Source: an uncultured Lachnospiraceae bacterium (GTDB taxonomy: Bacteria > Bacillota > Clostridia > Lachnospirales > Lachnospiraceae). Taken from it: a stretch of 49,789 bases of DNA. The notes beneath the pieces are model-generated. The model was given only the letters and a program-made list of their open reading frames with translations, made no database searches and was not told where the DNA came from. The position numbers and the translations under genes were made by a program. Shown here one piece after another: positions 1-49,789 of the stretch. The stretch is taken from NCBI GenBank assembly GCA_944380185.1, contig CALWGV010000040.1, forward strand, positions 1 to 49,789. The letters run 5' to 3'. The stretch's first letter is position 1, and each line of letters begins with the position of its first letter.

Positions 1-478
1 TGTCATCGTTGGTCTTCAGGCCGCCGATGGTACCCATGGTGATGGTCTTGATGCTGACCGCATAGTAAGGGCCGTCTCCGATGGGGATCAGGGTCGTCTG
101 GCCCAGATCCTCGTCCACGCCGTTTGCACACATCTCGTTGTAACCCTCCACCTGAGCTACCAGAGTGTCTGCATCCATGCCGGTGATCTCAGCCAGCTTC
201 TCCAGAATATCCGCCTTGTAGACATTCACATTGTCCACCCGGTCATTGTCCTCAATGAACTGGATGCCGTTTTCAAAGCCCTCGGCAGTAAAGATCGAGA
301 AGATCTCGCCGGTTCTCTCCATGGCATCGGCAAAAGCGATGGAACGGGGACCATAGAGGGCGTTGACATTGAGAATACAGGTGCCCTCGCCATCCACTAC
401 AAAGTAAACGGAGGCCAGGGCGAGCCGAAGCTTGACGCGGTGCGCCAGGTTCCCTTCGAAGATCCGAAGCTTTTCCAA
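1..478 (-). pseudogene. 5'-truncated FAD flavoprotein (fumarate/urocanate reductase-like) fragment
   Basis: The minus strand encodes an open frame that runs off the left edge. It matches the C-terminal half of fumarate reductase-type flavoproteins: a segment ending VYFVVDGEG, a region aligning with the capping domain of the intact flavoprotein at 31906-33378 (LEKLAEITGMDADTL), then PYYAV and GTIGGL near the substrate site. The N-terminal FAD-binding GxGxxG half is absent. An in-frame TAA lies at 491-493, only 13 bases upstream, and there is no ATG or SD; the only nearby alternative start is a TTG at 478. It sits directly behind the BASS carrier stop, so it would be the second gene of the T-box operon. 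I read it as a decayed or 5'-deleted gene. A programmed start on TTG is possible but unlikely. Confidence 0.6.
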
Positions 479-496
479 TCCTGATAACCGTTAGGC

Positions 497-1450
497 TCAG
501 TCCGCCTTCTGCTCCTTATCGGACCAGCGCCTGTAAATATTGGCCAGGATTGCGCCGGAAATATTATGCCACACGGAGAACACAGCCCCCGGCACCGTGG
601 CCATCGCCAGGTCGGGAAAGGCCGTGCCGGCCAGGGAGGTCGCCAGGCCTGAATTCTGCATCCCTACTTCGATGGACAGAGCCTTTGTCTTCGCCACATT
701 CAGGTGCAGCAGCTTTCCCACGGCAAAGCCGCCGGCATAGCCCAGCAGATTATGAAGAATTACAACGGCAAAGACAACGAAGCCGGTGGACATAATCTTA
801 TCCGCATTGTGGGACACCACGGATGCCACAATCAGGCAGATCGCAATAACAGAAATGCAGGGCAGTATTTTCACCAGCTTCTGGGTAAAGCCGCCGAACA
901 GTTTATTGATCAGAAAGCCCAGGCCAATGGGCACAATCACCACCTGCACAATGGAAACAAACATACTGACCATATCCACCGTCACCGTGGTCCGCAGCAG
1001 CAGATACGTGATGGCCGGCGTCAGGAAAGGGGCCAGCAGCGTATTTACGCTGGTCATCCCCACCGAAAGAGCCACATCTCCGTTAGACAGATAAGTAATT
1101 ACGTTGCTGGAAGTGCCGCCGGGGCAGGTTCCCACTAAAACTACGCCGGCAAGCAGCGCCGGATCCAGCTGAAACAGCTTTCCCAGCAGCCAGGCCAGCA
1201 GCGGCATGATGCTGAACTGAGAAATGCAGCCAATGATAATATCCTTAGGCCGGGTAAAAAGCAGCCGGAAATCCTCCAGCTTCAGCGTCAGACCCATACC
1301 GAACATCACGATCATCAGCAGATAATTGACCCAGGAGGTTTCCACCCACAGGCAGGTGTTCGGGGCAAACAGGGCCAGCGCAGCCACTGCAAGCACAATC
1401 ACCGCCATATACGTCCCAAAAAAATCGCTGATCTTTTCCAATACCTTCAT
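497..1450 (-). CDS. BASS-family (bile acid:sodium symporter-like) transporter
   Basis: A 317-residue polytopic membrane protein with about nine to ten hydrophobic segments. The segment order and the GTCPGGTSSN and EVGMQNSGLA motifs are typical of the BASS superfamily, which carries organic anions such as bile acids, ketopantoate, pyruvate and other 2-keto acids using a cation gradient. Length is normal for the bacterial family. The ATG at 1450 follows an SD (GGAGGAAGAG). The only leader upstream is a T-box with its own promoter, so expression should rise when one aminoacyl-tRNA is uncharged. That regulation points to an amino acid or its 2-keto acid as cargo rather than bile acid; this is inference. 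The family call is firm and the substrate unknown. Confidence 0.85.
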   Translation of the reverse strand: MKVLEKISDFFGTYMAVIVLAVAALALFAPNTCLWVETSWVNYLLMIVMFGMGLTLKLEDFRLLFTRPKDIIIGCISQFSIMPLLAWLLGKLFQLDPALLAGVVLVGTCPGGTSSNVITYLSNGDVALSVGMTSVNTLLAPFLTPAITYLLLRTTVTVDMVSMFVSIVQVVIVPIGLGFLINKLFGGFTQKLVKILPCISVIAICLIVASVVSHNADKIMSTGFVVFAVVILHNLLGYAGGFAVGKLLHLNVAKTKALSIEVGMQNSGLATSLAGTAFPDLAMATVPGAVFSVWHNISGAILANIYRRWSDKEQKAD

Positions 1451-1528
1451 ACTCTCTTCCTCCGTTGGATAAAATAAGACGCAGACATCCTTTTCCCTGA
1501 TGCAGATAAGCAGATAGGGGAATCACAC

Positions 1529-1564
1529 AAAAAAGCCCCTGCCTCATTTAAGAGACAAAGGGCT
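1529..1564 (-). terminator. T-box regulated intrinsic terminator
   Basis: On the minus strand an AGCCC...GGGCT hairpin extends through GTCTC/GAGGC with a short ATTTAA-type loop, followed by a run of six T. It directly follows the T-box core and lies 79 bases before the transporter start, where a read-through decision would be made. Confidence 0.88.
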
Positions 1565-1803
1565 TCTATTCCTCTGCGGTACCACTCTTATTGCCGTTAA
1601 AAACGACCGCTCACTCACATATCTTACAATATGGGATAGGGTAACGGCTATCAGCCGTCCAGGCTTACTGGGATCGTTACGAAGATCGGTTCAGTCCGGA
1701 GACTCAGAGGGGATCTTCGCAGAATGCTTCGACTGCCTCACACCGCCCGGCAATTCTCTGATTCCTGCCTTCCTGCTACTCTTCCTCGTCAGCGTCATGT
1801 CTG
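1529..1803 (-). promoter_or_regulatory. T-box riboswitch (tRNA-sensing leader) of the BASS transporter
   Basis: Read on the minus strand, the leader has the T-box hallmarks in order. A stem I base has the GA-rich kink and AGAGTA motif; a distal-loop CAGAGA is followed by a GC-rich arm; a specifier bulge GAAGATCC lies at 718-711 of the 1000 block (1718-1711). The conserved antiterminator core GTGGTACCGCAG is at 1585-1574, followed by an intrinsic terminator. The upper stem-I helix GCAG/CTGC places the specifier directly after GAA. Reading GAT gives Asp; one base later, ATC gives Ile. The T-box bulge is TGGT, which pairs with tRNAs having A73. That fits tRNA-Ile and not tRNA-Asp (G73), so Ile is favoured. 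The T-box call is firm; the cognate amino acid is tentative. Confidence 0.9.
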
Positions 1804-1817
1804 TTTCTTTGTGTGCT

Positions 1818-1846
1818 ACTTTACCACGGCGAAGAATTATTGTCAA
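1818..1846 (-). promoter_or_regulatory. Sigma-A promoter of the T-box leader
   Basis: On the minus strand, TTGACA (1846-1841), a 17-base spacer and TAAAGT (1823-1818). Transcription would start near 1811, just upstream of stem I. Confidence 0.7.
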
Positions 1847-1898
1847 GGAAAAATCATTCCGTGAAGTGATGCACAAGGTTAGTTATATCCAACCCCGC

Positions 1899-1927
1899 TT
1901 GACCCCGCAGGAAAACCGCTGTATAAT
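1899..1927 (+). promoter_or_regulatory. Promoter of the G3E GTPase operon
   Basis: TTGACC, 17-base spacer, TATAAT. It lies 110 bases upstream of the first GTPase and diverges from the T-box promoter. No Zur-type palindrome was recognised nearby. Confidence 0.7.
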
Positions 1928-2037
1928 TAATTCCGCGCAAAAGCACACATATCAGCCGTTTCGGCTCCGCCGCCGATGAACGCGGACGGGCGCCGCAGTG
2001 ATAGACATCATTTTATTCCAGACGAGGAGGAAGAACC

Positions 2038-3129
2038 ATGACAAAAATTGACATAGTCTCCGGTTTTCTGGGGGCAGGAAAAACCACTCTGATTAAAAAG
2101 CTGATCGCGGAGGCCTATACCGGTGAGAAGCTGGTACTTATTGAAAATGAATTCGGCGAAATCGGTATCGACGGCGGCTTCTTAAAGGACGCCGGTATCC
2201 AGATCACCGAGATGAATTCCGGCTGCATCTGCTGCTCTTTGGTAGGCGATTTCGGAGCGGCCTTAAAGAAGGTGCTGGACCAGTTTCACCCTGACCGCAT
2301 CCTGATCGAGCCCTCCGGCGTAGGCAAACTCTCCGACGTGATCCGTGCCGTCCAGGGCGTGCAGGAGGAGGCCCCCCTGGAGCTAAACAGCTTTGTCACC
2401 GTGGTGGATGCCACCAAGTGCAAACTTTATATGAAGAACTTCGGCGAGTTTTTCAACAACCAGGTAGAAAGTGCCGGTGCCATCATCCTGAGCCGTACGC
2501 AGAAGCTCTCCCAGGATAAGCTTCAGGCCTGTGTGGATATGCTGCGGGAGCATAACCCGAAAGCCCCCATTATCACTACTCCCTGGGATCAGCTGAGCGG
2601 AGCTCAGATCCGCCAGGCTATGGAACAGGATCAGGATCTGGCTGCCGAACTTCTCAAGGAACTGCACGAGAGCCATGACGATGAGCATGAGCATCACCAT
2701 CATGACGACGAGTGCGGCTGTGAGCATGAGCATCATCACCACCATGACGACGAGTGCGGCTGCGAGCATGAGCATCATCACCACCATGACGATGAATGCG
2801 GCTGCGAGCATGACCATGAGCACCATCACCATCATGGCCATCATCACGCCGATGAAGTCTTTACCAGCTGGGGTGTGGAGACCCCTCATCAGTATGAGAA
2901 AGCTGAGCTGGAGACTATCCTCAAAGAACTCTCGGAAGGCACCGCCTACGGTACTGTCCTGCGGGCCAAAGGAATGCTGCCTACTCCTGAGGGCAGCTGG
3001 CTGTATTTCGATCTGACACCCGGTGAGTACGAGATTCGCGAAGGCAGCCCGGATTACACCGGCCGTCTCTGCGTCATCGGAGCCGATCTCAAGGAAGACG
3101 CCCTGAGAGAAGCTTTCCATCTGGCTTAA
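2038..3129 (+). CDS. G3E (CobW/COG0523) GTPase with Cys/His-rich metal-binding repeats
   Basis: A 363-residue GTPase of the G3E family, whose members insert metals or act as metal chaperones (CobW, YeiR/ZNG1-like, HypB and UreG relatives). The Walker A GFLGAGKTT is at residues 8-16, the family metal motif GCICC at about 62-66 and a Walker B-like IEPSG at about 94-98. A CobW C-terminal domain follows a linker at about 215-275. That linker is extremely His/Asp/Glu-rich and holds three 14-residue repeats with CGC cores. Start ATG has the SD GAGGAGGAAG. The next gene, 24 bases on, is a second G3E-type protein, so the two probably work on the same metal (zinc or another late transition metal). The exact metal and client cannot be read from sequence. 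Confidence 0.88.
   Translation: MTKIDIVSGFLGAGKTTLIKKLIAEAYTGEKLVLIENEFGEIGIDGGFLKDAGIQITEMNSGCICCSLVGDFGAALKKVLDQFHPDRILIEPSGVGKLSDVIRAVQGVQEEAPLELNSFVTVVDATKCKLYMKNFGEFFNNQVESAGAIILSRTQKLSQDKLQACVDMLREHNPKAPIITTPWDQLSGAQIRQAMEQDQDLAAELLKELHESHDDEHEHHHHDDECGCEHEHHHHHDDECGCEHEHHHHHDDECGCEHDHEHHHHHGHHHADEVFTSWGVETPHQYEKAELETILKELSEGTAYGTVLRAKGMLPTPEGSWLYFDLTPGEYEIREGSPDYTGRLCVIGADLKEDALREAFHLA
2701..2826 (+). repeat. Three 42-bp in-frame repeats encoding a Cys/His metal-binding tail
   Basis: Near-identical units start at 2701, 2743 and 2785, each coding HDDECGCEHEHHHH or a one-residue variant. Each unit adds a CGC pair plus a His cluster. Differences are mostly silent third-base changes, showing the repeat is under protein-level selection or arose recently. 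Confidence 0.92.
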
Positions 3130-3153
3130 ACCATAGGGAAAGGAAAAGCTGAT

Positions 3154-4101
3154 ATGCAAAATACAGGCATCCCCATCTATCTGATCAACGGTTTCCTGGA
3201 GGGCGGCAAGACGGAGTTTATCCGTTTTACTATGCAGCAGGAGTATTTCAACGACGGAGAAAAAACTCTTCTCGTTGTCTGTGAGGAAGGCGAGGAGGAA
3301 TATGAACCCGCTCTGCTGGCCAAACTTCACACCGTCATGGTCACACTGGATGCAGAAAATGAACTAACCCCTGAATTTCTGCGGGAAATGAAGAAAAAAT
3401 ACCGGCCCGACAGAGTCATCATCGAATACAACGGCATGTGGCGCATGGGCACCTTGACCGAGATGAAGCTGCCGGCAGGCTATGAGCTGTATCAAATCAT
3501 CTCCATTTTCGACGCCTCCACCTTCCAGCTGTACTTAAACAACATGAAGTCTCTGGTGGTAGATATGGTGTCCCTGGCCGATATGATCGTCTTTAACCGC
3601 TGCACCGCCGATATGCCTTTGTCTATGTTTAAGCGCAGCATTCGGGCGGTCAACCGGGCCGGTGAAGTGATCTTTGAGGACGGGAAAGGCGAACTGGTCC
3701 AGTTTGAAGAAGAGCTTCCCTACGACATAGATGCTCCGATTATCGAGATCAGCGAAGATGATTTTGGCATCTGGTATGTAGATGCCCTGGACAATCCCGA
3801 CCGCTACGACGGCAAAACCGTCCGCTTCAAGGCGCGGACCCTGCGCACCCCAGCCTTCCCCAAGGGCAGTTTTCTGCCCGGACGCAACGCCATGACCTGC
3901 TGCGCTGACGATGTGGCTTTTATCGGTTTTCTGTGCTACTATGACCGCGCCAGTGAAATCAAGAGCCGCCAGTGGGTGACAGTCACCGCCAGACTTCGCT
4001 GGCAGTATTGCGAGGCCTACCAGGACGAAGGCCCCGTATTGTATGCCGCCTCCGTGGAAGACGCTCAGCCGCCCAAAGAAGATCTGGTGTATTTTAACTG
4101 A
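3154..4101 (+). CDS. G3E-like GTPase fused to a YcgQ/DUF1980-like C-terminal domain
   Basis: A 315-residue protein. The N-terminal half has a P-loop GFLEGGKTEF (about residues 13-22) and G3E-like strands, but the CxCC metal motif is replaced by the acidic CEEGEEEYEP. The C-terminal third (about 215-310) has VRFKARTLR, NAMTCCADDVAFIGFLC and a following VTVTARLRW. This resembles the C-terminal part of YcgQ/DUF1980 (TIGR03943) proteins, which are normally partnered with a YcgR-type permease. It probably forms an operon with the preceding GTPase (24-base gap, SD GGGAAAGGAAAAG). A role in metal handling at the membrane is inferred; GTP hydrolysis is not guaranteed because the G3E motifs are modified. 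No permease gene is adjacent. Confidence 0.75.
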   Translation: MQNTGIPIYLINGFLEGGKTEFIRFTMQQEYFNDGEKTLLVVCEEGEEEYEPALLAKLHTVMVTLDAENELTPEFLREMKKKYRPDRVIIEYNGMWRMGTLTEMKLPAGYELYQIISIFDASTFQLYLNNMKSLVVDMVSLADMIVFNRCTADMPLSMFKRSIRAVNRAGEVIFEDGKGELVQFEEELPYDIDAPIIEISEDDFGIWYVDALDNPDRYDGKTVRFKARTLRTPAFPKGSFLPGRNAMTCCADDVAFIGFLCYYDRASEIKSRQWVTVTARLRWQYCEAYQDEGPVLYAASVEDAQPPKEDLVYFN

Positions 4102-4143
4102 AACCGCCAGCACCTGTTGCCTGAGACAGAAGATTATTATAAT

Positions 4144-4171
4144 GGAGGAGCCGAAATCATCCGGCTCCTCC
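4144..4171. terminator. Bidirectional terminator between convergent operons
   Basis: A perfect 10-bp hairpin, GGAGGAGCCG/CGGCTCCTCC with an 8-base loop, between the G3E operon (plus) and the yjiG-like gene (minus). T-rich but interrupted runs follow on both strands. Confidence 0.75.
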
Positions 4172-4225
4172 TAAAATTTTGCCTCCTGATATTACAAGTA
4201 ATCTAATCTGTACTCTGCATTCTAT

Positions 4226-4693
4226 TTAGGCAATAAGGTTCATGATCCACATAGCAATCATCGCATTCAGAATACAGACCAGCAAGCACCATTTCCAGTA
4301 TTTCTTAGGCAAGTTCGAAATTCCCAGACATCTGCTCATGTAATTCAGCTGAGCGCCCATCAGATATATCGCAGGCATCAGAATGGTCACATGCCGCATT
4401 GTCAGTACGCCGCCGGCATATAAGCTTGCCGCGACCCCGGCGCCAGATCCCATAGCCAGCCATGAACTCAGCAGTACCGTAATCGCCTCACCCGGCAGTC
4501 CGAATATTCCCATAATCGGGGAAAATATCGTCCCAATGATATCCATGATTCCCAGCACATTGATAAACTGTACTATCGTAAAGGCCATAACAATGTTGGG
4601 CATCATATTTTTGATGGAAATATCCCAGCCTTTTCTCGCACCTTCGATAAACCAATCCAAAACATTGGTTTTTTGCTCCGCCTTACTCTCCAC
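4226..4693 (-). CDS. YjiG-family membrane protein (nucleoside-recognition/SpmB-like)
   Basis: A 155-residue inner-membrane protein with about four hydrophobic segments and the LLSSWLAMGSGAGVAASLYAGG-type Gate signature (residues around 78-97) of the YjiG/SpmB family. It overlaps the preceding yjiH-like gene by 11 bases, and the two halves probably form one transporter or channel. In other bacteria YjiG/YjiH pairs sit beside amino-acid or dipeptide catabolic genes. Here they close the beta-keto acid cleavage operon, so import of the operon's substrate is the natural inference. The biochemical role of the family is not well established. Confidence 0.75.
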   Translation of the reverse strand: MESKAEQKTNVLDWFIEGARKGWDISIKNMMPNIVMAFTIVQFINVLGIMDIIGTIFSPIMGIFGLPGEAITVLLSSWLAMGSGAGVAASLYAGGVLTMRHVTILMPAIYLMGAQLNYMSRCLGISNLPKKYWKWCLLVCILNAMIAMWIMNLIA

Positions 4694-5375
4694 TGATATC
4701 CCTCCCCTTGCACTTAATATTCAGAACAATGCGTACAATATTGGCCCCGATAAATTTTCCTGCGATAATCACCAGCAGCGGGACAATGATGGGTACGGTC
4801 AGCGCATCAAAGAGCGCTGCTCCTGAACCAAAATAATTTACCATTATTCCGCTGGCGGAAAACAGCCACATGGCAAGGATGAATCTTTCCTTCTCCGTCA
4901 GCATGCCGGTCTCCCTCGCTTCTTTAATGATCATAGCTCCCGCATCCGAGCTCTGCAGACCGGTAACACAGATAAAAGCTCCGACTCCCGGCACTCCCAT
5001 GAGCGGCCGCATCAAAGGCGTGAGAAGCTGCTGTGCCGCCCGCAGGGCTCCCAACTTGTCCAATATATTGATGATGCCTAACGCAAGGATAACAGCCGGC
5101 ATCAAAGTGATCGAAAACAGGAAACCATCCATGGCTCCATTGCCGCCATTCCCCCGAAAAGTGGCCGTTTCACTGGTCATCGTTCCGAAATTTCCCGTCA
5201 ACGTGGAATAATCAAATGCAGAAGCCCAGTTTCCCATATCCGACAGAAGACCCGAAAAAAAGATCACGGCAAAGATCAGCGCAATAAATCCCCCTATTCC
5301 CACTTTTTGAGCTGTTCCCAGGGAAGATTTCTTTTCCTGATTTGTCCCCTCCAAGCTTTTTTTGTTTTCATCCAT
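4683..5375 (-). CDS. YjiH-family membrane protein (nucleoside-recognition/SpmA-like)
   Basis: A 230-residue membrane protein with a charged N-terminal tail (residues 1-20), a hydrophobic segment at about 24-45 and a Gate/nucleoside-recognition core containing GVGAFICVTGLQSSDAGAMI. About six hydrophobic segments are seen. It forms an overlapping pair with the yjiG-like gene and lies 82 bases after the beta-keto acid cleavage enzyme, on the same strand. The SD GGAAGG precedes the ATG at 5375. It probably moves the operon's substrate; direction and specificity are unknown. Confidence 0.75.
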   Translation of the reverse strand: MDENKKSLEGTNQEKKSSLGTAQKVGIGGFIALIFAVIFFSGLLSDMGNWASAFDYSTLTGNFGTMTSETATFRGNGGNGAMDGFLFSITLMPAVILALGIINILDKLGALRAAQQLLTPLMRPLMGVPGVGAFICVTGLQSSDAGAMIIKEARETGMLTEKERFILAMWLFSASGIMVNYFGSGAALFDALTVPIIVPLLVIIAGKFIGANIVRIVLNIKCKGRDISGE

Positions 5376-5457
5376 CGCCTTCCGTGATGCTCACCGCATC
5401 ACTCCCTCCTTTCTTTACTTATCTGTCAAAATCCATCCCATGGCAAAATATTGTTTT

Positions 5458-6474
5458 TTATTTGAGCGGGAGGCCAATCATCTTTCTGTACTCATTCGGC
5501 GTCGCAATCTCCCGTCCCAGGAATTTGCAGACATCGCGGAATTCGCGGAAAAGCTGCGCGTTATTCTCAATCACATCGTCCTTATGCGGATAACGGTATG
5601 TCGTGTCCTCCATACCGATACGCACGTTAAATCCCATCAGTGCGGCAAGTGTTGCCAGATAGCTGCTGGCCCTTCCTGCCGCGCAGACCTGAATCACCGC
5701 ATCCGGATCAATGTCCTTGATCCTCTGCTGCAAGTGCAGCAGACCCTCCACCATTTGCACAGGATTATTCATCGGGCTGCAGCCGGGCATAGCGGGAAGA
5801 ATTCCCCAGTGCGCAGGTCCTTCGATAATCCCCGTTTTGATTAGATATCTATTCGCATTATCGATATCCCCATCCGAATACACGGCAATTCTGGGCTTAC
5901 AGCCGTGTTCCTGGATGGCCACAGCTTTCTTTATCATTACCTGCGGCCCTTTCGTCTGCAGCATATCACCGATGTAAGTTGCCACCGTGTTTACGGTGAC
6001 TGTTTCCGTCAGCCCCAGATCCAGCATCTGCAGCATTTTTTCCCAATCGCCCGGATAGCGGGGAACAATACAGCATTCAAACATACGATCCGGATATTCT
6101 TTCTTCAGCCGTCCAATGGTAGCCTGAAATCTGTCTATGTCGATGACATTAAAGCCCTCGTCATTTCTCACATGAATATGAACGATCTGTCCTCCCGCCT
6201 CGCAGACCTCTTTTCCAGCCGTATAGATTTCATCTACCGTAATCGGCTGATTAGGATTATCACATTTGCGGAAAAACGAACCGGTCAAAGCCGTTGAAAC
6301 GACAATTTTGTCCGGAATATTCCATTTTTCCTGGACAATCACATCATCAGTCGCCACAACAGTGTGGACAAGGTCACAAATTCTGGGGCTTCCGTAAAAA
6401 ATCGTCTTTGCTCCACTTCCATACTCTTGCGTCAATCTGTCAATTACGTCCCACTTTATTTTATCCAACCTCAT
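5458..6474 (-). CDS. Beta-keto acid cleavage enzyme (BKACE/Kce family, DUF849)
   Basis: A 338-residue enzyme of the BKACE family, which transfers the acyl part of a beta-keto acid from its acetoacetate moiety to CoA: beta-keto acid plus acetyl-CoA gives acetoacetate plus an acyl-CoA. The metal ligands are visible as VHIHVR (His99, His101) and GMED (Glu289), with Arg285 preceding. The C-terminal LGREIATPNEYRKMIGLP is typical. It is longer than usual (about 275 residues) because of some 55 extra N-terminal residues, and the segment that normally reads PEIExFD is PRIAVYSD. SD GAGGAG precedes the ATG. Operon partners supply an acetoacetate CoA-transferase and a thiolase. Lysine-fermentation genes (kamA, kamDE, kdd) are absent nearby, so the substrate is probably not, or not provably, 3-keto-5-aminohexanoate. 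Confidence 0.85.
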   Translation of the reverse strand: MRLDKIKWDVIDRLTQEYGSGAKTIFYGSPRICDLVHTVVATDDVIVQEKWNIPDKIVVSTALTGSFFRKCDNPNQPITVDEIYTAGKEVCEAGGQIVHIHVRNDEGFNVIDIDRFQATIGRLKKEYPDRMFECCIVPRYPGDWEKMLQMLDLGLTETVTVNTVATYIGDMLQTKGPQVMIKKAVAIQEHGCKPRIAVYSDGDIDNANRYLIKTGIIEGPAHWGILPAMPGCSPMNNPVQMVEGLLHLQQRIKDIDPDAVIQVCAAGRASSYLATLAALMGFNVRIGMEDTTYRYPHKDDVIENNAQLFREFRDVCKFLGREIATPNEYRKMIGLPLK

Positions 6475-6498
6475 TTTTGCTCCTCCTGTGTTCTTCGC

Positions 6499-6849
6499 TC
6501 AGTTCTCGGTTTTTATTTTGATCGGACCATCCTTCTTGCTTCTGATGTCGCAATAGCGCTGATGAGCAGTCTTTAGCGCCGTAATCAGTGATTGGGTCGA
6601 CGGGGCAAAATACTGGCTCCGCACATCTTCAAGCAGCTGCGGAATTCCCACAGCCATATTGGTTCCAATGACAAGCCTCTTGAAATAATTGATTGCCGTC
6701 TCTGTCATAAAAGTGATGGAAGCATCTACAATAACCTCTGTTTTTTTATCGATCTCCAGCACCACTCCCACATATTTATTCGTTTCATAGTAGCCCGTGT
6801 TCTGCGGTGCTTTTGCATACGCAGTCACTATAATCGTATCCATCTTCAC
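6499..6849 (-). CDS. DUF3870 protein
   Basis: A small soluble protein of about 116 residues matching DUF3870 (IIVTAYAKAPQNT, then YVGVVLEID and a mid-protein FMTETA...LVIGTN core). The function of DUF3870 is not known; members often neighbour beta-keto acid cleavage or related amino-acid catabolic genes. I chose the GTG at 6849 because it lies eight bases after the SD AGGGAGG; the ATG at 6843 is an alternative. It sits 24 bases upstream of the BKACE gene and 121 bases after the thiolase, in the same transcription unit. An accessory or regulatory role in the pathway is a guess. Confidence 0.75.
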   Translation of the reverse strand: MKMDTIIVTAYAKAPQNTGYYETNKYVGVVLEIDKKTEVIVDASITFMTETAINYFKRLVIGTNMAVGIPQLLEDVRSQYFAPSTQSLITALKTAHQRYCDIRSKKDGPIKIKTEN

Positions 6850-6970
6850 CAGATATACCTCCCTTGTCCTTAATATTTTCCGGGGAGTCACCCTGCCTGT
6901 CTATGAGATTTTAAGACAGGCCTCTATGACTCTTTAAATATACTGCTTCTCTTTTTTGATTCTTCTTGTG

Positions 6971-8182
6971 CTACAAATTTCTTCTCTCAATAATTACCGC
7001 TATTCCCATTCCACCCGCAATACATAACGTCACCAGCCCATATCGCCCCTCCTTTCTCCTCATTTCATGTATCAGCTTAGTCATCAGAACAGCACCGGTC
7101 GCTCCGATCGGATGTCCCATGGCGATCGCCCCTCCATTTGGATTAATCCGGGGATCGCGATAATCCAGTTTGAATTCCCGGTAAAAGGCCAATGCCTGTG
7201 CTGCAAACGCTTCGTTTAGTTCCATCACATCAATCTGATCCAGGGTAAGCTGTGCCCTTTCTAATGCTTTCTTGGTCGCCGGGACAGGGCCGAGTCCCAT
7301 AAAACGGGGATCCACTCCCACACTTGCAAAGGAAACGATACGAAATGCCTCCTTGTACCCCTTCTCCTTTGCCAGGCTTTCCGCCATAATCAGCAATGCC
7401 GCCGCCCCATCATTTCTTCCGCTGGAATTTCCTGCTGTTACTGTTCCTCCTTTTTTAAAGGCAGGAGTCAGTTTTCCCAGTGCCTCCATGCTGGTTTCTC
7501 TCAAATGCTCATCCTGTTCAAATATAATGGTCTGTTTTTTTTGCTTTATTTCATAAGGTACGATTTCCTCATGGAATTTCCCTTCCTTCACTGCTCTGGC
7601 GGCGCGCTGCTGGGACTGCAGTGCATACAAATCCTGTTCCTGTCTTGTTATCTCATACCTTTCGGCAATATTCTCGGCAGTCGCTCCCATGCGGAGATCC
7701 CCGTACATTTCTACCGGCTGCGAGCCCGGCTGGCTCTCCGTATTGGGATCTTTCAACACCAAATTGCCAGCTTTTGTTCCGCTCCTAATGCCATTCACAT
7801 AATAAGGTGCCGTACTCATCGACTCCACGCCTCCGGCAATAATAGCTTTGGCATTTCCCGTCTGGATCTGCATTGCCGCACTGTTTACTGCCTGTACGCC
7901 AGAGCCGCATTGGCGGTGCACAGTATATCCCGGAACTTCCTGCGGAATTCCTGCCCGCAAAGCAGCTACTCTCGCCACGTTAGAGCAGTCTGCTGTCTGC
8001 TTGGCCTGACCAAAAATGACTTCATCCACTTCCCCGGCTGCCAGCCTTGATCTGCCGATCAATTCACGGATAACCGCAGCGGCAAGATAATCAGGCGTCT
8101 GATCCTTCAAGGTGCCAAGCAGTTTTCCCACCGCTGTTCTGACTCCATCCACGATCACAGCCTCTTCCCACTGTCTTCCCAT
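6971..8182 (-). CDS. Acetyl-CoA C-acetyltransferase (thiolase)
   Basis: A thiolase of 403 residues that would split acetoacetyl-CoA plus CoA into two acetyl-CoA. The nucleophile Cys lies in HRQCGSGVQAV (about residue 90), the catalytic His in NPNGGAIAMGHPIGATGA and the second Cys in CIAGGMG. The last is usually CIGGGMG, so one Gly is Ala here. The start is placed at the ATG at 8182 because GAGGAGG lies six bases before it and the preceding gene ends one base upstream. It completes the route from the acetoacetate released by BKACE and activated by the CoA-transferase. Confidence 0.92.
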   Translation of the reverse strand: MGRQWEEAVIVDGVRTAVGKLLGTLKDQTPDYLAAAVIRELIGRSRLAAGEVDEVIFGQAKQTADCSNVARVAALRAGIPQEVPGYTVHRQCGSGVQAVNSAAMQIQTGNAKAIIAGGVESMSTAPYYVNGIRSGTKAGNLVLKDPNTESQPGSQPVEMYGDLRMGATAENIAERYEITRQEQDLYALQSQQRAARAVKEGKFHEEIVPYEIKQKKQTIIFEQDEHLRETSMEALGKLTPAFKKGGTVTAGNSSGRNDGAAALLIMAESLAKEKGYKEAFRIVSFASVGVDPRFMGLGPVPATKKALERAQLTLDQIDVMELNEAFAAQALAFYREFKLDYRDPRINPNGGAIAMGHPIGATGAVLMTKLIHEMRRKEGRYGLVTLCIAGGMGIAVIIERRNL

Positions 8183-8183
8183 G

Positions 8184-8837
8184 TTACGCCTCCTCTCTAT
8201 TTTCCTTGCCAATGCAGTTCACGAAGGTGGCTTCCGTTTTTCTTTCTACCTCTTCAATTGTTGCTCCGGGCATCAATTCGACCAGACGCATTTCTCCTTC
8301 TTCAAATTTAAACACGGCCAGATTAGTGATCAGCATATCCACTTTGCGCGTAGATGTAATGGGATATGAACATTTCTTTACCAATTTTATCCCACCGGTC
8401 TTCGTCGTGTGCATCATGGTACAAATGACCTTCTTTGCCCCCTCGAGCAAATCCATCGCTCCGCCTACCCCAATAATATCCTTTCCCGGAACGGCCCAAT
8501 TGGCAATTTGCCCATGTTCGTCGATCTGCAGGATACCCAGAACGGCAACATCCACATGTCCTCCCCGAATCATGGCAAAGGATTCGGCGCTGTCAAAATA
8601 GGAGGCGCCAATCTCTTCTGTGACAAAGGCCTTTCCTGAATTGGTTATATTCGGGTCGACATTGCTCTCATCATAAGGGCCAACTCCCAGCATTCCATTT
8701 TCTGTGTGGAGATATACTTCCGTGTCATTCAGATAATCCGGAATTAACGTCGGTATACCGATCCCGAGATTCACAATCAAAGGGCCCTTCAGCTCCTGAG
8801 CCGCCCGCTTAGCAATCATTCCTTTCACATCAGCCAT
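8184..8837 (-). CDS. CoA-transferase subunit B (acetoacetate type, AtoA/ScoB-like)
   Basis: The beta subunit of a family I CoA-transferase, 217 residues. The catalytic Glu is in HTENGMLGVGP (about residues 41-51), and GLGIP-type residues appear as NLGIGIPTL. It overlaps the alpha subunit gene by eight bases, showing translational coupling. Together they would move CoA from an acyl-CoA (probably the BKACE product or butyryl-CoA) to acetoacetate. Length and motifs are complete. The family's exact CoA donor cannot be assigned from sequence. Confidence 0.9.
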   Translation of the reverse strand: MADVKGMIAKRAAQELKGPLIVNLGIGIPTLIPDYLNDTEVYLHTENGMLGVGPYDESNVDPNITNSGKAFVTEEIGASYFDSAESFAMIRGGHVDVAVLGILQIDEHGQIANWAVPGKDIIGVGGAMDLLEGAKKVICTMMHTTKTGGIKLVKKCSYPITSTRKVDMLITNLAVFKFEEGEMRLVELMPGATIEEVERKTEATFVNCIGKENREEA

Positions 8838-9522
8838 GAATATGTTCCACCCCTTCCTTTGTCAAAATAATCTCCGCCTTTACGATTGCATCTACATACA
8901 GATGCGGAGTTACGATTTCGTCCGGTTTCAGCTCTCCCGGCTCAACAATCTCATCCACCTCCGCCACCACATAATCCGCCGCCTGCGCCATCACCGGGTT
9001 GAAATTGCGGGCTGTTTTATAATATATAAGGTTTCCTAATGTATCGGCCTTATACGCGCGAATCAGCGCCACATTTCCTCTTAGCTGCCGCTCCAACACA
9101 TATTCTTTTCCATCAATCTGGCGTACCTCTTTCCCTCTCCCCAGATCTGTGCCGCAGGATGTAGCCGTATAAAAAGCCGGAATGCCGGCTCCCCCTGCCC
9201 GCAGACGTTCTGCAAGCGTTCCCTGCGGCACCAGTTCCAGCTCCAGTTTTCCTTCTGCATAAGCCGCCCCCACATCCCTGTTGCTGGTAAAATAAGAGCC
9301 TATCGCCTTTTTTATTTTTCCCTGCAGCAATAATTTTCCCAGCCCTTTTCCACTCTCGCCTATGTTATTGCTGACGATCGTCAGCTCTTCAATGTCTGCC
9401 TTTGTCAGTTCCTCGATAAGTGTCAGCGGACTGCCTACCAGCCCAAAACCGCCGACTAATATAACTTCTCCCGTCTTCACACGTGCAAGCGCTTCTTTCG
9501 CGCTTTGCTTTACTTTGTTCAT
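8830..9522 (-). CDS. CoA-transferase subunit A (acetoacetate type, AtoD/ScoA-like)
   Basis: The alpha subunit, 230 residues, with the oxyanion loop VGGFGLVGSPLTLIEEL near the N-terminus and the usual GGAGIPAFYT motif. I placed the start at the ATG at 9522, five bases after AGGAGG; a longer frame to 9540 has no SD. It is the first gene of the catabolic operon, about 170 bases downstream of the proposed transcription start, behind a leader containing an intrinsic terminator. Confidence 0.9.
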   Translation of the reverse strand: MNKVKQSAKEALARVKTGEVILVGGFGLVGSPLTLIEELTKADIEELTIVSNNIGESGKGLGKLLLQGKIKKAIGSYFTSNRDVGAAYAEGKLELELVPQGTLAERLRAGGAGIPAFYTATSCGTDLGRGKEVRQIDGKEYVLERQLRGNVALIRAYKADTLGNLIYYKTARNFNPVMAQAADYVVAEVDEIVEPGELKPDEIVTPHLYVDAIVKAEIILTKEGVEHIHG

Positions 9523-9573
9523 CTTCTCCTCCTTTGCCATTCACGATTCAGCTTCTACGTTTTTTGCATACGC

Positions 9574-9630
9574 AAAAAAGGCATAGAAATAAGCACCAGT
9601 TAAATACCAGAGCTCTTATTTCTATGCCTT
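9574..9630 (-). terminator. Intrinsic terminator inside the catabolic operon leader
   Basis: Perfect 16-bp arms (9578-9593 and 9615-9630) separated by a 21-base loop. On the minus strand the hairpin is followed by TTTTTT. It lies between the proposed promoter and the first gene, so it acts as an attenuator unless overridden. The T run is itself one arm of a second inverted repeat (TTTTTTGC at 9560-9567 and GCAAAAAA at 9572-9579). Confidence 0.75.
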
Positions 9631-9649
9631 CTCGTCTCTAACTTTATGT

Positions 9650-9661
9650 ATTTGTACAAAT
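9650..9661. promoter_or_regulatory. 12-bp palindrome ATTTGTACAAAT in the leader
   Basis: A perfect palindrome about 35-45 bases downstream of the proposed start of the catabolic operon, placed where a repressor or leader-binding protein could act. No regulator gene is adjacent, so the binding protein is unknown. Confidence 0.35.
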
Positions 9662-9702
9662 CAGTCAAAAACCGGAATAGAACTGCACTTTTATTTATCT
9701 AT

Positions 9703-9731
9703 AATCTAGCATATCTTTCGCCGCATGTCAA
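9703..9731 (-). promoter_or_regulatory. Proposed promoter of the catabolic operon
   Basis: On the minus strand, TTGACA (9731-9726), 17 bases, TAGATT (9708-9703). A second TTGACA lies at 9745-9740 and the palindrome ATAACGTTAT sits between the two. The -10 is weak, consistent with an activated promoter. Confidence 0.5.
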
Positions 9732-9794
9732 TAACGTTATGTCAAAATTGGTGTATTTTTCGCTAATTCTATTCCATTTTTTGTCTAATTAAGA

Positions 9795-9814
9795 TTTTTG
9801 ACCCCTTTTTGACC
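9795..9814 (-). repeat. Tandem GGTCAAAAA repeats upstream of the catabolic promoter
   Basis: Two identical nine-base units (minus strand GGTCAAAAA) start 11 bases apart, about one helical turn, near position -105 relative to the proposed start. This spacing suits an activator dimer. The rest of 9732-9842 shows nothing else recognisable. Confidence 0.35.
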
Positions 9815-9842
9815 TGCACATCTGTGAGCAGAATATCTTTCT

Positions 9843-11705
9843 TCAGCTCTTCCACCGCAGCAAAAAGGCGGAATTGACAATAACCAGCACCGAGCCGGCA
9901 TTGTGCACCAGCGCACCCGACACCGGATTCAGTACATTCGCAATCGCCAGAATAATGGCAATGACATTCAGCGTCATGGAAAAGGTGAGATTGCAGCGGA
10001 TAGTCGTCATCATTCGTCTGGACAATCTCAATAGATGAGGCAGACGACGAATCTCATCGTTGACCAGAACAATGTCTGCTGCATCCACAGCAATATCGCT
10101 CCCGACACCGCCCATGGCAATTCCCACATATGCCTTCTTGAGGGCAGGTGCATCGTTGATACCGTCTCCCATCATGCAGACTTTTTGGCCTTTTTCCTGA
10201 ACCTCGTCGATAAAATGCAGCTTATCCTCCGGCAGACATCCAGCCCGATATTGATCGATCCTCAGTTCTCCGGCGATGTATCGGGCGGCATTTTCATAAT
10301 CACCGGTCAAAAGGACCGGCGTAACGCCCATGGCCTTGATCTCACTTACAGTCCTGGCAGCCGTTTCTCTCACCGTGTCCTCCAGTGCGATAAAACCGGC
10401 CAATCTGTCATCCAGCGCTATCCAGATCACCGTACATCCCTCATCCAGCAGGCTGTCTGCCTCCCGAAGCTGACTTTCTTTCGTCTCGATTCCATTGTCC
10501 CAAAGCAGCTCTACATTTCCCGCCAGAACTCTGCTTCCTTCCACTACAGCCCCTATGCCGCGCCCCGGAATCATCCGAAATTCGCTCTGACCACCCGCCT
10601 GTCCCAGTGCTTCCTCATAGCAGCGCACTATCGCTTTTCCCAGCGGATGTTCTGATCTTTTTTCTGCACAGGCCGCATACCAGTACAGCTTATCTTCGGC
10701 CACTCCCTGTATAAAGCTGCGCACCGTTTTAACACCCGGCCTTCCATAAGTCAATGTCCCGGTCTTGTCAAAAGTGATATGACTGACAGCAGCCAAACGC
10801 TCCAGGGCATCACCTTCGCGGACCAAAAAGCCGTATCGGGTCGCGTTCCCAATGGCAGCCATAATAGCCGTAGGCGTGGCCAACACCAAAGCGCAGGGAC
10901 AGAATACCACAAGAATCGTCACCGCCCGTATGTAATCCCCCGTGACCAATCCGGTAATTACCGCCGCCGCCAATGCAATCACGACAACCCAGGTGGCAAA
11001 GCGATCGGCAAAGCTGACAATTCTCGCCTTGCCGGCGTCAGCCGACTGTACCAGACGCACCATCCTCTGCAGCGAACTATCTTCCCCCACCCTGTCGGCC
11101 ACCATGTCAAAGGAACCAAAGCGGTTTACTGTTCCGCTCATCACCTCGTCTCCCTCCGCCTTATCCACCGGCAAGGATTCTCCTGTCATCACAGACTGGT
11201 CCACCGATGTATTTCCTGCGCAGATATGTCCGTCCACAGGAATCGTCTCCCCCGGCAGCACCCGCAGCATATCTCCCAGTGCGACCGACTCCGCCGGTAT
11301 GATCTCTTCCTTTCCTGCCGATATACGACGGGCATTTCTCGGTGTCAAATGCACCAGCTTTTCAATTCCTGCTCTGGCTTTCTGCACAGTCAGCTCCTCG
11401 AGAAGTCCTCCCAGCTGCATGATAAAAGCCACTTCTCCCGCTGCAAAATCCTCCCCGATAATCACAGACGCCACAAGGGCAATGGATACCAGTACATCTG
11501 CCTTGATATCAAAGGCAGTCACCAGTCCAATCACCGCCTCCAAAATAATAGGCACTCCGCACAGCACTATGGCAACCCAGGCCAGATCAAAGGGCAGCGG
11601 CGAAAAATGAAAAATGCTTCCCAGCAGGGCAGCGGCCGACACGGCCAGGAAGGCCACATCGCGCTTAGTTCCTCCCCATTCCAACAGCTGCTCCAGCTTT
11701 TTCAT
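9843..11705 (-). CDS. Heavy-metal translocating P1B-type ATPase
   Basis: A 620-residue P-type ATPase that would export a metal ion across the cytoplasmic membrane. The membrane metal site CPC is in VVFCPCALVLATPT, the phosphorylation site is DKTGTLTYG and the hinge is MMGDGINDAPAL. No N-terminal HMA domain is present. The late transmembrane helices read NLTFSMTLN and VHNAGSVLVIVNS: the Lys and Asp of ZntA-type zinc pumps are Asn and His/Asn here, and the Cu-type YN...MxxSS pattern is also absent. Metal identity is therefore open. The ATG at 11705 follows GGAGAG; a longer frame to 11723 is possible. Its promoter carries two CsoR-like operators, and a CsoR gene lies about 1 kb upstream. Confidence 0.9.
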   Translation of the reverse strand: MKKLEQLLEWGGTKRDVAFLAVSAAALLGSIFHFSPLPFDLAWVAIVLCGVPIILEAVIGLVTAFDIKADVLVSIALVASVIIGEDFAAGEVAFIMQLGGLLEELTVQKARAGIEKLVHLTPRNARRISAGKEEIIPAESVALGDMLRVLPGETIPVDGHICAGNTSVDQSVMTGESLPVDKAEGDEVMSGTVNRFGSFDMVADRVGEDSSLQRMVRLVQSADAGKARIVSFADRFATWVVVIALAAAVITGLVTGDYIRAVTILVVFCPCALVLATPTAIMAAIGNATRYGFLVREGDALERLAAVSHITFDKTGTLTYGRPGVKTVRSFIQGVAEDKLYWYAACAEKRSEHPLGKAIVRCYEEALGQAGGQSEFRMIPGRGIGAVVEGSRVLAGNVELLWDNGIETKESQLREADSLLDEGCTVIWIALDDRLAGFIALEDTVRETAARTVSEIKAMGVTPVLLTGDYENAARYIAGELRIDQYRAGCLPEDKLHFIDEVQEKGQKVCMMGDGINDAPALKKAYVGIAMGGVGSDIAVDAADIVLVNDEIRRLPHLLRLSRRMMTTIRCNLTFSMTLNVIAIILAIANVLNPVSGALVHNAGSVLVIVNSAFLLRWKS

Positions 11706-11767
11706 CCTTTTCTCTCCTCTCATTTTTGCCTCATATCTTCATGCATTAGAACAAAATAAAGGCTTTT

Positions 11768-11785
11768 TATACCCATACGGGTATA
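11768..11785. promoter_or_regulatory. CsoR-type operator 1 (TATACCCATACGGGTATA)
   Basis: A near-perfect 18-bp palindrome of the ACCC...GGGT type bound by CsoR/RcnR-family repressors. It lies at or just past the transcription start of the ATPase gene, 25 bp centre-to-centre from operator 2. Confidence 0.8.
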
Positions 11786-11790
11786 GCTTT

Positions 11791-11820
11791 ATTATACCCA
11801 TATGGGTATAAGTCTGTCAA
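11791..11820 (-). promoter_or_regulatory. Promoter of the metal ATPase
   Basis: On the minus strand, consensus TTGACA (11820-11815), 18-base spacer and consensus TATAAT (11796-11791). The spacer and -10 are covered by CsoR-type operator 2, so repressor binding would block RNA polymerase. Confidence 0.85.
11793..11810. promoter_or_regulatory. CsoR-type operator 2 (TATACCCATATGGGTATA)
   Basis: A perfect 18-bp palindrome overlapping the -10 and spacer of the ATPase promoter. It differs from operator 1 by one base. Confidence 0.85.
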
Positions 11821-11936
11821 GGATGTATTTCCTCCCTGGGCTTTGAACCTAGGGGCAGCGAATGGTATGTATATCCTATAAAGCCAATATCAGAATAATC
11901 CAGGACTTCCTTCTTAAAGCAAAAATGAAATAAATA

Positions 11937-11990
11937 AAAACGCACCTTATGTTTTCAGAAGGCTCTTGTCTCCTTCACAAGGTGCGTTTT
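11937..11990. terminator. Terminator after the coiled-coil gene
   Basis: Perfect 12-bp arms AAAACGCACCTT/AAGGTGCGTTTT enclose a second small hairpin (GAAGG/CCTTC). On the minus strand a TTTTTATTTATTT run follows. A smaller repeat CAAAAGG/CCTTTTG lies at 12027-12048. Confidence 0.75.
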
Positions 11991-12070
11991 ATTTTATGAT
12001 TTTCTAAATTATGATGTTGGGATCAAAAGGTATTTTGACCTTTTGCCCCTGATATCATTATATGCCAAAC

Positions 12071-12490
12071 CTATGCAGGTTCCCCATTTCTCTCCTTAAG
12101 CTTTCTCACGTCATCTGCAAGCAGGTTCAAACGGATTCGCATAATCTCCTTCTCATTTTCCACCCGCAGCGCTTCATCCAGCTTTCGCGTTAAATCCAGA
12201 TGACCTTCCGCAATTATGGTGATGTTCCGGTTAGTAACTTCATCAAGTGTGATCTGAACATCGCTCAGCCGCTTATTAAGCCCTTTTACTGAATCCTCTG
12301 TACCGTCAAGACGCTTTCCCATTCTGTCCAGACGTTCATCCACCACAGTCAAATGTTTCTCCACGCCATCCAAGCGCTGATCTACAGCACTCAGACGTTT
12401 TTCCACGCCTGCCATTCTGTCCCCCAGAATCAGCACATTGGCGTTTACCTTTCCAATTTCGTCTAAAATGAGCTGAACATGATCAACCAT
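12071..12490 (-). CDS. Coiled-coil protein of unknown function
   Basis: A 139-residue, highly charged protein. The middle (about residues 22-85) is a heptad-like run with repeated units such as VEKRLSAVDQRLDGVE, predicting a long coiled coil; there is no signal peptide or membrane segment. I start it at the ATG at 12490 because AGGAGG lies eight to nine bases upstream; the longer frame to 12550 lacks an SD. It resembles short coiled-coil proteins common in Firmicutes, but no specific family or function can be assigned. It lies between csoR and the metal ATPase, with its own terminator; no functional link to metal is evident. Confidence 0.65.
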   Translation of the reverse strand: MVDHVQLILDEIGKVNANVLILGDRMAGVEKRLSAVDQRLDGVEKHLTVVDERLDRMGKRLDGTEDSVKGLNKRLSDVQITLDEVTNRNITIIAEGHLDLTRKLDEALRVENEKEIMRIRLNLLADDVRKLKERNGEPA

Positions 12491-12705
12491 GGCCTGCCCT
12501 CCTCCTTTTGGGGTGCTTCTACAACTTTGCTCCTTTTGTTTCTTTCCCACTTCAAAAGAAAGTTCTCTGGGTCATATCCACGCCGGCGATGATCCGCATC
12601 CGATATCGTACCAATATGGTAACACATAAAAGACATTTTGTCCAGCAAATCTCTGCATATTACGCTCTTTTTTTACGCTTAAATGTTTTTGATTATAACC
12701 GCCGG

Positions 12706-12747
12706 CGGCCGATAAGCCCCCATAAACTTAAAGAGACTTACCGGCCG
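12706..12747 (-). terminator. Hairpin after csoR
   Basis: Arms CGGCCGATAAG and CTTACCGGCCG (one mismatch/bulge) immediately follow the csoR stop on the minus strand. There is no T run, so termination is uncertain; it may only stabilise the mRNA end. Confidence 0.4.
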
Positions 12748-12753
12748 TTAGCG

Positions 12754-13029
12754 TCATACCATATTGGCAAACCGCTCCACTGCCTTCGTGAAGCTGGCAA
12801 TCGTTTGTTCCGCATCGCCATGCTCGATCCCATCCCGCACGCAGTGATTGATATGTCCTTCCAGGACTACGCGCCCCACCGAATGCAGAGCCGATTTAGC
12901 CGCATTGATCTGCGCCAAAATATCCTCACAGGGCACATCCTCATCCACCATTCGATCGATGGCCTGCACCTGACCAATGATTTTCTTTAATCTGCGGTGA
13001 AGATTATCCGCATCCATACACTGTCTCAA
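12754..13029 (-). CDS. csoR: CsoR/FrmR-family metal-sensing repressor
   Basis: An all-helical DUF156 repressor of about 91 residues. The core LHRRLKKIIGQVQAIDRMV is followed by Cys34, then His59 and Cys63 in the EGHINHC segment (numbered from TTG 13029). This C-H-C triad is the Cu(I)-binding pattern of CsoR, unlike the Ni/Co RcnR or formaldehyde FrmR sets. The TTG start is chosen because AGGAGG lies eight bases before it; the GTG at 13038 overlaps the SD. Two matching operators sit on the metal ATPase promoter at 11768-11810, so that gene is the evident target. No operator is seen on its own promoter. Confidence 0.88.
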   Translation of the reverse strand: MRQCMDADNLHRRLKKIIGQVQAIDRMVDEDVPCEDILAQINAAKSALHSVGRVVLEGHINHCVRDGIEHGDAEQTIASFTKAVERFANMV

Positions 13030-13102
13030 TGCCCGCACCTCCTGTCATTCGCAGCCTCTTGCATTTTCTCCGCTGCAGCTGTCCTTACTCGTCTTCCCTC
13101 CC

Positions 13103-13131
13103 ATTATCAGTCAGACTGCATTTTTTGTCAA
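13103..13131 (-). promoter_or_regulatory. Promoter of csoR
   Basis: On the minus strand, TTGACA (13131-13126), 17 bases, GATAAT (13108-13103). No CsoR-type palindrome overlaps it, suggesting constitutive repressor supply. Confidence 0.65.
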
Positions 13132-13142
13132 GACAAGAGGAA

Positions 13143-13194
13143 ACCGGCTGCAGCACAGCCGGCTGCAGACAACAGGATGTCACAGCCGGCTGAT
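13143..13194. repeat. GC-rich palindromic repeats after the phosphohexomutase
   Basis: Two copies of the palindrome CAGCCGGCTG plus a third partial copy (ACCGGCTGCAG) cluster here, able to form alternative hairpins. They lie beyond the end of the sugar-phosphate operon (gene stop at 13233), preceded by three TTARTTCAG-type direct repeats at 13205-13238. There is no T run; a terminator or mRNA-end function is possible. Confidence 0.4.
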
Positions 13195-13232
13195 TAATTT
13201 GACTGGTTAATTCAGTTAGTTCAGCAGTTAAT

Positions 13233-14654
13233 TCAGCCATCTATACCGAAATGGCGCATCCAGCGGGCACACATGCTGACGGCCTCCTCCCGCAGCGGCA
13301 TCTCGCAGAAGATGCGAAGCAGGGGCTCTGTCCCGGAAAACCGGGCGATAATCCAGCCGCCATTCTTGAAATACACCTTACAGCCATCCAGGTAGGACAC
13401 GTGATCCACCTCATAGGGTGCCATGTCCGGCAGCTCCTTCTCCTCAAAAAGGCGGTGCATCAGTTTCTCTTTTACCTGCTTGGTGAAATGGCAGGAATAC
13501 TCTTCCATATAACTCTGTCCGCACTCCGCCGTCACCACATTCATCAGCTCAGACAGACGTTTTCCCGTCACCGCCAGCATTTCGATCAGCAGTGCGGCCG
13601 CATATACTCCATCTTTACCATTAATATGACCGGCCACCGTCAGACCGCCGGAGGATTCTCCTCCCAGGATTGCTCCTGTCTCCTGCATTTTGGCCGAGAT
13701 ATACTTAAATCCTACTGGCACCTCATAGCAGGTCTCTCCAAAAGCTGCAGCCAGACGATCCAGCCGATGAGTGGTGGCGATATTGCGCACCACAGGCCCC
13801 TTCCATTTTCGGTATTTCAGCAGATAATAGTACAGAAGCACCAGGATATCATTGGGGTGCAGATACCGGCCGGTATCATCGATGACCCCCAGGCGGTCCG
13901 CATCGCCGTCGGTGGCAATGCCCAGATCCAGATGACGGTCCAGCACGGAAGTCTTGAGCATTCCCAATGTGTCCTCCGACGGAGCAGGCATCCTGCCTCC
14001 GAAAAGTGTGTCATGCTCCCGATGAATCACCGTAAGATCGCAGCGTCCGGAGATCAGGATTGTGCCCAGGGCCGTCTCGCTGACACCGTACATGGGGTCC
14101 AGAGCGATCCGCAGATGGGCATTCTTGATAGCCTCCATGTCGACTTTTTCCATAATATCATCTATATATTCGTTCATCGGATAGAACTCATGGACCAGTC
14201 CCAGCTCTACCGCCTGAGGGTATTCTATTTTGTGAATATCCCCAGGCTTTACTGCAGCGATATACCTTTCGATATCCGCCGTCTGCGTCTCATCAGCGTC
14301 CCGACCTCCGGCGGTAAAAACCTTGATGCCATTATACAGGGCCGGATTGTGGCTGGCCGTAACCATCATCCCATAGGGATAATCGTGTTTCATCACGTAA
14401 AACATAATCAACGGCGTAGGTACCGAACGGTTGACAAAGTGGCAGACAATCCCCTCCGCCGTCAAAACCTCGCAGGCCCACATCACCGTTTCCTTGGACA
14501 GGAAACGCCGATCATAGCCGATGACAATCCCCTGGTCATCCACGCCCTCCGCCTTCATCTTCTCCGCCATGGCTTTGGCCAGTATACAGATATTTTCTCT
14601 GGTAAAATCATCTCCGATGATGGCTCTCCAGCCCCCGGTTCCGAATTTAATCAT
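13233..14654 (-). CDS. Alpha-D-phosphohexomutase (phosphoglucomutase/phosphomannomutase)
   Basis: A 473-residue mutase that would interconvert hexose 1- and 6-phosphates. All four family sites are visible: GTGGWRA at the N-terminus, the phosphoserine loop TASHNPALYNG, the Mg loop DGDADRLG and the phosphate-binding RFSGTEPLLRI, plus the sugar loop GGESSGG. It is the last gene of the transport operon, 12 bases after the HAD phosphatase. The position suggests it processes an imported sugar phosphate, for example glucose 1-phosphate to glucose 6-phosphate; glucose versus mannose preference cannot be read. Confidence 0.9.
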   Translation of the reverse strand: MIKFGTGGWRAIIGDDFTRENICILAKAMAEKMKAEGVDDQGIVIGYDRRFLSKETVMWACEVLTAEGIVCHFVNRSVPTPLIMFYVMKHDYPYGMMVTASHNPALYNGIKVFTAGGRDADETQTADIERYIAAVKPGDIHKIEYPQAVELGLVHEFYPMNEYIDDIMEKVDMEAIKNAHLRIALDPMYGVSETALGTILISGRCDLTVIHREHDTLFGGRMPAPSEDTLGMLKTSVLDRHLDLGIATDGDADRLGVIDDTGRYLHPNDILVLLYYYLLKYRKWKGPVVRNIATTHRLDRLAAAFGETCYEVPVGFKYISAKMQETGAILGGESSGGLTVAGHINGKDGVYAAALLIEMLAVTGKRLSELMNVVTAECGQSYMEEYSCHFTKQVKEKLMHRLFEEKELPDMAPYEVDHVSYLDGCKVYFKNGGWIIARFSGTEPLLRIFCEMPLREEAVSMCARWMRHFGIDG

Positions 14655-14666
14655 ATTCCCTCCCCA

Positions 14667-15284
14667 TTACCTTCCCACCGGAATGCCAGCTGCACCGAGC
14701 TCCCGGCGCAGTCTGGCCACATCTCCGTCAAATACGCTCCCCCGCATTCCTGTGCAGAGGGCTCCCTCCACATTGAGAGGAGAATCGTCGATAAAATAGC
14801 ACTCCTCCGGATTTAGGTCATAGCGGTCATACAGCACACGATAGATCTCCGCCTGTGGCTTTAACAACAGCTCTTCTGCCGAGACAACGATACCATCCAG
14901 ATATCGACTGCCCGGTATCCGGGGAAGATATTCCCGCAGGCGGCGATTTGCGTTGCTGAGCAGGTACAGATGGAAGCCCAGTCCTTTGAGTTCTGCCATC
15001 AGCTCCTCCATGCCCTCCACAGGAATCAGCGGGCGCCTCCACCAATGGCAAATCAGCTCCTTCGCCGCCTCATGCAGATGGTCAGGCAGCCGCCTGCAGA
15101 CCGCAGCCGCCGTCCCCTCCTCATCCAGAGTCCCCCGATCAAACTGGACCCACTCCACCTGGCCAAAGACCTCCCGGAGCAGAAGTTTGGCATCCTCCCC
15201 TTCGATCCCCAGACGGCGGATAAATTCCACGGGGGTAAAACGGATCAGTACCTGGCCCATATCAAAGACAATATTTCGGATCAT
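14667..15284 (-). CDS. HAD-superfamily (subfamily IA, YihX-like) phosphatase
   Basis: A 205-residue HAD hydrolase. Motif I is FDMGQVL (nucleophile Asp8, with Gly where other HADs have the second Asp, as in YihX-type enzymes), motif II LLSNA at about residues 96-100 and motif IV FIDDSPLNVEGA. YihX acts on glucose 1-phosphate, which would fit this operon, but substrate specificity cannot be deduced from sequence. Its ATG shares one base with the permease stop (TGATG), so it is translated coupled to the transporter. Hydrolysis of an imported sugar phosphate is the inferred role. Confidence 0.82.
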   Translation of the reverse strand: MIRNIVFDMGQVLIRFTPVEFIRRLGIEGEDAKLLLREVFGQVEWVQFDRGTLDEEGTAAAVCRRLPDHLHEAAKELICHWWRRPLIPVEGMEELMAELKGLGFHLYLLSNANRRLREYLPRIPGSRYLDGIVVSAEELLLKPQAEIYRVLYDRYDLNPEECYFIDDSPLNVEGALCTGMRGSVFDGDVARLRRELGAAGIPVGR

Positions 15285-17223
15285 CAGCCCTGCACTCCCT
15301 TCGCTTCCTGTTTGACCGCCATCTGAGCCTCGGGCTTGGGACGCCTCTTAAAGTGCGCCATCAGCTTCTCTCTTCTCTTCTTTCTCTTATCCCGCAGCTC
15401 CAGCCGATCGCCCAGATCACGGCCGCCCACTCCATAGACCAGGTACAGGATGATGCCGGATACAACCATGATAAAGACTGTGGATGCACAGCGCCGGCCC
15501 GAGGCATTGACATTGTAGCCGTACATGCCCTCCTCCTCACACATGCTCTGAATCACCATGGCATATGTGGTTCCGTAGGAGCTGGCAAAGGTGGCCGACA
15601 TGTCATATTCCGTAAAGAGGGCGTTGAAGTTCAGGGCGAAAACAGCCATGACGCTGGGCAGAATTATGGGCAGCTTTACCTTCAGGAAGGTGCGCAGCCC
15701 GCTGGCCCCCAGGTTTTTTGCGGCGTCTTCCAACTCCTCGTCTATGGCGTAGAAAGATGCCTTGATCATGCGCAAAGAGAAGGGCAGCTTCGTCACCGTG
15801 TAGGCCATAATAATCAAAAATCGCACATTCTCGGCATAATAGAGATTCTGGTTGCCCACATACCACACCGCATCGCTGTTGAAAAATGTGCGGTAGGAGT
15901 AGCAGATCAGAATCGTGGGCAGCAGCCAGGGAAAGAGAAGACAGTATTCCAGTATTGTACTTCTCTTTTTCTTGCGGTTCTTAAAGATATAGTTGCAGGC
16001 CACCACCACAATGAGGCAGGCCAAGAGCGCCGCTATAGCCGACATGATAAAGCTGAGCTTGATGCCGCCTAAGGTGGCATCGTTGGAGAAGAGTCCCGAT
16101 ATGGCTCCTTCCCTCAGCCGATAAGTGCCTCTGGACGTGAGGTACTCATAATCCTGCGTGCCAAAGAAATTGATCAGCGTCCAGTTGCTCAGATCCAGCT
16201 TCTTCATCCGGATCGCCCCGTAGGTCTGGAAGGAGAAAATCACAATCATCACCACGGGAATCATGTAGATGACAAAGAGAATGTAGGCGTAAATATGGGC
16301 GAGCACATTGGCCACAGGATTCGTGATCTTCTGCTTCTGCAGTCTCGCTTTTGTCTTGGAAACGGACAGATAATGTCCTTTCCTCTCATAGGCCGACAGC
16401 ACCGTCAGAAGTACGATAGTAAACATGGCCAGGATAATAGAAAGAAGAGCCGCTCTGGCCTGCGGGAAAGCCTCGTCTGCCGTAGACGAACCGGCCAGAC
16501 GGACGATCTCCGGGTTGATGGAATCGTATCCCAGAAGGGTGGGAGCCGACATAGCGCACAGGCCGGTGATAAAAGTCATAACCGTCAAAGAAAACATCGT
16601 AGGCAGAAGGGTAGGGAAGACTACCTTCAGCAGCACCTTAAACGGCCTGGCCCCCATATTGCGAGCCGCTTCCACTGTGTTGTAATCGATGCTTCGGATG
16701 GCATTTCGCAGAAACAATGCATGGTTGCTGGTACAGGCAAAGGTCATGGTAAACAGCACCGCATTGAATCCCGAAAACCAGTTGCGGTTCATATTCGGGA
16801 AGGCATTGGCCAGCATGGTGGTCAGAATGCCGTCACTGTCATAGAGGAACAGATAGCCTGTGACCAGGGCCACGCCGCTGTAGATCATGGTGGTCATATA
16901 ACCCAGCCGCAGGATTCGAGCTCCTTTGATATCAAAATACTCCGTCAAAAGGACGATGGAGACGCCGACAATATTGACCGTCACCACCAGACATATGGCC
17001 AGCTTCAGGGAATTGAGCACATAGCGGCCCATATTTCCGGCAAAGAAAAAGCGGATAACCGCCAGGGGATCGGTCTCTCCCGCCGCATTCTTGGTCGTAA
17101 AAATGCTGGTCAGCGTGTTTAGACAGGGCACCAGCATAAATCCAAAAAACAGATAGGCAAAAAGGGCGACGCCTACCATCCGGACGACAATCTCCGGATT
17201 CAGCCGTTTGGATTTCGTTCCGT

Positions 17224-17227
<4 letters not shown>
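15284..17227 (-). CDS. Fused double-domain ABC permease (AfuB/FbpB-like)
   Basis: A 647-residue membrane protein made of two permease domains in one chain. Each domain has an EAA loop that docks the ATPase: EAARNMGARPFKVLLKV in the first (about residues 185-200) and EDAAKNLGASGLRTFLKV in the second (about 495-512). About twelve hydrophobic segments are seen. Fused permeases of this kind belong to the Fe3+/AfuB/2-aminoethylphosphonate class. It overlaps the ATPase gene by four bases and is coupled to the HAD phosphatase. Transport of phosphorylated sugar rather than iron is inferred from the neighbours. Confidence 0.9.
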
Positions 17228-18267
<1,040 letters not shown>

Positions 18268-18343
18268 CTCCTTTTCTATTCCAGTGTCTCCGCCCCTCCG
18301 GGCATTATTGCGTCCGCCAGAGCATTTCCGTCGGCGACAAGAC

Positions 18344-18371
18344 GTGGCGAGCCGGAAATCCGGCCCGCCAC
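18344..18371 (-). other. Intercistronic hairpin between binding protein and ATPase genes
   Basis: Twelve-base arms with 11 pairs (GTGGCG.GCCGG/CCGGC.CGCCAC) and a four-base loop, not followed by a T run. Such stems between a binding-protein gene and its transporter genes typically stabilise the upstream mRNA and lower downstream expression; that role is inferred here. Confidence 0.6.
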
Positions 18372-18408
18372 ATTCAATACTTATCTTTCAGCTTACCGGC
18401 CGTTCTCG

Positions 18409-19695
18409 TCAGGATGCGGCCTGCGTCAGTGTAGCCCAGTCAAGGTTATCCCAGTCGGGCTCAGGATTCGGGCTGTTCATGTCGGCCCAGTAGAAGCCCA
18501 GGTTGGTCATAATGTTAGTCCACTCGCTGGAGTGCTCGGCAACGTATTCCGCATAGGTCATGCCTGTTCCCTCGATCTCGGTCAGCGCGAAGTTCGGCAG
18601 CGTGTAGATCGAAGGCACTCCGTCGGGATAGAGGATCTCGGCAGCAGCCTGATTGCAGGGATAGGAGTCAAACTCTTCGCCCCAGGCAGCCTGAACATCC
18701 GCGGAGCCAAACCATTCAGCAAATGCCTTGACCGCTTCTGTCTGCTCCTCGGTACGGCCTTCCTTATCCAGAATGCCGATATACTCTGCTATATAGTAGG
18801 TTCCATCATCGATCTGCACCAGATCCCAGTTCTCCGGCTCCAGGGTGCCTAACAGAGGATGCTCAGAGCTCTCGGCAGCGGCATCGATATTGCCGTACAG
18901 GGAAGAGGAGTAGAACGTGGATACCTGAACATCACCGCGATTCAATGCATCGAAGCCGTAGTCGTCTCCGGTGAACACACCGTTCTGGCAGTACTGCCAC
19001 AGCGTCTTCCAGCCGTCTACGGAGATGCCGCCCGCAGGGGAATCGGGATCAACAAAGGAGTACAGCATGGAAGAGTTGATATTGGAATTGGTGGTGCCGC
19101 CCACTTTGCCCTGACGATACCAGGTATATCCGCAGTCCACAATGTCGGCCCAGTGCTCAAAGTGAAGCTCCTCACCATTTGTGCCGTACTCGTCGGTGCG
19201 GTAGAGCATCAGGATATTCTGGATGACCAGACCGTAGGCATAGCCGGGATAAGCGTATTCGCCCACTTCCTCAGCCCAGGAGGGCGTCCAATCAATCAGG
19301 GAGAGATTCTCATAGACACCGTTTACCAGCTGGCTCCAGCGGGTCTCATTGAGACCGAAAATCAGGTCGCCGTCTTTGTTCTCATTGGCAGCCTGAATAG
19401 CGGCTGTATCGCCGGAAATAACGCTGTTATCATCCATAGAGATGGTAAAACCGGCATCCCGGGCCTCATTGATCAGCCAGGTAGCTCTCTCTGTGGAATT
19501 GGAATTTGAATAGATGCGGATGGTATAATCGGAATAATCCTTGACCTCCTCGGCGTCCTCGCCGGAAGTCTCCTCGGCGCCGCCTGCGCCGGATGTAGCG
19601 CCTCCGCCTGCCGCCGTCTCATCGCCGCCGCCGGAGCAGCCAGCCAGAGAAAGCACCATGGCAAGGGCCAGCAGTAGTGCAAGAACCTTTTTCAT
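18409..19695 (-). CDS. Lipoprotein substrate-binding protein of the ABC importer
   Basis: A 428-residue extracellular binding protein. Residues 1-20 are a lipoprotein signal ending LAGC, followed by a Gly/Ser/Glu linker to about residue 55. The remainder looks like a family 1 periplasmic-binding fold with a long insert rich in Trp and Tyr. It starts with the conserved-style MKKVLALLLALAMV and SD GGAG. It is the first gene of the importer operon and diverges from a sensor trio. Fe3+, polyamine-like or sugar-phosphate binding are all known in related classes; the operon's mutase and phosphatase favour a sugar phosphate. Confidence 0.85.
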   Translation of the reverse strand: MKKVLALLLALAMVLSLAGCSGGGDETAAGGGATSGAGGAEETSGEDAEEVKDYSDYTIRIYSNSNSTERATWLINEARDAGFTISMDDNSVISGDTAAIQAANENKDGDLIFGLNETRWSQLVNGVYENLSLIDWTPSWAEEVGEYAYPGYAYGLVIQNILMLYRTDEYGTNGEELHFEHWADIVDCGYTWYRQGKVGGTTNSNINSSMLYSFVDPDSPAGGISVDGWKTLWQYCQNGVFTGDDYGFDALNRGDVQVSTFYSSSLYGNIDAAAESSEHPLLGTLEPENWDLVQIDDGTYYIAEYIGILDKEGRTEEQTEAVKAFAEWFGSADVQAAWGEEFDSYPCNQAAAEILYPDGVPSIYTLPNFALTEIEGTGMTYAEYVAEHSSEWTNIMTNLGFYWADMNSPNPEPDWDNLDWATLTQAAS

Positions 19696-19740
19696 ATCCT
19701 TTTCTCCTTTTCTTGAAAGACAATGGGTACCTATGTATAT

Positions 19741-19769
19741 ATTTTAAAGAAATCTTCCTTCCATGAGAA
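19741..19769 (-). promoter_or_regulatory. Proposed activated promoter of the importer operon
   Basis: On the minus strand, a poor -35 (TTCTCA), 17 bases and -10 TAAAAT (19746-19741). The weak -35 suits a promoter that needs an activator; candidate activator sites lie just upstream at 19796-19832. Confidence 0.4.
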
Positions 19770-19795
19770 CAGGGCAAAACTGCAATAATTAAGGA

Positions 19796-19832
19796 TATTC
19801 TGTTGAGAATGTCTATAAATGTATTCTGTCAA
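19796..19832 (-). promoter_or_regulatory. Direct repeats, candidate response-regulator sites
   Basis: TATTCTGTTGA (19796-19806) and TATTCTGTCAA (19822-19832), identical in eight consecutive bases and spaced 26 bp apart. They fall about 60-100 bases upstream of the proposed importer transcription start. Repeats of this type are usual targets for YesN/AraC-type regulators, and such a regulator is encoded at 22836-23582. Confidence 0.45.
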
Positions 19833-19937
19833 CCTTGTTTTATGTGCATTTCGCCATATATTTTCATCTCTCCCTCCCCGTGCTTCCGTCAATAATTCTT
19901 GATGCAGAGCATTTTTCGGCTGCAATGTGAAATTCAT

Positions 19938-19966
19938 TTGTACTTTGAAATAAGATTAGGTATAAT
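19938..19966 (+). promoter_or_regulatory. Promoter of the sensor operon
   Basis: TTGTAC, 17-base spacer, consensus TATAAT (19961-19966), 58 bases before the sensor lipoprotein start. A near-consensus sequence suggests steady expression of the sensory genes. Confidence 0.65.
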
Positions 19967-20024
19967 AATAGGAAATAAACCCGGTATAAACAGAGCCGGC
20001 GCAGGGTGGGGGCGAGATATACAG

Positions 20025-21143
20025 ATGAAAAGGCTAACGCACAGAATACGGCAGAAATACAGAAAAGCAGAGGCAATTCTGCTGTCATTTTTCTGTTTGA
20101 TTGCCTTTTTTTCCGCCTGCACACCCCGGCAGGACACGACGGACTATCTCCAGGAGCCGGATGAAAACCAGCGCCTTTCGATCTGCACCTCCATCCCGTC
20201 AGCTGTCTATGAGCCTATCGTCCGGGAGTTCGAGGCAAGGACAGGCATATGGGTCACGGTAGATACCGGCGGCAGCCTGGAGCTTCTGCAGAAAATTTCC
20301 GATGCAGGTGATTCCTCCTGGGATATTATACTGGGAGGCGGTCTGGACAGTCTGGAGGCCCACCGTGGTCTTTTTTCCTCCTATAGAAGTCCTCTGTTGA
20401 ACGCGGCAGCCCCTTCCTATCTTCCCGAAGAAGACTGCCTCACTCCATTTTCCGTGGTTCCTCTGGTCCTGGTATACAATCCAAAGCTGGCGCGGATCCA
20501 TCCTCCCTCCGGTTTTGACAGCCTGCTGGATGCCGCCTGGAAAGGACGCATTGCCTTTGCCGACCCCGCCATCTCCGGCACCAGCTATACCGTCCTTGCT
20601 TCTCTGCTGCAGATTCTTCCTGGTGATGATACAGAACTTCTGCGGTCCTTCGCCGCCAATCTGGACGGCCAGCTGCTCTCCCATTCCAGCGATGTGATCC
20701 GCGAAGTGGCCAACGGAAACTGTTATATCGGTATGGTGGGCGAAGACGACGCTCTGCGGGCTATGGATGCCGGTTACGATATTGCTGTGGTTTACCCTGT
20801 CGAGGGGACCTGTGCCATCGCCGACGGCGCAGCCATCCTAAAGGACTGTGCCCATGAGGAAAATGCCCGCCTTTTTATCGATTTTCTCCTGAGTCAGGAT
20901 GTCCAGACCTATATCGAAACCGCCTGCCTGCGCCGCTCTGTCCTGGACGGTTCTCTGCGCGAGAGCCTGGGCACGGACGAGACATCGCAAGATACATGGC
21001 AGGGAAACAATTCTTCTGATCGTCTTTTCAGCGATTACTCCGACGACTTCGTCCAGTTTTCTTACGACATCGCCCTGTCAGCCGGCAGGCAGGAAGAAAC
21101 TCTGCGCATCTGGCAGAAGATCTGGGAGGAGGAAAACCCGTGA
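20025..21143 (+). CDS. Extracellular sensor lipoprotein, HptA/PgtC-like (Fe3+-type binding fold)
   Basis: A 372-residue lipoprotein starting at the ATG at 20025 (SD GGTGGGGG). The signal segment at about residues 15-30 ends at FFSAC. The body matches the COG1840 binding-protein class: WDIILGGG, WKGRIAFADPAISGTSYT, EGTCAIADGAAILKD and LFIDFLLSQDVQ. In known three-component systems (HptRSA of Staphylococcus for glucose 6-phosphate, Pgt of Salmonella for phosphoglycerate) such proteins bind the ligand outside and signal to the kinase. The gene overlaps the kinase start (GTGA), so they are made together. It is separate from the importer's own binding protein. Confidence 0.85.
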   Translation: MKRLTHRIRQKYRKAEAILLSFFCLIAFFSACTPRQDTTDYLQEPDENQRLSICTSIPSAVYEPIVREFEARTGIWVTVDTGGSLELLQKISDAGDSSWDIILGGGLDSLEAHRGLFSSYRSPLLNAAAPSYLPEEDCLTPFSVVPLVLVYNPKLARIHPPSGFDSLLDAAWKGRIAFADPAISGTSYTVLASLLQILPGDDTELLRSFAANLDGQLLSHSSDVIREVANGNCYIGMVGEDDALRAMDAGYDIAVVYPVEGTCAIADGAAILKDCAHEENARLFIDFLLSQDVQTYIETACLRRSVLDGSLRESLGTDETSQDTWQGNNSSDRLFSDYSDDFVQFSYDIALSAGRQEETLRIWQKIWEEENP

Positions 21144-22843
21144 AAACCTGGATTCGCCGCTCTTTCCGCAATCGAATTTTCCTGACCGTTCTGCTGGTTA
21201 CTCTTTTACCCCTGCTGTTCTGCAATGTACTGATGATGCAGATGCAGGTAGTGCGAAGCGAGATGAGCCTGGCCAGGGAAGCCCGCGATCAGCTTGCCGC
21301 ACTGGACAGCGCTCTGGACAAGCTCTGCCTCTCCTTTGATGAGATGTCTGACGAGCTGTGCGAAAGCACTGCCGTGCGCAGCGCTCTCCGCCAAAATAAT
21401 GCCGATTCCCGCGTTCTGTATCAGCTCCTGTTTCGTGTCACTGACGAACTGCGGGAATATGCCCGCTTCGACATCTGCGACAGTGAAGGCTCCTGCCTGT
21501 ACACCACAGACGCCACTGTCCCTACAGGAGCTCTCTATACCAACTGGGGCATTCTTTACGCTGCTTCCCATTCTCAGGAGCTGGTCTTTCGCTCCGGGGA
21601 GGGCAATGTGGCCCTGATGGCCGCCCGGGCTGTCCGCAGCTACGATGCCAGTGTTTTGGGCTATGTGGTGATATCCATTACCCCCGACAATTTTGATTAC
21701 CTGTTTCGGGAGCTCTACAGCGCTGCCAGCGATATCATCCTGATGGATCCTTTCTGGCAGCCGATCTACCACTCTCAGCCAGCCCAGACAGAAACTGTAG
21801 TGGAAAGTCTGCGCAGTCAGCTTCTCGCCGGCGAAGCACTGACCGGCGCTGGCGGCGACTACTATTATTATGCCTCCCCCCACCAGGAGACCGGCTTTTC
21901 GCTGATTCTTCAGCAGCCGATGACTTTTACCTCCACGGTGATGCACACCATCTACGGCGTCAGCCTGTTGATGGGCCTTTTATGCCTGCTTTTATGTCTG
22001 TGGTGTGCCTGGCTTCTGAGCCGCCATCTTTTCCGTCCCATCCGTCAGTTGGACGAAGCCATGGGCGAGGTCAAAAAGGGGAACTTTGACGTCCATCTGG
22101 ACACAGAAAGGCAGGATGAACTGGGTCGTCTGGCCGACAGCTTCAATCACATGGCTGAAGAGTATCAGGCAAATCTGACCCGGTCTGTGTCCAGGCAGAA
22201 AGAGCTCAATGACACTCAGCTGAGGATGCTGCAGGCCCAGCTCAACCCCCATTTTCTATACAACACTCTGGACACCATGAAATGGCTGGGCGTTGCCCAT
22301 CACGTGCCGCAGATCGCAGAGCTGGCCTCCGACCTGGCCATCATTCTGCGGGCCGGCATCTCCGGGGATGAGATCATCACCGTAGAACAGGAGCTGGAGC
22401 TCATCGACCGCTACCTGGCCATCCAATCCATTCGTTTTGAGGACCGCTTCACCTGTGAAATCGACATTCCGGAAGAGTTCCAGAGCTGTCTGATCCCCAA
22501 AATGGCTCTGCAGCCTCTGGTGGAGAATGCCATCATCCACGGCGTTGCCGACAGGAACGACGGCTACATCAAACTGTGGGCGGAGCAAAAAGGAGACGAT
22601 CTGTTCCTGTCCGTCTCCGATAACGGCTGCGGCATTTCCCAAAAACAGCTGGCGGATCTGAGCCGGCGATCAAAAAAGAAGCCCTCCGATCAGGGCTCCC
22701 ATCTGGGATTATTCAATGTAAACAGTATTATTCGGCTGCACTTTGGCGAGCCCTACGGCCTGTCCATCCGTTCACAGCAAGGAGAAGGCTGCTGTGTCAC
22801 GCTGCGGCTGCCAATACAGAGGAGGAGAGACGAAAATGCTTAA
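21140..22843 (+). CDS. YesM/HptS-like sensor histidine kinase
   Basis: A 567-residue membrane kinase. A first transmembrane helix (about residues 12-35), an extracellular domain of about 240 residues, a second helix (about 278-302), then HAMP (HLFRPIRQLDEAMGEV). The phospho-acceptor His is in LNPHFLYNTLDT (about residue 375), N-box PLVENAIIHGV and G-box SDNGCGIS follow. It starts with GTG at 21140, overlapping the sensor lipoprotein stop. It should phosphorylate the adjacent response regulator when the sensor protein signals ligand. Confidence 0.92.
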   Translation: MKTWIRRSFRNRIFLTVLLVTLLPLLFCNVLMMQMQVVRSEMSLAREARDQLAALDSALDKLCLSFDEMSDELCESTAVRSALRQNNADSRVLYQLLFRVTDELREYARFDICDSEGSCLYTTDATVPTGALYTNWGILYAASHSQELVFRSGEGNVALMAARAVRSYDASVLGYVVISITPDNFDYLFRELYSAASDIILMDPFWQPIYHSQPAQTETVVESLRSQLLAGEALTGAGGDYYYYASPHQETGFSLILQQPMTFTSTVMHTIYGVSLLMGLLCLLLCLWCAWLLSRHLFRPIRQLDEAMGEVKKGNFDVHLDTERQDELGRLADSFNHMAEEYQANLTRSVSRQKELNDTQLRMLQAQLNPHFLYNTLDTMKWLGVAHHVPQIAELASDLAIILRAGISGDEIITVEQELELIDRYLAIQSIRFEDRFTCEIDIPEEFQSCLIPKMALQPLVENAIIHGVADRNDGYIKLWAEQKGDDLFLSVSDNGCGISQKQLADLSRRSKKKPSDQGSHLGLFNVNSIIRLHFGEPYGLSIRSQQGEGCCVTLRLPIQRRRDENA

Positions 22844-23582
22844 AGTACTGGTAGTGGACGACGAATCTGTCGTGAGGAAGGGAATTGTGCTGGGAGTAAA
22901 CTGGGCCTCCATGGGCTGCATCGTGGCTGGCGAAGCTTCTAACGGGGAAGAAGGGCTGGCCGCAGTGAAGCGGTACAATCCCAATCTGATTATCACCGAC
23001 GTGAGAATGCCCAAAATGGACGGTCTGCAGATGGTCCGCGAACTTCGCGCTCAGGGCTGCCGGGCCTATGTCATCCTGCTGACCGCCTACAACGATTTTG
23101 AGTACGCCCGCACTGCCCTGCAGCTGGGAGCCGTGGACTATCTGCTGAAGCCTTTCCGCGATCAAGAGCTGGCCGCAGCCATCGACCGCATACGCCAGCG
23201 GGAGCAGGAGCAGACCTCGCTCACTCCAGGAGATCTGCTCCCTCTTCCCAAAGGTGACAAAAGCAAATATGTGCTGCAGGCAATGAACTATATCTCGGAG
23301 CACTATCAGGATCAGGATATCAGCATCACGCCCATTGCCAGGCATTTAGGCGTCAGCGAAAGTCATCTCAGTCACGTCTTCAAAAAGGAAACCAACTATA
23401 CGATCATCAACTATCTCACCCAATACCGCATTCACATGGCCATGAATCTTCTGCGGGACTGCCGCCGCAAGGTCTATGAGGTGGCAGAGATGGTGGGGTA
23501 TCGGGATGTGGCTTATTTTGGCAGCACCTTTAAAAAACTGGTAGGCATGAGCCCCTCCGAGTATCAGGACCGGTGCCGATAG
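22836..23582 (+). CDS. YesN/HptR-like response regulator with AraC-type DNA-binding domain
   Basis: A 248-residue regulator. The receiver domain has DDES, phospho-acceptor Asp in NLIITDVRMPKMDG (about residue 54), LLTAYND and LLKPF with the conserved Lys. The C-terminal 100 residues are an AraC double helix-turn-helix (ISITPIARHLGVSESHLS, then GYRDVAYFGSTFKKLVGMSP). Start ATG follows GGAGGAG and overlaps the kinase by eight bases. The likely target is the divergent importer promoter, where direct repeats lie at 19796-19832. Confidence 0.92.
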   Translation: MLKVLVVDDESVVRKGIVLGVNWASMGCIVAGEASNGEEGLAAVKRYNPNLIITDVRMPKMDGLQMVRELRAQGCRAYVILLTAYNDFEYARTALQLGAVDYLLKPFRDQELAAAIDRIRQREQEQTSLTPGDLLPLPKGDKSKYVLQAMNYISEHYQDQDISITPIARHLGVSESHLSHVFKKETNYTIINYLTQYRIHMAMNLLRDCRRKVYEVAEMVGYRDVAYFGSTFKKLVGMSPSEYQDRCR

Positions 23583-23615
23583 GGAGCATATATTCCCTTC
23601 CGCCTGCGCTCCCTT

Positions 23616-24116
23616 CTACATATCGCAGAGAACCTTTGCCCTCAGATACTTCAGCACCTTCATCAGCGGGCGGTAGAGCGCTAACGTCATGGCAAAATTG
23701 CCTGCGCAGTGCAGAATATCGAACATCAGGCCGGACGTCCACCAGGCCAGCGCCGTCCCTATGCCTCCGGCCAGCAGATAAGGCAGGGAGCACAGCGCAC
23801 CAAAAGCCAGCCCGAACAATGCGTTCACCACGGCCCACACGAGAACAGAATCATTTTTTCTGAGCAGGCGAACCACCAGATAGAGCACCGCCCAGACATA
23901 GAGATACATAAACCACCACAGACCAAAGCCATAGGTCACTCCCTGCAGCAGAACGTAGGCATAGATTGCCGTCAGCGCCCTGCGTCCGAATGTCAGTGTG
24001 TATACCAGCACCAGTATGGATACCGGTTCAATATTGGGCAAAAAAGCCATTGCCACCTGGCTTACATGCAGTATGGCACCCAGCAGTGCCATGACCGCCA
24101 GTTCTCTCGCCTTCAT
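23616..24116 (-). CDS. ECF transporter S-component (probably corrinoid/CbrT-like)
   Basis: A 166-residue hydrophobic protein with five to six membrane segments, typical size and shape for an ECF substrate-specificity subunit (N-terminal ALLGAILHVSQVA, later FGALCSLPYLLAGG). No ECF ATPases are adjacent, so it would use a shared energising module encoded elsewhere. It is 60 bases downstream of a DUF4430 gene in a transcript headed by a cobalamin riboswitch, which argues for cobalamin or a precursor as substrate. Motifs alone do not fix the vitamin. Confidence 0.8.
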   Translation of the reverse strand: MKARELAVMALLGAILHVSQVAMAFLPNIEPVSILVLVYTLTFGRRALTAIYAYVLLQGVTYGFGLWWFMYLYVWAVLYLVVRLLRKNDSVLVWAVVNALFGLAFGALCSLPYLLAGGIGTALAWWTSGLMFDILHCAGNFAMTLALYRPLMKVLKYLRAKVLCDM

Positions 24117-24176
24117 CGTTTATCCCTCTTTTTTCCCTGATTTCACCGAATCAGCAATCCTTTCGCCTCGATCAGA

Positions 24177-24584
24177 TCAATAGCCGTATCCCACCGTCAG
24201 CGTAATTTCAAAGTGATCCCCATCGGATACCAGCGTTGTATCTACTCCGGTGTTCAGCTGTTCTCCATCCTTGGTAAAGCACCACCATTCCTCATTGGAG
24301 GAATCCGCCGTATATCCATCCACAGTCTCCACGAACATTCCGTACTCCGACTCACTGCCGGCAATCAATCCTGCCGGTTCCAGCACGTCCCTCAGATATT
24401 CTGCATCGGTATCGTAGGTAAACTCTTTGGATTCACCGTCCTTATGCACCACCTCGACCACAATGCTCTTGTCGCCCTCGCTGGCGGCCGGTCTGGTCGC
24501 CATATAAATCCCTGCCGCCGCCACGACAGCGACGATCAGCACCAGCACAGCCAGCAAACCCTTCTTCTTTCTCTTGTCTTCCAT
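24177..24584 (-). CDS. Membrane-anchored DUF4430 protein, likely corrinoid-binding
   Basis: A 135-residue protein: charged N-terminus, one membrane segment (about residues 9-29), then a DUF4430/transcobalamin-like domain with FTYDTDAEYLRDVLEPAGLI, NEEWWCFTKDGEQL and a closing FEITLTVGYGY. The start is the ATG at 24584 after AGGAGG; a longer frame runs back into the riboswitch terminator and is spurious. DUF4430 resembles the C-terminal beta domain of B12-binding intrinsic factor/transcobalamin. The B12 riboswitch and following ECF S gene support a surface B12-capture role; binding is inferred. Confidence 0.82.
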   Translation of the reverse strand: MEDKRKKKGLLAVLVLIVAVVAAAGIYMATRPAASEGDKSIVVEVVHKDGESKEFTYDTDAEYLRDVLEPAGLIAGSESEYGMFVETVDGYTADSSNEEWWCFTKDGEQLNTGVDTTLVSDGDHFEITLTVGYGY

Positions 24585-24638
24585 TTTTCCTCCTTCTGCT
24601 CCCTCATAACCGGGAGTCTTGCGTGATAATAAAATAGT

Positions 24639-24681
24639 AAAACAGCCTTTCCAGTGCGCTCTACACGAGAAAGGCTGTTTT
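24639..24681 (-). terminator. Terminator of the cobalamin riboswitch
   Basis: Perfect 13-bp arms AAAACAGCCTTTC/GAAAGGCTGTTTT; on the minus strand a TTTTACTATTTTATT run follows. It lies between the aptamer and the first gene. Alternative pairing segments (GTATTGC near 24682 with GCAATAC near 24729) could form an antiterminator. Confidence 0.85.
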
Positions 24682-24769
24682 GTATTGCAGCGAAAAGACA
24701 AGCTGCCAATCGCAGGCCGCCTGCCTCTCGCAATACAATCGCCAATTACCCGTGGTATTGTATCTCCAA

Positions 24770-24940
24770 ACAGCAGGCAGGTCTTCTGGCTCAAGGATCA
24801 TTGCCGGCCGCCGTCTTCCCGGTTGCCCAGTGACTGGCAGGCGGTCCGCTCCCCTTTTACAGCGACGGGTTCGCACAGGCATTCCACCTGTTTCCCTTTT
24901 CATCCCGAACCTTTTTTATATCTTCCGGGAACCTTGCTGT
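24770..24940 (-). promoter_or_regulatory. Cobalamin (B12) riboswitch aptamer
   Basis: On the minus strand the class signatures appear in order: closing P1 (ACAGCA with TGCTGT at the two ends), GGGAAACAGGTGGAATGCC, GCTGTAAAAGGGGAGC, CCAGTCACTGG (kissing-loop region), CCGGGAAG and the B12-box region GAGCCAGAAGACCTGCC. Ligand binding should lead to the downstream terminator and shut off the DUF4430/ECF-S pair. Confidence 0.93.
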
Positions 24941-24996
24941 TTTCACGTCATTTATATATGCTTTTATTTTTATGTGTTTTCGATCAGGGCCATTTA

Positions 24997-26157
24997 TCAC
25001 TCCGCGGCAGCGGTAGTCTCAGCGCCGCTCTCCGTCTCGGTGGCAGTTTCGCTCTCCGTCTCAGCAGCAGTTCCACTCTCTGTCTCAGCAGCAGTTCCGC
25101 TCTCTGTCTCAGCAGCCGTGGTCTCTGCCGCAGTCTCCACCACATACAGCGTATCCATGGTCAGAGCATTCCAGATATCATCATTTACCGAAAACTCCGC
25201 CGAATCCGTCTGCCACTGGCTGTAGGTCTCCTCAAAGACGGCATTCTGCGCCTCGCTGATCATGGTCTGTCTCTGGGACTCCGTGGCATCCTCGTCCATC
25301 TCCGCATCCAGATACATCACATACCAGCCGCTGCCGTCAATATGAAACAGCTCCACGTCTCCCTCGGACATCGCCATGGCGTGATCGCCAAGGCTGCCCT
25401 CGTCAAAGGTATCTCCGGTGTAATACGTCGCGCTGGCTGCCGTCAGCCCCTGATTCTGTGCAGCCTCGGACAGAGTGCTGCCGTTTCTCACATCATCATA
25501 GATCGTCTGGGCAACAGCCTTCGGCGAAGGCGCCGTGGTCTCCTCGCCGTCGGCCTGCGTCTCCTCTTCCGAAGAAGTGCTGTCAGATACCAGCACGTAG
25601 GAAGCCCCAACACAGCGAGCCTCTTCATCGGAAATATCGGTATCCGCGGCAGCTACCACAGCCTCCCATACCCGGTTGGCCAGTGCATTTTTCTCCAAGA
25701 TCTCGATCATCCGGTCTCTGGTCAGATTAAGGGCCGAGAGGAGATTCTCGTCGGTCTGAGACAGGTTGCTGTCTGCCGTCTCCTCGATCTTGGCCACATC
25801 TTCATCGCTCAAGGACACGCCCATCTCCTCCGCGTGATCGCAGAGAATATAGGTCTGGCGCAGAACCGTCATGACCGCTTCCTTCAGACTGTCCTCCATG
25901 GTTACACCGGCGGATACCTCCATATCCCAGATATCCGAGGTGCCATACATATAGCTGTACATCATTTCATAATAATACTGCTCGGACCGCAGATAAAAGT
26001 TAGCTTCATCCAAGTAAATCTGTTCATCTCCCAGAGTCGCCACCACTGTAGTGCCATAATCATCCGGGTTCACTGCTCCGGAACACCCCGCCAGCACAGA
26101 CGACGCCAGCGCAAAAACACAGGCAACCGTAAGCAGCCTCTTCAAAATTTTTTTCAT
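24997..26157 (-). CDS. PrsA/SurA-like foldase lipoprotein
   Basis: A 386-residue lipoprotein from the ATG at 26157 (SD GGAGGAG). Signal ending in VLAGC (about residue 25), a SurA-N-like helical region (about 50-180), a degenerate parvulin-like region (ASYVLVSD, GDTFDEGSLGDHAMAM, about 185-310), and a C-terminal low-complexity tail of repeated AAETESGT units (about 345-386). It lies downstream of mfd as in related Clostridia. Role: assisting folding of exported proteins or acting as a chaperone. Isomerase activity is uncertain because the parvulin core is weak. Confidence 0.78.
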   Translation of the reverse strand: MKKILKRLLTVACVFALASSVLAGCSGAVNPDDYGTTVVATLGDEQIYLDEANFYLRSEQYYYEMMYSYMYGTSDIWDMEVSAGVTMEDSLKEAVMTVLRQTYILCDHAEEMGVSLSDEDVAKIEETADSNLSQTDENLLSALNLTRDRMIEILEKNALANRVWEAVVAAADTDISDEEARCVGASYVLVSDSTSSEEETQADGEETTAPSPKAVAQTIYDDVRNGSTLSEAAQNQGLTAASATYYTGDTFDEGSLGDHAMAMSEGDVELFHIDGSGWYVMYLDAEMDEDATESQRQTMISEAQNAVFEETYSQWQTDSAEFSVNDDIWNALTMDTLYVVETAAETTAAETESGTAAETESGTAAETESETATETESGAETTAAAE

Positions 26158-26269
26158 TGCAATCTCCTCCATCCAGTGGCCGCGCCACTTTCATTGTACA
26201 GGGATAAAAGCCGCACGCCCAGGACGGGCAAGGCTTCCACCGAATCTTTTCTATTATAGTACGTTTCTT

Positions 26270-29200
26270 TTATTCTAGCAACATTTTTATCTCGATTAAC
26301 AATTTTTTCACCACATCCAGAAGCTCTTCTGCGTCAAAGACAGCGCTGCCTCTGGGCATCACAGTAAATACAGGTTCGGCTCCCGCGGCCACCTTGAGGC
26401 TGCCTCCATAGGCGGCAATCAGAGCCGGGATCTTTTCCGTTTCCACTCTGGCCTGACTGTACATGGTAACCTTCACCTGCGTGCGGCTTCCCTCCACGCT
26501 TATGGCCTCTGCCTGGTGAGCCATTCCGCGGATCTCCGCGATCTTCAGCAGATTTTCCACCGCCGCCGGCGGATCGCCGAAGCGATCCATAAGCTCGTCG
26601 CGCATATCCGAAAGCTCCTCATCGTTCTCAATCGCAGCGATCCTCTTATAGACATCCAGCTTTTGATTCTCATTGCGGATATAATAGGCGGGAATATAGG
26701 CATCCATATCGAAGTCCACCGTAGTCTCGAAATCCAGCGTTTCCGGCGCCTCTCCCTTTTCCACCCGCACCGCCTCACCGAGAAGCTTGCAGTACAGATC
26801 ATAGCCCACCGCATCCATATGGCCATGCTGCTCTGCGCCCAGGAGATTTCCCGCTCCGCGCAGCTCCAGATCCCGCATGGCGATGCGGATCCCGCTGCCC
26901 AGAGCTGTAAATTCCTTGATGGCTGCCAGCCTCTTTTCAGCGTCCTCTTTAAGCATCCTGCCTCTGGGATACATCAGAAATGCGTAGGCCGTCCGGTTGC
27001 TCCTGCCCACCCGCCCTCTGAGCTGATAGAGCTGAGACAGGCCGTAGCGATCGGCGTCATGGATGATTATTGTATTCACATTGGAGATGTCTAAGCCGGT
27101 CTCGATGATGGTCGTCGACACCAGCACGTCAATTTCGCCCTCCACAAAGCTCTCCATGATTCGCTCCATGTCTCTGGCCGACATCTGCCCGTGGGCATAG
27201 GCCACATTGGCTTCAGGAACCAGGGCGGCAATCCGGGCCGTCAGCTCGTCAATTCCCTTCACCCGGTTATAGACATAATAGATCTGCCCGCCCCGCGCCA
27301 GCTCCCTGCTGATGGCCTCGCGGACCATCTCCTCGTCATACTCCATCACATAAGTCTGAATGGGCGTCCGATCCATGGGCGGCTCCTCCAGGACGCTCAT
27401 GTCTCGAATACCGATAAGGCTCATATGCAGCGTCCGGGGAATAGGTGTAGCCGAGAGCGTCAGCACATCCACACTCTCCTTGAGCTTCTTGATTTTCTCC
27501 TTGTGGGCCACCCCAAAGCGCTGCTCTTCATCGATGATCAAAAGCCCCAGATCCTTAAACTCCATGTCTTTGGACAGCACTCGGTGCGTACCGATCACGA
27601 TATCCACCAGCCCTTTTTTCAGATCAGCCAGCACCTGTTTCTGCTGCGCCGGACTGCGAAACCGGCTCATCAGCTCCACCCGCACCGGATAGCTGCCCAT
27701 GCGCTGGCAAAAGGTATTGTAATGCTGTTGGGCCAGAATCGTCGTGGGCACCAGATAGACCACCTGCTTGCCGTCCTGCACTGCCTTGAAGGCCGCCCTC
27801 AGTGCCACCTCCGTCTTGCCGTAGCCTACATCACCGCAGATCAGGCGGTCCATGATCTTGCGGCTCTCCATATCCTTCTTCACCGCCTCAATGGCTGCCA
27901 GCTGATCGTCTGTCTCCTCATAGGGAAACATCTCCTCGAATTCCTTCTGCCACACTGTGTCCGGACTATAGCAAAAGCCCTCTGTCTGCTGTCTCGCCGC
28001 ATAGAGCTTTACCAGATCAGCCGCGATCTCCTTCACTGCGCTCTTTACCCGGCTCTTGGTCTTCTTCCACTGATCACCGCCCAGGCGGTTGAGTTTCGGC
28101 TTCTTTCCCTCAGAGCCCGCATATTTCTGCACCAGGGAAAGCTGCGTCACCGGCAGATACAGATTTCCCCCGTCGCCGTATTCGATCTTGATATAGTCCT
28201 TGACAATGTGGTCTACCTCCACTTTTTCTATGCCCCGATATATGCCCAGGCCGTGATTTTCATGGACCACATAATCCCCCGGCGAAAGCTCGGCAAAGCT
28301 CTGAATGCTCTGCCCTTCATAGCGGCTCTTTTTCTTTTTTTTCTTTCTGACACGGCCAAAGAGATCTCCCTCCGTCAGCACGACGAAGCGAATCATGGGA
28401 TATTCAAAGCCTTTGTGCAGGCTTCCGTAGGTCACACAGATCTCTCCGGGGGCTGCCGGCCGGTCCTCCGCATCGTCCCGATAATAAGCCCGCAGATCGT
28501 ACTCTCTCAGATCTCCCGCCAGACGGGAAGCTCTGGTGCGGGAGGCGCACAGAAGAATAACTCTATAGCCATTTTTCTTATAGGCCTGCAGATCAGAAAG
28601 CAATGTTTCAAAACTATTTTGGTAGGAGCCTGCCCCTCTGACCTGAAAAGAAAAGCTGCGCCGCACGCTCAGCTGACGCACCGGCTGATCCAGAGTAGTC
28701 AGGCACAGAGTCCGTCCCCTCTCCAGAGCAGCAAAAATCGCCTCCGTGGGAAAGAGATCCATCACCTGGTCGTCATCCCATGCGCTGGTCCCCTTCTCCA
28801 GCCGGTTGACCATGCTCTCCCGAAACTCCTTTTCCGTGACCCGGGCTTTCTCCTCCAGCCTGGCCGGCTCGTCCAGATAGATGTCCGTCTCTTCCGGCGG
28901 AAAATAATCGAGAAAAGAGACTGTACCGTCCAGAGCTGTAATACTGTCCGAGGCCGGATAGACCACCACCTCTTCCAGGTTTTCCACAGATCGCTGACTG
29001 GCTGCATCGAAAGACCGCAGGGAATCTATCTCATCCCCGAAGAATTCCAGTCGGACAGGCAGCTCCTCGGTCAGCGGCCAAATATCCGCTATTCCTCCGC
29101 GAAGGGAAAACTGACCGGGATTTTCCACCTGCCCCTCCCTCTCATATCCCAATTCCACCAGAGTCTGAGCCAGTTCGTCCAGGTTCTTCTCCTCGCCCGG

Positions 29201-29632
29201 CCGCAGGGTCAGCGCACTCCTCACCAGCTTCTCCATGGGCTTCAGATGATCCATCAGCCCATCGATAGTCGTCACCACAGTGAGCGGACGGCCGCCGTCG
29301 GCCAGGCGGCGAACCACTGACAGCCTGGCGCGGGCCGTGACGCTGCCCTGAACGTCCGCCGCATAAAAAAGCATGTCCTTAGCCGGGTAGAGGCATACAT
29401 TGTCCCCGAAAAAAGCGATATCCTCCTGAAGTTCTCTGGCTCTCTGATCACTGTAGGTGACAATCAAATGGCACTTTGCCCCCGCTTCTTCCGATAGAGC
29501 TGCGATCAGGTGGGCCTTCTCTGACTCCAGGCATCCCCCGGCCTGCACCGGTCCGCGCCCCTTTTGCATCTCCCGGCGCAGCTCATCATACTCCACCAGC
29601 TCGCCCAAAGGCCCCAGAAACATCCGTTTCAT
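26270..29632 (-). CDS. mfd: Transcription-repair coupling factor Mfd
   Basis: A full-length 1120-residue Mfd that removes stalled RNA polymerase at DNA lesions and recruits UvrA. The UvrB-like N-terminal part, the RNA polymerase interaction region ([19 protein letters not shown], about 475-500), the helicase core with Walker [16 protein letters not shown] box and SATPIPRTL, the TRG-type [10 protein letters not shown] and the C-terminal domain are all visible. A Lys-rich stretch (KKKKKK) lies before the polymerase-interaction domain. It overlaps pth by four bases (stop of pth at 29629), so the two are co-translated. Confidence 0.97.
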
Positions 29633-30228
29633 CTGCCGCTTCCTTCCTCCTCTTTTTCCTGCTTCTTTATCTTATTATAATGATTCATCGCTGCCTGCGG
29701 CCCCTGTTCAATCAGCATGACCACGGCGTCCGCCGCATTGCGGACCGCCTCCTGCAAAAGCTCCTCCTCCTGTCTGGTAAAGTGGCTGAGCACATAGTCA
29801 GCCAAGTCCATCCTGGGCGGCTTGTCGCCGATCCCCACCCGCACCCGCGGATAATCCTGTGTTCCCAGGCAGGCGATAATGCTCTTCATGCCGTTATGCC
29901 CTCCGGCACTCCCCTTTGCCCGCACCCGGACGCTGCCCACATCCAGGCTGATATCGTCATAGATGACAATCACATGGTCCGGCTCCGCCTTATAGAAATC
30001 TGCCGCAGCGCGAACGCTTTCTCCGCTTAGATTCATATAGGTCTGAGGCTTTAACAGCACCACCTTCTCTGCGCCAATGCGGCCGTCCCCCACAAAACCC
30101 CGGAATTTTCTTCCCGTCACCTCGCAGCCCAGCATATCCGCCAGCCGGTCGATCACCATAAAGCCCGCGTTATGACGGGTGTTCTCATATTCTTTTCCCG
30201 GATTGCCCAATCCTGCTATCAGATACAT
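29629..30228 (-). CDS. pth: Peptidyl-tRNA hydrolase
   Basis: A 199-residue Pth that frees tRNA from peptidyl-tRNA dropped by ribosomes. Motifs GLGNPGKEYENTRHNAGF (catalytic His20 in the NTRHN segment), KPQTYMNLSG and GSAGGHNGMKSI are intact. A Lys/Glu-rich C-terminal tail extends past the fold. SD GGAGAG precedes the ATG. It starts the pth-mfd unit. Confidence 0.97.
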   Translation of the reverse strand: MYLIAGLGNPGKEYENTRHNAGFMVIDRLADMLGCEVTGRKFRGFVGDGRIGAEKVVLLKPQTYMNLSGESVRAAADFYKAEPDHVIVIYDDISLDVGSVRVRAKGSAGGHNGMKSIIACLGTQDYPRVRVGIGDKPPRMDLADYVLSHFTRQEEELLQEAVRNAADAVVMLIEQGPQAAMNHYNKIKKQEKEEEGSGR

Positions 30229-30261
30229 CTGTTTTTCTCTCCTTCACCTTTGGCGTATTCA

Positions 30262-30290
30262 ATCGTAATCATCGAAAAGCAACATGTCAA
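30262..30290 (-). promoter_or_regulatory. Promoter of pth-mfd
   Basis: On the minus strand, TTGACA (30290-30285), 17 bases, TACGAT (30267-30262). The rest of the 30229-30516 gap holds a plus-strand-oriented hairpin with T run at 30313-30370 and no evident gene. Confidence 0.55.
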
Positions 30291-30516
30291 ATAATTTTTT
30301 ACACGACGAAACGAGGCTGTCCCGAAATTCCCCCCTGTCAGAGATGTGTGCGGAATAGCCTTGTTTTTTTATTTTATCTTTTGATTCATATTAATCCACG
30401 ATCACAGGCAATGCTGTTCGCGGCAATGCAGATGTCGAAACTCGATTAAATCATAGCAGGATTTCAGGAAAATGTAAACGTCCAAATTTTATCCTGTCCT
30501 GTCTCATTCTCCTTCC

Positions 30517-31656
30517 CTACAATATATCTTCCAGCCACAGAGAGCAGTACAAAGAGACCAATGTCCTGGTATCCTGCAGATCCAGTCCAAAATCCGTCTT
30601 CAGACGCCCCAGGCGATAGAAAACCGTATTCTTGTGTACGCAGAGTCTTTCTCCTGCACGGCTGAGGTTTTGATTGCAGTCCAGATAGGCGCGAAGGGTC
30701 GCCAGATATTCCGTCCCTTTCTCCTTGTCATAGTCGCGCAGCCGGCCAATGGATTCATGGATATAACGGGAGGCATCCGGCAGCTGGGAGACTGATGCCA
30801 GCATATGCTGAAGCCGGTAGTCATTAAACAGCGCCAGGCCCTCCTTCTGCCCTACGGACAAGGCATAGCGGCAGGCGGACTGGGCCAGCCGAAAGTTTTC
30901 GTAGATATCCTGAACCGAAGTAAAGGCATCGCTGCATCCGACCAGTATTTTCTGAGAACAGAATTCACGATCCAAAAACTCGCGATTTTTCATCAGAGCA
31001 GCATAATCGGTAAGAGCGGCAAATCCATTCTCCACCGGAGCATAACAGCAGGGCTGCACATCCGGCAGCATAAATTCGCAGGTGTCAGCGATATACCAGA
31101 GCATACAGTAAGTGCTCCCCTCCGGAAACAGAGGATAAAGCATTCGATTGGCCAGAAAAGGCGGATTAATCCTCTGATTCAGAATATTAAACAGGAGGCT
31201 TTGGCCATCGCTGAGTTCTGTGCCGGCCGGATATCCATTTAACACCATGGCAAGCCCCAAAATCCTGGCCACTTCCACCACTATTTCCGAATCAAGTTCC
31301 TCCAGCGGCCGCCCCACATCCGGCAGGCGAATGCCGCCCAGATGCCTTCCGCCCACCAGGCTCCCGCAGATCATCCTTTTGCGCCGGATATTGGGCCAGG
31401 CAATGATATGCGGCCGCCCGGTCAGAGACAAAGCTGTTACATACCCCGTATCCTTCTCATATTCTGCTGAGGAAATATTGCGTCGGCGATAAATCTTGTC
31501 CTCTATGTCATCCTGCGGATATCCCTTGGACAATAACGGCTCGTTTTGATTCCGATCGATAAAAGCAAGAGGATTGCCCAAAACATCCTCCGCCTTGTCA
31601 ATCAGGGTCTTAAGCTCTGCTCCTGCGAGCAGCAGCTCCATAAGAGATTGTGTCAT
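30517..31656 (-). CDS. PucR/CdaR-like transcriptional regulator
   Basis: A 379-residue regulator starting at the ATG at 31656 (SD AGAGAGG six bases upstream; ATG 31662 is an alternative). The N-terminal two thirds are a sensory region without a recognisable catalytic motif. The C-terminal 60 residues contain the PucR helix-turn-helix (YLDCNQNLSRAGERLCVHKN, then VFYRLGRLK), as in CdaR and PucR. It diverges from the secreted flavoprotein gene with about 250 bases between them, so that gene is the likely target. Effector unknown. Confidence 0.8.
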   Translation of the reverse strand: MTQSLMELLLAGAELKTLIDKAEDVLGNPLAFIDRNQNEPLLSKGYPQDDIEDKIYRRRNISSAEYEKDTGYVTALSLTGRPHIIAWPNIRRKRMICGSLVGGRHLGGIRLPDVGRPLEELDSEIVVEVARILGLAMVLNGYPAGTELSDGQSLLFNILNQRINPPFLANRMLYPLFPEGSTYCMLWYIADTCEFMLPDVQPCCYAPVENGFAALTDYAALMKNREFLDREFCSQKILVGCSDAFTSVQDIYENFRLAQSACRYALSVGQKEGLALFNDYRLQHMLASVSQLPDASRYIHESIGRLRDYDKEKGTEYLATLRAYLDCNQNLSRAGERLCVHKNTVFYRLGRLKTDFGLDLQDTRTLVSLYCSLWLEDIL

Positions 31657-31764
31657 CTTCATTCCTCTCTGTGTCATATTTGTATTTTGGCACAAATGAG
31701 TACCTCTTCTTCTCCCCATGAATGGGTCTGGTCTTGGATAAAAATATAGATAAACGATATTTTT

Positions 31765-31793
31765 ATTGTACAAGAAAACAAAAAATATGACAA
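31765..31793 (-). promoter_or_regulatory. Promoter of the PucR-like regulator
   Basis: On the minus strand, TTGTCA (31793-31788), 17 bases, TACAAT (31770-31765). The divergent flavoprotein promoter is less clear; a TTGACA at 31803-31808 lacks a good -10. Confidence 0.55.
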
Positions 31794-31905
31794 GATTTTA
31801 ATTTGACACAGTAGCTTTTTAATTAAATAGGTCTTACAATACTTTTTACAGTTTGATTGCAGTCACTGCGAAAAACAAAAGGAAAAGGAAGGAAGAGAAA
31901 AGTCA

Positions 31906-33378
31906 ATGAAAAAGAAATGGCTATCTATCGTAAGCCTTGTCCTGACTCTGTGCCTGTTCACCGGATGCAGCAGCCAGCAGGCAGGCACCACCCCAGCTGA
32001 CACACAGTCTTCACAGACTGCTGCCGCTGAGGGCACACAGGCGCAAGAGACTACAGCGGCGGCAGAGAGCGGCAGCGAATCCGCCCAGCTTCCTGATGAA
32101 GAGACAGATGTGGTGGTTATCGGAGCCGGCGGCGCCGGACTGACGGCCGCCTACTTTGCCAGAGAAGGCGGTAAGGAAGTGATCCTCCTGGAGAAGCAGC
32201 TGATGACCGGCGGCAACACAGCCCAGGCCGGCTTCTTTGCCGCTAACAGCACTCATATGCAGGAAGAGTTCGGCGTCACCTATACCGAGGAGGATCAGTA
32301 TAACTTTGTCATGGAGACACCCGGCGTAGATCCGGATTTTGCTCGCCTCTTCGTTGAGAATTCCGGCCCTACCGCTGAATGGGTGGTGGACACTCTGGGT
32401 ATCCAGGTCACCAGCGTTACCGGACGCGAGATTTATTCCGTGGACGAAGAGGGCAGAAAGCTTCCCAATCAGATGGTATCCAAACTGACCACCGCCAACG
32501 AAGAGATGGGCGTAGATATTCGCCTGCAGTCACCGGCTACGGCTCTGATCACAGAGGACGGCAGAGTTACCGGCGTGACGGTGGAAGGTCCCGACGGGAC
32601 CTACAATATCATGGCTGACGCTGTGATTATCGCCTCCGGCGGCTTTGCCGCCAATAAGGAGATGATCGCCGAGTACGCGCCCGACTGGGTGGACGCTCCT
32701 ACCTCCAACACCTCCGCCACTACAGGCGACGGTATTCTGATGGCAGAGGCCATCGGTGCCGCCACCAGCAATATGACCGAATTTACCTTCAATCCGACCC
32801 TGTATGACCGCAATGGTGTCGCCGTCTCCGTCAGCGGTGTGCGCTATGAGGGCGGCATTCTGGTCACCTATGAGGGAGAACGCTTTACCGACGAAATGGC
32901 TAATTACTCTGATGTGGCATATGCAGAAGTAGAAAAAGCCGACGGCAAGGCATGGGCCATTATGGATGCCAACTCTCTGGCCTGCAATCCCGATTATGCC
33001 ATCAGCGCCGACACCATTCCCCAGTTGGCCGAATCGATCGGTATAGATCCTGACGTTCTCTCGCAGACCATCGCCGACTATCAGGCCGGCTATGACAGTG
33101 GCGAAGACGAATTTGGACGCACCGATATGCGCTCTCGTCTGGACGAGGCCCCCTACTATGCCGTTCCCGTGATTCCCGGTGTTCATCATACCAGAGGCGG
33201 TCTGAGTATCGATTTGGACGGCCATGTACTGGATACCAACGGCAATGTCATCCCTGGTCTTTATGCAGCCGGCGAGGTGACGGACAATAAGCTTTTGGGC
33301 AACGATCCCGTAGCCGTAGGCGTGACTTTCGGACGCCTCACCGCTCAAGCTGTCCTAAAAGACCTGGCCGAAGAATAA
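31906..33378 (+). CDS. Secreted lipoprotein FAD-dependent reductase (fumarate/urocanate-reductase-like)
   Basis: A 490-residue flavoprotein exported as a lipoprotein (signal ending LFTGC, then an Ala/Thr/Glu linker to about residue 60). The FAD fold follows: VVVIGAGGAGLTAAYFA, EKQLMTGGNT and IIASGGFAAN. Substrate-site features include GERFTDE and GVHHTRGGLSID (His427-His428). The usual GEVTGGVHGxNRLGGN segment is shortened to GEVTDNKLLGN, so the carboxylate-binding Arg is replaced by Lys462. There is no FMN-binding or haem domain, so the electron donor is unknown. Regulation is probably by the divergent PucR-like gene. SD GGAAGGAAGAG supports the ATG. Confidence 0.85.
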   Translation: MKKKWLSIVSLVLTLCLFTGCSSQQAGTTPADTQSSQTAAAEGTQAQETTAAAESGSESAQLPDEETDVVVIGAGGAGLTAAYFAREGGKEVILLEKQLMTGGNTAQAGFFAANSTHMQEEFGVTYTEEDQYNFVMETPGVDPDFARLFVENSGPTAEWVVDTLGIQVTSVTGREIYSVDEEGRKLPNQMVSKLTTANEEMGVDIRLQSPATALITEDGRVTGVTVEGPDGTYNIMADAVIIASGGFAANKEMIAEYAPDWVDAPTSNTSATTGDGILMAEAIGAATSNMTEFTFNPTLYDRNGVAVSVSGVRYEGGILVTYEGERFTDEMANYSDVAYAEVEKADGKAWAIMDANSLACNPDYAISADTIPQLAESIGIDPDVLSQTIADYQAGYDSGEDEFGRTDMRSRLDEAPYYAVPVIPGVHHTRGGLSIDLDGHVLDTNGNVIPGLYAAGEVTDNKLLGNDPVAVGVTFGRLTAQAVLKDLAEE

Positions 33379-33390
33379 GTCTCCCGTCAG

Positions 33391-33434
33391 AAAGAGAGCA
33401 GACGCAAAATCGATTTTGACGTCTGCTCTCTTTT
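33391..33434 (+). terminator. Terminator of the flavoprotein gene
   Basis: Long hairpin: AGAGAGCAGACG/CGTCTGCTCTCT arms with a self-complementary CAAAATCGATTTTG in the loop, followed by TTTTCTTTTT. Confidence 0.88.
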
Positions 33435-33494
33435 CTTTTTGCCTTAATGACCAACTCGGGTCATATTTCGCCGGTTTGTATCGCTGCCTGTGGC

Positions 33495-33782
33495 TCAGCC
33501 GTTTAATGCCTCCTGGGCTTCGTCTTCCGAAGCAGCAGATTCGTATTTGGAAAGAATAATCCTTTGGATTCTGTCACGAGTTTCTGAGTTGATCGGATGC
33601 GCAATATCCCGATATTCCCCGTCCGTAGCCTTGCGGCTGGGCATGGCGATAAAAACGCCTTTCTCCCCTTCGATCACTTTGATATCATGGACGACGAATT
33701 CATTGTCCAGCGTAATGGACACGATTGCCTTCATCTTCCCCTCTTTGGCGACTTTTCTTACTCTTACATCCGTAATCTGCAT
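33495..33782 (-). CDS. spoVG: Septation/RNA-binding regulator SpoVG
   Basis: A 95-residue SpoVG with the highly conserved [11 protein letters not shown] start and FIAMPSRK plus [11 protein letters not shown]. Members bind nucleic acid and affect sporulation, septation and capsule or virulence genes. It is 28 bases downstream of glgD on the same strand and could be co-transcribed with glycogen genes, which is not a usual textbook pairing. SD GGGGGTG precedes the ATG. Confidence 0.95.
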
Positions 33783-33810
33783 GCTAACACCCCCGTACTT
33801 TTATCCTGTC

Positions 33811-34932
33811 TCAGAAGTCGTATCTTATATTTTTTTCTACAACTACCCGGATATCGTCAGGGCTGCCGACATAAGTCATGTTTGCTTTGATCGTGTCATG
33901 ACTTTCGACGATACAGTTTTCGATTACCGTGTTGTCTCCGATATACACATCATTGAGAATGATGGAATTGCGGATCACACAGTTGTTGCCGATATACGCC
34001 TGCTTAAACAAAATCGAATTCTCAATCGTACCATTGATGATGCAGCCGCTGGACACCAGGCTGTTGCGCACATGGCTGCCCGGATTGTACTTGGCCGGCG
34101 GGTTATCGTCCACCTTGGAATACACATCAGGATACTGATGAAAGAAATAATCGCGCACTCTGGCATCCAGGAAATCCATGTTCACCTTATAGTAAGCCGG
34201 AATGTTGCTGATATTTCCCCAGTACGTGGTCAGCGGATACGCATAAATCTTCTTTACATTTTTATAGCGCACCAGAATGTCACGCACAAAATCATAGCGG
34301 TCTTCATCCGCGCACTGCTCCAAAAGCTCGATCAGCAGGCGGCGGCGAATCACATAGATGCCGCAGTTGACGATGTTGGAAGTGGCCACCATGGGCTTCT
34401 CGTCGATATCGACTACCCTGTTGTCATCGGACAGCTTCACCAGGCCGAAACGGCACAGGTTTTCATTCTCGGGCAGTCTCTTGCACACCATAGTGATATC
34501 TGCCTTCTTGGCGATGTGATACTCCAGCACCTCACCGTAATCCAGCTTATACACGCCATCGCCGCTGGCGATTACCACATAGGGCTCATGGCTGTCCTTC
34601 AGATACTTGATATTCTGATAGATGGAATCCGCCGTGCCCCGATACCAGTTGGCATTGGTAGGGGTGATGCTGGGTGTATAGATATAGAGTCCTCCCTGCT
34701 TGCGGCCGAAATTCCACCATTTGGAGGAGCTCAAGTGCTCGCTCAGGGAAAGGGAATTGTACTGTGTAATCACAGCCACCTTTTTCACCTGGGAGTTAGT
34801 CATATTACTCAGAGAAAAATCGATGGCCCGATAGCTTCCTGCCACGGGCAGGGCCGAGATAGCTCTCTTCTGGGAAAGCACACCCATTTTTTTGTTGTTG
34901 CCGCCTGCTAATATAATTCCTATTGCTCTCAC
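33811..34932 (-). CDS. glgD: Glucose-1-phosphate adenylyltransferase subunit GlgD
   Basis: A 373-residue GlgD with [12 protein letters not shown] in place of the catalytic GGxGxRL motif, as expected for the non-catalytic partner. The C-terminal half is a left-handed beta-helix (hexapeptide repeats such as [12 protein letters not shown]). It begins with GTG overlapping the glgC stop (GTGA), so the two subunits are translationally coupled and form a GlgCD complex supplying ADP-glucose for glycogen. Confidence 0.95.
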
Positions 34933-36203
34933 AGTACCCCACCTGCCTTTATCACGTATTCACCGCTGGCCAGATTTCCATCCGGATAATCATCTTTTTC
35001 CGTGACACCGGAAATGGCCGTATTCTTGCCGATTGTCACACCGTCAGGAATATAGGACTTCTCGCCCACCGTCACCAGATCAGAATTGTAGACCTTGGGG
35101 TCCAGCTTGCTGGGCGCGTATTCGCCTACGCCCATTCTCACGCCGGTGCCCACCTCAGTCTTGTCGGCAATGATCGCCTTTTCGATCACACTGCCCTCTC
35201 CGATCACCACATCCTGCATGATAATGGAATTGCTGACCACGGCCCCCTTGCCGATGGTGACGCCGGAGCCGATCACTGAATTGTACACGCTGCCGTACAC
35301 GCTGGTTCCCTCTCCGATAATGCTGCGCTCGATGGTGGAATCTGCCGAGATATACTGCGGCGGAAGTATATCGCTTTTTGTATATATCTTCCAGTATTCT
35401 TCATAGAGATTAAATACGGGAATGATATCAATCAACTCCATGTTGGCTTCCCAATAAGAGGTAAGGGTCCCCACATCCTTCCAATATCCATTGTATTCAT
35501 AAGCGAAAATCCGCTTTCCTTCGCCGAAACAATAAGGGATGACATGCTTGCCGAAATCACAGCCAGGCTCTTCGGAGAGAGTGATCAAGGCTTCCTTAAG
35601 GACCTTCCAGTTAAAGATATAAATGCCCATCGAAGCCAGATTGCTGCTGGGATTGGCAGGCTTCTCCTCAAACTCTGTGATCTGATTGCGGTCGTCCGTG
35701 ACCAGAATGCCGAAGCGATGCGCTTCCTCTATCGGCACCGGCATAGCTGCAATCGTAATATCCGCGTTGTTTGCCTTGTGATAGTCCAGCATCACTTCAT
35801 AGTCCATCTTATAGATGTGATCGCCGGACAAAATCAGCACATACTCCGGATTATACATTTCCATATAGTTCAGATTCTGATAGATGGCATTGGCCGTACC
35901 GGTATACCATTCGCTGTTGCGGCTCTTCTCATAGGGAGGAAGCACCGTGACACCGCCGATATTCCGGTCCAAATCCCACGGAATACCAATACCTATGTGT
36001 GTATTCAGTTTTAGCGGCTGATACTGTGTCAGCACACCAACCGTATCAATACCGGAATTGATACAGTTGCTCAGCGGGAAATCGATAATGCGGTACTTGC
36101 CGCCAAAGGCCACTGCAGGCTTTGCCACCTTGGCAGTCAGCACCCCCAGGCGGCTTCCCTGTCCGCCTGCTAACAGCATAGCAATCATTTCTTTCTTAAT
36201 CAC
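34929..36203 (-). CDS. glgC: Glucose-1-phosphate adenylyltransferase GlgC
   Basis: The catalytic ADP-glucose pyrophosphorylase, about 424 residues. The nucleotide-binding [23 protein letters not shown], the [10 protein letters not shown] loop and GTANAIYQN are intact; beta-helix repeats close the protein. The GTG at 36203 is preferred because AAGGGG lies six bases before it; a longer frame from the GTG at 36212 overlaps that SD. With glgD this forms the committing step of glycogen synthesis. A GTCCGG/CCGGAC hairpin (36234-36256) lies in the leader. Confidence 0.95.
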
Positions 36204-36368
36204 ACAATTCACCCCTTGCTGTAAGATTAGTCTCCGTCCGGGAGCAGCGATTCCGGACAGATAAAGCTTGTACGGCTTCGTTTCCAGTATATCACATATT
36301 TTAGGATTAGTGAATAAAAATATTTGATTTTCTAAATTTTCTTTGTGCAGTTTTCCATGACTGCCTTC

Positions 36369-36397
36369 TTGCAGGGCGGGAAAAAATCATTTATAAT
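36369..36397 (+). promoter_or_regulatory. Promoter of asnS
   Basis: TTGCAG, 17 bases, TATAAT. The 120-base leader that follows contains a short ATGCG/CGCAT stem with seven T after it (36424-36451), a weak attenuator candidate, but no T-box core was found. The glgC side of this gap shows only a weak possible promoter. Confidence 0.6.
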
Positions 36398-36524
36398 TTA
36401 TTATATATGCCCGAACCCCGGGACATGCGTAAAGCTGCGCATTTTTTTCTCGCAAAAATCGTGTCTCGTCGGCGCTTATGCCGTTTTCACGATTTGCCGG
36501 AATGCGCTGCAGGAAGGAGACATC

Positions 36525-37916
36525 ATGAATTTAACCGATATCCGCGACATTTTCCGCGATAAAGAAAGCTATCTGGGCGAAACGGTAGAAGTAGGCGGCT
36601 GGGTCCGCTCCAACCGCGCCTCCAAGAATTTCGGCTTTCTGGTCATCAGCGACGGAACCTTTTTTGAGCCTCTCCAGGTAGTCTATCACGATAATCAGGA
36701 GAATTTTGCTCAGCTGTCCAAGCTGAACGTGGGTGCTGCCGTCCTGGTAAAAGGAACTCTGGTCGCTACCCCCGAGGCCAAGCAGCCCTTCGAAATCCAG
36801 GCGGATTCCATCGAGCTGGAGGGAACCTCCACCCCGGATTATCCGCTGCAGAAGAAACGCCACTCCTTTGAGTACCTGCGCACGATCTCCCATCTGCGCC
36901 CCCGCACCAACACCTTCCAGGCGGTATTCCGCGTCCGCTCCCTGGCGGCTGCGGCCATCCATGAGTTTTTCCAGGAGAGAGGCTTTGTCTATGTACACAC
37001 GCCTCTGATCACTGGCAGCGACTGCGAAGGCGCCGGCGAGATGTTTCAGGTGACCACTCTGGATTTAAACAATATTCCCCGCACGGCGGACGGCGCCGTG
37101 GACTACTCCAAGGATTTCTTCGGCAAGCCCACCAATCTGACCGTCAGCGGCCAGCTAAACGGCGAGACCTATGCCATGGCCTTCAAAAAAATCTATACTT
37201 TTGGCCCCACCTTCCGGGCGGAAAATTCCAACACTACCCGCCATGCGGCGGAATTCTGGATGATCGAACCGGAGATCGCCTTTGCCGACCTGAAGGACGA
37301 CATGATTCTGGCCGAGAGCATGTTAAAGTACATCATCCGCTATGTACTGGAGAAGGCTCCGGAGGAGATGAATTTCTTCAACAGTTTCGTGGACAAGGGC
37401 CTGTTAGACCGTTTAAACCATGTGCTGCATTCCGATTTTGGCCATGTGACCTATACGGAGGCCATCCGCCTCTTGGAAGAGCACAACGATCAGTTTGACT
37501 ACAAGGTTTCCTGGGGCTGCGATCTGCAGACTGAGCATGAGCGCTATCTGACTGAGCAGCTTTTCAAGCGCCCGGTCTTTGTCACCGACTACCCCAAGGA
37601 GATCAAGGCCTTCTACATGAAGCAGAATGACGACGGCAAGACCGTGGCCGCCATGGACTGCCTGGTGCCGGGTATTGGCGAGATCATCGGCGGCAGCCAG
37701 CGTGAGGACGACTATGACAAGCTTCTCACCCGGATGAAGGAGCTGGGGCTGAAGGAGGAGGACTATGGTTTCTACCTGGATCTGCGCCGTTACGGCTCTG
37801 CCAGACACGCAGGCTTCGGGCTGGGCTTTGAGCGCTGTGTCATGTATCTGACCGGCATGAGCAATATCCGTGACGTAATTCCTTTCCCCCGCACCGTGGG
37901 CAGCTGCGATCTGTAA
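36525..37916 (+). CDS. asnS: Asparaginyl-tRNA synthetase
   Basis: A 463-residue class IIb synthetase charging tRNA-Asn. The OB-fold anticodon domain is at the N-terminus ([24 protein letters not shown]); class II motif 1 lies in [19 protein letters not shown], motif 2 in TFRAEN and motif 3 in [13 protein letters not shown]. The start is the ATG at 36525 after AGGAAGGAG; a longer frame from 36345 is spurious. Presence of AsnS shows direct asparagine charging. Confidence 0.97.
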
Positions 37917-37963
37917 ACCGCCGCGGTCACACGGAAAAACAAAACCGGAGGATAAAAAAAAGA

Positions 37964-38016
37964 ACATAAAGATGCCGCTCCAAGGCCTTACCGGGCCCAG
38001 AGCGGCATCTTTATGT
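37964..38016 (-). terminator. Terminator of the holin/amidase cassette
   Basis: Perfect 17-bp arms with a 19-base loop between asnS and the amidase gene. On the minus strand it is followed by TTCTTTTTTTTAT; on the plus strand the T run is poor, so it mainly serves the minus-strand cassette. Confidence 0.88.
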
Positions 38017-38031
38017 CAGATATTCAAGTGA

Positions 38032-38835
38032 TCAGGCATTGCCATTTACAATATAAGTCTCATATCCCTTCTCCTCCAGCTCGGCCGACAGCCGGTCTGC
38101 ATTGGCCAGAGAGCGAAAGGCGCCTGCCTGGACCTTATAGTAGCCGTCCGCTGCCTTCACATAGGCGTCCGCGTATCCATCCGCCCTCAGTCTTTGACGG
38201 AGGGCATCGGCATTGACCTTATCGCGGAAAGCTCCTGTCTGCACGCGGTAGAGCAACCGGCCGCCGCTTTCAGTTCCTCCTTCAGCTGTGCCGTCCTCTC
38301 CCGCCTCCGGACCGGCCAGGCTGCGTTCTACATCCCGGCGAAAATCATCCATCGTCCTGTCATGCAGGGGAAACCAGTGCATCACATCGGCATGATTGCT
38401 GGCAATCCCGGCAATATAGCCCTCGCTGTGGCAGATGATATTCTCCGGACCAAATCCAAAGACACGGGACAGATAGGCAGCCAGCTCCACAGCTCTGTCA
38501 TAAACCTTCTGAAAATACGTCCTGTCCCCCAGGCTCTCCGGTTCACACATTTCCAGGGAGACCATGGTGTCATTGCCGGATCCCCTGTCCCCTCTTCCGC
38601 AGTGCCAGGCCCGCCAGGTATTTCCTTTCTCACAGGGCAGTGTTTCAATAACGTCTTCATCATCCACAAAAAAATGCACGGCCTTCTCGATGCCCGGCTT
38701 ATTCCAGCGAAGGGCAAAATCCTCCGCCATCACCCCCGGCGTCGCCGTGCTGTGTATCATACAGCCCTTGGGCGTGATCTTCCTTCCGGCCTTATAGCAG
38801 TCATTCTGCGTTATATATTGTTTCGTGATCCTCAC
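38032..38835 (-). CDS. N-acetylmuramoyl-L-alanine amidase with two SPOR repeats (endolysin-like)
   Basis: A 267-residue peptidoglycan hydrolase. Amidase_2 domain with the metal-binding His residues in CMIHSTATPG, WHCG and ASNHADV, and SLEMCEP. Two tandem SPOR-like repeats close the protein (YRVQTGAFRDKVNADALR and YKVQAGAFRSLANADRLS). It starts with GTG overlapping the holin stop (GTGA); a longer frame to 39012 lies inside the holin gene. No signal peptide, so export would need the holin or lysis. Together they form a phage-type lysis cassette. Confidence 0.88.
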   Translation of the reverse strand: MRITKQYITQNDCYKAGRKITPKGCMIHSTATPGVMAEDFALRWNKPGIEKAVHFFVDDEDVIETLPCEKGNTWRAWHCGRGDRGSGNDTMVSLEMCEPESLGDRTYFQKVYDRAVELAAYLSRVFGFGPENIICHSEGYIAGIASNHADVMHWFPLHDRTMDDFRRDVERSLAGPEAGEDGTAEGGTESGGRLLYRVQTGAFRDKVNADALRQRLRADGYADAYVKAADGYYKVQAGAFRSLANADRLSAELEEKGYETYIVNGNA

Positions 38836-39101
38836 TTTTGGCCGTCCCCCTTCATCTGCTTGTAGATCTGATTGGCTCCGGTGGCTGCCAATCCCGATAC
38901 AATACCGATGGCGATGGAGGTCAGCGGATCCTCTCCCGGGAAGCTCTCCATTGTCAGACAGGCGACTATTCCAAGCACCCCTCCCAGTGCGCCGCAGATA
39001 ACCGGCACCCATTTTGACGCCAGCGGCGTGGCCTTCACCAGCTGTCCTGCCAAGTAGCAGATCACAGTGATCACAGCCACGCCGGCTATTCCAAAATCCA
39101 T
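38832..39101 (-). CDS. Phage-type holin (Hol44-like)
   Basis: An 89-residue membrane protein with two to three hydrophobic segments, a charged C-terminus and the IAIGIVSGLAATGANQIYKQ segment typical of Hol44-family holins. The ATG follows AGAAGGGAG. It is coupled to the amidase gene. No other phage genes surround it: asnS lies on one side and uridine kinase on the other. Confidence 0.85.
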   Translation of the reverse strand: MDFGIAGVAVITVICYLAGQLVKATPLASKWVPVICGALGGVLGIVACLTMESFPGEDPLTSIAIGIVSGLAATGANQIYKQMKGDGQK

Positions 39102-39167
39102 ATGAAACTCCCTTCTGTTTTTCTCTCTACTCTATTCATATGCGCCAGAAGGAAATTTGTCCCTAAA

Positions 39168-39797
39168 TCAACAAAAATATGGACTGCGCCTGAGCAGCGC
39201 TTCGATATAGCACTCCAAAATATCCAGAGCCGGCTTATTATGGCCTCCCCGGGGAACAATCAGGTCCGCATACTTTTTACTGGGCTCCACAAATTTTTCG
39301 TGCATAGGCTTGACTGTGGCGCTGTACTGATTCAGCACCGATTCCAGGCTGCGGCCCCGCTCCTTGGTATCCCGCAGAATACGGCGGGCCAGCCGCTCCT
39401 CGGCATCCGTATCCACAAAGATGCGCAGATCCATCAGCTCCCGCAGCCGGGAGTCTTCCAGCACCAGTATTCCCTCGACGATAATCACCGGCCGAGGCTC
39501 CATCCGCACCGTCTCCTTGGCCCGGTTGTGGACCGCATAGTCATAAGTAGGATGTTCGATAGCCCGTCCTGCCTTCAGCTCCTGGATATGGCTGACCATA
39601 TATTCTGTCTCGAAAGCATCAGGATGATCGTAGTTTAACTGCGCCCGCTGTGCAAAGGGCATTCCATCGTGCGCCCGGTAATAGTTGTCATGGCCCAAAA
39701 CCTGAATCTGGCTGCCAAACCGTTCGCCCAGCTTTCTCACCACAGTCGTCTTGCCGGAAGCAGAGCCTCCGGCGATCCCGATAATCGTAATTTCCAT
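39168..39797 (-). CDS. udk: Uridine kinase
   Basis: A 209-residue P-loop kinase of the Udk/PRK family that phosphorylates uridine and cytidine. Walker A GGSASGKTTVV, the HDNYYR motif, NYDHPDAFETE and RRILRDTKERGRS are visible. SD GGAGGAAAAGG precedes the ATG. It lies 53 bases beyond prfA on the same strand. Confidence 0.93.
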   Translation of the reverse strand: MEITIIGIAGGSASGKTTVVRKLGERFGSQIQVLGHDNYYRAHDGMPFAQRAQLNYDHPDAFETEYMVSHIQELKAGRAIEHPTYDYAVHNRAKETVRMEPRPVIIVEGILVLEDSRLRELMDLRIFVDTDAEERLARRILRDTKERGRSLESVLNQYSATVKPMHEKFVEPSKKYADLIVPRGGHNKPALDILECYIEALLRRSPYFC

Positions 39798-39850
39798 ACC
39801 TTTTCCTCCGTTGTATGCCCTAAGGGGTAAACCTCTTTGTCCCTGCCTTT

Positions 39851-40927
39851 TTACGCCGTCTCGCTTAAATGGGCCAGCTTCTCCGCCTGATCGGCCGCAA
39901 TCAGGCTGTCTATGATCTCAAACAGATCTCCGTCCATAATATCGTTTATCCTGTACAAGGTAAGCTTAATCCGATGCTCCGTCACCCTGCCCTGGGGAAA
40001 ATTATAGGTGCGGATTTTTTCCGAGCGGTCGCCTGTGCCGATCTGGCTGCGCCTCTCCTGGGCTTCTGCCGCCTGCTTCTTGGCCAATTCCAGATCATAG
40101 AGCCGTGAGCGCAGTACCTTGAGCGCCTTCTCCTTGTTCTTCAGCTGGGACTTCTCATCCTGACAGGAGATGACGATCCCGGTGGGAATATGGGTCAGAC
40201 GGACAGCAGAGTCCGTCGTATTTACACACTGACCGCCATTGCCGGAGGCGCGGAACACGTCGAATTTACAGTCGTTCATATCGATCTCCACATCCACCTC
40301 CTCGGCCTCCGGCATAATGGCCACCGTACTGGTGGAAGTGTGAATACGGCCGCCGGACTCGGTCTCCGGGACACGCTGGACCCGGTGAACCCCGCTCTCA
40401 TACTTCAGCTTGGAATAAGCCCCGTTCCCGCTGATCATAAAGACCACTTCCTTGAAGCCGCCTATTCCGTTTTCATTGACGCTCACCAGCTCTGTCTTCC
40501 AGCGGTTGCGCTCGGCAAAACGGCAGTACATCCGGTACAGCTCGGCGGAAAAAAGCGCTGCCTCATCGCCGCCGGCCCCGGCCCGAATCTCCACAATCAC
40601 GTTCTTCTCATCGTTGGGATCCTTGGGAAGCAGCAAAATCTTCAGCTGATGCTCCAGCTCCTCGATCCGCTTTCTCGCGTCGGCCAGCTCCTCCTTGGCC
40701 AATTCCCGCATCTCCTCGTCGTTCTCCTCGTCCAAAATAGCCAGACTGTCCTGTACATCCTGCTCGGCCGCTTTGTACGCCCGATATGTCTCCACCAGAG
40801 GGGCAAGCTCCGCCTGTTCCTTCATCAGGCGGCGCAGCCTGGCCGGATCACCGGCCACCGCAGGAGTCGACAGCTCTGCCTGCAGCTCCTCATAGCGCGC
40901 CACTATATCTTCCAAACGATCAAACAT
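39851..40927 (-). CDS. prfA: Peptide chain release factor 1
   Basis: A 358-residue RF1 recognising UAA and UAG stops. The peptidyl-tRNA hydrolysis motif GGQ is in [19 protein letters not shown]; the stop-codon reading region is central. The Gln is the methylation target of PrmC, encoded directly upstream with an eight-base overlap. Confidence 0.97.
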
Positions 40928-41819
40928 CCAAATATACTCCTCTCACCACGCGGTCGTTTCCCGCCAAATCCTTTCTCACTTCCACCTGTGCAAATCCGGC
41001 CGCCCGCAAAAGTTCAGGTACGCTCTCTCCCTGATCATAACCGATCTCCAGATAAAGGCGTCCGCCGCGCGCCAGATAATTACCTGCCTCCCCGGCTATG
41101 CGCCGGTAGAAGGCCAGACCGTCCGCCTCCCCGTCCAGAGCAAGCCTGGGCTCATAGTCCTTCACCTCCGGCATCAGCTCATCGATCACCGCCGTGGCGA
41201 TGTACGGCGGGTTGGAAGCGATCACGGTGAAACGCTCCCCCGCAGGCAGCGCACCAAAAAGGTCCCCGCGCAGAATCCTCGCCTTGCATCCCAGCTGCTG
41301 TGCATTCTCGCAAGCCAGCTCTACCGCTGTCTCCGAAATATCGCACAGGGTCGGCTGCCAACCGCCCAGGCAGGCTAAGGAGAGGCCGATACAGCCGGTC
41401 CCGCAGCACAGATCCAGAAGAGCTCCGCCGGATGCCGCAGCAGCCCTGTCCTTCTCTTCTGCGAGAATCCACTCCACCAGTGTCTCCGTATCCTGCCGGG
41501 GAATAAGCACGCCGGACCGGACGCGAAAAGACAGACCCATGAATTCCGTTTCTCCCAGCAGATAAGCCAGGGGAACGCGGCGGCAGCGTTCTTTGACTCT
41601 CTCCTGCCAAAGCTGCGGTATCTGCCCCGGACGTTCCTTTTTCCTCCAGAGATATTCTGCCCGGCTTATATGGAAGGTATCCGACAGAATATACCACGCA
41701 TCCAGCTCTGCCTCCGCCACGCCTGCCGCCTCCAAGCGCAGAACAGCATTGTCAAGCAGCTCCTCATAAGTGGGGCCGGCAGATATCTGCCCGCCTCTTT
41801 CCGTAGTCTCCACCATCAT
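40920..41819 (-). CDS. prmC: Release factor glutamine methyltransferase PrmC
   Basis: A 299-residue SAM-dependent methyltransferase that modifies the GGQ Gln of release factors. The SAM site [16 protein letters not shown] and the catalytic NPPY (in [11 protein letters not shown]) are present. Its ATG overlaps the DUF1385 stop and its end overlaps prfA, so the three genes are coupled. Confidence 0.95.
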
Positions 41820-42853
41820 TCTCCACAGACGCAGGCCGAAGCCGCCGCCTCAGCACTCTCATCCGAAGCAGGTCCATCACCGGAGCTTTCGCCGGAATTC
41901 TCTCCGGTTCCCTCTAATTCGCTTTCGGGAAAATTTTCCCGCAGATAGGCCCGCCAGTCAAAAACTGCCTCCACTGAAGCTATCCCCACCTCGATCATCT
42001 CGTCATCCGGCTCCCTGGTCGTCAAACCCTGCAGCCAGAGACCCGGACGGCTCAGCGCATTGATGACCGGGGAATCGCTGCGGCCTGCCAATTTCAGAAA
42101 TTCATAGGATATGCCCGTGACCACCGGCAGCAGCAAAATGCGGCTCACCATCCGTAGCCACACCGTGTCGGTATGGACAAACATCACCACCACCGTGCTG
42201 ATAACGATGACAAAAAGCAGGAAGCTGGTGCCGCAGCGCTTATGTTCTTTGGAGCTCTTACGCACATTCTCCACCGTCAGAGGCAGGCCATGCTCTATAC
42301 AGTTGATGCACTTATGCTCCGCCCCATGATACATATAGACCCGGCGAATATCCTGCATCAGAGAGATAGCCGCCACATATCCGACAAAAATGGCTATGCG
42401 GATCACACCCTCCAGCACAGCGATGCCCAGGTAGCCGGAGATCCACCGCCGGAAAAAGCCGGCGATCCAGGTGGGCAGCAGCATAAAGATGCCCACGGCC
42501 AGCACCAGAGCAAAGACCATAGTAACGCTCATCACCAGGTCCTCCTTTTTTTTCTGCCTGGCAAGCTCTTTCTCCGTTATCTGTGCCGCTTTTTCCTTCT
42601 CCTCTTCCTCCTCATAGAAGGAAGCAGAATAGTTGAGTATATTCATTCCCAGACTCAGAGACTCGATGAAATTAAAAATTCCGCGAATAAAGGGAACACG
42701 AAACAGAGCACACTTCGTCGTTATTCCCCGGTAAGTATCTTTCTTGATCTCTATCTCACCGTCCGGCTTGCGGACAGCCACGGCGTATTTTTCGCCGTTT
42801 TTCATCATAACTCCTTCGATCACGGCCTGGCCGCCGATCCCCGATGATTTCAT
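41816..42853 (-). CDS. DUF1385 membrane protein
   Basis: A 345-residue membrane protein of the DUF1385/COG3872 family, with the N-terminal GGQAVIEGVMMKNG signature, about four to five hydrophobic segments and EHKCINCIEHG in the middle. The last 40 residues are acidic and low-complexity. It is a standard neighbour of rpmE and prfA in Firmicutes; its function is not established. Confidence 0.9.
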   Translation of the reverse strand: MKSSGIGGQAVIEGVMMKNGEKYAVAVRKPDGEIEIKKDTYRGITTKCALFRVPFIRGIFNFIESLSLGMNILNYSASFYEEEEEKEKAAQITEKELARQKKKEDLVMSVTMVFALVLAVGIFMLLPTWIAGFFRRWISGYLGIAVLEGVIRIAIFVGYVAAISLMQDIRRVYMYHGAEHKCINCIEHGLPLTVENVRKSSKEHKRCGTSFLLFVIVISTVVVMFVHTDTVWLRMVSRILLLPVVTGISYEFLKLAGRSDSPVINALSRPGLWLQGLTTREPDDEMIEVGIASVEAVFDWRAYLRENFPESELEGTGENSGESSGDGPASDESAEAAASACVCGE

Positions 42854-42941
42854 TTTGTCGTATCAACCTGTCCTTTCTTTGTCGCCAAGGCCTCCCGTCA
42901 CCTTTGCCCGGTGTCCGGAGCACTCTTCCTGATCTCATATG

Positions 42942-42986
42942 AAAAAAGGCTGGAATTTCATGGCACATGCACGAAACCCCAACCTT
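42942..42986 (-). terminator. Terminator after rpmE
   Basis: On the minus strand, AAGG(T)TGG...CC(A)GCCTT arms enclosing TTTCGTG/CATGAAA, then TTTTTT. It separates rpmE from the DUF1385-prmC-prfA unit, possibly with partial read-through. Confidence 0.75.
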
Positions 42987-42998
42987 GTCTTCTCTGTC

Positions 42999-43208
42999 TT
43001 AATTCTCTGTTTTGATGCCGTATTTGCGGTTAAACTTATCGATACGGCCTCTGGCGGCAGTGGCTTTCTGCTGGCCGGTGTAGAAAGGATGGCACTTGGA
43101 GCAAACCTCCACGTGAATCTCCTTCTTGGTAGAACCGGTTACGAATTCGTTGCCGCAGTTGCAAATCACCTTCGCCTGATAATACTCAGGATGAATTCCG
43201 TCTTTCAT
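42999..43208 (-). CDS. rpmE: 50S ribosomal protein L31 (zinc-binding form)
   Basis: A 69-residue L31 with the zinc-ligand pattern CNCGN...[10 protein letters not shown]. This is the C-plus form used when zinc is sufficient; no zinc-free paralogue is seen in the window. SD TGAGGTG precedes the ATG. Confidence 0.97.
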
Positions 43209-43333
43209 TTTTTCACCTCATCATTCTCTCTTTGATGGTTCCGACCATCCTATATAAACAGCTCACTCATTGTACCACAGGCGTCAAAAAAATGCAAGAG
43301 TCATTTAAGCGGACAGCCGTTTTTCTGTGATGA

Positions 43334-45022
43334 TCAGATAAATCTCGTCTTCTTGGCAATGGCGATAAATTCCCTGTTGCTTTTGGTCCGGGCAAACATA
43401 TCCAGAATACGCTCCACCGCCTCATCGGACTTCAGTCCGCTGACCGCCTTGTGGATATTGTCCGCCGCCTCCTTCTCCTCCGGCGTCAGCAAGAGATCGT
43501 CCCTTCTGGTGCCGGATTTCAGGATATCTATCGCAGGGAAAATCCTCTTCTCCGACAGCCGGCGATTCAGCACCAGTTCCATGTTGCCGGTCCCTTTGAA
43601 TTCCTCATAAATCACGTCGTCCATGCGGCTCCCCGTCTCCACCAGGGCCGTGGCCAGGATCGTCAGGCTGCCTCCTTCACGCATATTGCGGGCTGCGCCG
43701 AAAAATCGTTTGGGCATATACAGGGCTGCCGGGTCCAGGCCTCCGGACAGAGTACGGCCGCTGGGCGCCACCGTCAGATTGTAGGCCCGGGCCAGGCGGG
43801 TGATGCTGTCCAACAGAATAATCACGTCACAGCCATGTTCCACCAGGCGTTTTGCACGCTCCAGAACCATCTCCGACACTCTCTTGTGATGATCGGGCAG
43901 CTCGTCAAAAGTAGAATAGATAACCTCTGCGTTCTCCCCCTCGATGGACTCCTTGATATCCGTGACCTCCTCCGGCCGCTCATCGATCAGCAATACGATA
44001 AGTTTCATGCCGGGATGATTGACCTTGATGGACTGCGCCACCTGCTTGAGCAAGGTGGTTTTGCCGGCCTTGGGCGGCGACACGATCATTCCCCTCTGTC
44101 CCTTGCCGATGGGGGAGAGCAAATCCACGAGCCGCATAGAAAGCTTGCCCCCCGGCGTCTCCAGATGCAGCCGGCTGTTGGGAAAAATAGGCGTCAAATC
44201 CTCAAAATTCGGGCGCTTTTCCGCCGCCTTGGGCGGAAGACCATTGATCTTATCCACAAAGAGCAGAGCGGCAAACTTTTCCGTTCCCGTCTTAATCCGC
44301 TTCGTACCGCAGACCATATCGCCGGTTTTCATATTAAAGCGGCGAATCTGGGACGGCGCCACATAGACGTCATTGTCTCCCGGCAGATAATTCTCACAGC
44401 GGATAAAGCCAAAACCGTCGGGCATAATCTCCAGAATACCCTCCGCCGTCTCTCCGCTGTTTAAAGTCTCCAGACTGATGCGCTTCTCCTCATCGGCGGT
44501 GCGGACGGCATCGTCCTCCTCATAGACAGCGCTCTCCCCATATCGCACACTGTCGTAACGGGTACTGTCATAGCGGGCATTTTCCGATACGACCGTCTCA
44601 TCGCGCAAAGCCTCATAGCGCTGATTGTCGTTATGGGACCGATCGTTCTGCCCATTTTCATAACGGCTGCCGTTTCCTCTGTCCCGCTCTCCCCTGCGGT
44701 CATTCTCCGCCCTGGGTGTCTGACCGGCTCTGCGGTGGATCACAACCTTGCGTGAATTCTCTCTCTTGGGCTCGGATTCTCGTTTGAGCTCGTTTTCTCT
44801 TTTGGACTCGTTTTCTCTTTTGGGCTCGGATTCTCTTTTAGGCTCGTTTTTTTTCTGTTCGGCCCTATTCTCCGTCTGTTTTTCCTGATTCTGTTTGGGA
44901 TCCGTGGCCAGCAGCGCCTCGATAACCTCTGCCTTGCGCATACCGGACAGACGCGCGATTCCTCTGTCCTTGGCAATGTCCTTCAGTGTTGACAAGGGTA
45001 AACTTTCATACTTTTCTCGCAT
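43334..45022 (-). CDS. rho: Transcription termination factor Rho
   Basis: A 562-residue hexameric RNA helicase. Rho-N helical domain ([20 protein letters not shown]) at the N-terminus, an inserted charged linker at about 50-190, cold-shock RNA-binding domain ([13 protein letters not shown]), Walker [13 protein letters not shown], Walker [17 protein letters not shown] and an intact R-loop. The linker includes four to five near-repeats of an eight-residue Ser/Glu/Pro-Lys-Arg-Glu unit (44766-44850) and an Arg/Asp/Asn-rich stretch. Such inserts are known in some Rho proteins and can aid RNA binding or phase separation. Confidence 0.96.
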
Positions 45023-45261
45023 AAATTTCCTCTCTTATTTTCATGGCCGGCAATGACCGCATCAGCAGTCATGTCCATTTTTCGTCCATATTTTTTCAAT
45101 GTTGTCATGCGTCGTCTTTTTATGTTTTCAAAGGATAAATTTCACCGACAAGGCTGCCGGATAGCAGTAATATAGGTTTGGCAAAGAGATGCATCCCAAC
45201 AGGCAGCATAGTTTTAAAGACCCTTTGAAGGGAACACTTTCCTAAATTTCAGATTCCTCGG

Positions 45262-45290
45262 TTGAATTCCTTCAGCAAAGTTGCTATGAT
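45262..45290 (+). promoter_or_regulatory. Promoter of the DUF4364 gene
   Basis: TTGAAT, 17 bases, TATGAT. No clear sigma-A promoter for rho was found in the 45023-45261 part of this gap, which holds only a CCCTTTGAAGGG palindrome and AT-rich sequence; a long rho leader is likely. Confidence 0.5.
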
Positions 45291-45324
45291 AAGAAAAGAA
45301 ACGACTCCTAAGGAGGGATTGTCT

Positions 45325-45849
45325 ATGTTGTCAGAGCCTTTGACTTTGTATAAATTGATGACATTATATATGTTGAAGCAGGTAAAGTTTCCTCTGTCCG
45401 GCTCCCAGCTGTCTGAGTTTTTTCTGGACAAGGATTACACTCATTATTTTACGCTGCAGCAGGTATTGAACGAACTGAAAGAAGCTCATCTGATCACGGC
45501 CCAGACGGTGCGCAACTCCTCCCTCTATGAAATCACCAGAGAAGGAGAAGAGACACTTTCCTTTTTTGGAAAAGAGATATCTCCCGCCATCATCGAAGAT
45601 ATGGATGAATTTCTGAAAGCCAACAAAGTGCGGCTTAGAAATGAGGTAGGTATCACTTCCGAATTCTATAAATCTACCAATCAGGATTATATTGTACACT
45701 GTGAAGTCCGAGAAGGCAAGTCTATTCTTATCGACTTAAGTGTATCCGTTCCCGACCGGGAACAAGCTGAAGAAATGTGCAATCGCTGGCGCATCAGCAA
45801 TCAAACGATCTATGCCTTCGTCATGAAAGAGCTGATGCGTCAGGATTAG
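45325..45849 (+). CDS. DUF4364 family protein (winged-helix-like)
   Basis: A 174-residue soluble protein starting at the ATG at 45325 (SD AAGGAGGG). It matches DUF4364, a Clostridia family: LTLYKLMTLYMLKQV, then a winged-helix-like region (about residues 20-80) and an alpha/beta C-terminal half. A DNA-binding regulatory role is suggested by the fold class but is not established. Confidence 0.85.
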   Translation: MLSEPLTLYKLMTLYMLKQVKFPLSGSQLSEFFLDKDYTHYFTLQQVLNELKEAHLITAQTVRNSSLYEITREGEETLSFFGKEISPAIIEDMDEFLKANKVRLRNEVGITSEFYKSTNQDYIVHCEVREGKSILIDLSVSVPDREQAEEMCNRWRISNQTIYAFVMKELMRQD

Positions 45850-45859
45850 GCCGCCCTAT

Positions 45860-46573
45860 TTACGCGGCCACGATCTGATCAATCTGATTCTCCAGTTCCT
45901 TGAGCGTTCCGTGGCGAAATCCCTCCACGCCCTTGCCGCGAGTGTCGATCAGATGATCCGTCACCAGATATACCTGCATGCCCAGCTGAGCAGTACACAT
46001 GTCCTCTTCTATATCATTGCCCACCATCAGGCAGTTTTGCGGACACGCTCCTATAGCCGCCAGCACTTCCCGATAATAATCCGGAGAAGGTTTGCTGTAG
46101 CGGCTGTTTTCATACGTGGTGATCCAGTCAAAATCCTCGGCCGTCAGTCCCGCCCACCGAATCCGGGCCTCAGTGGCGATGCGGGGGAAGAGAGGGTTGG
46201 TCGCCAATACGGTTCTTAACCCTTTCTGGCGCATTTTGCGCACTGTCCCGGCCGACTCCGGCTTTTTCACGGACAAGCTGCTCAGCGCCTCAAAATCATT
46301 TTCATAAAAATGAAGGAATATCTCCTCTGCTCTTTTCCTCTCCCGGCCGGTGGCCTCCGTAAATACCTTCCAGAAGCGCTCCTCATTGGTCATGCTTCCA
46401 TCGTTTGTCATCATAGCCTTCGTCCCGGCGCCCACAACCCGCATCGTCTCCCGCTGATCCCAGCCCTGCGACGCGGCGTACTTACCCAGCAATCCAAAAT
46501 ATGATTTGATGAATTCATCCTGGTCCATGGACAGAAGAGTTCCGTCCAGGTCAAATAATATGGTGTCAATCAC
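45860..46573 (-). CDS. HAD-superfamily hydrolase
   Basis: A 237-residue HAD phosphatase with motif I LFDLDGTLL, motif II VLATNP, motif III Lys in RYSKPSPDYY and motif IV MVGNDIEEDMCTA. The GTG at 46573 is chosen because GGGAGG lies eight bases upstream. It overlaps the DUF951 gene by eight bases. The sequence does not fix the substrate; nucleotidase or small phosphatase activity is typical. Confidence 0.85.
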   Translation of the reverse strand: MIDTILFDLDGTLLSMDQDEFIKSYFGLLGKYAASQGWDQRETMRVVGAGTKAMMTNDGSMTNEERFWKVFTEATGRERKRAEEIFLHFYENDFEALSSLSVKKPESAGTVRKMRQKGLRTVLATNPLFPRIATEARIRWAGLTAEDFDWITTYENSRYSKPSPDYYREVLAAIGACPQNCLMVGNDIEEDMCTAQLGMQVYLVTDHLIDTRGKGVEGFRHGTLKELENQIDQIVAA

Positions 46574-46826
46574 GTTCTTTCCTCCCGCCACCGTAGTATT
46601 CTCTGTTTTCCGGTTTTTTGGGCTCCGGCCGATGAAACTGCGTCTCGCCGGGATGCATTACTCCGCGGCAGTTCTTTTCCACCAGTGTGCGCGGTATCAT
46701 CACCTGCCGCCCGCAGCCGGCACACTCCAGACGAAAGTCAATCCCCACCCGAAGCACAGTCCATTCAAAGCTTTTGCAGGGGTGAGCTTTTTTCATCTTA
46801 ATTCTGTCGCCCACTTCAAAATACAT
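46566..46826 (-). CDS. DUF951 family protein
   Basis: An 86-residue small protein with the DUF951 pattern: YFEVGDRIKMKKAHPCKS followed by CAGCG and a Pro/Glu/Lys-rich tail. The ATG at 46826 follows CAAAGGAG. It lies four bases after the Sir2 gene stop. DUF951 proteins are widespread in Firmicutes with unknown function; the CxxC suggests a metal or redox site. Confidence 0.85.
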   Translation of the reverse strand: MYFEVGDRIKMKKAHPCKSFEWTVLRVGIDFRLECAGCGRQVMIPRTLVEKNCRGVMHPGETQFHRPEPKKPENREYYGGGRKERD

Positions 46827-46830
46827 CTTT

Positions 46831-47562
46831 TCACTCCTTTGGCAGGCACTGCGCCAATATGGATACCGGCTCATTCAAAAGCAAATCGGCCCGGTCATCC
46901 ATGCCGGTCTCCGACTTGTTGATGAGCACCAGCTTATGCCCCCTATAATAATCGATCAGACCAGCTGCCGGATAAACCGTCAGGCTGGTTCCTCCCACAA
47001 TCAAAACCTCCGCCTCCCGGATGGCCTGTACAGCATCGCTGAGAATCTGCTGGTCCAACCCTTCCTCATATAACACCACATCCGGCTTGATCACCCCGCC
47101 GCATTTGCAGCGGGGGATTCCCTCCGAATGCAAAATCGTATCCAAACCATAAAAACGTCCGCAGCGGGTACAATAATTGCGGTGAACCGAGCCATGCAGC
47201 TCCAGCACCCGGCGGCTTCCAGCCGCCTGATGCAGTCCGTCAATGTTCTGTGTGATTACCGCCCGGCACTTTCCCCTCTTTTCCAGTTCGGCCAGTGCCA
47301 GATGGGCCGGGTTGGGTTTTGCCTCCGGAAACAGCATCTTGGAGCGGTAAAAATCAAAAAATTCCTCCGTATGAGAGAGGTAAAAGCTATGGCTCAGCAT
47401 AACCTCCGGCGGATATTTATATTTCTGCCGGTAAAGACCGTCCTCTCCCCGGAAATCAGGAATACTGCTCTCGGTGGAGACTCCCGCTCCGCCGAAGAAA
47501 ACGATATTATCGCTGTCGGCAATCCACTCCCGAAGTTGTTCTTCCTTGTCTCGGATATCCAT
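46831..47562 (-). CDS. Sir2-family NAD-dependent protein deacylase
   Basis: A 243-residue sirtuin. NAD-binding GAGVSTESSIPDFRG, TQNIDGLHQ, the catalytic His in ELHGSVHRNYC, four zinc Cys (CTRC and CKCGG) and VGGTSLTVYP are intact. It removes acyl groups from lysines using NAD. Start ATG follows GAGGAAAGAG. First gene of a three-gene minus-strand unit with DUF951 and a HAD hydrolase. Confidence 0.95.
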   Translation of the reverse strand: MDIRDKEEQLREWIADSDNIVFFGGAGVSTESSIPDFRGEDGLYRQKYKYPPEVMLSHSFYLSHTEEFFDFYRSKMLFPEAKPNPAHLALAELEKRGKCRAVITQNIDGLHQAAGSRRVLELHGSVHRNYCTRCGRFYGLDTILHSEGIPRCKCGGVIKPDVVLYEEGLDQQILSDAVQAIREAEVLIVGGTSLTVYPAAGLIDYYRGHKLVLINKSETGMDDRADLLLNEPVSILAQCLPKE

Positions 47563-47716
47563 TTTTCTCTTTCCTCATTTCTGCCCGAACCTTTACAGGC
47601 TCACACCCTGCGTCCGCCTGCAAGCGCCTTTTTCCGTCAGGCATCAAACCGTGCACAGCTCGATGCTGTTATGAACATTATACGCAATTAAAGTAGGGAA
47701 ATCAATGGTTTTGTTC

Positions 47717-47745
47717 TTGACAGAGAGGCTGCTTTCTTCTATAAT
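47717..47745 (+). promoter_or_regulatory. Promoter of degV
   Basis: Consensus TTGACA, 17-base spacer, consensus TATAAT, 68 bases before the start codon. Confidence 0.85.
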
Positions 47746-47813
47746 GCTTAGAAGTTCAAATATTTATTAATTCGTAATTTTGCGGCTGATTTTACCGCAC
47801 CAAAGGAGGACAA

Positions 47814-48653
47814 ATGATTCGTATTGTAACGGACAGCACCTGCGATTTGGATAAGGATACCGTCAGAGAACTGAAGATCGATTTGATTCCGATGACTGTA
47901 CATTTCGGCGAGGAAAGCTTTGTGGATGGAGTGACGCTGACCAAAGAGATCTTTTATGAAAAGCTCTCCTCTGCAGCAAAACTCCCCACCACTTCCCAGT
48001 TGAATCCCATGGATATTCATGAACGAGTGAAACCTTTTTTGGATCAGGGAGATGATGTGGTTGCCATCTTTCTGTCCTCGGCACTCAGCGGCACATTCCA
48101 GTCGGCAGTCATTGCCGCCGATATGGCCGATTCTGATCGTTTCTTCCTGGTTGACTCAGAGAACGTGACCTTTGGGCTTGGCCTCCTTCTGCGAATTGCC
48201 TGCCGCATGCGAGATGAGGGCCGAAGCGCCGAAGAAATCTGCGAAGAGATTAATTCGCTGAAGAAACGCGTGCGCCTCATTGCTGTGGTTGACACGCTGA
48301 AATATCTGCAGATGGGCGGACGCATCAGCGCAACTACCGCCGTGATCGGGAATTTGCTGGGCATCAATCCTCTCGTGGGCGTCATTGAAGGCAAGGTGGA
48401 GGCTATCGGAAAAGTCCGCGGCAAAAAGGCCGCCTATCGGCATCTTTTGACCCTTTGCGAGCAGGAGACTCCGGATCCCGCCTACCCCCTCTATTTCGGC
48501 CACAGCCGTGCGCCGGAGACTATGGAAGAACTGCAGGAGTTTATCACTTCTCATCTCAACAGCTCTGCCGAAATCTACAGTACAGAGATCGGTCCCGTAG
48601 TCGGCACACACGTAGGCCCCGGAGCTGCCGGTCTGGCCTATATAGCCCGCTAA
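47814..48653 (+). CDS. DegV-family fatty-acid-binding protein
   Basis: A 279-residue DegV/FakB-type protein with the signature IVTDSTCDL at the start, TSQLNP (fatty-acid-binding segment), FLSSALSGTFQSA and GPVVGTHVGPGA. Members bind a fatty acid and present it to FakA kinase; no FakA is encoded nearby. SD AAAGGAGG precedes the ATG. Preceded by a consensus promoter. Confidence 0.92.
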   Translation: MIRIVTDSTCDLDKDTVRELKIDLIPMTVHFGEESFVDGVTLTKEIFYEKLSSAAKLPTTSQLNPMDIHERVKPFLDQGDDVVAIFLSSALSGTFQSAVIAADMADSDRFFLVDSENVTFGLGLLLRIACRMRDEGRSAEEICEEINSLKKRVRLIAVVDTLKYLQMGGRISATTAVIGNLLGINPLVGVIEGKVEAIGKVRGKKAAYRHLLTLCEQETPDPAYPLYFGHSRAPETMEELQEFITSHLNSSAEIYSTEIGPVVGTHVGPGAAGLAYIAR

Positions 48654-48725
48654 TCGGACCGGCATACCATTTCATGTTATTTCTGGGTATTAATTACGCC
48701 TCTTCTCATTATCTTGGAGGCGGCA

Positions 48726-49340
48726 TCAATTCATGCCCGGATAGAGGCTGAAATAAGTATTGTCAATCACACAGTAATCCTCTCCCCAGCTGTGATAGTA
48801 ATTTGCCCGGAAGAACAGTACATCCTCCGGAATCGCTGCGGCAGTCAGAGCTTCTCTGACTGCCTGTTTTACTTCATTGGAGGCGGTCACACTCTCAATC
48901 TGCTCCGGCCAGGTGGAAAACTGCCCTTCCTGCTTGATCACATCCTCTACCGTATCCGGAAAAATATCGCTGAGTACGCGATTGACTATCACACAGGCGA
49001 TGGCCCGCTGACACTCATAGCTTTCTCCCCCTCCCTCTGCCATTACGCATCTCTCCAAAAGATCCAACTGCTCAGAAGTCAGCTGAATCCGCCATCGGGG
49101 CACTGCTGGAGCCGCCGCCTCGACAGCTTCCTCCTCCAAATGCCACTCTACGCTGTTGCCCTCCATCAGCTCGGTCTCCATCTGACTCCATTCCAGCTCT
49201 TCCCAGTAATCAGAAGCCATCGCCTGACCAGGCAAAAGCATTACTCCTGCGGATAAAGCGACCCCTGCCACTGCACATCTGAAAGTCCATTTAAGAGGTC
49301 TTGTCCCTCCTATCCACGTTTTTTTCTTTTCTTTATCCAT
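48726..49340 (-). CDS. SleB-like cell-wall hydrolase
   Basis: A 204-residue exported protein. Signal segment at about residues 18-43 ends AMASD; a short acidic linker follows, then a Hydrolase_2 (SleB) domain with LLERCVMAEGGGESYECQRA (catalytic Glu region), FSTWPE and FFRANYYHSWGEDY. Such enzymes cut peptidoglycan during germination or growth. The ATG at 49340 has a GGAAAG SD. Upstream is a leader with a terminator. Confidence 0.88.
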   Translation of the reverse strand: MDKEKKKTWIGGTRPLKWTFRCAVAGVALSAGVMLLPGQAMASDYWEELEWSQMETELMEGNSVEWHLEEEAVEAAAPAVPRWRIQLTSEQLDLLERCVMAEGGGESYECQRAIACVIVNRVLSDIFPDTVEDVIKQEGQFSTWPEQIESVTASNEVKQAVREALTAAAIPEDVLFFRANYYHSWGEDYCVIDNTYFSLYPGMN

Positions 49341-49432
49341 TCCATTCTTTCCTTTCCATTTGTTATTGCTTCGTCCGAATTTTGCCGTCATAATCACAGT
49401 ATTGACATGATCTGGCAGCTCTATGCGAAAAA

Positions 49433-49455
49433 ACACCCGACATTTTATCGGGTGT
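49433..49455 (-). terminator. Terminator in the leader of the SleB-like gene
   Basis: Arms ACACCCGA/TCGGGTGT with a seven-base loop; on the minus strand TTTTTT follows. It lies after the proposed promoter at 49481-49509 and before the gene, so it may be an attenuator, or it may end a transcript from upstream. Confidence 0.7.
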
Positions 49456-49480
49456 AAGAAGGGACGAAGCACATTACAGG

Positions 49481-49509
49481 AGAATAGCATAAATGGAAAT
49501 ATTTGTCAA
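49481..49509 (-). promoter_or_regulatory. Promoter of the SleB-like gene
   Basis: On the minus strand, TTGACA (49509-49504), 17 bases, TATTCT (49486-49481). The 9-base inverted repeat GCTTCGTCC/GGACGAAGC at 49368-49376 and 49462-49470 brackets the leader terminator. Confidence 0.6.
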
Positions 49510-49566
49510 GTCATGTGAAGAAAGTAAACATACTTTCAGAAAATCGAATATACACAAACGAAATAA

Positions 49567-49605
49567 TCCAGAAAACCCTGGCCTTAAAAAGCCGGATTTT
49601 CTGGA
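49567..49605 (-). terminator. Terminator downstream of tRNA-Cys
   Basis: Arms TCCAGAAAA.CC and GG.TTTTCTGGA with an inner GGCC/GGC pairing, 60 bases past the tRNA on the same strand. A smaller hairpin (TTGGCA/TGCCAA within AGGGG/CCCCT) at 49626-49660 also lies just after the tRNA. Confidence 0.65.
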
Positions 49606-49664
49606 CTGTCTCTCTCTTGCATATTAGGGGTTGGAAATTGGCATTGCCAACTGTCCCCTTTTAG

Positions 49665-49735
49665 AGGCGTCAACCGGAATCGAACCGGTGATAGAGGTGT
49701 TGCAGACCTTTGCCTTACCGCTTGGCTATGACGCC
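49665..49735 (-). tRNA. tRNA-Cys (GCA anticodon)
   Basis: A 71-base minus-strand tRNA. Acceptor arms GGCGTCA/TGACGCC, D arm with AGCGGTAAGGC, anticodon loop CTGCAAC reading GCA, T arm CCGGTTCGATTCCGG. The discriminator base is U, the identity element for CysRS. CCA is not encoded. Confidence 0.97.
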
Positions 49736-49789
49736 ATATCCCATCAGCTGATTCAATAAACATTACACTATATCATATGCTGTCCATTG

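What the first reader, a model, noticed from the sequence alone, without database searches (positions are those of the whole stretch)
13233..23582. Putative sugar-phosphate uptake system: AfuABC-like importer, HptRSA-like sensor trio, phosphatase and mutase in one locus
Seen: binding lipoprotein, ATPase, fused AfuB/FbpB-type permease, HAD phosphatase and phosphohexomutase in one operon with tight coupling (four-base and one-base overlaps). Divergent are a COG1840-type sensor lipoprotein, YesM-like kinase and YesN-like regulator with overlapping genes. Known: AfuABC of Actinobacillus imports hexose phosphates though classed with Fe3+ importers; HptRSA senses extracellular glucose 6-phosphate. 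Inference: this bacterium senses extracellular phosphorylated sugar, imports it by ABC transport and handles it with a mutase and phosphatase. The combination of both modules plus dedicated enzymes would be a new arrangement in a gut Clostridium.
Basis: partly seen in the sequence, partly recalled or inferred. Interest (0 to 1): 0.82.

Follow-up and report, generated by a model that had tools for sequence, protein, structure and literature searches.

The report
Regulated sugar-phosphate importer with enzymes
A gut bacterium carries a sensor-controlled pump, together with a phosphate-removing enzyme and a phosphate-moving enzyme, that most likely lets it feed on phosphate-tagged sugars outside the cell; the pump belongs to a conserved family that also occurs in other gut Clostridia and has no tested function known to us.

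Summary
The genes are as described. An operon (SBP, ATPase, fused permease, HAD hydrolase, phosphohexomutase) faces a divergent sensor lipoprotein, YesM-type kinase and AraC-type regulator. The sensor's nearest solved relative is S. aureus HptA. The importer is not AfuABC: its binding protein matches no solved structure by sequence and lacks AfuA's His-Asp. It is a separate family, 76-95% identical over the 80 best loci, mostly Clostridia, three spirochaetal.

New evidence: (1) a 40-bp operator 70 bp before the binding-protein gene. It stands in 18 of 19 sensor-linked loci after clade-out scoring and in 3 of 53 others, whose genomes carry the kinase elsewhere. Nineteen operator-less genomes tested lack the kinase. 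(2) In relatives the HAD (64 of 82 loci) is sometimes followed by a ROK-like kinase (7), lyxose/mannose isomerase (4), ManA (2) or fructokinase (1); [Clostridium] asparagiforme has only the mutase. (3) An AfuA-like importer lies beside the cassette in 8 operator-bearing genomes, with a weaker operator-like site upstream.

Best reading: two-component-induced ABC uptake of hexose phosphate, processed by phosphatase or mutase; hexose 1-phosphate, perhaps of mannose, fits best. The substrate is inferred, not shown. The arrangement recurs in other genomes.

The parts
13233..14654 (-). phosphohexomutase (PGM/PMM superfamily, 473 aa), extra copy
   Evidence: Pfam PGM_PMM I-IV; catalytic motifs intact; one of 4 PGM-family proteins in the genome
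14667..15284 (-). HAD-IA hydrolase (205 aa), nearest named solved relative YihX glucose-1-phosphate phosphatase
   Evidence: family alignment A5
15284..17227 (-). fused ABC permease (647 aa, two BPD_transp_1 domains)
   Evidence: 76-95% identical relatives, best 80 of 132
17224..18258 (-). ABC ATPase (ATG 18258; TTG 18267 also possible)
   Evidence: NCBIfam PhnT2 354 bits, below cut-off 457.7
18409..19695 (-). importer binding lipoprotein (428 aa)
   Evidence: SBP_bac_8; AlphaFold model pLDDT 85, SBP fold
19741..19769 (-). promoter-like -35/-10 (TTCTCA-17-TAAAAT) next to the operator
   Evidence: 9 of 12 consensus positions; the scan finds about chance numbers of such sites (11 against 8.6 expected)
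19766..19805 (-). predicted 40-bp operator: half-sites CAGAAT / CAGTTT 20 bp apart
   Evidence: 39.3 bits, 27.9 bits with its clade left out; only exact pattern match in the own genome
20025..21143 (+). HptA-like sensor lipoprotein (ORF from 19899; ATG 20025 preferred)
21140..22843 (+). YesM/HptS-like sensor histidine kinase (567 aa)
   Evidence: PF06580, HATPase_c, HAMP
22836..23582 (+). YesN/HptR-like response regulator with AraC HTH (248 aa)
   Evidence: PF00072, PF12833; start

Best explanation
A signal-induced ABC importer for phosphorylated hexoses. The HptA-like lipoprotein binds an extracellular phosphorylated sugar and the kinase phosphorylates the AraC-type regulator. The regulator binds the two half-sites at 19766-19805, beside a weak -35, and switches on the importer operon. 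The importer's own lipoprotein and permease/ATPase bring the hexose phosphate in. Inside, the HAD enzyme removes the phosphate and/or the mutase moves it to carbon 6, feeding glycolysis. Shown by computation: gene content, operon layout, operator, its link to the kinase, catalytic motifs. Inferred: ligand, direction, phosphotransfer, enzyme substrates. Within this class a hexose 1-phosphate (mannose and/or glucose 1-phosphate) fits the enzyme set best.
For: Sensor nearest HptA (8e-43), then AfuA and P5PA, all binders of phosphorylated compounds (HptA binds G6P: passages of PMC13419708). Operator: best site 25-58 bits in 19 of 19 trio loci, against 3 of 53 trio-less upstream regions with a comparable score. 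Leave-clade-out, 18 of 19 beat every trio-less region. The 3 operator-bearing trio-less genomes have the kinase elsewhere, 3 of 3; of 20 further genomes, 19 without the operator lack it and the one that has it (L040) has no visible SBP upstream. One site with <=2 mismatches in 20 of 21 genomes, each on the importer contig. S. aureus HptR binds uhpT at -67 to -96 (PMC6291074 passages), a similar distance. HAD in 64 of 82 loci, directly downstream in 60, nearest YihX. Followers within 160 bp of the preceding gene: ROK-like kinase in 7, D-lyxose/mannose isomerase in 4, ManA in 2, fructokinase in 1. In [C.] asparagiforme the mutase stands in place of the HAD. AfuA-like importers beside the cassette in 8 operator genomes, GFLHD...E motif kept in 8 of 8. 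Three distant sister importers are followed by a GDPD-DUF4996 protein (1) or DUF4996 proteins (2).
Against: The importer's binding protein has no sequence match in the PDB, and its fold search is not decisive: a putative AEP-binding protein, beta-glycoside- and Fe3+-binding proteins and AfuA lie within about 2 Z units. The HAD and mutase score far below every equivalog cut-off. Thirteen of 82 loci have room for a HAD and lack one. In 44 of the 60 loci with a HAD directly downstream no mutase, ManA, isomerase or ROK-like gene follows within 160 bp; three of those (L039, L041, L048, close relatives) have a PfkB gene farther on, KDG-kinase-like in the one copy scanned. Three of the four isomerase loci are close relatives. 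AfuA residue E229 is not kept in the sensor (read from the alignment). AfuA-like proteins are no commoner in trio/operator genomes (10 of 22) than in the others searched (8 of 11). On the tree, starred branches give only 4 independent pairs for trio-operator linkage, too few for significance.
Confidence: 0.58

Rival explanations
1. The importer takes up another organophosphate (glycerophosphodiester, sugar phosphodiester, phosphonate or vitamin phosphate); the HAD cleaves what it brings.
For: The ATPase's best NCBIfam match is the putative 2-aminoethylphosphonate PhnT2. Sister importers in G057 and G034 are followed by a GDPD-DUF4996 protein (L034) or DUF4996 proteins (L035, L036) in 3 of 3 loci. 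The top VIA match is 4r6y, a putative AEP-binding protein, tied with others. P5PA, an AfuA homologue, binds pyridoxal phosphate (PMC8427247 passages).
Against: The SBP has no PhnS or P5PA sequence match. The sister importers are only 38% identical in the permease. Where metabolic genes follow in this family they include mutase, ManA, mannose isomerase and sugar kinases.
Confidence: 0.22
2. The importer takes up an unphosphorylated sugar or oligosaccharide; the HAD and mutase serve general sugar metabolism.
For: Beta-glycoside and other sugar-binding proteins score about as high as any in the fold comparison. Isomerase, kinase and ManA would also serve free mannose.
Against: A phosphatase-type gene overlapping or abutting the permease gene in most loci (60 of 64 HAD loci directly downstream) makes little sense for a free sugar. 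The sensor is of the HptA type.
Confidence: 0.13
3. It is a ferric iron (Fbp-type) or other metal importer.
For: The fold is shared with FbpA/FutA. A metal-sensitive repressor and a P-type ATPase lie just downstream in the window and in L037.
Against: No Fur-box match in the window with up to 3 mismatches. The metal genes have their own promoter-like site and do not follow the operon in L032 or L056.
Confidence: 0.04

Closest known systems
HptRSA-UhpT of Staphylococcus aureus
   Same: Sensor lipoprotein, two-component kinase and regulator; HptA is the nearest solved relative of the sensor; operator at a similar distance before the transport gene.
   Different: The controlled transporter is an ABC importer, not the UhpT antiporter (no UhpT-family protein over the cut-off in the genome); ligand unknown.
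AfuABC of Actinobacillus pleuropneumoniae / Citrobacter rodentium
   Same: SBP + permease + ATPase of the same broad type; probable hexose phosphate cargo; an AfuA-like importer neighbours the cassette in 8 operator-bearing relatives.
   Different: SBP without sequence match and without the His-Asp motif; permease 21-24% identical to the neighbouring AfuB-like one; two-component control and dedicated enzymes.
YihX (E. coli alpha-glucose-1-phosphate phosphatase)
   Same: Nearest named solved structure to the HAD (about 6e-11); both HAD-IA type.
   Different: 43.8 bits against a family cut-off of 295: not an orthologue.
PhnSTUV / PhnT2 2-aminoethylphosphonate importers
   Same: Related ATPase and two-domain permease.
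   Different: All below cut-off; the importer SBP matches no PhnS model.

Membership tests
AfuABC hexose-phosphate importer | SBP with the sugar-binding residues His205, Asp206, Glu229 (PMC4546632 passages) | tested here: not met
   0 of 42 aligned SBPs contain any His-Asp pair; profile finds no PDB sequence; profile-profile match to AfuA-like proteins covers only the N-terminal half
AfuABC hexose-phosphate importer | SBP, permease and ATPase genes in one operon | tested here: met
AfuABC hexose-phosphate importer | binds and imports G6P/F6P | not testable with these tools
   needs binding and growth assays
HptRSA sensing system | HptA-like binding lipoprotein | tested here: met
   best solved relatives 6lki/6lkg (HptA) at about 1e-42 by profile
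HptRSA sensing system | PF06580-type kinase and AraC-type response regulator in the same operon | tested here: met
   (that HptS/HptR are of these types is recalled)
HptRSA sensing system | controls a UhpT antiporter | tested here: not met
   predicted operator lies before an ABC importer; no TIGR00881 match over cut-off in an 84%-complete genome
HptRSA sensing system | sensor binds glucose 6-phosphate | not testable with these tools
   no ligand data; AfuA's Glu229 position is not conserved
Fbp-type ferric importer | Fur-type control | tested here: not met
   0 matches to the 19-bp Fur box with up to 3 mismatches in the window (box recalled)
Fbp-type ferric importer | iron-coordinating tyrosine pair in the cleft (recalled) | tested here: inconclusive
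   41 of 42 SBPs hold a Tyr-Tyr pair, but no reliable alignment places it in the cleft
2-aminoethylphosphonate importer (PhnT2/PhnS2) | scores above curated cut-offs | tested here: not met
   ATPase 354.4 vs 457.7; permease PhnU2 51.2 vs 593; SBP none
YihX glucose-1-phosphatase | NF006991 equivalog score | tested here: not met
   43.8 vs 295 bits
PGM/PMM phosphohexomutase superfamily | catalytic Ser loop, metal loop, sugar loop, phosphate loop | tested here: met
   four Pfam domains; TASHNP 99, DGDADR 249, GESSGG 332, RFSGTEP 438 (loop roles recalled)

The most novel reading that the evidence does not exclude
The cassette is a new family of ABC importer dedicated to hexose 1-phosphates (mannose 1-phosphate and/or glucose 1-phosphate), switched on by an HptRSA-like system. 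Relatives process the cargo by two interchangeable routes: phosphatase plus kinase or isomerase, or one-step mutase.
Probability: 0.27. Interest if true: 0.68.

Novelty: new variant of a known kind. Interest (0 to 1): 0.5.

Why it matters
Sugar phosphates were found in the mouse gut at micromolar levels, and AfuABC and UhpABCT were the only known uptake systems named there, for Gram-negatives (PMC4546632 passages). A conserved, sensor-controlled importer family in Lachnospiraceae and Oscillospiraceae would extend sugar-phosphate feeding to anaerobic commensals. Curated family models place its permease and ATPase only near molybdate, phosphonate and polyamine transporters, below their cut-offs. 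The 40-bp operator and the named strain [Clostridium] asparagiforme DSM 15981 make the idea directly testable.

Tried and rejected
Rejected: calling the importer AfuABC. Rejected as main reading: iron uptake. A fold match does not settle the substrate; absence of families from those lists is not evidence. Of 15 three-mismatch operator matches elsewhere in 21 genomes I read nine and, apart from the one beside afuA in G749, saw no sugar-uptake neighbour by eye; the reversed control pattern matched 4 times in the same genomes. The AfuA-upstream site is inverted, weak (-2 to 16.6 bits) and partly from near relatives; two trio-less genomes (G764, G762) also gave a site with a low shuffle frequency, at another distance. 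L042's operator does not stand when its clade is left out (16.9 against a trio-less maximum of 17.1), and the pattern misses it. Counts include near relatives. The 80 loci are the best of 132 found with patterns of the window's own permease, so counts describe that sample. In evenly drawn genomes the permease is rare at E<=1e-150: 2 of 390 others in the class and 0 of 298 others in the phylum sample. The AlphaFold model of the ROK-like protein is mediocre (pLDDT 63.6), and its profile has no PDB sequence match below E 0.07.
Full report
Observation. The minus-strand operon reads binding lipoprotein, ATPase, fused permease, HAD hydrolase, phosphohexomutase. The plus-strand unit reads sensor lipoprotein, kinase, regulator, all overlapping. 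Three of the six same-genus genomes searched hold the SBP, at 78-95% identity; in two of them the whole locus is seen and in the third (G002, = L042) the mutase runs off the contig.

The trio. A profile of 16 sensor orthologues finds S. aureus HptA first (6lki/6lkg, about 1e-42), then AfuA (1e-33) and the PLP-binding P5PA (3e-31). That 6LKK is HptA with G6P is taken from passages of PMC13419708. Kinase and regulator are of the YesM/AraC types. The system is HptRSA-like; its ligand is unknown and AfuA's Glu229 is not kept.

Operator. Upstream regions of the binding-protein gene from trio-bearing loci share a 40-bp element, ACAGAAT-N7-ATAATCGCAG-N2-TTGTCC-N-GTT, with half-sites 20 bp apart. Scores are 25-58 bits in 19 of 19 trio loci. 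Of 53 trio-less upstream regions three score 47-55 and the rest at most 12.8; 1440 shuffles reach at most 11.2. Rescored with each clade left out, 18 of 19 exceed every trio-less region (27.9-46.1 against at most 18.9); L042 does not. The three exceptions (L058, L075, L081) carry the kinase elsewhere in their genomes, 3 of 3. Of 20 further trio-less genomes only L040's has the kinase, and L040's contig starts inside the SBP gene, so its operator cannot be seen. A pattern search of 21 genomes gives one site with <=2 mismatches in 20 of them, each on the importer contig. In the window's genome the only exact match is 19768-19802, within the operator 19766-19805; three others have 3 mismatches. 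The operator lies beside a poor -35 and a TAAAAT -10, 70 bp before the start codon; HptR binds uhpT at -67 to -96 in S. aureus (PMC6291074 passages).

What happens to the cargo. In 82 non-duplicate loci the HAD is present in 64, absent with room in 13 and unseen at a contig end in 5; in 60 of the 64 it directly follows the permease, often with a 4-base overlap. Its nearest named solved relative is YihX, a glucose-1-phosphate phosphatase (about 6e-11), but it is far below that family's cut-off. In 16 of those 60 loci a mutase, ROK-like, isomerase or ManA gene follows within 160 bp; in 44 none does. The followers: a 547-580 aa protein in 7 loci with no Pfam or NCBIfam match in the two members scanned, DxGGT/NDG/GTG motifs and ROK glucokinase/hexokinase as top Foldseek hits of a mediocre model; a D-lyxose isomerase homologue in 4 (L068 copy: Pfam 325.6 bits; NCBIfam D-lyxose/D-mannose isomerase 259.9, below its cut-off 350); a ManA in 2 (L065 copy: 146.6 against cut-off 116.2); and in L068 also a fructokinase-like PfkB (below cut-off). 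The mutase is in 5 loci: four of the window's genus (L042's cut by the contig end) and [C.] asparagiforme, where it replaces the HAD. The window's genome holds three other PGM-family proteins and a ManA, so the mutase is an extra copy. A phosphatase followed by a kinase is futile unless the phosphate is not at carbon 6; a mutase that can replace the phosphatase says the same. ManA and mannose isomerase point to the mannose configuration. This is inference.

AfuABC link. An AfuA-like protein (E<=1e-40) occurs in 18 of 33 genomes searched: 10 of 22 with trio or operator and 8 of 11 others; none in the window's genome. In 8 operator genomes it lies on the same contig within about 10 kb of the cassette, and so it does in one genome without operator (G765). 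Upstream of afuA the best operator-like site is inverted and at 107-130 bp in 9 of 9 genomes with trio or operator and AfuA near (in G739 on a separate contig), and at that place and orientation in 0 of 8 others; the scores are weak. If real, one sugar-phosphate sensor controls both importers in those bacteria.

Sister group. Three distant cassettes (permease 38% identical) in G057 and G034 are followed by a GDPD-DUF4996 protein (one) or DUF4996 proteins (two), so the wider family may lean to organophosphates.

Literature. AfuABC and P5PA papers were seen as passages, the HptRS paper as passages, and the G6P-sensor preprint as passages. The listings (titles and abstract starts of the papers shown) held none on this importer family, and (mannose-1-phosphate import) found no paper with its terms; most subscription papers are outside that library.

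Verdict. A real, recurrent, regulated importer-plus-enzyme system; sugar-phosphate uptake is the most likely function (0.58). Hexose 1-phosphate specificity is the boldest reading the data allow (0.27).

Noticed in passing
window 24759-24952 (-): Cobalamin riboswitch (117.5 bits) before a DUF4430 gene (24177-24584) and a small membrane-like protein (23616-24116, no Pfam match): a likely B12-regulated uptake unit.
   Followed up: partly
window 1548-1801 (-): T-box leader (109.1 bits) before a sodium/bile-acid-symporter-family protein (497-1450): an amino-acid-tRNA-controlled transporter of that family looks unusual.
   Followed up: no
window 2038-4101 (+): Two adjacent CobW-type GTPase genes, the second with a DUF1980 C-terminal domain.
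   Followed up: no
window 9843-13038 (-): Metal-sensitive repressor (PF02583) and P-type ATPase just downstream of the mutase, with a promoter-like site at 13131-13103.
   Followed up: partly
L046:11522-13258 and 6 relatives: A 547-580 aa ROK-like protein with no Pfam or NCBIfam match in the two members scanned, after the HAD in 7 loci: possibly a new sugar-kinase subfamily.
   Followed up: partly
L040, L072, L075, L083 between ATPase and permease: A methyltransferase-like gene (about 204 aa, by eye) inserted inside the importer operon.
   Followed up: no
L034:194-2386, L035, L036: LacI-type HTH fused to an SBP_bac_8 domain (730 aa, only the L034 copy scanned) next to the distant sister importers.
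   Followed up: no
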